Positions 1 through 31,106 of a DNA stretch of 31,106 nucleotides are shown piece after piece; position 1 is the stretch's first letter; each line of letters begins with the position of its first letter. Both the position numbers and the translations under genes were made by a program. The notes beneath the pieces were generated by a model. That model ran no database searches. It saw only the letters and a program-made list of their open reading frames with translations, and was not told the origin of the DNA. Where the stretch lies: positions 1 through 31,106 of the IMG/VR virus record IMGVR_UViG_3300041955_000050, one strand, 5' to 3'. Source of the DNA: a virus.

Positions 1-132
1 AATCTTGCCATCCAAAAGGAAATAAGTGCGGCCGGTTTCGGCATTGGTCGCGATCTCGACCTTCTTCATGGGGATGAAGAAGAAGTTCGGGACAGCGGCT
101 TCGATCTTGAGTTTGGGGGATTCTACGATCAT
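1..132 (-). CDS. Unknown protein, 5' part only (runs off left edge)
   Basis: The reverse strand opens with ATG at 132-130, preceded by a strong Shine-Dalgarno (AGGAGGA, complement of 137-143), and stays open for 44 codons to the window edge. The product starts MIVESPKLKIEAAV and includes FFFIPMKK. I do not recognise it. It has no signal peptide or membrane segment in the visible part. It is divergent from the morphogenesis genes that begin at 260, so the 133-259 gap probably carries control elements for both directions. The good ribosome site and open frame make it likely to be real, but the rest is out of view. Confidence 0.6.
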   Translation of the reverse strand, partial: MIVESPKLKIEAAVPNFFFIPMKKVEIATNAETGRTYFLLDGKI

Positions 133-144
133 GGTGTCCTCCTG

Positions 145-168
145 ATTTGGGGAAGAATTTCTCCAAAT
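145..168. promoter_or_regulatory. Near-perfect inverted repeat in the divergent intergenic gap
   Basis: Two 10-base arms (ATTTGGGGAA and TTCTCCAAAT) are complementary except at one position and are separated by GAAT. The dyad lies just upstream of the ribosome site of the minus-strand gene, in the only divergent gap at the left side of the window. It could be an operator or a leader hairpin. It has no T-run that would make it a clear terminator. No convincing -35/-10 pair was found nearby, so the role is inferred. Confidence 0.35.
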
Positions 169-259
169 GCACATTGCTCCAAAACCGTTAATAGTCCACT
201 AAAATGTGCGGTAGGATCGGGCTAAAAGCGCGTATACCTGAGCCCATCGGAGGATTCGG

Positions 260-451
260 ATGAAAATCTTCTATCAATTGGCCCTTGGGCGGGCCGCCAA
301 GACGGACGCGGTCGTAGAATTGCGCCTCGGCGAGATTATTGGCCTTTTGGTCGGCCGCGAGATCCGGTTCGAGACCCAGCACGATTCGATAGTTTTGCGG
401 AGTTATATGGATTTCAGCCGCTCGGCGCCGAGGACAGATGCCAAAGCGTAA
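260..451 (+). CDS. Small hypothetical protein, first gene of the head operon
   Basis: A 63-residue product starting MKIFYQLALG. The start is supported by GGAGG at 249-253, six bases before the ATG. The stop overlaps the first 14 bases of the MuF-type gene, consistent with translational coupling. I see no recognisable domain. An antisense frame over the same stretch (188-466) is also open but has no good ribosome site, so the + strand reading is preferred. Function unknown. Confidence 0.5.
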   Translation: MKIFYQLALGRAAKTDAVVELRLGEIIGLLVGREIRFETQHDSIVLRSYMDFSRSAPRTDAKA

Positions 452-1232
452 ATATACGGTGCTCAAGCCGATTCACCCTAATGCTGGCCTCGAGGCGGAA
501 TATCGCGCGCGGCTGGCAAAGCTGGTCCGCGAGATGCAGGGCTCATATTCGTACTTCCTGAAAGCGCGATATCGGGCGAATCCGCCCGCCATGGCGATGG
601 ATGCCGTCCCGGCGCGGGACCTCGAGCGCGAATTATCGCTGCTCGGCAAGCGCTGGCAGGAGCGAATCGATGACGCGGCGCCGAAACTGGCGCGCTGGTT
701 CACGCAGCGGGTCTCGCAACGGTCCCAGCTTGCGCTCAAGAATATCCTCAAGGACGGCGGGATCTCGGTCGATTTCGTGATGACGCCGGCGATGCGAGAC
801 GTGATGCACGCGACGATGGCCGAACAGGTCAGCCTGATCAAATCAATCGGGAGCGAATATCACACCGAAATATCCGGAATGGTGATGCGCTCCGTGAGCG
901 AAGGCCGCGATCTCGCGTCGCTCACAAAGGAGCTCCGGGCAAGATACGGCATCACCGAGCGGCGCGCCAACCTAATCGCACTCTCACAAAACAACCTAGC
1001 AACTAGTAACTTTGTTCGCGTAAGACAGGTTGAATTAGGATTGAAGGCCAAGTGGCTCCATAGCGCGGGGGGTAAGCGTCCGCGCCCCTCCCATGTAGCC
1101 AACAATGGCAAACTTTACGATCCTGCTATAGGATGGCTCGATCCCGACGTTAATAAGAGAATTTGGCCAGGAACTTTAATTAGCTGCAGATGCACGAGCG
1201 TCTCGGTTGTCCCAGGATTTAGCCTCGAATGA
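438..1232 (+). CDS. Phage minor head protein, MuF/gp7-type head morphogenesis domain
   Basis: A 264-residue protein of the phage Mu F-like head morphogenesis family (PF04233). Such proteins sit in few copies inside the capsid near the portal and help procapsid assembly. The diagnostic C-terminal signature is present: a helical ERRANLIALSQNNLATSNF stretch, W at about residue 206, RPSHVANNGK, a YDPAIGW segment, IWPG, and the final CRC (about residues 250-252) before VVPGF. The N-terminal half is charged and helical. The first ~175 codons use GC-rich codons, but from about position 970 to the stop they turn AT-rich (AGA, TTA, ATA, CTA) while the protein motifs stay intact. This change abuts the GIY-YIG gene, which overlaps the stop by four bases. 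A portal gene normally precedes MuF; none is visible here. Confidence 0.88.
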   Translation: MPKRKYTVLKPIHPNAGLEAEYRARLAKLVREMQGSYSYFLKARYRANPPAMAMDAVPARDLERELSLLGKRWQERIDDAAPKLARWFTQRVSQRSQLALKNILKDGGISVDFVMTPAMRDVMHATMAEQVSLIKSIGSEYHTEISGMVMRSVSEGRDLASLTKELRARYGITERRANLIALSQNNLATSNFVRVRQVELGLKAKWLHSAGGKRPRPSHVANNGKLYDPAIGWLDPDVNKRIWPGTLISCRCTSVSVVPGFSLE

Positions 1233-1993
1233 AATCATTCTATGTCTACGAGCATTGGCGTCCGGATATTGATCTATGCTTTTACGTCGGCAAAGGTCAT
1301 GGGGATCGCTATAGAGATTTCAGACGCGGTCGCAACAAACATCACAGATCGATTTGTAGGAAATTATCGCGGCTCGGCATGTGCGTCGAGGTTCGAATGG
1401 TCTCCAGCGGTATGACCGAAAGTGAAGCTTTTGCGCTGGAGGTGCAGAGGATCAGCTTTTGGCGGTCCAGCGGTGTTCGTCTTGCCAACAAAACCGATGG
1501 TGGGGAGGGAGCCAGCGGCACTGTCGTATCGAAGGCGACGAGGTCGAAACATAGCGAGCACTCAAAACGTCGCTGGCAAGACCCGTCATATCGACAAACT
1601 ATGAATAACAAGCGTCGCCCCGAACTTACAGATGAGTTTCGGTTAAAGCTCAGCGATGCTCAAAAGAAACGTTTTGCCGATTCACCCGATGATCTGGCTC
1701 GAGCCACTGAGCATTGCATCAGATTGGCTCTAGCGAGAAAGGGGAAACCAGGCCGTGCACTCGCCGACTGGGAAATAGAAGCGCTGCGAGCTCGCAGGAT
1801 CGGAGTGAAAGCCTCAGCGGAGACGCGATCAAAGCAGAGTACTGCAAAGCTTGGCAAACCGCGAAAGCCATTTACGGAGGAAACGTTAGCTAAGATGCGA
1901 GCCGCGGCTGCTGCTCGCGAGCAGGCAAAGCGCGATAAATTTGGTACGGAGGTTCGAAGACATTCCAGAATAAAGGAATGCCCGGATGGCTGA
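1229..1993 (+). CDS. GIY-YIG homing endonuclease with NUMOD3-like DNA-binding repeats
   Basis: A 254-residue free-standing homing endonuclease. The N-terminal GIY-YIG nuclease fold shows FYVYEHWRPD (residues 4-13) and FYVGKGHGDR (about 18-27), with downstream Arg and Glu positions (ESEAFALEVQ) typical of the catalytic core. The C-terminal two thirds holds several short Ser/Lys/Arg-rich segments (around residues 100-125 and 195-235, for example FTEETLAKMRAAAAA) that match the style of NUMOD3 sequence-specific DNA-binding repeats. The start overlaps the MuF stop as ATGA, and the end overlaps the next gene by eight bases. Codon use is clearly more AT-rich than the structural genes. It is a selfish gene, not needed for virion assembly. 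Confidence 0.87.
   Translation: MKSFYVYEHWRPDIDLCFYVGKGHGDRYRDFRRGRNKHHRSICRKLSRLGMCVEVRMVSSGMTESEAFALEVQRISFWRSSGVRLANKTDGGEGASGTVVSKATRSKHSEHSKRRWQDPSYRQTMNNKRRPELTDEFRLKLSDAQKKRFADSPDDLARATEHCIRLALARKGKPGRALADWEIEALRARRIGVKASAETRSKQSTAKLGKPRKPFTEETLAKMRAAAAAREQAKRDKFGTEVRRHSRIKECPDG
1961..1980 (+). promoter_or_regulatory. Hairpin enclosing the ribosome site of the next gene
   Basis: CATTCC (1961-1966) and GGAATG (1975-1980) are perfect inverted repeats around an 8-base loop. The 3' arm overlaps the AAGGA sequence that serves as ribosome site for the gene starting at 1986. If it forms, it would limit initiation there unless ribosomes translating the endonuclease open it. Short stem, so this is tentative. 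Confidence 0.3.
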
Positions 1994-2201
1994 CAAATCT
2001 GACAAGCCACCGACCTATGACGAGCTAGTTGCGCTGACCGGCGATCTCGCTGCGGAGGTTCAGCGCCAGCAATCGACGATCGGCACGTTGCAGGCCACGC
2101 TGGTGGCCAAAGACGCCGAACTGGCGCGCGCGCTGCGGCCGAAGGTCCCGCTGATCAAGATGGACCCGAAGGCTAAGGACAAATTCAATCGCCCATATTG
2201 A
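1986..2201 (+). CDS. Small coiled-coil protein, unknown function
   Basis: A 71-residue product beginning MADKSDKPPTYDEL. Residues about 15-50 form a probable coiled coil with regularly spaced hydrophobics, and the C-terminus is basic (KMDPKAKDKFNRPY). The start has AAGGA at 1975-1979 and overlaps the endonuclease end by eight bases. It may be the original gene after MuF before the endonuclease inserted between them. I do not recognise a family. Confidence 0.62.
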   Translation: MADKSDKPPTYDELVALTGDLAAEVQRQQSTIGTLQATLVAKDAELARALRPKVPLIKMDPKAKDKFNRPY

Positions 2202-2202
2202 C

Positions 2203-2247
2203 CTTTCGCGAATCTGACTTTCGGGTATAAATCTTTCGGATAGGAAC
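2203..2247. repeat. Three 15-bp direct repeats in an intergenic gap
   Basis: The hexamer CTTTCG recurs at 2203, 2218 and 2233, exactly 15 bases apart. The second and third copies extend to CTTTCGG. A TATAAA box (2226-2231) lies between the second and third copies. The gap (2202-2296) separates the coiled-coil gene from two small membrane-protein genes. The arrangement resembles an iterated operator at a promoter, but no -35 at proper spacing is evident. Confidence 0.3.
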
Positions 2248-2296
2248 AATCGGACCGTCACAGAGTTGCCACGGTTCACAACCGGAGACCTGCGTC

Positions 2297-2530
2297 ATGG
2301 GAATCTTTGAAGCCGTCATTCGCGCTCTGCTCTATCTGTGTTGTGTCGCATTGGCGTTTTTCCTTTGCGTCTGGGTGCTCGGAGAGCTGGGCGTCGCCCT
2401 GCCGTATATGGTCCTCAACATCCTCAAGGTCATGTTCGTCCTAATCGCGATCCTGATCCTTGTCCGACTATTCTGGCCGGTGCTCGCTGGTGCCAACTGG
2501 TTTCCGCCGCGCCGTCCGCCCGGCACCTGA
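2297..2530 (+). CDS. Small two-helix membrane protein (possible holin-like)
   Basis: A 77-residue product with two strong hydrophobic segments, residues about 8-30 (ALLYLCCVALAFFLCVWVLG) and about 36-62 (containing FVLIAILILVRLFW), and a short basic, Pro-rich tail (PPRRPPGT). GGAGA at 2283-2287 supports the ATG. The size and topology fit a class II holin or another small phage inner-membrane protein. No lysin is adjacent, so the lysis role is only a possibility. It is followed after one base by a second membrane-protein gene, then a strong terminator. Confidence 0.62.
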   Translation: MGIFEAVIRALLYLCCVALAFFLCVWVLGELGVALPYMVLNILKVMFVLIAILILVRLFWPVLAGANWFPPRRPPGT

Positions 2531-2531
2531 G

Positions 2532-2693
2532 ATGCGGCCTGCTGCCAAAAAGAAGCCATTCAAAAAACTGTCTCTCAAGACGGTGACGACAGCAACCGTG
2601 GTGATTATTGTGATAGTGATCGCCATCGGACTGATCTTTGATCCCACCCGGCATTTAGCTGATAGGCTTGCAATCGGCGAAGGGATCCGCTGA
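2532..2693 (+). CDS. Small single-span membrane protein
   Basis: A 53-residue product with a lysine-rich N-terminus (MRPAAKKKPFKKLSLK), one transmembrane helix (about residues 18-40, VTTATVVIIVIVIAIGLIF) and a short C-terminal tail. The ATG at 2532 follows the previous stop by one base and has no strong ribosome site, so it is probably translated by coupling. The frame is open further upstream (from 2460), but those codons overlap the previous gene in another frame. Function unknown; it could partner the two-helix protein upstream. Confidence 0.52.
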   Translation: MRPAAKKKPFKKLSLKTVTTATVVIIVIVIAIGLIFDPTRHLADRLAIGEGIR

Positions 2694-2710
2694 GACGAAG
2701 GGACCTGCTT

Positions 2711-2745
2711 AACCGCCTCGACCCCCGGGTTCGGGGCGGTTTTGT
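2711..2745 (+). terminator. Strong intrinsic terminator
   Basis: A hairpin with arms starting AACCGCCTCGA and ending TCGGGGCGGTT pairs over 11 positions (one G-T) from 2711 to 2741. A single mismatch is followed by two more inner pairs and a tiny loop. It is followed by TTTGTGTTTC. It ends the transcription unit 260-2693 on the + strand. The T-rich tail is on the + side only, so it acts in that direction. Confidence 0.85.
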
Positions 2746-2776
2746 GTTTCGGCCGCGCACGTGATAAATCCGCATC

Positions 2777-3016
2777 ATGAGCGAAGCTGGCGAATCGAAA
2801 ATCTCTCCGCGTTTCCCGCGCACCATCGCTGAAATGGGGCCATGGGATTTCCAGGCATCGGCGGATTCATTGGCGCTGACCGATGAAGATCAGGCTGCAA
2901 TCGACGACGGCACCGCGACGCCAGAGCAATTGGCGCGGCTGCAGGTTGTCGGCCAGATGGCCCGGCACGCGCTGATGAGCGCCGATGCCGGTCATCCATT
3001 TGGGAAGCCAAGCTGA
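2777..3016 (+). CDS. Hypothetical phage protein
   Basis: A 79-residue acidic protein (MSEAGESKISPRFPRT) without membrane segments. Residues 28-60 (ADSLALTDEDQAAIDDGTATPEQLARL) look helical. The ribosome site is weak. Its TGA stop is directly followed by the TCA that encodes the stop of the minus-strand LAGLIDADG gene, forming a TGATCA palindrome with no intergenic base. It uses GC-rich codons like the structural genes. I do not recognise it. Confidence 0.62.
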   Translation: MSEAGESKISPRFPRTIAEMGPWDFQASADSLALTDEDQAAIDDGTATPEQLARLQVVGQMARHALMSADAGHPFGKPS

Positions 3017-3679
3017 TCATCTAGCCTCATGTCCCCACCGAACTCGAGCGGCCCGCGACGCTTGTGCTCTCATTTCTTCCGATCTCGAAATTCCAGAGCA
3101 TCTTTGAGAGCAAAACCTAGCGGTTTCCTCCCTGTATTTGGAAACGTGGAATTTTGCTTTGCACGTCAAGCATACTTTCGTCGCCTTGGTACTTCTGGCG
3201 ACGGCGTAGCATTCGCGGGAGCAATAGCATTTTCTGTTGCGTTTGATGTCGGCGGGGAAGGCTAAAAATGGCTTCGCGCATTGAGGGCAATCGACTCTCA
3301 AACTTGTTCGCCTCGCTCCATAGATTTCCTCAAGTCTGTCATTTTCGACATAGCTATCGATCAACTCGTCCAGTGCCTTTTTCTTTCTCTCAGCTTGGAT
3401 CGGAATGATGTCGCGAAATTTTTCATAGGAAGATCGGCCACCAGCCAAACGAGCGGACCATCGATCAGCCCACCCCGGTTTCGCCGATGCCCGAAAGGCG
3501 ATAAGGAAATCTAGCCCGATAATTTTTGTAATCTCGATCACCCGATCAAACAGCTGCTTGTCTGTGTTAGAAAATTCGATGGTTCTACCGTGTCTATGGC
3601 GCGCTGTGATGTGACATCCGATATGTCCTTCACCATCGATGAACGCCGCGATATAAGAACAAGCTTCACTATGATTCAT
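3017..3679 (-). CDS. LAGLIDADG homing endonuclease with C-terminal zinc fingers
   Basis: Reverse-strand gene, about 220 residues from the preferred ATG at 3679 (GGAG, complement of 3689-3692, spaced nine bases). A longer reading from a TTG at 3694 is possible. A single LAGLIDADG motif appears as [13 protein letters not shown] (residues 9-21), so it should act as a homodimer. The C-terminus adds two Cys-rich fingers: CPQC...CYCSREC and CLTC...FCSQRC, likely DNA-binding. It sits head-on against the surrounding + strand operon, and its stop abuts that of the 2777-3016 gene. Low-GC codon use sets it apart from neighbours. Interpreted as a selfish homing gene inserted upstream of the capsid protease. 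Confidence 0.87.
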
Positions 3680-3708
3680 GCCTAGCATCTCCAATTTTGC
3701 ACAAAGAA

Positions 3709-3737
3709 ATCATATGCCAATAGTCAGCGAACGACAA
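3709..3737 (-). promoter_or_regulatory. Candidate sigma70-type promoter for the LAGLIDADG gene
   Basis: On the reverse strand, TTGTCG (complement of 3732-3737) and TATGAT (complement of 3709-3714) are separated by exactly 17 bases. They match the consensus at four and five of six positions. Transcription would begin about ten bases upstream of the GGAG ribosome site of the endonuclease. The promoter lies over the start codon and first codons of the protease gene, so the endonuclease would be independently expressed. Confidence 0.4.
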
Positions 3738-5990
3738 CGTAGGGCAATGTATTCGGCATTGGAAGGTCATTCCAATCTCGGTATCCCGAAGAATGTAGCT
3801 GCAGAATATCTGGCGAAAGACATGGCGCCGGTGCTGGCGCCCAATGCCGCGATCCCGGCCGGCGTGCGTCGCTTGGCGCGCGATGCGGTCGAAGGCATCG
3901 ACATGAGCGAGGAGGACTGGCGCGGCCTGATCGACGGGCTGGTCAAGTTCTTCAGCGAGGAAAAGCGCGAGCCCGAGCACGCGCATGATGAGGAACCAAA
4001 AACGCTCTACATCAAAAAGCCGGTGCTGAATGCCGACGCGCTGCGCGATTGGGCGAAGGCGCAAGGATTCAAAACCACGCTGCCGGCCGACGACATGCAT
4101 GTCACCTTGGCATTCAGCAAAACGCCGGTGGAATGGGCAAAGGTGCTCGACAAGGGCGGCGATCATCTCACACAGGATGGCGGCTCCGAGGGCCGATCGA
4201 TAGAGCCGCTCGGCGACAAGGGCGCGATAGTGCTGCGGTTCGAGAGTCCGGCACTGACAGAACGCTGGCAGCAAATCCTCGATGCGGGTGCATCCTGGGA
4301 TCATGACGGCTTTCGACCCCATGTCACGATCACTTATGACGCCGGCGATCTCGATCTTTCCAAGGTGACGCCGTACGATGGGCTGATCGAATTGGGGGGC
4401 GAGGTCCGCGCCGAGGTGGACGGCGATTGGGCCGACAAGGTGAAAAATAACCTGCAGGCGGTCGACGCCAAGCTGGCCATGGATCGGTCATTCACCCCGC
4501 GCGCTGATTCGCGGTTCCTGATCGCCCAGGACCGGGACACCGTCAGAGAAAAAACACGGGATGGCCGGCTGGTTGTCAAAAAGACAAATATCTCGAAAGC
4601 GAACGTTTGCCCGTATCGCGGCGAGGAAATTCCGGGCTGGGAAGAGCTCGGTCTTGATCCGCAGCGTGTATACAATCTTCTCCGCGACCCCGAAGAACTC
4701 GCGAAGGCGGCGCCATCGTTAAATGGCGTCCAATTGCTGAAAATTCACAAACCGGTCAGCGCCGACGACCATAAGCCATATGACACGGTCGGTTCGCTTG
4801 GTACCGACGCGGAGTTCGATGGCGAGTACCTGACGAACAGCATTTTTGTGAACGCGCGCGAGAGCATTGACGGCATCGAGTCCGGCAAGCAGCGCGAACT
4901 GTCGGCGGGATATCACTACAAGCCGGACATGACACCGGGAAATTTCCGTGGTACGGCCTACGACGGGGTCATGAGGGAAATCGTTTTCAATCATGTGGCC
5001 TTGGTATCCGACGGACGCGCGGGACCCGATGTGATCGTAGCGGACGAAGCACTCAAGGAGAGCAAGATGGTGAAGGCAACTCGGTTCGGTGCGATGGTTC
5101 TGGCGCTTACTGGATCTCAGGTCGCGCCGCTCCTAGCACAGGATCAGAAGATCACGCTGACCAAGGACTTGTTCGCCCCGCTCACCAGCAAGAATTTCAA
5201 GGACAGCAAGCCGAAGTTGCTCGCAGGCGTTCGCCTCGCAATGGACGGCAAGCTGAAGAAGGGCATCGCCCTCGACGCATCGATGGAAAAGATCGGCAAG
5301 GCGTTTGACGATTTCAGCAGCAACATGGGCTCGATGGACGAACCGGCGCCTGAGGACAAGATGTCCGACGAGCCGGCAATCGAGGCCGTCAAGGCACCGG
5401 TCGAAACCGGTTCGACCTATGACGCCGAGCCGCTAAAAGGGTTCCTCCGCGACTGCGGCATGGATGAGGAAAAGATCGCGAAGTGCATGGACATGATGCC
5501 AAAGGCGATGGCCGGCGACGAGGACGACGAAGAGGCCAAGAAGAAAAAGGCCGAGGAAGAGAAGGCAGCCCAGGACAAAGCAGCCAAGGACGCTGAAATG
5601 GACAAGGACAAGATCACCAAGCCCGCGATGGATGCGGCACTCAAGGCGCAGGCCGATCACTTCCAGAAAGAGCTCACCAAGGTCCGCGACACCGAGCGCG
5701 GTGTCCGCGTTGCGATTGCCGAGGTTCATCCGTGGACCGGCGACCTGCCGGCTTCGATGGCCTTCGACTCCGCGACCGATGTCTATCGCCACGCGCTGGT
5801 CATGAAGAATGTCGATGGTGCCAAAACGCTGCACGCCGATGCGTTGCTTCCGATCCTCAAGACGCTACCGAAGAACGGCGTCCAGCCACGCAACGATAGC
5901 GGCGATCATCATCTCGCCATGGATTCGTCCGCGGTCAGCGAAGCGATCAAGATGGCCCCCGGCCTCGAAAATATCTCGACGGTCCTCTGA
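3714..5990 (+). CDS. Fused 2H phosphoesterase / DUF2213 prohead protease / scaffold protein
   Basis: About 758 residues from ATG 3714. An upstream in-frame ATG at 3678 lies in endonuclease-derived sequence without a ribosome site. The order of regions is as follows. Residues 1-40 ([18 protein letters not shown]) form a small N-terminal motif common in phages. Residues about 98-245 form a 2H phosphoesterase (2'-5' RNA ligase-like) domain with both catalytic motifs, H129-V-T131 and H203-V-T205. Residues about 260-440 match DUF2213, the prohead maturation protease type ([26 protein letters not shown]). From about 440 on comes a scaffold-like region with an acidic/Lys-rich coiled coil around 603-650. 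Protease and scaffold fused in one chain is common in phages; the added 2H domain is not. It precedes the cement and capsid genes. The first ~100 bases use AT-rich codons, next to the endonuclease insertion. Confidence 0.85.
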
Positions 5991-6086
5991 TCCGCCGAGC
6001 CTCTGAGCGAAGTTTTTCTGGGGTTCGCCCCGCCGAAGCAGGTAAAATGATTCCCGCTCTCAGCGGTCAAACGAAGGAGATTTACG

Positions 6087-7058
6087 ATGAGTGGGACCGG
6101 CGGCTGGCAGACTCAGATATTTTCGCAACCTGCAGCTTTCCTCGCGGGCGATCGCGTCAGCCAAAACCCGATTTTCAGCTATGATGCTGGTCCGGGCGGC
6201 TTGGTCGCGGGATCTTCGCTGTTCGTCGGCCGCTTCGCGTGGGTGACGCAGCCGCTGGATCCGAACGGCACGCCGAGCATTGCCAACAGTTTTGGCAACG
6301 GGGCCCCCAACGGCTTCCTGATGAAGAATCAGCAGGCGCTGAATACCACGTTCCTGTCGTTCGCGGGGATGCAGGTCCAGCCGGGCGTTCAGACTGCGCT
6401 GCAGATTTCCGGCGACTTCGCTGTGGTCAACGACGGCACCACCGAGGCGGAATACGGCCAGAAGGCTTTTGCCTATGTGGCATCGGGAAAAGTGACGTTC
6501 GCCGCGGCCGGGACCGTGTTCGGTGGCGCGTCCGCGACGGCCAGTTCGGTCGCGGCTGGCGCTTCGTCCGTCACCGGTTCGATCTCCGGCAACGTGATGA
6601 CGGTAACTGTCGTCGGTTCTGGAACGCTCTATCCGGGAACATCGATTTCCGGCACCGGCATCCCGACCGCTCCCGCCCCGCAGATCGTCTCGCAGCTGAC
6701 CGGCACCGCCGGCGGCGTCGGCACATACGCGCTGAACACTGGTGAGATCACCTTCGCCTCGGGTACCATCACCGGCGCCTACGGAATCCTGACCATTGGC
6801 ACCGCAACCGGCACATTTGCCATCGGCGATGTTCTCACCGGTACCGGCGTTGTAACAACGCCTCCGACCGTAATCACCGCGAATCTGACCGGGACCGGCG
6901 GCAGCGCTGGCACGATGGTCGTCAACAACGCCACCGTGGTGAACTCGGCTACCATCACCGCGAGCCTCGCTGTCGAGACGAAGTTCTGGGCGCGCTCCAC
7001 CGGCTTGCCCGGTGAAGCGGTCAAGATCAGTTCGACCACGGACGCAGGCGGCAACTAA
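6087..7058 (+). CDS. Capsid decoration/cement protein with two inserted beta repeats
   Basis: A 323-residue protein between the protease/scaffold and the major capsid gene, the usual place for a decoration or structural cement protein (gp24-like). AAGGAG at 6074-6079 supports the start. The N-terminal ~145 residues (GGWQTQIFSQPAAFLAGDRVS, then GRFAWV and GFLMKNQQAL) are the cement-like core, which resumes at the C-terminus (ETKFWARSTGLPGEAVKIS). In between are two copies of a Gly/Thr-rich module, about residues 169-222 and 232-290, with the pattern GTGxP...I..LTGTxGxxGTY. The same module is found in the neck and sheath proteins. It probably trimerises on the outer capsid surface, with the modules exposed. 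Confidence 0.75.
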   Translation: MSGTGGWQTQIFSQPAAFLAGDRVSQNPIFSYDAGPGGLVAGSSLFVGRFAWVTQPLDPNGTPSIANSFGNGAPNGFLMKNQQALNTTFLSFAGMQVQPGVQTALQISGDFAVVNDGTTEAEYGQKAFAYVASGKVTFAAAGTVFGGASATASSVAAGASSVTGSISGNVMTVTVVGSGTLYPGTSISGTGIPTAPAPQIVSQLTGTAGGVGTYALNTGEITFASGTITGAYGILTIGTATGTFAIGDVLTGTGVVTTPPTVITANLTGTGGSAGTMVVNNATVVNSATITASLAVETKFWARSTGLPGEAVKISSTTDAGGN

Positions 7059-7125
7059 GTTCTGCGGGGACGGCTTTGGCCGGCTCTGACCAACCCGGAC
7101 AATTGAAAAGGCAGGAGCGACTTCG

Positions 7126-8232
7126 ATGGATCGTAACGCAGCAATCGCCAAGTGGAACGCCGTCAAAGACGTTTATCGCGCCAATGGCCTGATCCTGCCT
7201 GGCGTCCGGATGCTGGTGCCGGATGAGTTCAGGAATACGGATAAATCCCTCAATGACATGGCGATGGACGCCGCGGGCAACTTGTCGACCGATCCGAACG
7301 CGGCGCTACCGGCGATGCTGACCACCGCGATCGACCCGGATGTTATCCGGATCGTGTTCGCCCCGCTCCAGATCGCCAAGATCCTTGGTGGCGAGCGCAA
7401 GGCAGGCGACTGGCTCGAGGAAACCCGGCTGTTTCCAGTCGTAGAAGAGACCGGTGAAGTCTCGTCCTATGACGATTATTCGAACAACGGTCGCGCAGGG
7501 ATCAACTTCAACTATCCCGCATTGCAGAGCTACCTTTATCAGACCTTCATCGCTTATGGTGAGCGCGAGACTGAGCGCGCAGGCCTCATGCGGATCAACT
7601 ACGTTGGCGAACTGACCGGCGCGGCTTCCGGCCTTCTGAACCGGTTCGGCAACCTCGGCTATGCCTTCGGCCTCGTGGGGCTGCAAAACTATGGCTTGCT
7701 TAACAATCCATATCTCTCGGCATACCTGTCGCCAGCCGTGAAGGCTTGGGGCGGCACCACTTGGTTCAATAACGGTTCTCCTGCCGCGACTGCCAACGAG
7801 GTCTATAACGACTTCCTGGCAGTGTACGAGCAGATCATCAACCAGACCAACGGCGCGGTGGAAAAGGACGATCCTGCGACTGCGGCACTGTCGCCGCAGT
7901 CAATGCTGGCGCTGGCCTTCACGAACAGCTTCGGGGTTTCGGTTGCCGATCTTCTCAAGAAGGGATTCCCGAACCTCAAGATCATGTCGGCGCCGCAGTA
8001 CGGTCAGCGCACCGCGACGAACAGCCAAGGCTACTCCACGATCGGCAATGCCTTCCAGATTATCATCGACAAGATCGATAATCAGAAGGTCGCGTACCCG
8101 GCATTCAACGAGAAACTCCGATCGCATAAGTTGATTCCCGAGCCGTCGTCATGGAAGCAGAAGATGACGAGTGGCATCTGGGGCACAGTGATTAGAATGC
8201 CTGTGGCCATATCAGGGATGCTTGGCGTCTAA
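7126..8232 (+). CDS. Major capsid protein (DUF2184-type, HK97 fold)
   Basis: A 368-residue protein with an AGGAG ribosome site ten bases upstream. Features fit the DUF2184 family of HK97-fold major capsid proteins: the YDDYSNNGRAGINFNYP segment, the helix-rich ERETERAGLMRINYVGEL segment, a GLLNNPYLSAYLSP turn after a long helix, and a C-terminal domain ending near SGIWGTVIRMP. It would form the icosahedral shell after cleavage by the protease encoded upstream. The N-terminal ~55 residues look like a removable delta-like region. Position after the cement gene supports the call. A hairpin-rich 91-base gap follows. Confidence 0.85.
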   Translation: MDRNAAIAKWNAVKDVYRANGLILPGVRMLVPDEFRNTDKSLNDMAMDAAGNLSTDPNAALPAMLTTAIDPDVIRIVFAPLQIAKILGGERKAGDWLEETRLFPVVEETGEVSSYDDYSNNGRAGINFNYPALQSYLYQTFIAYGERETERAGLMRINYVGELTGAASGLLNRFGNLGYAFGLVGLQNYGLLNNPYLSAYLSPAVKAWGGTTWFNNGSPAATANEVYNDFLAVYEQIINQTNGAVEKDDPATAALSPQSMLALAFTNSFGVSVADLLKKGFPNLKIMSAPQYGQRTATNSQGYSTIGNAFQIIIDKIDNQKVAYPAFNEKLRSHKLIPEPSSWKQKMTSGIWGTVIRMPVAISGMLGV

Positions 8233-8274
8233 ACGGCGTGCCATCTTTCTCCTCGGGGAAATTAGTGTATAAGT

Positions 8275-8307
8275 GATGTCGGCCCCATGTGGGGGCGATG
8301 TCACATC
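8275..8307. other. Hairpin-forming leader after the capsid gene
   Basis: GCCCC and GGGGC around 8283-8296 form a stem with TCG/CGA flanks (8279-8298, one mismatch), and GATGT (8275) pairs with ACATC (8303-8307) as an outer stem. No T-run follows, so it is not a standard terminator. It ends just before the GAGGGA ribosome site (8310-8315) of the next gene and might tune expression after the very highly expressed capsid gene. A TATAAG box at 8268-8273 has no good -35. Confidence 0.25.
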
Positions 8308-8323
8308 CGAGGGAATCACACAC

Positions 8324-8965
8324 ATGGCGATGACAGCCAAAGAGAAACGCGAAGCGCGCGAGGCCCAGAACAAGGCAGCTATCGCCGCTGGCGTTGCGAC
8401 CGAACTCGAGAAACTCAATCAACAGCAGTTCTCCGGACAATCAGCGCACCCGGCATCGGGTCCATTGCTCCCGCAGACCAGGACCCGGCAATACGTGGTC
8501 GGCTGCAAGTTGGGGGTGGCATCTATCGCGCTCCAACTTTCGCCCTTGGTCGAAAAAGAGCAGATGGGAAGTCAGGGATCGCGCAAGGTCATGGAAGCCC
8601 AGCGCACCGGACCGGTCGTCATTCTACGCGGCACCGCTTACCCTCGCGGCACTGTTCCGGATGGATTCCCGCCCGCTCCCATGATCGTCGATGGCGCCGC
8701 CATGAATTTCGGAATCGATGCCGAGTGGATGGATCATTGGCTCGAGGAGCACAAACGTGATCCGCTTGTGATCAACAAATTGATCTTTGCTTGCGAAAAA
8801 GAGGAAGATGCCAAGGCGATCGCGCGCGAGCATAAGGATGTCAAAAGCGGCCTTGATCCGGTCAATCCGAAGGGTGACACTCGGATGCCGAGGTCGAACC
8901 GCAGCGAGATCGACGACGTCACCCGCGATGATAGCCGGCTCAGTTCACGTCGCATGTCAGGCTAA
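8324..8965 (+). CDS. Phage structural-region protein, paralogue of next gene
   Basis: 213 residues from ATG 8324, supported by GAGGGA at 8310-8315; a longer frame from 8273 lacks a ribosome site. The N-terminus is a charged helix (MAMTAKEKREAREAQNKAA). Residues about 50-175 hold a globular domain, with GCKLG near the start, FGIDAEWMDHWLEEHKRDPLV in the middle and LIFACEKEEDAKAIAREH after it. This domain aligns with the product of 8981-9385, so the pair looks like a diverged tandem duplication. The last 40 residues are charged and probably disordered. Function unknown. Its place between capsid and connector genes suggests a minor head component. Confidence 0.7.
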   Translation: MAMTAKEKREAREAQNKAAIAAGVATELEKLNQQQFSGQSAHPASGPLLPQTRTRQYVVGCKLGVASIALQLSPLVEKEQMGSQGSRKVMEAQRTGPVVILRGTAYPRGTVPDGFPPAPMIVDGAAMNFGIDAEWMDHWLEEHKRDPLVINKLIFACEKEEDAKAIAREHKDVKSGLDPVNPKGDTRMPRSNRSEIDDVTRDDSRLSSRRMSG

Positions 8966-8980
8966 AAAAGGAGCGGTACC

Positions 8981-9385
8981 ATGCCCGACGAGCAGCAGCA
9001 GAAGAAGAAAGTTCGTGTCGCCTGCAAACTTCCTGGCGGCCTGCTGATCTACAAGAAAAGCATTGGCTATGACGATGGCACTGGCGACGGTGTCAAGCAA
9101 ATGGGCGGTCATGATGGGCCTGGCATCCGGCTTAACGGACCAGCAACCTCACGCGATGCCGGCGGCATTGGTCGCCCAGGCGGTGGAACCAATGATCCCG
9201 AAGGCGAAAATGCGCCATTCGGAATCACCGAGATCGATGGCGACTGGCGGTTCGATAATTGGCTTGAGCAGAACCAAAGGAATCCGATGGTCGAGCGCGG
9301 CCTGATCTACGAGCTCAAGGATAATGACCCGGAGCACCCCGAACTTGCTCGCCTCGAGGATAGAAGCCCAAACGCCATAGCGTGA
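8981..9385 (+). CDS. Phage structural-region protein, paralogue of preceding gene
   Basis: 134 residues with a strong AAAGGAG ribosome site ten bases before the ATG. The segments VRVACKLPGGLLI, GIRLNGPA, FGITEIDGDWRFDNWLEQNQ and PMVERGLIYEL follow the same order as in the upstream protein, but with a Gly/Asp-rich insert (GYDDGTGDGVKQMGGHDGPG) and no charged N-terminal helix. I read the two as paralogues sharing a small domain with a W..WLE..++.P.V...LI core. Role unknown. The stop overlaps a GTG that is an alternative start for the next gene. Confidence 0.7.
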   Translation: MPDEQQQKKKVRVACKLPGGLLIYKKSIGYDDGTGDGVKQMGGHDGPGIRLNGPATSRDAGGIGRPGGGTNDPEGENAPFGITEIDGDWRFDNWLEQNQRNPMVERGLIYELKDNDPEHPELARLEDRSPNAIA

Positions 9386-9453
9386 CGTTCGCGGAAACCA
9401 TTGCTAAGAGTGAAGCATTGGATCGCGCGCTGTCGCGCCCCCTGGAGGAACGG

Positions 9454-9690
9454 ATGCCTGAAATCAGCGGCGGCAATCAACTGATCGGTGATCTCGGGAC
9501 GCTATTCGCTGATCTGCGCAAGACCGTCGATGAAGCCAAGCTGGGGATCGCAGGTGCCGCCTCCGAACTGGTCGATGAGGTCAAGGGTCTCAAGACCATC
9601 GAGACTGCGATCCGCGGCGAGACCAAATCGGTTCGCGAATTTAAGACCAAGATTCTCGGCAATGCCACCGGCGGGGAGAATCAGCCGTGA
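9454..9690 (+). CDS. Small helical phage protein
   Basis: 78 residues from ATG 9454, chosen because GGAGG (9444-9448) lies five bases upstream. A longer version (102 residues) from GTG 9382, overlapping the previous stop as GTGA, cannot be excluded. The chain is almost wholly helical with coiled-coil character (LIGDLGTLFADLRKTVDEAK), ending in TGGENQP. The stop overlaps the next GTG start. It may be a head-associated or chaperone-like factor; function unknown. Confidence 0.62.
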   Translation: MPEISGGNQLIGDLGTLFADLRKTVDEAKLGIAGAASELVDEVKGLKTIETAIRGETKSVREFKTKILGNATGGENQP

Positions 9691-10196
9691 CGATCCCCGT
9701 TGTTTTCGACTTCGCCAATTTCATCGCGCAATATCCGCAGTTTGCGAACATCAGCGAGCCAATGGCGGCTGGATTTTTCCAACAGGCGACGATCCTTTGC
9801 GCGAACAACATCCGCAATCCGGCGATCACTTGCGATGATGGGACGCTCGACACATTGCTTGGCCTGCTGACAGCGCATATTGCGTGGCTTCAATCGCCAA
9901 AGGATGCTCTCGGGAATCCAGCTGCGACATCAGGCTTGTCGACAGGCGGCAGTCTCGTCGGCCACATCGATCAAGCGAACGAAGGATCAGTCAGTGTGCA
10001 CGCCGATATGGGCGACGTAACGGCTGGATCGCCATCGCAAGCATTTTACATGCAAACTCAATGGGGTACGACGTATTGGTATATGACGGCCGGCGTGCGC
10101 ACCGCGCGGCCGGTCTCGCTGCCGACGATCGTCGCGCAGCCGCCGTTCTGGGGGCGCGGCCTCGGGAGGTTCGGTCGAGGCTGCGGGGTCTACTGA
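9687..10196 (+). CDS. Head-tail connector protein (DUF4054-like)
   Basis: 169 residues starting at GTG 9687 (GGGGAG at 9673-9678), overlapping the previous stop by four bases. FANFIAQYPQFANIS near the N-terminus, FFQQATILCANN, LLGLLTAHIAWL and GSVSVHADMGD match the pattern of DUF4054 connector/adaptor proteins, helical bundles that bind under the portal. The C-terminus ends in a Gly/Arg-rich tail (FWGRGLGRFGRGCGVY). It overlaps the next gene by one base (TGATG). Confidence 0.78.
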   Translation: MTIPVVFDFANFIAQYPQFANISEPMAAGFFQQATILCANNIRNPAITCDDGTLDTLLGLLTAHIAWLQSPKDALGNPAATSGLSTGGSLVGHIDQANEGSVSVHADMGDVTAGSPSQAFYMQTQWGTTYWYMTAGVRTARPVSLPTIVAQPPFWGRGLGRFGRGCGVY

Positions 10197-10642
10197 TGGC
10201 AGAGATCCGAGGCGGGCAGCTGTTCGAATCCGTCCTCGACCAAATGGGCCGATCGCTGACCGGTGCCAACACGGTAAAAATAGGGTTTTTGGCCGGGAGT
10301 TCGTATCCGGATGGCACGCCGGTTGCGATGATCGCCGCTATACAAAACTGGGGTGCCCCGCGCGCCGGCATTCCGCCGCGACCGTTCTTCACCGACATGA
10401 TTGCGAAGCGATCCCCGGAGTGGCCGAAGGCTATCGGCGACCTACTGGTGGCGAATCAGTACGACGCCCTGCGCACGCTACAATTGACCGGCGAGGCTAT
10501 AGCGGGGCAACTCCGTAAACAGATCATCGATACGAATGCACCAGCGTTAAAGCCGGCGACGATCCGCCGGAAAGGCTTCGCGAAACCCCTTGTCGAATCT
10601 GGGCATATGCTACAATCTGTAGACTATCAGGTTAAAGCATGA
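10196..10642 (+). CDS. Tail/head completion protein (HK97 gp10-like)
   Basis: 148 residues from ATG 10196. The open frame extends further upstream but overlaps the connector gene. TVKIGFLAGSSYPDGTPVAMIAA, NWGAPRAGIPPRPFFTDMI and KPLVESGHMLQSVDY are signatures of the small completion/closure proteins found in head-tail joining regions. These proteins act at the neck, sealing the connector or tail end. The last ~40 codons are somewhat AT-rich, next to the endonuclease that follows ten bases later. Confidence 0.75.
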   Translation: MAEIRGGQLFESVLDQMGRSLTGANTVKIGFLAGSSYPDGTPVAMIAAIQNWGAPRAGIPPRPFFTDMIAKRSPEWPKAIGDLLVANQYDALRTLQLTGEAIAGQLRKQIIDTNAPALKPATIRRKGFAKPLVESGHMLQSVDYQVKA

Positions 10643-10651
10643 GGCGTCAGA

Positions 10652-11242
10652 ATGACGGCGGCTATCGATTTTCAAGGGATTAGGTTCGGCAAACTGGTAG
10701 GCATTGATCCCGTTCATGGGAAGCCTTGGAGCGTATGGCTTTGGCAATGCGACTGCGGCTCCAAAAAGGAAATCATCGCGTCAAACGTAAAACGCGGGCT
10801 GACGCGATCCTGCGGGTGCGTCCAGAAGCAGTCCCGGACTAAGCACGGAGCCCACAAAACCCGAACCTATCAGGCATGGATAAATATGAAGGCGAGGGTC
10901 GCTGGCAATTCTGAGAATAGCGAAAAGAACTACACCAACAGGGGCATATCCGTGTGCCAGCGCTGGGAAAAGTTCGAGGCATTCATCCAAGATATGGGAG
11001 AGTGTCCCGAAGGTCTTACGCTTGATCGCTATCCTGACAACGACGGGAATTATGAGCCTGGAAATTGCCGGTGGGCGACGCCTGGGCAGCAGAGCGCAAA
11101 TACTCGGCGAACCCGACTGGTGGTGTTCGACGGACGGGAAATGTGTTTAGCTGAAGCTTGTAGACTGGCTGGTCTCAATTATCGTACTGCAATGAAGCGA
11201 ATCAGCCGCGGGATGACCGCGCAGCAATCGCTCAAGTCTTGA
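10652..11242 (+). CDS. HNH-like homing endonuclease with zinc-ribbon N-terminus
   Basis: 196 residues; GAGG at the previous stop serves as ribosome site. The N-terminal half has WQCDCGSKKEI and SCGCVQKQ, the paired Cys motifs of a zinc ribbon. The central part has YTNRGISVCQRWEKFEAF, TLDRYPDNDGNYEPGNCRWAT and QQSANTRRTR, which is the pattern of a phage HNH/His-Me-type endonuclease family. The C-terminal region (CLAEACRLAGLNYRTAMKRI) is a helix-turn-helix-like DNA-binding segment. It is a paralogue of the minus-strand gene at 12579-13205. AT-rich codons and its place between structural genes mark it as a selfish gene. Confidence 0.82.
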   Translation: MTAAIDFQGIRFGKLVGIDPVHGKPWSVWLWQCDCGSKKEIIASNVKRGLTRSCGCVQKQSRTKHGAHKTRTYQAWINMKARVAGNSENSEKNYTNRGISVCQRWEKFEAFIQDMGECPEGLTLDRYPDNDGNYEPGNCRWATPGQQSANTRRTRLVVFDGREMCLAEACRLAGLNYRTAMKRISRGMTAQQSLKS

Positions 11243-11298
11243 GTCCCATCAACGTTCGCTAACCCGCCCGGCGTATCGGGGCCTCTAGGAGAACCATC

Positions 11299-12135
11299 AT
11301 GACGAAGTTCACCCTCTGGGACCCCACGATCGGCGAGCGCCCGGCCAATCTTGCTTTGACGAACAATTTTGCTGGAACCACCAATCCTGGCGTCGGGAAT
11401 GATTCGACGCAGGGATATACTCCGGGTTCGGTCTGGGTGAACGTGACCGGACAGACTGTCTGGACTTGCATCAGCAACGTGGCTGGCGCGGCAAACTGGA
11501 TTCAGGATGCACAGAATACGGCGATTATTGCCGCTCCGGCCGGGACGGCAGCGAGTATCACTGGTGGCGTGGCATCGACCACTACGGGAGCCGGTGGCGC
11601 ATCCAATGTCGTCGGCGGTGCTGGCGGATCAACTTCCGGTACAGGCGGCGCAGCACAACTCACAGGCGGCGCGGGAACGGCCGGTAATGCCAACGGCGGT
11701 GATGTCAATTTGGCAGGTGGCGCGCCGAATGGTTCCGGTGTCAAAGGAGTCGTGCGCGTTGGCGGCATTGAGCTGATCACTCAAGACGCCCAAAATGCGC
11801 AGACAGTGTCGGCGACCCTAACGGCGGCAAACGTCCTCACTGGCATTATCACCGTCGCGCAGGGTTCCGCCGGCGCCTCGGCGCTGCAACTCCCCTTGGC
11901 GACGGCGATGGACACCGCGCTTCCCACGTCGGCGGCCAATGATGCCTTCGACTTCTCGCTGATCAACATATCGACGGTGGCGGCCGAATCGGCATCGATT
12001 ACCACGAATACGGGCTGGATTCTGGTCGGCGACATGGACGTGGCGGCGAACAACGCTGCGACCACGAAGTCGGCGGGACGATTCCGGGCACGCAAGACCG
12101 GAACCGGAGCCTGGACGCTGTATCGCTTGTCGTGA
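11299..12135 (+). CDS. Gly-rich fibre or head-spike protein
   Basis: 278 residues, AGGAGA seven bases upstream of ATG. The N-terminal ~75 residues (GSVWVNVTGQTVWTCISNVAG) form a short attachment domain. The middle (about 85-155) is a run of GGA/GTGG/GGAG triplets (SNVVGGAGGS, TGGAAQLTGGAG) that resembles polyglycine-type fibre domains. The C-terminal ~110 residues (TGIITVAQGS to GAWTLYRLS) form a beta-rich tip. It lies between neck genes, so it may be a head or collar fibre rather than the main tail fibre. Confidence 0.6.
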   Translation: MTKFTLWDPTIGERPANLALTNNFAGTTNPGVGNDSTQGYTPGSVWVNVTGQTVWTCISNVAGAANWIQDAQNTAIIAAPAGTAASITGGVASTTTGAGGASNVVGGAGGSTSGTGGAAQLTGGAGTAGNANGGDVNLAGGAPNGSGVKGVVRVGGIELITQDAQNAQTVSATLTAANVLTGIITVAQGSAGASALQLPLATAMDTALPTSAANDAFDFSLINISTVAAESASITTNTGWILVGDMDVAANNAATTKSAGRFRARKTGTGAWTLYRLS

Positions 12136-12153
12136 TTCCTTTGACATAAGGAA
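12136..12153 (+). promoter_or_regulatory. Inverted repeat masking a ribosome site
   Basis: TTCCTT (12136-12141) and AAGGAA (12148-12153) are perfectly complementary around a 6-base loop, directly after the previous stop codon. The 3' arm is the ribosome site of the gene starting at 12160. The hairpin could reduce its translation. It is AU-rich, hence weak, and has no T-run. Confidence 0.3.
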
Positions 12154-12159
12154 CGGGCT

Positions 12160-12582
12160 ATGTGGTGGCGCCAACCGCGCAGATTGATCGTACCTTTGTC
12201 GATGACGGAGCAATTTGATCTTGCGCAGCGCCGGTTCGCTTATGTGGCGATTTTAAGCACTGTTCTGCTGTTCGTCCTGATCGGGGTCTGCTTCGCCAAG
12301 GAGGGCGATATCCACACCGCATCTCCGCTCCACGACTGGTTCATGAGCCTGAAATCCGGAAAGGGGCCATGTTGCGCGGATGCCGACGGCAATGTGGTCA
12401 AGGATTCGGATTGGGAATCCAAAGACGGCCGCTATAAGGTTTTCCTTGGCGGCGAATGGGTCAATGTTCCGCCTGATGCCGTAATCACGCAGCCTAATCT
12501 CGACGGCCGAACGATGGTCTGGCCGATCTGGATTGACGGCAAAGAGACGGTCCGTTGCTTTATGCCGGGCGCTGGTGCCTAA
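12160..12582 (+). CDS. Membrane-anchored hypothetical protein
   Basis: 140 residues, AAGGAA seven bases upstream. One transmembrane helix at about residues 28-45 (YVAILSTVLLFVLIGVCFA) acts as signal or anchor, followed by a ~95-residue exported domain. Conserved-looking landmarks are LHDWFMSLKSGKGPCCADADG, the adjacent Cys pair, VPPDAVI, TMVWPIW and the end RCFMPG. I recall similar unnamed proteins in rhizobial genomes and prophages, but no function. The stop overlaps that of the convergent endonuclease by two bases. Confidence 0.68.
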   Translation: MWWRQPRRLIVPLSMTEQFDLAQRRFAYVAILSTVLLFVLIGVCFAKEGDIHTASPLHDWFMSLKSGKGPCCADADGNVVKDSDWESKDGRYKVFLGGEWVNVPPDAVITQPNLDGRTMVWPIWIDGKETVRCFMPGAGA

Positions 12583-13205
12583 CGATCCCATCGAGATCTC
12601 TTGCGCAAATTCTCCGGAGCAAAAATGCGATCATCGCTCCATCCGTTTCGCTGACGACTCGCGATGATGCCTACAGACAAGCCGGACAATGTCGAAGCTT
12701 CCCCACGGCTGATTCTCCCCCAAGGAGTTTGAAGGTAGACCGTGTGCCTTTTGTTTTGGGCCTGACGTCGGCGTGTGGCCCATATGACATTGAATGGATC
12801 GTAATTCCCTTCGTTGTCCTCTCGTTCCAATGTCGCACCGGGGAAAAACGACGCTTCCATATCGAGCAAAAAATTAGGAAATTTAAGCCATCTATCGCAA
12901 ACCAAGATGCCTCGGGCACCATAGTCTTTGTAATCTTTCGATTGAGAATTTGCGCATCGATCAATCATGTTCGACCACCTCTTCCACAACGGGTGCTTGT
13001 GAGAGTGGCCTCCTTGGGTGTTTCGGAGACATCCGCAGGAGTTTGTGCTACCATTTTTTAGATTTCCTCTCTTCACGGGCTTGGTCGCTCCGCAGTCGCA
13101 TTGACATAACCAAACGGAATCTGACTTTCTGGTTGATGGATCGGCTAGTTTTATGACTGTAAGCATTCCGAATCGCTGGTTCGAAAGATCAACGAATGCC
13201 GGCAT
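12579..13205 (-). CDS. HNH-like homing endonuclease with zinc-ribbon N-terminus (second copy)
   Basis: 208 residues on the reverse strand with an excellent ribosome site (AGGAGG, complement just above 13205). WLCQCDCGATKPV and NSCGCLRNT form the zinc ribbon. YGARGILVCDRWLKFPNFLLDM and ATLEREDNEGNYDP...VIWATRRRQAQNKR match the endonuclease core of the gene at 10652, and the C-terminus has a helix-turn-helix-like region (ISRGEASTLSGLSVG). It faces the operon, and its stop codon overlaps that of 12160-12582. A weak promoter (TTGCCA-17-CACAAT) may lie upstream on the reverse strand. Confidence 0.82.
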   Translation of the reverse strand: MPAFVDLSNQRFGMLTVIKLADPSTRKSDSVWLCQCDCGATKPVKRGNLKNGSTNSCGCLRNTQGGHSHKHPLWKRWSNMIDRCANSQSKDYKDYGARGILVCDRWLKFPNFLLDMEASFFPGATLEREDNEGNYDPFNVIWATRRRQAQNKRHTVYLQTPWGRISRGEASTLSGLSVGIIASRQRNGWSDDRIFAPENLRKRSRWDR

Positions 13206-13270
13206 ATTCTTTCCTCCTCCAAGATAAGGTTGCTTATTGTGGGGAATAAAACAGCGGATGGCAAATCGTC

Positions 13271-13729
13271 ATGAACCTGCATGGCATCGCCGGTCCCGTC
13301 GTCAGCGCCGTGAATCCGACGATCATCGCGTCGTTTCAGGGCAGCAACGGCTTCAGCCAGAACGCGGATTTCTCGCAATCGGCGGCCTATTTGCCGCCGG
13401 TCTCCGTACCGGCGCAGGTCCAGCAGCTTACCCAGCGCGAGCTCCAGCACCTCGAGCAACTCAATCTGCAGGGAGCCGAGATCGGAATTTATCTCTATGG
13501 GATCGCGAGCGGTGCGGTCCGCGTCTCGCAAAAGGGGGGCGACATCATCACCGTTGCGAGCGGAGCGCGCGCCGGTGTGTATTTGACGACAGCCGTGCTA
13601 GAACAGTGGCCGGATTGGGTAAAGGTCGCGTGCACGCTACAGAATCAGGACGTCGGTTCGACCAGCGGACCATCGTTGGATTACTCGCAGCCAGGTAACT
13701 CGCAATATCAGCCGGGGCTTTCCGAATGA
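13271..13729 (+). CDS. Conserved tail/neck protein
   Basis: 152 residues starting MNLHGIAGPVVSAVNP, with no strong ribosome site. AQVQQLTQRELQHLEQLNLQG, EIGIYLYGIASGAVRV and GGDIITVA follow the pattern of a small conserved protein that accompanies neck and sheath genes in contractile phages. The C-terminus, SGPSLDYSQPGNSQYQPGL, is nearly identical to that of the neck terminator protein encoded at 22519-23334. Its stop overlaps the start of the large fibre gene. Likely a tail-completion or neck component. Confidence 0.65.
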   Translation: MNLHGIAGPVVSAVNPTIIASFQGSNGFSQNADFSQSAAYLPPVSVPAQVQQLTQRELQHLEQLNLQGAEIGIYLYGIASGAVRVSQKGGDIITVASGARAGVYLTTAVLEQWPDWVKVACTLQNQDVGSTSGPSLDYSQPGNSQYQPGLSE

Positions 13730-16700
13730 GCAAAATCAGGGTTCTCGTTGCCGCTGCGGCCCTTTTCGCGGCATCGCTGTTCGGACCTCCGGCGAACGCC
13801 GACTATGTCGTCAAGGACGGTAATGGCACCATCCAGACGATCAAGGCCGGCGTCGTCGGCAGTGCGATCCTGCCTTACATGTCGCCGGTCGATTCGACCG
13901 GAACGTCATTCGGCACCATGGCGAATCCGTTTGCCGTCCAGTTCGGCGCGGGAGTAACGCTGCCGGCATTTGCCACCCCGCCGCAGGTAATCTGCATCTC
14001 AGGGTGCGCCAGTTCGTCGATCAATTTCGGCAATCCGATCGGTGCTGCCGGCACCCCTAGTGGGTTCAAGGATTCTTTGGGCAATTTCCAGTCGCTGCTC
14101 GGCGATGTCGTCAACGGCCAATGGGTGAACGTCAAGGCCGGCTCGCTATCGCTGACGGGAACGCTGCCTGCATTCACCTCGACCCCGACGTTCAACCTCG
14201 GTGCGCTCAACGGCGCGGCCACGAACGCGAATCAGATTGCGGTCATCGGATCGGTCGCTGGCGGAACGCCCGCTGCTAATTCGAACATGGTCGGCGGGCA
14301 GTACAATTCGACGCCGATCACGCTGCTGAACACCCAGCAGGCGGCCCTCCAACTCGACGCGAACGGGTTTATCAAGGTCAACATTGCTGCGGGCGCGGCC
14401 GCAGGCGGCACCTCGTCGACCTTCGGCGCGGCATTCCCGAGCGTCGGTACCGCGATGGGCATGTTGCAATCGGGTAACATGGTCGCGATCACCGGGACTG
14501 CGGGCAACCTGAATGTGCAATGCTCGAACTGCTCCGGATCGGGCGTCAGCACGGCCGACCAAGCCACATTTGTGCCGGGAGTATCAATCTTCGCCGGCGG
14601 CGGCGGTTTCTATCAGACCACGGTCACCAGCAATCCCCTGACGAGCGGCCAGCAGGGCATGTTCCAGGTAACCCAATTCCGGGCCCTGATGACGAACCTG
14701 CGCGATTCGGCCGGAACTGAGCTCGCCACCTCGGGGAACCCGCTCCAAGTGACGCTGGCGAACACCGGGGCGAATGGGACAGCCCTGCTTGTGAATGGCC
14801 CAGGCGGGGTATTCCCGGTCACAGGGACGGTCACCGCTAACCTTGGCACCATCGGCGGGGTCGCCACCCAAACCACGCTGGCGAGCGTCCTGACGGCCTT
14901 GGGATCGCCTTTCCAGGCGGGTGGATCGATCGGAAACACGTCCTTTGCTGTGACGCAATCGTCGGCGGCGGCGCTGAACGCCACAGTGGTCGGAACCGGA
15001 ACCTTCGCGGTCCAGGCGGCGCAGTCCGGAGCGTGGAACGTCACGAACATCACCGGGACGATCTCGCTGCCGACCGGAGCCTCAACCGCTGCGTTGCAGC
15101 CGAGCAATGTGGCGCCAAGCAGCACGACGAGCACTCAGACCGGCACCATGGGGATCGGTGCGGTCACCACGGCGTCGCCGACCTATACGAGCGGCCAGAA
15201 CAACTATTTAAGCCTCGACACCGGCGGCAATTTGCGGGTGGTCGTTTCTGGCGGCACCGGCGGCGGGGCGGTGTTCGGCCCGACGGCCGTGGGCAGCGCG
15301 AACGCCAATCCTCCGGTGGTGATCGGCGGCACGGTTACGGGCGCGGCGGGCCAGAACGTCGTCGGTGCCGCCGTCAAGCCGGCGAGCACGGCACCGCTCG
15401 CCACCGATACGTCGATGGTCGTGTCGATTTCACCGAATAGTGCGGGATTAGTCGGTACTGGAACGGCAGGTTCAGCCAATGCGCAGGTCCTGACTGTCCA
15501 AGGCATCGCGGCCATGACGCCGCTGCTGGTTTCTCAATCCGGAACGTTCACTGACCGAATTACCGGCAACGCCGGCGCGCTGCTCGACTTCGCGGGTCAG
15601 AACGCGGCCGGCACTTTCAGCTCGGTTTTGGTCGGCGGCCAATTCAATACCACGCCAACGACGATCACCTCAGGTAATTTCTCGCCGTTCCAGATGGACG
15701 CGGCCGGAAACCTGCTGGTCAATGTCAAGGTAGGCGGCGGTGGTGGCGGCGGTGGCGCTGTCACGATTGCGTCCGGTGCGGTGGCCAGCGGCGCGTATGC
15801 ATCGGGCTCGATCGCTTCGGGCGCCTATGCGTCGGGCGCGTTCGCGTCGGGCGCGTTCGCAGCGGGCTCGATCGCCAATGGGGCCAATGTCGTCGAGGGC
15901 ACGATCACTACCGCGCATAGTTGCTTGGTGGCAGGCTACACGATCATCGGCTGTCTCGGTCAGATCGACGACGATATCAAGGGACCGATCCCGCAGGTTA
16001 CCGGACCTTTGAATGCGGCGACGGCGGTCTCGACCAATGCGCTCACAGTCGGCGGTCAGTATCTCTCGACGCAACCGACAATGACGAATACGCAACAGGC
16101 AGGCCTGCTGTTGTCGAGCCGCGGCGAGCTTCTGGTCGCGCCGGGGACATCCGGTTTCCCGGTCACATTCTCGGGCAATGTGACGGTGGTTGGCCCCACC
16201 GCTTCGGGATCTGCCGCTTCGACCAATCCTGTCTTGATGGCTGGCACCACTACCGGCGGTCCTACAAGCACTATCTCTATTCCGGCAGTTTCATCGTCGG
16301 GTGTCTTATCGGTTGGTCTCGCGACATTGAATGCAGTCGCGTTAGGTTCGCCATCGAATTACGGAACATCGCCGGGCGCCGTCGCGGTTCAGGGTGTCAA
16401 TGCGTTCATTACGAACACCGTTCCGGTCACGCTGACATCGACCACGATCACCGGTACCGTTGCGGTAACTCAATCGACGTCGCCGTGGATCGTCGCCGGC
16501 GGTGGTACAGCCGGCACTCCTGGCACCGCTGTTCTCGCTGTCCAGGGCGTCAGCGGCGGCACAGCCGTTCCGATCAGCGGCACGGTTGCGCTCTCGGCCG
16601 GCGCTGCGGCCATCGGATCGATCACGAACACTACATTCGCAGCCACCCAGGCGACTGCGGGTAGTTTGAATGCCACTGTGGTTGGCACAGGCACCTTCGC

Positions 16701-17676
16701 TGTTCAAGCAACTCAATCCGGAACGTGGAATATCGGATCGATTACGACGTTGCCCGCACTGGTCGCGGGCTCGGCGATCATCGGCAAGGTCGGCATCGAC
16801 CAAACCACGATCGGAACGACCAACGGCGTTGCTCTTGTCGCGATCAATGCCGCGACCGCGTTGGCCGGCGCAGGCGCAGTAGGCACCGGTTCGTTGCGCG
16901 TTGCAGTGGGGCAGGACACGACGACGATCGCCGGCGCGGCTCCCGGCACCGCCGGCGCGGCCTCGGCGAATGTCGTCACGGTGCAAGGTGTCGCATCTAT
17001 GACTCCGTTGGCTGGAAACATCACGCAAGTTTTGGGAGCGGCAATTAGTGCTACCAACGGGCTCTTTTCAAATCTATTACAAGGCAATGCGGTTCTGAGC
17101 GCTTCGAATCCAAGCTTTGCGGCGATTGCAACAGGCGGCAACACGGCGGCGGTCAAGGCGGCTTCGACACCATCTCCGGCAACCGATCAATCGCTATCGG
17201 TCACGATCAATGCAGGCAGCAACGGCATTACACCGCCCGGTCAGGCCACCAAATCGGCCTCGTTGCCAGTTACTATGGCAAGCGATCAATATGTCGATCC
17301 GTGCCAATCGGGGGCGGTAGCGAAATCAAGCGCGCCAATCAACGTCACCAGCGCGACCACGACAGCGCTGGTTACGGTGTCCGGATCGACTACGGTTTAT
17401 GTTTGCGGTTTCGATATAACGATCGCTCCGTCCGCGACGGCGGCGGATTCTGCCGAATTTGAGTATGGCAGCGGGACCGCGTGCGCGACCTCGCCGCAGG
17501 CATTGACGGGGACTTTTGGCGCTGGCGACCTGACCACGGCGGCGCCTCCAACCCATGTCAGTTACGGCGGCAGCGGTGCGACGATCTTCAAATCAGCAGC
17601 GTCGAATGGTGTGTGCCTTCTCTCGGCAGGAACCACCGTCAACATTCAAGGTGTGATCACATATGTTCAGCAATAA
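13726..17676 (+). CDS. Giant repetitive fibre protein with signal peptide
   Basis: 1316 residues. The N-terminus (MSKIRVLVAAAALFAASLF, cleavage likely after ANA at residue 25) is a classic Sec signal peptide. The rest is Gly/Ala/Thr/Val-rich and beta-predicted, with many loosely repeated blocks such as NATVVGTGTFAVQ..QSG.WN (seen near residues 420 and 985) and VVGGQY/VGGQFN..P. A glycine run (residues 670-680) leads into eight 5-residue repeats. Two copies of a block with VQGVA.MTPL also occur. This is typical of phage fibres or surface adhesins. It starts inside the preceding stop and overlaps the next gene by 14 bases, so it is in one operon with four more secreted-type genes. Confidence 0.72.
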   Translation: MSKIRVLVAAAALFAASLFGPPANADYVVKDGNGTIQTIKAGVVGSAILPYMSPVDSTGTSFGTMANPFAVQFGAGVTLPAFATPPQVICISGCASSSINFGNPIGAAGTPSGFKDSLGNFQSLLGDVVNGQWVNVKAGSLSLTGTLPAFTSTPTFNLGALNGAATNANQIAVIGSVAGGTPAANSNMVGGQYNSTPITLLNTQQAALQLDANGFIKVNIAAGAAAGGTSSTFGAAFPSVGTAMGMLQSGNMVAITGTAGNLNVQCSNCSGSGVSTADQATFVPGVSIFAGGGGFYQTTVTSNPLTSGQQGMFQVTQFRALMTNLRDSAGTELATSGNPLQVTLANTGANGTALLVNGPGGVFPVTGTVTANLGTIGGVATQTTLASVLTALGSPFQAGGSIGNTSFAVTQSSAAALNATVVGTGTFAVQAAQSGAWNVTNITGTISLPTGASTAALQPSNVAPSSTTSTQTGTMGIGAVTTASPTYTSGQNNYLSLDTGGNLRVVVSGGTGGGAVFGPTAVGSANANPPVVIGGTVTGAAGQNVVGAAVKPASTAPLATDTSMVVSISPNSAGLVGTGTAGSANAQVLTVQGIAAMTPLLVSQSGTFTDRITGNAGALLDFAGQNAAGTFSSVLVGGQFNTTPTTITSGNFSPFQMDAAGNLLVNVKVGGGGGGGGAVTIASGAVASGAYASGSIASGAYASGAFASGAFAAGSIANGANVVEGTITTAHSCLVAGYTIIGCLGQIDDDIKGPIPQVTGPLNAATAVSTNALTVGGQYLSTQPTMTNTQQAGLLLSSRGELLVAPGTSGFPVTFSGNVTVVGPTASGSAASTNPVLMAGTTTGGPTSTISIPAVSSSGVLSVGLATLNAVALGSPSNYGTSPGAVAVQGVNAFITNTVPVTLTSTTITGTVAVTQSTSPWIVAGGGTAGTPGTAVLAVQGVSGGTAVPISGTVALSAGAAAIGSITNTTFAATQATAGSLNATVVGTGTFAVQATQSGTWNIGSITTLPALVAGSAIIGKVGIDQTTIGTTNGVALVAINAATALAGAGAVGTGSLRVAVGQDTTTIAGAAPGTAGAASANVVTVQGVASMTPLAGNITQVLGAAISATNGLFSNLLQGNAVLSASNPSFAAIATGGNTAAVKAASTPSPATDQSLSVTINAGSNGITPPGQATKSASLPVTMASDQYVDPCQSGAVAKSSAPINVTSATTTALVTVSGSTTVYVCGFDITIAPSATAADSAEFEYGSGTACATSPQALTGTFGAGDLTTAAPPTHVSYGGSGATIFKSAASNGVCLLSAGTTVNIQGVITYVQQ
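15769..15888 (+). repeat. Eight 15-bp repeats encoding ASGA(Y/F/V/I)-type pentapeptides
   Basis: Eight consecutive 15-base units in the large fibre gene encode ASGAV, ASGAY, ASGSI, ASGAY, ASGAF, ASGAF, AAGSI, ANGAN. The regular five-residue period, with a hydrophobic every fifth position, suggests a solenoid or a flexible spacer. A seven-glycine run precedes it. DNA copies differ at wobble positions, so the repeat is old or selected at protein level. Confidence 0.75.
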
Positions 17677-18673
17677 TTTTGTGAGATCGATCGCGCTCGC
17701 GTGCGCGCTCGTTTTTGGGTTGCTTATAGCCACGCCAGCATCGGCTGCGATGGTCAAGCAACAGAAACCATTTGCGGAATATCTTGAGCCGATTCCAGTC
17801 GCTGGTTTTTTGTTGCTGGTAGGCCCTTCAACAAGCTACGTCGGCCCCGGCGATATCGTTAGCGGATCAATTGGTTGGTATTCTTGCGCCAGGGTCTACA
17901 ATGCTGCTGCTGCGACTATTTCAACAAGCATGTGCGATCTGGTTGATTCCGCCGCACCGACAGTCGTCGTCTGTACCCTTCGAGGATCTTCAACAGGGTA
18001 CGTTGATCTCACTGCTTATTGCCCCGGCAGCACGACGCCAGCGGCGCTCTGTGCCACCAAGACCGGAGGTAAATGCAACGTATCCCAGATGTATGATCAG
18101 TCTGGCTCAAGCCATCCTATGGTTGAAGCCACCGCTTCAGTCCAGCCTGTTCTTGTATTCAGTTCTCTTAATGGATTGCCGGGGATAACCGGGGTAACAG
18201 CAAATAACACCATTCTTGGCACCTCTGCGACGATAACTCAAACGCAGCCATTCAGCACGTCCGGAGTATTCAAGAGAACTTCTGTATCTGGCAACTTCGA
18301 TGCCGTCATGGGTCTTTCGCTGGTAGGCGCTATATTGTTTGGCGGCGGCACGACGACAGGAAAAGCTTCAATAGATGATGACACTATTTACTCTCCCGCC
18401 TCTCCAGCGATGCCAGAAAATGCGTTCACGGCAATGCAGGCATTCTATAGTGGTACATCGTCATTGCTGACGATTGACGGAACCGATAGCGCGACAGGCT
18501 ACGCCGGAACTTATGGCATTTCTGGCACAGTTCGCATTTTTCGTGGCAACGCTTGCTGCACGATGACAGGAACCATTATGGAAACCGGGATTTGGAACGC
18601 ATCGTTTTCGAGTGGCAATCGTACTGCGATGAACGCCAATCAGCACAGCGCAACCGTGGGGTATAATTTCTGA
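17663..18673 (+). CDS. Secreted lectin-like (LamG/arabinofuranosidase-like) fibre-region protein
   Basis: 336 residues. A signal peptide covers residues 1-28 (ASA before the cut). The mature part (GWYSCARVYNAAAATIS, CNVSQMYDQSGSSHPMVEA, PVLVFSSLNGLPGI) follows the pattern of concanavalin A-like jelly-roll modules, including the YDQSG and QPVLV strand motifs seen in arabinofuranosidase B-type and LamG-like domains. Such a domain would bind or cleave surface polysaccharide. Catalytic residues cannot be assigned. It overlaps both neighbours and has lower GC than the head genes. Confidence 0.6.
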   Translation: MFSNNFVRSIALACALVFGLLIATPASAAMVKQQKPFAEYLEPIPVAGFLLLVGPSTSYVGPGDIVSGSIGWYSCARVYNAAAATISTSMCDLVDSAAPTVVVCTLRGSSTGYVDLTAYCPGSTTPAALCATKTGGKCNVSQMYDQSGSSHPMVEATASVQPVLVFSSLNGLPGITGVTANNTILGTSATITQTQPFSTSGVFKRTSVSGNFDAVMGLSLVGAILFGGGTTTGKASIDDDTIYSPASPAMPENAFTAMQAFYSGTSSLLTIDGTDSATGYAGTYGISGTVRIFRGNACCTMTGTIMETGIWNASFSSGNRTAMNANQHSATVGYNF

Positions 18674-19212
18674 TGCGTAGGTTCATCGTAACTCTTCTGA
18701 TCGCCATCCTCACCACGGCGCCATCTAGCGCGTTCTGGCATGGCATCTCCACGATCATACCTGCTGGCACTTCTCAGATGGGATTAAATCCCCCGCAGGT
18801 CAATCCTCAGACTTTAACCAACATATTCAAGGGAATGGAGATTGGACCAGGGCAAGGCTCCGATCCCAAGTTATACGATATCAATCAGTATCCAATCAGC
18901 ACACTAGCTCAAGCCGATACCGGCCAGGTTATTGGCCCTCTTTGGCCGGGAGCTACTTATAAATTTTCATGGCCTTCCACGCGCGCCAGTGGGCAGGTCC
19001 AATTGGGCGGCGCTATCGTCATATTTTTTAATCACAGCGCGATTACCGCATTCTCGGCTACAAACTGGAATGTCGATGCCAGCACGACATTATCCGCCGG
19101 AACCCCTACGTTCGGGCATACGACATCGGCGTCAGGTTCGACCGCATTTTCCGCAAATTGGACGACTGCTACTGATGCCGCCGCTATTTCTGTCGCGACA
19201 TTTAGCCCATGA
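18673..19212 (+). CDS. Secreted small protein related to the N-terminus of the next gene
   Basis: 179 residues, one-base overlap (TGATG) with the gene before. Signal peptide residues 1-20 (MRRFIVTLLIAILTTAPSSA). Residues about 45-105, including NIFKGMEIGPG, YDINQYP and FSWPSTRASGQV, resemble the start of the mature 953-residue protein (NFARNLQNLAS, LDVNQYP, VVRWTGTAGG). It has no counterpart of the catalytic part. It looks like a truncated or specialised paralogue carrying only the N-terminal module, perhaps for attachment. Confidence 0.58.
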   Translation: MRRFIVTLLIAILTTAPSSAFWHGISTIIPAGTSQMGLNPPQVNPQTLTNIFKGMEIGPGQGSDPKLYDINQYPISTLAQADTGQVIGPLWPGATYKFSWPSTRASGQVQLGGAIVIFFNHSAITAFSATNWNVDASTTLSAGTPTFGHTTSASGSTAFSANWTTATDAAAISVATFSP

Positions 19213-22070
19213 AAAAAATCGGGATGCTGTCTCGTCGTAAATTTCTTTGTGGCGTTTCGTTAACGGCGATGATGCTTGTCATTACGCTAGCCGACGCTGG
19301 TTATCATCACGGTTCCGCTACGGCATTAGGCAACGTATCGACCGGGCCATCCGGAAGTTTACTTGGAGCATTCAACAATTTTGCGCGTAACTTGCAGAAT
19401 TTAGCAAGCACTCAGACTGGCTTTCCGACGGCACTGGATGTCAACCAGTATCCGAATAACTACGCCTCGACGCCTGCGGGATCGCTGACCGCGCCCATAT
19501 CCACCGTTTTTCAACTCCCGTCCGATATCACGACTTCTACGCAGATGGTGGTCCGCTGGACCGGAACTGCCGGCGGCGGCGGTTTCGGAATGAACATTGG
19601 TTCGCCAGGGTTCACCATCGTTAGCGATCCCGGAAATTGCGCCAATGTAGCTCACCTAGGCTTTGCTTTGGTCTTGACTGGAATTAGTGGCCGGGTTGTC
19701 TTCACTTTCGGTCAGGTCACCGGATTTCAAACATCTGGTTGCCCGTTCGCATGGAATAGCGGCAGCACCTATTCCGGATTTGGCGGTCTCATTATTTGCC
19801 GACTATCCGACGAAGCAACTGTGCTGGCGGAAGCCGGACCTAGCGATGTCTGGAACGCAAATTGGATCGCCGTCTACAAGGCTTGCAATCCAAAGATCAT
19901 CCGGATCATGGCGCTGGTCGATCCGAACGACAACAATAATTTTCCGCAAACGAAGTATCGCAAGGCGTGGCAGACGGCAGCCGGATACCAAACAAACAAC
20001 TGGGTGCCCAACACTTGGGCCGGCGCGTTAACCGGGACTACAAACTACACGGCATCCAACACGCCGACTGATTTCACCACGGTCACTAATCCCTATGGCC
20101 TGACGGTGCCCGCGCACGGGACGGTCATACAGGGCTACCCTCTCAATGCGGCTTCGGCAACTACCACGTCCACCTTGACCGTTGGCGGCGTAGGCCCGAT
20201 CCCAATCGGTTCATTGGGTGGTTCATTCCCACAAATCGCGATCGCCGGGACCGTCGTTACTACGGACAACATTCAGCTTTCCTTTACGGGAGCCTATCTC
20301 AACGGCGGTTCTGCCGTCGTTCTCAATGTCACGACGCTTGGGACGACCACGACCACGGCGGCGGCGGCCGTTGCTGCCGCTATCAATGCCAACACGACGT
20401 TAACGAGCGCGGGCATGACGGCCACGGCCAGCGCCAACGCCGTCAACCTTTTGATGGTGTTTCCGAAAGGATATGTGGCCATCGCGGCAACAGTAACCGC
20501 GGGGTCTGAGACGGTCACAACTGGATTGTCGCTAGGGCAGTCGAATGCCTTGGAAGCTAACTCAAGCGTCACTTTGTTTTACGATATCTACTATCACATG
20601 TGGATGTACTCGTTCTCGGCCGCATCTGATCCAGACGGCCTTCATTCTTTTCTTCCGTATGAGGTGCTTGTTGGCTTGGCGAATAGGGTAAATGCCCATT
20701 TATGGTACAATTTCCCCGGCCACTATGACAATGCTTCGATCACCGCTACCACTGCCTATGCTGCGGTCGCCTTAAATCCGCAACTGAATTTTTATTGCGA
20801 GCACCACAACGAAGTCTGGAACGTTGCGGCGGCATTCCAGTACACGTTCTACGCCGTGACCGCGGGGAACATGCTTGGTGCCCCTGATTTCGTCTCCGGG
20901 TACTCGACCTGGTACGGACTCAAAGTCGCGCAAATGTCCACCTTGGCCGTTGCTGCATGGGCCGGGGCAGGACAAAGCAGAAGCCGCTTGAAAATCGTTT
21001 TGGCGTGCCCGTCACAGGCAGACGGCGGGGCGGCCGGGGATGCCGGAAACATTCGTTTGAATGGTCAGTATTTGACCACCGGAAACGCAGTCTACAATAC
21101 GATCATTGGAACGAGCTACAACGCTTCGCCCAATCGTCCGATTGATAAATCAGACGTGCTTTCCTATGCGACGTACTGGTCAGGCTCGCAGTCTGTCGGG
21201 CCTACCGATGCCGGATATACGGCAGCCATGACGGCGTGCGGCCCCGATACGCTTGCGCTGGGCGGCACGCCACCAAAGAGCGGGCTACTCGGCGCGGCTA
21301 GCGACTACGCGAGCGGCAATGCCACGCAGATGTCGAACGCTATCGATTACATTATTTGGGACTGGCAAGAAGGCCAGCGCATGACGCGCACGGTTACGGC
21401 GATTTCGGGCGCGAATATTACGTGCAATGTGACCGGGTTCGTGGTGGGAGCGAAAGTTTCGTTCTCTATCTTAAATGGGGGGACGCTCCCGCCAGAATTG
21501 CCGATCCTCTCCAACAGCCAGACTGCGAACTATTGGGTTGTCAGCGTTGTTGGCCTTGTCATTCAGGTTTCTGCCACTAATGGCGGCCCGCCGATTATAT
21601 GTTCAACGGGGATAACTGGAGCCGTCAATTTTGGGTACAGCGACTTCGGCAACACCCAAAGCAATTTCTTCAATAACGTATATCCGGCTTACGAGGCGGC
21701 GATCACGGCGCAATGTTCAGACGCGCAAAGAGCAGGTATCGGGCTCGCTCCGATTACCGTCGAGTGTTACGAAGGTGCGATGGAGGCCATCTATCCGGCT
21801 GTTTCTACGCTGACGACACTTGGAGTAGCTAATCCAAGTACGTATGGCGGCCCAACGGGTGAGATAGCAAATCTCATCAACGCCGCGAAGAATGATCCGA
21901 GATTCAAGACGAGTTGCTTGGCACAGTTTTCAGGTTTCAAGTCTTTCCCTCACTCCGTTACACCATCTTGGTTCGTGGTCGATGGTGGTAGTCAGTGGTC
22001 ACTGATACCTAGTCTGACTATTGTGGGCGCAGTGCCATATCAATCCTACTATGCGGTCAGAGATTTCTAG
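19209..22070 (+). CDS. Secreted glycosidase-like fibre/depolymerase with twin-arginine signal
   Basis: 953 residues. The N-terminus carries SRRKFLC (residues 8-14), then a hydrophobic stretch and ADA (28-30), matching a Tat signal peptide. The mature part resembles a clan GH-A (beta/alpha)8 hydrolase. CEHHNEVWN places an Asn-Glu pair at 534-535 as likely acid/base. TVECYEGAM (E852, E855) is a likely nucleophile site. Two beta-rich inserts interrupt it, about residues 315-453 (Thr-rich, AAAAVAAAINANTTLTSAG) and 727-811. A polysaccharide depolymerase role at adsorption fits, though the substrate is unknown. The start overlaps the previous stop by four bases. Lower GC than the head genes. Confidence 0.62.
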   Translation: MKKIGMLSRRKFLCGVSLTAMMLVITLADAGYHHGSATALGNVSTGPSGSLLGAFNNFARNLQNLASTQTGFPTALDVNQYPNNYASTPAGSLTAPISTVFQLPSDITTSTQMVVRWTGTAGGGGFGMNIGSPGFTIVSDPGNCANVAHLGFALVLTGISGRVVFTFGQVTGFQTSGCPFAWNSGSTYSGFGGLIICRLSDEATVLAEAGPSDVWNANWIAVYKACNPKIIRIMALVDPNDNNNFPQTKYRKAWQTAAGYQTNNWVPNTWAGALTGTTNYTASNTPTDFTTVTNPYGLTVPAHGTVIQGYPLNAASATTTSTLTVGGVGPIPIGSLGGSFPQIAIAGTVVTTDNIQLSFTGAYLNGGSAVVLNVTTLGTTTTTAAAAVAAAINANTTLTSAGMTATASANAVNLLMVFPKGYVAIAATVTAGSETVTTGLSLGQSNALEANSSVTLFYDIYYHMWMYSFSAASDPDGLHSFLPYEVLVGLANRVNAHLWYNFPGHYDNASITATTAYAAVALNPQLNFYCEHHNEVWNVAAAFQYTFYAVTAGNMLGAPDFVSGYSTWYGLKVAQMSTLAVAAWAGAGQSRSRLKIVLACPSQADGGAAGDAGNIRLNGQYLTTGNAVYNTIIGTSYNASPNRPIDKSDVLSYATYWSGSQSVGPTDAGYTAAMTACGPDTLALGGTPPKSGLLGAASDYASGNATQMSNAIDYIIWDWQEGQRMTRTVTAISGANITCNVTGFVVGAKVSFSILNGGTLPPELPILSNSQTANYWVVSVVGLVIQVSATNGGPPIICSTGITGAVNFGYSDFGNTQSNFFNNVYPAYEAAITAQCSDAQRAGIGLAPITVECYEGAMEAIYPAVSTLTTLGVANPSTYGGPTGEIANLINAAKNDPRFKTSCLAQFSGFKSFPHSVTPSWFVVDGGSQWSLIPSLTIVGAVPYQSYYAVRDF

Positions 22071-22138
22071 ATTCGTAACGCTACCCCACGTTTCCCCATC
22101 CCGCTAGGTGAATAGCGCTGGAACAAGGAAGATCAAAA

Positions 22139-22522
22139 ATGAGAATAGTTTTCGCTCTAGCGCTCTTTATCTCCGGATCATTCGCCGCGATGACACAGGG
22201 GATTCCAGGGCAGCCTCTCGTCCCGCTGGGATCGTGCCAGCTCTCGCCGACCACGGCGACGAAGCTTTCCACATGCATTGGAGCATGGAATGGTGCGGCC
22301 GGGGGCATTCCGGCCGGCGCTAACGCCGTGGTGATTCGCACCGATACCCAGCCTGTGCGCTACACCGATGATGGAGTCGTGGTGCCGACGGCGTCGATCG
22401 GCAATCCGATCCTTGTGGCCGATCCGCCGCTCTACTATCAAGGGCCGCTGGCGAATCTTCAGTTCATCCAGACCGCATCAGCCGCGAAGCTGAACATCCT
22501 GTTTTATAAAGCACCGCAGTGA
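22139..22522 (+). CDS. Small secreted beta-sandwich phage protein
   Basis: 127 residues, AAGGAAG ribosome site. Signal peptide about residues 1-17 (MRIVFALALFISGSFAA). The mature part has AVVIRTDTQPVRYTDDGVV, PTASIGNPI, LYYQGPLANLQFIQTASAAKLNILFYK. This pattern is common in small phage proteins encoded beside fibres, probably a beta-sandwich head-fibre or receptor-binding accessory. It is the last of five consecutive signal-peptide genes. The stop overlaps the next GTG start. The gap before it (22071-22138) has only a weak 5-bp hairpin. Confidence 0.58.
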   Translation: MRIVFALALFISGSFAAMTQGIPGQPLVPLGSCQLSPTTATKLSTCIGAWNGAAGGIPAGANAVVIRTDTQPVRYTDDGVVVPTASIGNPILVADPPLYYQGPLANLQFIQTASAAKLNILFYKAPQ

Positions 22523-23334
22523 CCGTTGCGATATCGATCAGTCCCACACAATCTGATCTCCAGAGGCTCTTAGGGGCTTTCCTGGTCGATGTCCTTCCGC
22601 CTAACACCAGCGTGATCGGCGCCCAGCCGAATCAAGTCGCCGAGCCTAAGAATCCGAATTTCGTGATGATGATGCCGACTCGGTTCGAGCGGTTGGAGAC
22701 CAATATCGACAGCGTCCAGGACGTCCGGATTGTGGGGTCGATCAGCGGAAGCACACTCGCGGCCGCGTCCGTGCGCGGAAACATCACAATCGGGGCAATC
22801 TTGTTCGGCCCTACGGTTCCCCGCGGTACCAAGATCATCGCCCAGGACAGCGGGGCGCCTGGTGGGTCCGGGACCTATGAGATCAACTCCAATCTGACGG
22901 TACCGGCCAACTCGGTCTTTTCGGCCGGTCTCAAGACCATGACGCAGAAGTCTGTCGTGACCGTACAGCTTGATTTCCATGCGGCGAGCTATCTTGCGAC
23001 CGATATGGCCCAAACCGTCTCTACGGCCTTCCGGGACGAATATGCGACCCGTTTCTTCAAGGCCTTCGGCCTACCGATCACGCCGCTCTATGCCGACGAC
23101 CCGGGCTGGCGGCCGTTCGTGAACGCCGAAAAGCAGTACGAATGGCGGTGGGTGATCGAGGCGAAGCTGCAAATCGACCAGAGCATCATGGTCCCGCAGG
23201 AGTTCGCTGATTCGGTCGCGCTGACGCTGCTCAACGTCGATGCGGTCGCTCCGCCGGTGCCGCCGAGTTCAGGTCCGTCGCTGGACTATTCCCAGGCCGA
23301 CAATTCGCAGTATCAACCGGGTCTAGGCGCATAA
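22519..23334 (+). CDS. Neck/tail terminator protein with inserted beta repeat
   Basis: 271 residues from GTG 22519 (GTGA overlap). QSDLQRLLGAFLVDVLP, RFERLETNIDS and then TVQLDFHAASYLATDMAQTVSTAFRD, PLYADDPGWRPFVNAEKQYEWRWVIE fit the gp12-like neck terminator family encoded just before sheath genes. Residues about 72-135 are an extra module (IGAILFGPTVPRGTKII, GGSGTYEI) shared with the cement and sheath proteins. The C-terminus SGPSLDYSQADNSQYQPGL matches that of the protein encoded at 13271. It seals the tail end that joins the head. Confidence 0.72.
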   Translation: MTVAISISPTQSDLQRLLGAFLVDVLPPNTSVIGAQPNQVAEPKNPNFVMMMPTRFERLETNIDSVQDVRIVGSISGSTLAAASVRGNITIGAILFGPTVPRGTKIIAQDSGAPGGSGTYEINSNLTVPANSVFSAGLKTMTQKSVVTVQLDFHAASYLATDMAQTVSTAFRDEYATRFFKAFGLPITPLYADDPGWRPFVNAEKQYEWRWVIEAKLQIDQSIMVPQEFADSVALTLLNVDAVAPPVPPSSGPSLDYSQADNSQYQPGLGA

Positions 23335-23394
23335 TTGTGGATTTCGGCTGATCGTGTTATCGCTTCAAGACTCGCAATCGGGGGAATCCGATAG

Positions 23395-25377
23395 ATGACC
23401 ACCATTCCGGCGTCGCTATTCGTCGCAGTTACCCCGAGCGTCCTCCCGGCCGGAGGCGAGCAACTCGACATCATCACGATGGCCGGCACCGCCTCGAATC
23501 GCGTTCCGCTCGGTGCTGTCTATAGTTTCGCGCTCGGGTCGGCGGTCACCTCGTTCTTTGGCTCCGGATCCCCGGAGGACATTTTCGCCAATGGCGGGCC
23601 GGGCAAGGGATCCGGATATTTCGGTGGATTTACCGGGGCTGATTCGATCCCGGGTGCTTTGTTGTTCGCGCACTACAATCAGGCGGCGGTCGCGGCCTAT
23701 CTATGGGGCGGAAACGCTGGCGCTGCGCTGACGCTGGCCCAACTACAGGCGTTGTCTGGATCGCTGACCATAGTGATGGACGGCTATTCGCACGTCATCT
23801 CGATCATCAACTTTTCGACTCAGACCAGTTTCTCCGGCGTCGCGGCCGCGATCACCGCAGCATTCACCGATCCTACCGAATCCACGTTCACTGCATCGAT
23901 CGGCGCCAGCTTCACGGCGAGCGCGGGATCGCCGACGACTCAACTGGTCGTGACGGCAGTTACCGGCCTGATCTCTGTCGGGGATACCGTCACCGGTACC
24001 GGTGTTCCGGCATCTACGACGATCTTGAGCCAATTTTCCGGCACCCCAGGAGGCGCCGGTACCTACATCATGAGCCAGGCGACGACAGCGTCGTCAGCAT
24101 CCTGCACCAGCGCCAGCACCGTGCTCGACGTCACCGTCGACAGCGACCACGCGATCGCCGTCGGACAGACGCTTACCGGAACCAGCGTTCCGGCGGGCGT
24201 CCTGATCACTGCGCAGCTCACCGGGACGCCAGGCGGCATCGGGACCTATCAAATCAGCGGCGCGCAACTCAATGTCGCCAGCGAGGCTATGACCGGCCTG
24301 GCGACCGCTCCTGTCGTCACGTTCGATTCGCTCTCGGGTGCGTTCATCGTCACATCTGGGATCACCGGGGCGCCTTCGACCTCTGCCTTTGCCACCGGCA
24401 CCCTGGCCGCTCCGCTGTTGCTGACGCAGGCGACCGGCGCCTTCCTGTCGCAGGGTGCCGCGGCCGCGACGCCGGCTTCGTTCATGAACGGTGTCGTCGC
24501 GGTCACGACGAACTTTGCCTGCTATGCGACAACGTTTGATCCAGATGGCGGCTCCGGCAACACGCTTAAACTCGCGTTTGCAGCTTGGAAGAACGCCTTC
24601 CCGAATCGCTATGCCTACGTGGTCGATGACCATGATGTGCTGGCGCGATCGAACCCGCCGCAGACCGAGACGATGGGCTTCATCCTCCCCAACAACGGCG
24701 ACTCCGGCACCTTCCTGCAGTCAGAATTGACGGGATTGAATCAGGCTGCGTTCATCTGCGGATCCGCAGCGGCGATCGACTTCGAAGAAACCAACGGCCG
24801 AATCACGTTCGCCTACAAGACACAGCCCGGACTTGTTTCCGATGTCACCACCGCCCAGGCCGCAGTCAATCTCGGCGGCAATCCGCAGGTCATCGGCTCA
24901 TTTGGAAATGGCTACAATTATTTCGGTGCGGTCGCGACTGCGAACCAGAACTTCACGCTCGAGCAGCGCGGCACGGTCACAGGACCGTTCAAGTGGTTCG
25001 ACAGCTACATCAACCAGATTTGGTGGAACAACCTCCTGCAGAATACACTTTTGAACTTTCTGTCGATAATGAAGGCGATTCCGTTTAATCAGGCCGGCGC
25101 AGGACTGATTGAGCAGGCGCTGGCAACCCCGATTCAGGCCGGTCTCAACTTCGGCGCCGCAGCACCGGGCCCGATTTCCGAGACGCAAATAGCGGAAGTA
25201 AATCAGCAGGCCGGTGCCGTCATCGCCCCGACGCTTCAGACCCAGGGCTATTACCTGCAGGTCAACCAGCAATCCGCCACGGTGCGGGCCAATCGCGGGC
25301 CGTGGGCAATCACGCTGTTCTACTTAGATAGGGGTTCGGTTCAGAGCATCAGCTTGAGTTCGATCGCCGTTCAATGA
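23395..25377 (+). CDS. Contractile tail sheath protein (DUF3383-type) with two inserted modules
   Basis: 660 residues, GGGGGAA upstream. The start (TTIPASLFVAVTPSVLPAGG), VTSFFGSGSPE, ARSNPPQTETMGFILPNN, YFGAVATANQNFTLEQRGTVTGPFKWFDSYINQIWWNNLLQN and RGPWAITLFYLDRGSVQSI fit the DUF3383 sheath family, which polymerises around the tube and contracts. Residues about 166-299 are two copies of the Gly/Thr beta module (TGTGVPASTTIL, GTPGGAGTY; TGTSVPAGVLIT, GTPGGIGTY) and account for the extra length over a usual sheath. The final codons use a changed, AT-richer style and end SLSSIAVQ, a sequence repeated at the end of the endonuclease gene that follows. Confidence 0.82.
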   Translation: MTTIPASLFVAVTPSVLPAGGEQLDIITMAGTASNRVPLGAVYSFALGSAVTSFFGSGSPEDIFANGGPGKGSGYFGGFTGADSIPGALLFAHYNQAAVAAYLWGGNAGAALTLAQLQALSGSLTIVMDGYSHVISIINFSTQTSFSGVAAAITAAFTDPTESTFTASIGASFTASAGSPTTQLVVTAVTGLISVGDTVTGTGVPASTTILSQFSGTPGGAGTYIMSQATTASSASCTSASTVLDVTVDSDHAIAVGQTLTGTSVPAGVLITAQLTGTPGGIGTYQISGAQLNVASEAMTGLATAPVVTFDSLSGAFIVTSGITGAPSTSAFATGTLAAPLLLTQATGAFLSQGAAAATPASFMNGVVAVTTNFACYATTFDPDGGSGNTLKLAFAAWKNAFPNRYAYVVDDHDVLARSNPPQTETMGFILPNNGDSGTFLQSELTGLNQAAFICGSAAAIDFEETNGRITFAYKTQPGLVSDVTTAQAAVNLGGNPQVIGSFGNGYNYFGAVATANQNFTLEQRGTVTGPFKWFDSYINQIWWNNLLQNTLLNFLSIMKAIPFNQAGAGLIEQALATPIQAGLNFGAAAPGPISETQIAEVNQQAGAVIAPTLQTQGYYLQVNQQSATVRANRGPWAITLFYLDRGSVQSISLSSIAVQ

Positions 25378-26062
25378 TAAAATCACGGCATGAAAATATG
25401 TCAGGATTGCAACGAGGCTGAAGCTCATATCAAGCGTCGAGGGAGATGCGTTCCCTGTGCTGAAGTCCACAAAGCGAATCGAGTTAAAGCAAATAACGAG
25501 AGGTTCTACCGAGAGAACCGGGAACGAGAAAAAGCTAGGTCAAAAAAATACAAGGATGACAATCCAGAACTGGTGCGAGAAAAAGCCAAGGCCGACTTAA
25601 TCGTTCGAAAAGACGAAATTTCGGCGAAGCGCAAGAAGTGGCGGCAAGAGAATAAGGATCGGATTCGCGAACAGCGGCACCGGGATCATCTCAGGAACAA
25701 GGAAAAAGAGAACGCCAGATCACGGGCCTACAAGGAAGCCAACAAAGTGGAGCTGGCAGATAAGCAGTCAAAGTACAATAAGGAAAAGCCGGAAGGTAAT
25801 AGGTTTAGACGGTCATTGCGGCGCGCGGCAGAAAAGCAGGCGACGCCTAGTTGGGCCGATAAGGCCAAAATGCGAGCGATCTATGCGGAGGCTGCGAGAC
25901 TAACTAAAGAGACCGGAATTATGTACCATGTTGACCATATCTATCCTCTGCAATCCGATTGGTGCTGCGGCCTTCATGTTGAAACCAACCTGCAGATTCT
26001 AACGGCTTTCGAGAATCAGAGTAAAAAGAACCGTCAGCCGCTCTCCAGCGTCGCCGTTCAAT
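25364..26062 (+). repeat. Direct repeat of the sheath 3' end bracketing an endonuclease gene
   Basis: TCGCCGTTCAAT occurs at 25364-25375 (sheath end) and at 26051-26062 (endonuclease end), in the same reading frame. Both genes therefore end in L-S-S-(I/V)-A-V-Q and a stop. The codons upstream of the 12-mer differ, so the likeness is longer at protein than at DNA level. This marks the borders of the inserted homing gene. Confidence 0.75.
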
Positions 26063-26064
26063 AG
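25390..26064 (+). CDS. HNH homing endonuclease after the sheath gene
   Basis: 224 residues. The N-terminus has CQDC and CVPC Cys pairs (zinc-binding). Residues ~30-150 are a long Lys/Arg/Glu-rich helical arm. The C-terminal HNH domain reads HVDHIYPLQSDWCCGLHVETNLQIL...ENQSKKNR, with the His-Asp-His core and Asn positions expected. The ribosome site is weak. The last residues, LSSVAVQ, copy the sheath C-terminus, suggesting that the gene fused in frame to the old 3' end of the sheath gene. AT-rich codon use contrasts with the neighbours. A selfish gene splitting sheath from tube. Confidence 0.85.
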   Translation: MKICQDCNEAEAHIKRRGRCVPCAEVHKANRVKANNERFYRENREREKARSKKYKDDNPELVREKAKADLIVRKDEISAKRKKWRQENKDRIREQRHRDHLRNKEKENARSRAYKEANKVELADKQSKYNKEKPEGNRFRRSLRRAAEKQATPSWADKAKMRAIYAEAARLTKETGIMYHVDHIYPLQSDWCCGLHVETNLQILTAFENQSKKNRQPLSSVAVQ

Positions 26065-26077
26065 AGGAATCTAAGCC

Positions 26078-26512
26078 ATGGGCAGCGTAGGCGCAGCCGA
26101 TATCGTCCTAACATTGAACATTCCTCTTGTTCTGACCGGACCGGTGCAGATTCAGGGGTTTGCCACGGATGAGGCTTTCGACATTCCGGCGATCAAGTCG
26201 GCAGAAATCATGATGGGCGTCGACGGTATCCTATCAGCCGGCTTCGTGTTCGTGCCGATCCCGCAGCAAATATCGTTGCAGGCGGATTCGGCCTCATGTG
26301 CGATTTTCGATGCGTGGTGGACGCAGCAGCAGTCGACACGGACGACCTATCAGGCTTCGGGCTTGATTAAGATGCCGCAGATCGCGACGAAATACACGCT
26401 CGTCCAAGGCACGTTGACCGGCTACAAGCCGATCCCGCACGCGAAGCGGCTGCTGCAGCCGCGCAACTTTGAGATCACCTGGGGCGGCTTCGCGCCGTCG
26501 CCGTCGAGCTAA
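26078..26512 (+). CDS. Tail tube protein
   Basis: 144 residues, with AGAGGAAT upstream that probably was the original signal after the sheath stop. MGSVGAADIVLTLNIPLV, PVQIQGFATDEAFDIPAI, VDGILSAGFVFVPIPQQISLQADSAS and RNFEITWGGF fit the small beta-barrel tube proteins paired with DUF3383-type sheaths. Position directly after the sheath, apart from the endonuclease, supports it. It forms the inner tube through which DNA passes. The stop overlaps the next ATG (TAATG). Confidence 0.75.
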   Translation: MGSVGAADIVLTLNIPLVLTGPVQIQGFATDEAFDIPAIKSAEIMMGVDGILSAGFVFVPIPQQISLQADSASCAIFDAWWTQQQSTRTTYQASGLIKMPQIATKYTLVQGTLTGYKPIPHAKRLLQPRNFEITWGGFAPSPSS

Positions 26513-26712
26513 TGGCCGACGAATGCCAGCGGTGCGGTGAGCCACACACCATTTTTCGATGTCCCCATGTCAAAGCGATTGAAATGGACGGCGAGAAGAT
26601 AACTCGTGTAGAGTTTTTGCTCCCGATCGACTTTCCGCCAGCGCGGCCCGAGCCGCCACCGGAAGTCGATTATCCCCGGCTCGGAGCAAAACCGCATGGC
26701 CCGAACAATTAA
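26512..26712 (+). CDS. Small Cys/His zinc-finger-like protein
   Basis: 66 residues, starting inside the previous stop codon. ECQRCGEPHTIFRCPHVKAIE gives a CxxC...H...CxxH arrangement, probably one zinc ion. The rest is ITRVEFLLPIDFPPARPEPPPEVDYP, Pro-rich at the end. It lies between tube and tail chaperone and overlaps the latter by 17 bases. Similar mini-proteins occur in rhizobial phages as I recall, with no known role. Confidence 0.65.
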   Translation: MADECQRCGEPHTIFRCPHVKAIEMDGEKITRVEFLLPIDFPPARPEPPPEVDYPRLGAKPHGPNN

Positions 26713-27166
26713 GACCGTCCAGGTTCCCAGCTTCCCAAATTGCAAGAATCGCGACCTGGGCAAGACATTCCTGATCACTGAATGGGATGCGTTGACCGCG
26801 GATCGCTGGATACAGCGGGTGGCCTACGCGGTGGTGAACACCGGAGGCACACTTCCCCTCGACCTCAAGAACGCCGGCTGGGAGGGCATCGCCATCATGG
26901 GGATTAACTCTCTGCTGCGCGGCAACATGGATCCCAACATCATGATTCCGTTAGCTGAGGAGCTCTTAAATTGTGTCCAGATCATTCCTGACCCTAAATT
27001 CCCGGAGCAATCATTAAGGCGGGCTGATCTGGATGGTGACATTGAGGAGATCGCAACTCGCTGGTGGCTGCGTAATGAAGTGGTCAGTGTGCATACGGGT
27101 TTTTCTCCAGCCGACGCCCTGTCGGCACTGATATCTTCAATAATGACGCCACGGACGACGGACTAG
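26696..27166 (+). CDS. Tail assembly chaperone, short form
   Basis: 156 residues starting MARTIKTVQVPSFPNCK. It lies between tube and tape-measure genes, the standard place of the tail assembly chaperone that coats the tape measure during tail building (lambda G / T-even-like arrangement). The body is helical (ITEWDALTADRWIQRVAYAV, NMDPNIMIPLAEELL, EIATRWWLRNEVVSVHTGF). A -1 slippery site near codon 135 gives access to a longer form. GGAG at about 26681 serves as ribosome site. Codons turn more AT-rich after about 26940. Confidence 0.72.
   Translation: MARTIKTVQVPSFPNCKNRDLGKTFLITEWDALTADRWIQRVAYAVVNTGGTLPLDLKNAGWEGIAIMGINSLLRGNMDPNIMIPLAEELLNCVQIIPDPKFPEQSLRRADLDGDIEEIATRWWLRNEVVSVHTGFSPADALSALISSIMTPRTTD
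27097..27103 (+). promoter_or_regulatory. -1 ribosomal frameshift site G GGT TTT
   Basis: In the chaperone frame the heptamer reads G GGT TTT, the X XXY YYZ pattern, allowing both tRNAs to re-pair after a -1 slip (GGG TTT). It lies inside the only window (27079-27166) where the zero frame and the -1 frame are both open. The downstream frame has no usable start codon of its own. Tail chaperone genes are the best known site of such programmed frameshifts in phages. Confidence 0.65.
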
Positions 27167-27360
27167 TCGAATACGTAAACGTAAGCCAGCGAATCGGGTT
27201 TGCGATATCCTGCAAGATTGCGACCCTTCACGAATTGCAAACGGTTTACTCGACCGCAGACCTTTATGACCTAATAGAAATCTACCTGATTGACGCCTAT
27301 AATCAGCGCGTGATGGATCGGTTGCGGCGACGTCAGGAAAAGATCAATGGCGGCTACTGA
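27103..27360 (+). CDS. Tail assembly chaperone, frameshift extension (long form)
   Basis: In the -1 frame an 85-residue extension follows codon 136 of the short form, giving a product of about 221 residues. It reads FFSSRRPVGTDIFNNDATDDGLVEYV, then a helical domain with ATLHELQTVYSTADLYDLIEIYLIDAYNQRVM and ends QEKINGGY. This matches the small helical second domain (GT-like) expected after such a slip. The end overlaps the first codons of the HNH gene by 14 bases. The frame has no stop before 27358 and no ATG or GTG near its beginning. Confidence 0.65.
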   Translation, partial: FSSRRPVGTDIFNNDATDDGLVEYVNVSQRIGFAISCKIATLHELQTVYSTADLYDLIEIYLIDAYNQRVMDRLRRRQEKINGGY

Positions 27361-27829
27361 AAGGGAAAAGGAGAGGGCTAGAGCTAGATATTGGCGATGC
27401 CGCGAAGCGATTTTAGCCGAAAAAAAGGCGTCTTATTCGGCACAACGTGAAGAAAAAATCGCATATCAGACCGAGTGGAATCAAAACAACCGGGAAAAGA
27501 CGCGGCAGTACAACGCTGCGTGGAGAAAATCTCACCCAGAAGAGGCTCGAATAATTTGCAGAAACAGGGCCGCCAAAAAACGGGCCGTAGGGGGCAATCA
27601 TACAGCTAAAGAAATTAAAGAATTAGCAGCAAAACAGAAGTATCGCTGTGCTAATTCACTTTGTGGAGTTTCGATCAAATCCGGTTATCACGCAGATCAT
27701 GTGATGCCCATGCTGCTCGGGGGCCGAAATGATATAGAGAACATTCAATTGCTATGTGCAGATTGCAATCGCCGCAAGGCTGCAAAGCATCCTGACGTGT
27801 GGGCTAGAGAAAGAATGCTGCTTCTGTAG
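27347..27829 (+). CDS. HNH homing endonuclease that captured the tape-measure start
   Basis: 160 residues; AGGAAA serves as ribosome site. After MAATEREKERARARYWRC comes a basic helical arm, then a classic HNH domain: CANSLC, GYHADHVMPMLLGGRNDIENIQLLCADCNRRK, with the Cys pairs, the HADH motif and the final Asn. The first bases (ATGGCGGCTAC) resemble the sequence just after the gene's stop (TAGGAGGCTAC), and the gene is in the same frame as the tape measure. I infer that it inserted at the tape-measure start and now uses that start itself. Confidence 0.86.
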   Translation: MAATEREKERARARYWRCREAILAEKKASYSAQREEKIAYQTEWNQNNREKTRQYNAAWRKSHPEEARIICRNRAAKKRAVGGNHTAKEIKELAAKQKYRCANSLCGVSIKSGYHADHVMPMLLGGRNDIENIQLLCADCNRRKAAKHPDVWARERMLLL

Positions 27830-27837
27830 GAGGCTAC
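27349..27837 (+). repeat. Direct repeat GG(C/A)GGCTAC bracketing the HNH gene
   Basis: GGCGGCTAC at 27349-27357 and GGAGGCTAC at 27829-27837 lie 480 bases apart, a multiple of three. The left copy is inside the start of the endonuclease gene, the right copy immediately precedes the tape-measure coding sequence. Read together they point to an uninterrupted locus ATGGCGGCTACAATCGTC encoding MAATIV as the tape-measure N-terminus. Confidence 0.68.
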
Positions 27838-27838
27838 A

Positions 27839-29329
27839 ATCGTCATAGACGAACTTATAGTCACGCTAGGCATTGACAGCCGTCAATGGACGGAAGGTCA
27901 AAGAGATGCTTTGGCTGCGTTCAAAAAAACTAAAGACAGCGCGCTCGACTTCGGCAAAGCGATTGAGGAGTCGGCTGGCAAATCCGCGGAAGCTCTCGGA
28001 TTCGTGCGCAAGGGCGCGCTGGGGCTGATCGGGGCATTCGCCGGTGCCGAGATTGCCGGGTTCGTCGGGCACATGGTCACGATGGATGCCACGACGGGGC
28101 GGATGGCGGCGTCGATCGGAACGTCCGTCCAGAACTTGTCGCTGTGGCAGGAGATGGTGAAGCGAGTCGGCGGCGACGCATCGAGCGCGACATCGGCGCT
28201 CAGTGCGATGCAGGACGAACTGAACCAGATCAAGTATGGCAACAAGATGCCAGAAGGCGGTCTCACGTCGCTGTCGAACCAAGCCGGCATTGATCTGCGG
28301 ACCGACAATGCCGACACCGTCTATCGCAAGGCGCAGGCATTCTTGTCGGCCCAGATCGCAAGCGGAAAACTCAGCACCAGCGAGGCGCGGACATTCGCCG
28401 GATATCTTCCCGGGATGAATCAAGACATCTTCAACCTGATGATCGATAATTTCAAAAAGCTTGAGGCGGAAGCTCGGGCGATGGGTGGAGCAACGGGCCA
28501 GAGCGCAGCCGAGGCGAGGGAACTCCAGAAAGAAACCGCAGCACTCACTAACGCATTTGAGAACCTGGCGCGAGAGACATTCCCAGCCCTTACTGCGGTC
28601 GCGAACATATTTACCAAGGCGATCAAGCAGGACATTGCCGATGTCAAATGGTTCATGGGGCTGTTCGGGATGGGCGGAGCAAAGGCTTCGACAACGTCGT
28701 CCGGATCACCGGAAATGGATGACGCTAGGAAGCGGCTTGCGGACGGCCTGAGCCGCCAGGTGTTCGGCGGTGGTGGATCGTCCTATAGGGACGCCATCGC
28801 CGCCGTTGAAAGCGCTGGCAGCGGCGGCTACGCGGCTGTGGGGCCTGCCACGGCCGGTGGAGACCGCGCCTATGGCCGGTATCAGATCATGGGCAACAAT
28901 ATCGGCCCATGGTCTCAGGAGGCGTTGGGACGCCGTGTGACGCCGCAGGAGTTCATGGCGAACAAGGATCTTCAGGATCAGATTTTCGATTTCAAATTTG
29001 GTCAGTATGTGACGAAATACGGACCGCAAGGCGCCTCGCGTGCGTGGCTCGCCGGCGAGGGCGGCATGAACGATCCGAGCCGTCATGATGCTTATGGCAC
29101 CAATGTCCTAGAATATGAGCGCCGCTTCAACAGCGCGCTCGGCGCGCGCGGGAGCGCAGGAAGCCGCGGTGCGCCGGCGGCTTCGAACACCAGCAGCAGC
29201 GAGGTCAACATCGGCACCATGAACGTAAATGCTCCGAAGGCAGACGATGCTGACGGGATCGCAGCGGACATTGGCGGCGCGCTGAAACGGCAATCGATAT
29301 TGTCCCCGGCTAATACGGGAATGCAGTGA
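27839..29329 (+). CDS. Tape measure protein with transglycosylase-like domain, non-standard start
   Basis: About 496 residues. The expected N-terminus, VIDELIVTLGIDSRQWTEGQRDALAAFKKT, lies upstream of the first standard start (TTG 27911) in the same frame. The best-placed initiation codon is ATC at 27839, five bases after AGGAGG (27828-27833). Readthrough of the in-frame amber stop of the HNH gene is the alternative. A hydrophobic segment at about residues 55-78 and helical regions follow. Residues about 313-430 (AAVESAGSGGYAAVG, AYGRYQIMGNN, ARAWLAGEGG-like) resemble a lytic transglycosylase, which would open peptidoglycan at injection. Short for a tape measure, implying a short tail. Overlaps the next gene by one base. 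Confidence 0.74.
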   Translation: MVIDELIVTLGIDSRQWTEGQRDALAAFKKTKDSALDFGKAIEESAGKSAEALGFVRKGALGLIGAFAGAEIAGFVGHMVTMDATTGRMAASIGTSVQNLSLWQEMVKRVGGDASSATSALSAMQDELNQIKYGNKMPEGGLTSLSNQAGIDLRTDNADTVYRKAQAFLSAQIASGKLSTSEARTFAGYLPGMNQDIFNLMIDNFKKLEAEARAMGGATGQSAAEARELQKETAALTNAFENLARETFPALTAVANIFTKAIKQDIADVKWFMGLFGMGGAKASTTSSGSPEMDDARKRLADGLSRQVFGGGGSSYRDAIAAVESAGSGGYAAVGPATAGGDRAYGRYQIMGNNIGPWSQEALGRRVTPQEFMANKDLQDQIFDFKFGQYVTKYGPQGASRAWLAGEGGMNDPSRHDAYGTNVLEYERRFNSALGARGSAGSRGAPAASNTSSSEVNIGTMNVNAPKADDADGIAADIGGALKRQSILSPANTGMQ

Positions 29330-29958
29330 TGGCCGACATCCCCGACGTCCCCGGAGTGCCGAATCTATCGAGCTACAGCGCGAACCCGGTCGTGCTACTG
29401 TTCGCGGACGCGATTTCGTCACTGCTGGGTTTCTTCGGGGGGCCGCAATCAGGGTGGGGTATATTCCTGAACGGAGCGCAGGCATTCCCCTACAATTCGG
29501 TGGTCGATTTCGACTATAAGCAGGATTACACGATTGCCGACGAGCCAATCGAGCAGGGCTCCTTTGTCAGTTACGACAAGGTGCAGCATCCTTTTGACGT
29601 CCGTGTACGAGTAGCTTCAGGCCCGTCGGAATCTGATCGCCAGGCGCTCTTGGTCTCGGCACGCGCGGCCGCTGCCGATCTCAATCTCTACACGGTGATC
29701 ACGCCGGAGGACATTTACGATAGCTGCAACATAACGCACATCGACTGGAAGCGCAGTGCCGAAAACGGTGTCGGCGTGATCGTTGTGGACTTCTGGTTTC
29801 AGGAAATCAGGCAGAGCGCGACCTCGACGCTCTCGAACACGCAAAGCCCGACATCGGCCGGCCAGCAAAGCACAGGGAATGTCTCGCCGGTCGCGAACGG
29901 CGGTGCTGGCAGCAGCGGCGGGATGAACAACTTTCCAGCACCGGGGACATGGCAATAA
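29329..29958 (+). CDS. Dit-like baseplate/tail protein
   Basis: 209 residues from ATG 29329 (TGATG overlap; a GTG one codon earlier is possible). GWGIFLNGAQAFPYNSVVDFDYKQDYTIADEPIEQGSFVSYDKVQ, then PFDVRVRVA and ADLNLYTVITPEDIYDSCNITHIDWKRSAENGVGVIVVDFWFQEIR are the pattern of Dit-like N-terminal domain proteins that connect tube to baseplate. The C-terminal 45 residues are Ser/Gly/Asn-rich and probably flexible. Confidence 0.78.
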   Translation: MADIPDVPGVPNLSSYSANPVVLLFADAISSLLGFFGGPQSGWGIFLNGAQAFPYNSVVDFDYKQDYTIADEPIEQGSFVSYDKVQHPFDVRVRVASGPSESDRQALLVSARAAAADLNLYTVITPEDIYDSCNITHIDWKRSAENGVGVIVVDFWFQEIRQSATSTLSNTQSPTSAGQQSTGNVSPVANGGAGSSGGMNNFPAPGTWQ

Positions 29959-30288
29959 ATGCTGCTCGTTCCGACACAGGCGATCCCCAACCAGCAATTC
30001 CAGGTCCAGCTTGCCGGCCAGGCCTGCACGATTGTTCTTGTGCAAACCGCCTATGGCATGTTCATGACGCTCTACGTCGGCAACTCCCTGATCGTGGCGT
30101 CGGTGATAGTTGAAAATCTCAATAGAATTGTTCGAGATTCTTATCTGGGATTCATCGGCGATTTTGTTTTCTATGATACGCAGGCCGCCAATGATCCGCA
30201 GGACCCTGTCTATACCGGCCTCGGCTCCCGCTATCAGTTGATTTACCTCGAGGCGCCCGACCTTGCCGCGGCCGGGGAGGCTGGTTAA
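29959..30288 (+). CDS. Baseplate plug protein (Pam3 gp18-like)
   Basis: 109 residues, starting directly after the previous stop. VPTQAIPNQQFQVQLAGQACTIVLVQTAYGMFMTLYVGNSLIV, DSYLGFIGDFVFYDTQ and DPVYTGLGSRYQLIYLEAPDL match the small beta-rich plug proteins of simple contractile baseplates, as described for cyanophage Pam3. It closes the central channel of the baseplate before injection. GGAGG near its 3' end serves as ribosome site for the next gene. Confidence 0.75.
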   Translation: MLLVPTQAIPNQQFQVQLAGQACTIVLVQTAYGMFMTLYVGNSLIVASVIVENLNRIVRDSYLGFIGDFVFYDTQAANDPQDPVYTGLGSRYQLIYLEAPDLAAAGEAG

Positions 30289-31106
30289 TTGTCCGAGGAC
30301 AACCCGACCAGAGTGGTGATTCAATCTGGTCCGGCCGATCAACCGGTCGCCGCGACGGATGCGGCATCGCTGCCGCAATCCGACTTTCAGTCTCAGAACA
30401 GTTTCCAGCAGCGGCTGTTGCAATTTACGATCACGCTGGCTCCGCAGCAGAGCACCGGCCAGCCGACATCGTTTGCAAGTTCCGGAAAGAATACGATCAC
30501 GCTGGATGGATTCCGCGCGTCGGTGCGGATTCAAAATGCCGGAACGCCATCAAAGGTGCAGGCCGATTTTCGCATCTACGGGATGGAAGATTCCAAGATG
30601 CAGCAGTTGGCGGTGCTCGGCCAGATTTTCAACTCAGTCCAGAAGAACTCGATTCTGATCTCGGCTGGCAATCCTAACTCTGGGTTCGCGCCGGTTTTTG
30701 GCGGCACCATCTGGGCGGCGATGCCGGACTACAATCAGGCGCCGGTCGTTCCGCTGATCGGTTCCGCACAAAGCGGCTATTACAGCGGAGTGGTGCCGAT
30801 CCCGGCGTCCAGTTTCGGGCAATCGACCGACGTCGCGACGATCATGTCGCAACTGGCGCAGAAGTATCAGCCGCAGCCGCTCCAATTTGAAAACAATGGC
30901 GTCAGCGTTCAGATGCCGCCGACGTACCTGCCAGGAACGCTGCAGCAGCAGATCGCCCGCGTGGCGCGCGCGGCGCACATCAATTGGCAAATCATCAACG
31001 ACAAGAAGCTCGCGATCTGGCCGATCGGCGGCTCGCGGACGAGCATCACAGCGATTCCCCTGGTCTCGGCCGCGACCGGCATGATCGGGTCGCCGACACT
31101 GTCGCC
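30289..31106 (+). CDS. Baseplate hub protein, 5' part only
   Basis: Begins at TTG 30289, eight bases after GGAGG (30276-30280); GTG codons at 30313 and 30316 are alternatives. The frame is open to the window end (272 codons). After a disordered start (TRVVIQSGPADQPVA), the body reads TLDGFRASVRIQNAGTPSKVQADFRIYGMEDSKMQQLAVLGQ, NSILISAGNPNSGFAPVFGGTIW and NWQIINDKKLAIWPIGG, the pattern of gp27-like hub proteins of simple myoviruses. It should follow the plug in the baseplate order, and does. Confidence 0.78.
   Translation, partial: MSEDNPTRVVIQSGPADQPVAATDAASLPQSDFQSQNSFQQRLLQFTITLAPQQSTGQPTSFASSGKNTITLDGFRASVRIQNAGTPSKVQADFRIYGMEDSKMQQLAVLGQIFNSVQKNSILISAGNPNSGFAPVFGGTIWAAMPDYNQAPVVPLIGSAQSGYYSGVVPIPASSFGQSTDVATIMSQLAQKYQPQPLQFENNGVSVQMPPTYLPGTLQQQIARVARAAHINWQIINDKKLAIWPIGGSRTSITAIPLVSAATGMIGSPTLS

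Follow-up and report, generated by a model that had tools for sequence, protein, structure and literature searches.

Predicted cleavable export signals on fibres and other candidate particle proteins in a group of contractile-tailed soil phages

Five consecutive genes of a contractile-tailed phage encode proteins that begin with predicted export signals, and comparison with relatives suggests that a soil phage group matures part of the virus outside the cytoplasm. On balance, we favor the view that these five signals are one instance of a practice more widespread in this myophage group, in which cleavable signals front particle proteins, the receptor-binding fibre included. Tailed phages are taught as assembled entirely in the cytoplasm, and our search of the literature outside paywalls found no earlier report of exported tail fibres. 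The window (i.e. the whole stretch of DNA analyzed here, a virus record of 31.1 kb) encodes a DUF3383 tail sheath (phrog_205; 23395..25377, + strand), which served as the anchor for gathering relatives.

The five genes form a 9-kb cassette. To its left lies the gene for a neck / head-tail adaptor protein (13271..13729, +; phrog_1912, E 2e-29) and to its right that for the phage neck terminator (22519..23334, +; PF23961, E 8e-18), in agreement with a preliminary description that had placed the cassette between a tail/neck gene and the neck terminator gene. The same description had the genes in one overlapping operon; this fails at the junction of 19209 and 22139 (genes are named here by their first position), which are 68 bases apart with no overlap.

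All five ORFs lie where the preliminary description placed them and start with ATG. We scored N-termini with a fixed, home-made rule that asks for a positive n-region, a 9-residue hydrophobic core and an A-x-A-like site. The annotated starts of the window that pass are exactly 13726, 17663, 18673, 19209 and 22139, and one additional match fell on an internal GTG within the tape-measure gene. The predicted signals, each followed in brackets by the residues after the cleavage site, are MSKIRVLVAAAALFAASLFGPPANA (DYV), MFSNNFVRSIALACALVFGLLIATPASA (AMV), MRRFIVTLLIAILTTAPSSA (FWH), MKKIGMLSRRKFLCGVSLTAMMLVITLADA (GYH) and MRIVFALALFISGSFA (AMT). Given a background of 5.8%, finding 5 signals among 27 genes has P = 0.018, and five in a row ∼1.5e-5; the rule also passes shuffled N-termini, at 14% for signal-bearing fibres and 4% for the genes inserted between the neck genes of relatives (see below).

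Four of the five proteins have the charged n-region, hydrophobic core and A-x-A-like site of Sec signals. These are a 1316-aa repetitive protein (13726..17676, +; signal codons 1–25, 13726–13800), a 336-aa protein (17663..18673, +; codons 1–28, 17663–17746), a 179-aa protein (18673..19212, +; codons 1–20, 18673–18732) and a 127-aa beta-domain protein with a short signal (22139..22522, +; codons 1–16, 22139–22186). The 953-aa product of 19209..22070 (+), predicted to be cleaved after codon 30 (19298), starts with MKKIGMLSRRKFLCG, a twin-arginine motif. By inspection, its SRRKFL (19230–19247) corresponds to the first six positions of the S/T-R-R-x-F-L-K Tat consensus, which points to a substrate of Tat, probably, rather than Sec. 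Export signals had previously been ascribed to all five consecutive genes; their presence is upheld, with the qualification that only four are of Sec type and 19209 resembles Tat. Upstream of the cassette, the 140-aa product of 12160..12582 (+) has a hydrophobic segment followed by GVCFA and then, after the putative cleavage site, KEG. We consider it a probable sixth exported protein; acidic residues close to the N-terminus explain why the rule did not pick it up.

The cassette is rich in Cys (1.15%, compared to 0.40% in other structural proteins; p 2e-4). Mature proteins contain 10 (13726), 8 (17663), 12 (19209) and 2 (22139) Cys residues and, apart from the Cys-less 18673, show the paired Cys expected for an oxidizing compartment. 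Taken together, the signals make export of the five proteins very probable, and export before lysis is well supported by these sequence features.

We scanned with a sheath profile and gathered 80 viral and 57 genomic loci, which include prophages of Bradyrhizobium, Rhizobium, Mesorhizobium and Methylobacterium. In ∼100 relatives, the slot between the two neck genes can lack any gene, contain one that has no signal, or accommodate an exported cassette, and its size ranges from zero to 7.2 kb. The slot is unoccupied in cultured relatives: in Pantoea PA-1, Bcep1 and AP22, the phrog_1912 homologue adjoins and overlaps the terminator gene, and in BK070131 the two are 26 bp apart with nothing between. 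Longer inserts often carry signal-bearing genes, mostly non-homologous to those of the window. By a strict version of the rule, 11 of 46 inserted genes have a signal, versus 22 of 1353 genes elsewhere in the relatives (Fisher 1.6e-9); a loose version passes 78 of the 1353 genes outside the slot (5.8%). Homologues of 13726 in two relatives (L026 and L149) have a signal peptide in the same place, and twin-arginine starts akin to that of 19209 are found in cassette genes of L013, the nearest relative (sheath 77% identical), and L014.

What the cassette proteins do is suggested by position and by related cassettes, from which we infer that the five genes encode fibres or other virion parts. A single-protein search for cassette relatives matched only an overlapping contig of the same virus, and comparison with cultured phages, Pfam, NCBIfam and PDB returned only weak or chance-level matches. 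Scans of Rhizobiales genomes gave very few copies. Profile searches with the 17663 product found no family match, and its mature part, with the structure predicted from the single sequence, reached a pLDDT of only 32. The same export evidence would fit proteins that never join the particle, such as adhesins, polysaccharide enzymes or receptor blockers made before lysis, with suggested roles in superinfection exclusion or in freeing progeny from slime, and the large cassette proteins of the window indeed match no virion family. Nevertheless, cassette proteins from L013 and L014 match one family of virion structural proteins and one of tail proteins (phrog_10356, phrog_5939), and the distal fibre considered next retains its docking domain. 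We regard non-virion roles as a minority possibility, albeit one with appreciable weight, and consider it likely that the exported proteins are true virion parts.

In relatives, a fibre with a phrog_12796 N-terminal domain is encoded immediately behind the last baseplate gene. The window ends (at 31106) upstream of its own distal fibre; the fibre of its nearest relative, L013, is signal-bearing (L176). A scan for such fibres yielded 79 ORFs, or 62 distinct ones once near-copies were removed. A signal peptide is present in 28 of these, counting two (L178 and L187) that are negative by the rule and were classed as signal-bearing by eye, and the remaining 34 are plain. In a Bradyrhizobium oropedii prophage (L093), for example, residues 25–161 match phrog_12796 from profile position 1 (E 1.2e-38), and the match begins directly after the signal. 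More generally, plain fibres begin at domain residue 1, and the signal of the others ends there (offset 0 to –9 residues). The distance from the upstream stop codon to the domain is 12 nt for plain fibres versus 74.5 nt for signal-bearing ones, i.e. ∼60 extra nt.

The full phrog_12796 domain occurs in one copy per record in all 17 records with a signal-bearing fibre. A retained docking domain, present as the sole copy, argues for a particle part over an exported non-virion protein. Shine-Dalgarno motifs of 4 or more bases are found at 44% of signal starts and at no domain start. A dual translation start, yielding both exported and cytoplasmic fibre, was considered and rejected on this last ground and because there is mostly no start codon at the domain start.

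The presence of a signal goes along with the Cys content of the fibre. A Cys pair is seen in 20 of 28 signal-bearing fibres and in none of the 34 plain ones (Fisher 3e-10, uncorrected for relatedness, with very few pairs on independent branches that differ in signal); it is absent from the other 8 signal-bearing fibres. The number of mature Cys is even in 25/28 signal-bearing versus 17/34 plain fibres, and signal-bearing fibres are Cys-richer past the docking domain as well (p 0.004). In a fibre tree built without the two Cys columns, the signal state changes ∼7 times, with at least 4 of these changes forced on supported branches. Signal states of neck cassette and fibre are only loosely associated (6/2/2/8, Fisher 0.054).

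These data bear on another option raised in the preliminary description, that the N-termini mimic signal peptides but act as trimer or attachment tips; on this view, they would remain in the cytoplasm without being cleaved. A hydrophobic tip could aid fibre trimerization, and cleavage here is predicted from sequence. Yet close relatives among the fibres share the docking domain but lack the segment; where present, it terminates with A-x-A just where the domain begins, and it tracks paired Cys and an even number of Cys residues. Since the signal thus behaves as an add-on that is gained and lost before an unchanged domain, we consider mimicry very unlikely.

The small protein 22139 provides a similar comparison. 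Homologues with a signal carry a Cys pair (PLGxCQL...C) in 9 of 9 cases; in 22139 itself, the pair is C33 (22235–22237) and C46 (22274–22276). Those without a signal have it in 0 of 7 cases; their first residues are those of the domain, with a GYQQL-type sequence. Both forms are mostly found at one and the same locus. An AlphaFold model of 22139 has a pLDDT of 83; at E ≤ 0.001, it matches only uncharacterized small viral proteins and no solved structure.

How might exported proteins join the particle? Late in infection, the chains would cross the inner membrane, four via Sec and 19209 probably via Tat. In the periplasm, signals would be cleaved and the chains oxidized, and docking onto particles released from the cytoplasm would follow at or after lysis. 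We place attachment at this stage because no simpler route would bring an exported fibre together with a cytoplasm-made particle. Prelytic export and assembly on virions already released had been listed as separate options; the two are mutually compatible and both stand, with late-attached virion parts being the favored reading of the sequences. The whole chain of export, periplasmic cleavage and oxidation, and late docking seems to us somewhat more probable than not. The broadest version of this proposal, that the lineage finishes its virions outside the cytoplasm, with fibres and neck appendages exported by Sec or Tat, disulfide-bonded and attached at lysis, and with export repeatedly switched, we would put at about even.

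Filamentous phages offer a precedent for virion proteins with cleavable signal peptides: their coat proteins pIII and pVIII carry such signals and assemble at the membrane. By analogy, signals in the present phages might keep proteins at the inner membrane, with particles completed there. However, these are contractile-tailed dsDNA phages, and a TM-like window is present in the mature part of none of 32 signal-bearing fibres. Moreover, the five cassette proteins have no lipobox, and TM-like windows in their mature parts are borderline and confined to two (13726 and 19209). We therefore give completion at the membrane little credence and retain late docking as the preferred reading. Among other phages, the fibres of Bcep781/Bcep1, AP22, PA-1 and Acetobacter phage phiAO1 have the same type of phrog_12796 N-domain, encoded directly after the last baseplate gene. 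The five cultured fibres inspected begin at the domain and leave no space for a signal, whereas 28 of the 62 collected fibres add one. The T4 antiholin RI (PMC8385771) and lambda Lom (PMC12309495) are also phage-encoded proteins with a signal peptide, sent across the membrane, but these are lysis-control or membrane proteins rather than parts of the particle.

If the proposal is true, an exported, disulfide-bonded receptor-binding fibre would imply a two-compartment assembly line. This could be how fibres escape binding to intracellular receptors or sugar precursors, and would provide sturdier fibres for soil. Late fibre attachment would also become testable in a named host, that of the Bradyrhizobium oropedii prophage.

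Several further features of these genomes were observed. A gene upstream of the neck (11299–12135) is plain in the window, while its L013 counterpart (3899–4504) is signal-bearing; a remoter relative in L033 (376–1683) has a signal too, making this a third export/no-export pair. The two neck proteins of the window (13271–13729 and 22519–23334) share a near-identical C-terminal tail, SSGPSLDYSQ(PG/AD)NSQYQPGL, which was not found in the 15 relatives examined and is possibly a shared docking peptide. A motif scan for this tail recovered an overlapping contig of the same virus and four further matches, none of which gave a hit to any protein of the window. Several genes, judged by eye to encode probable endonucleases of homing type (HNH or GIY-YIG-like), are dispersed in the structural operon (1229–1993, 3017–3694 on the minus strand, 10652–11242, 12579–13205 on the minus strand, 25390–26064 and 27347–27829). 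Finally, a module of ∼40–60 aa (GTGSGT..VPxGTTIxSQ..GGxGxY) recurs in unrelated virion proteins (6087–7058, 22519–23334 and 23395–25377, and also in L015, L018, L025 and L033) and within 22139 homologues.
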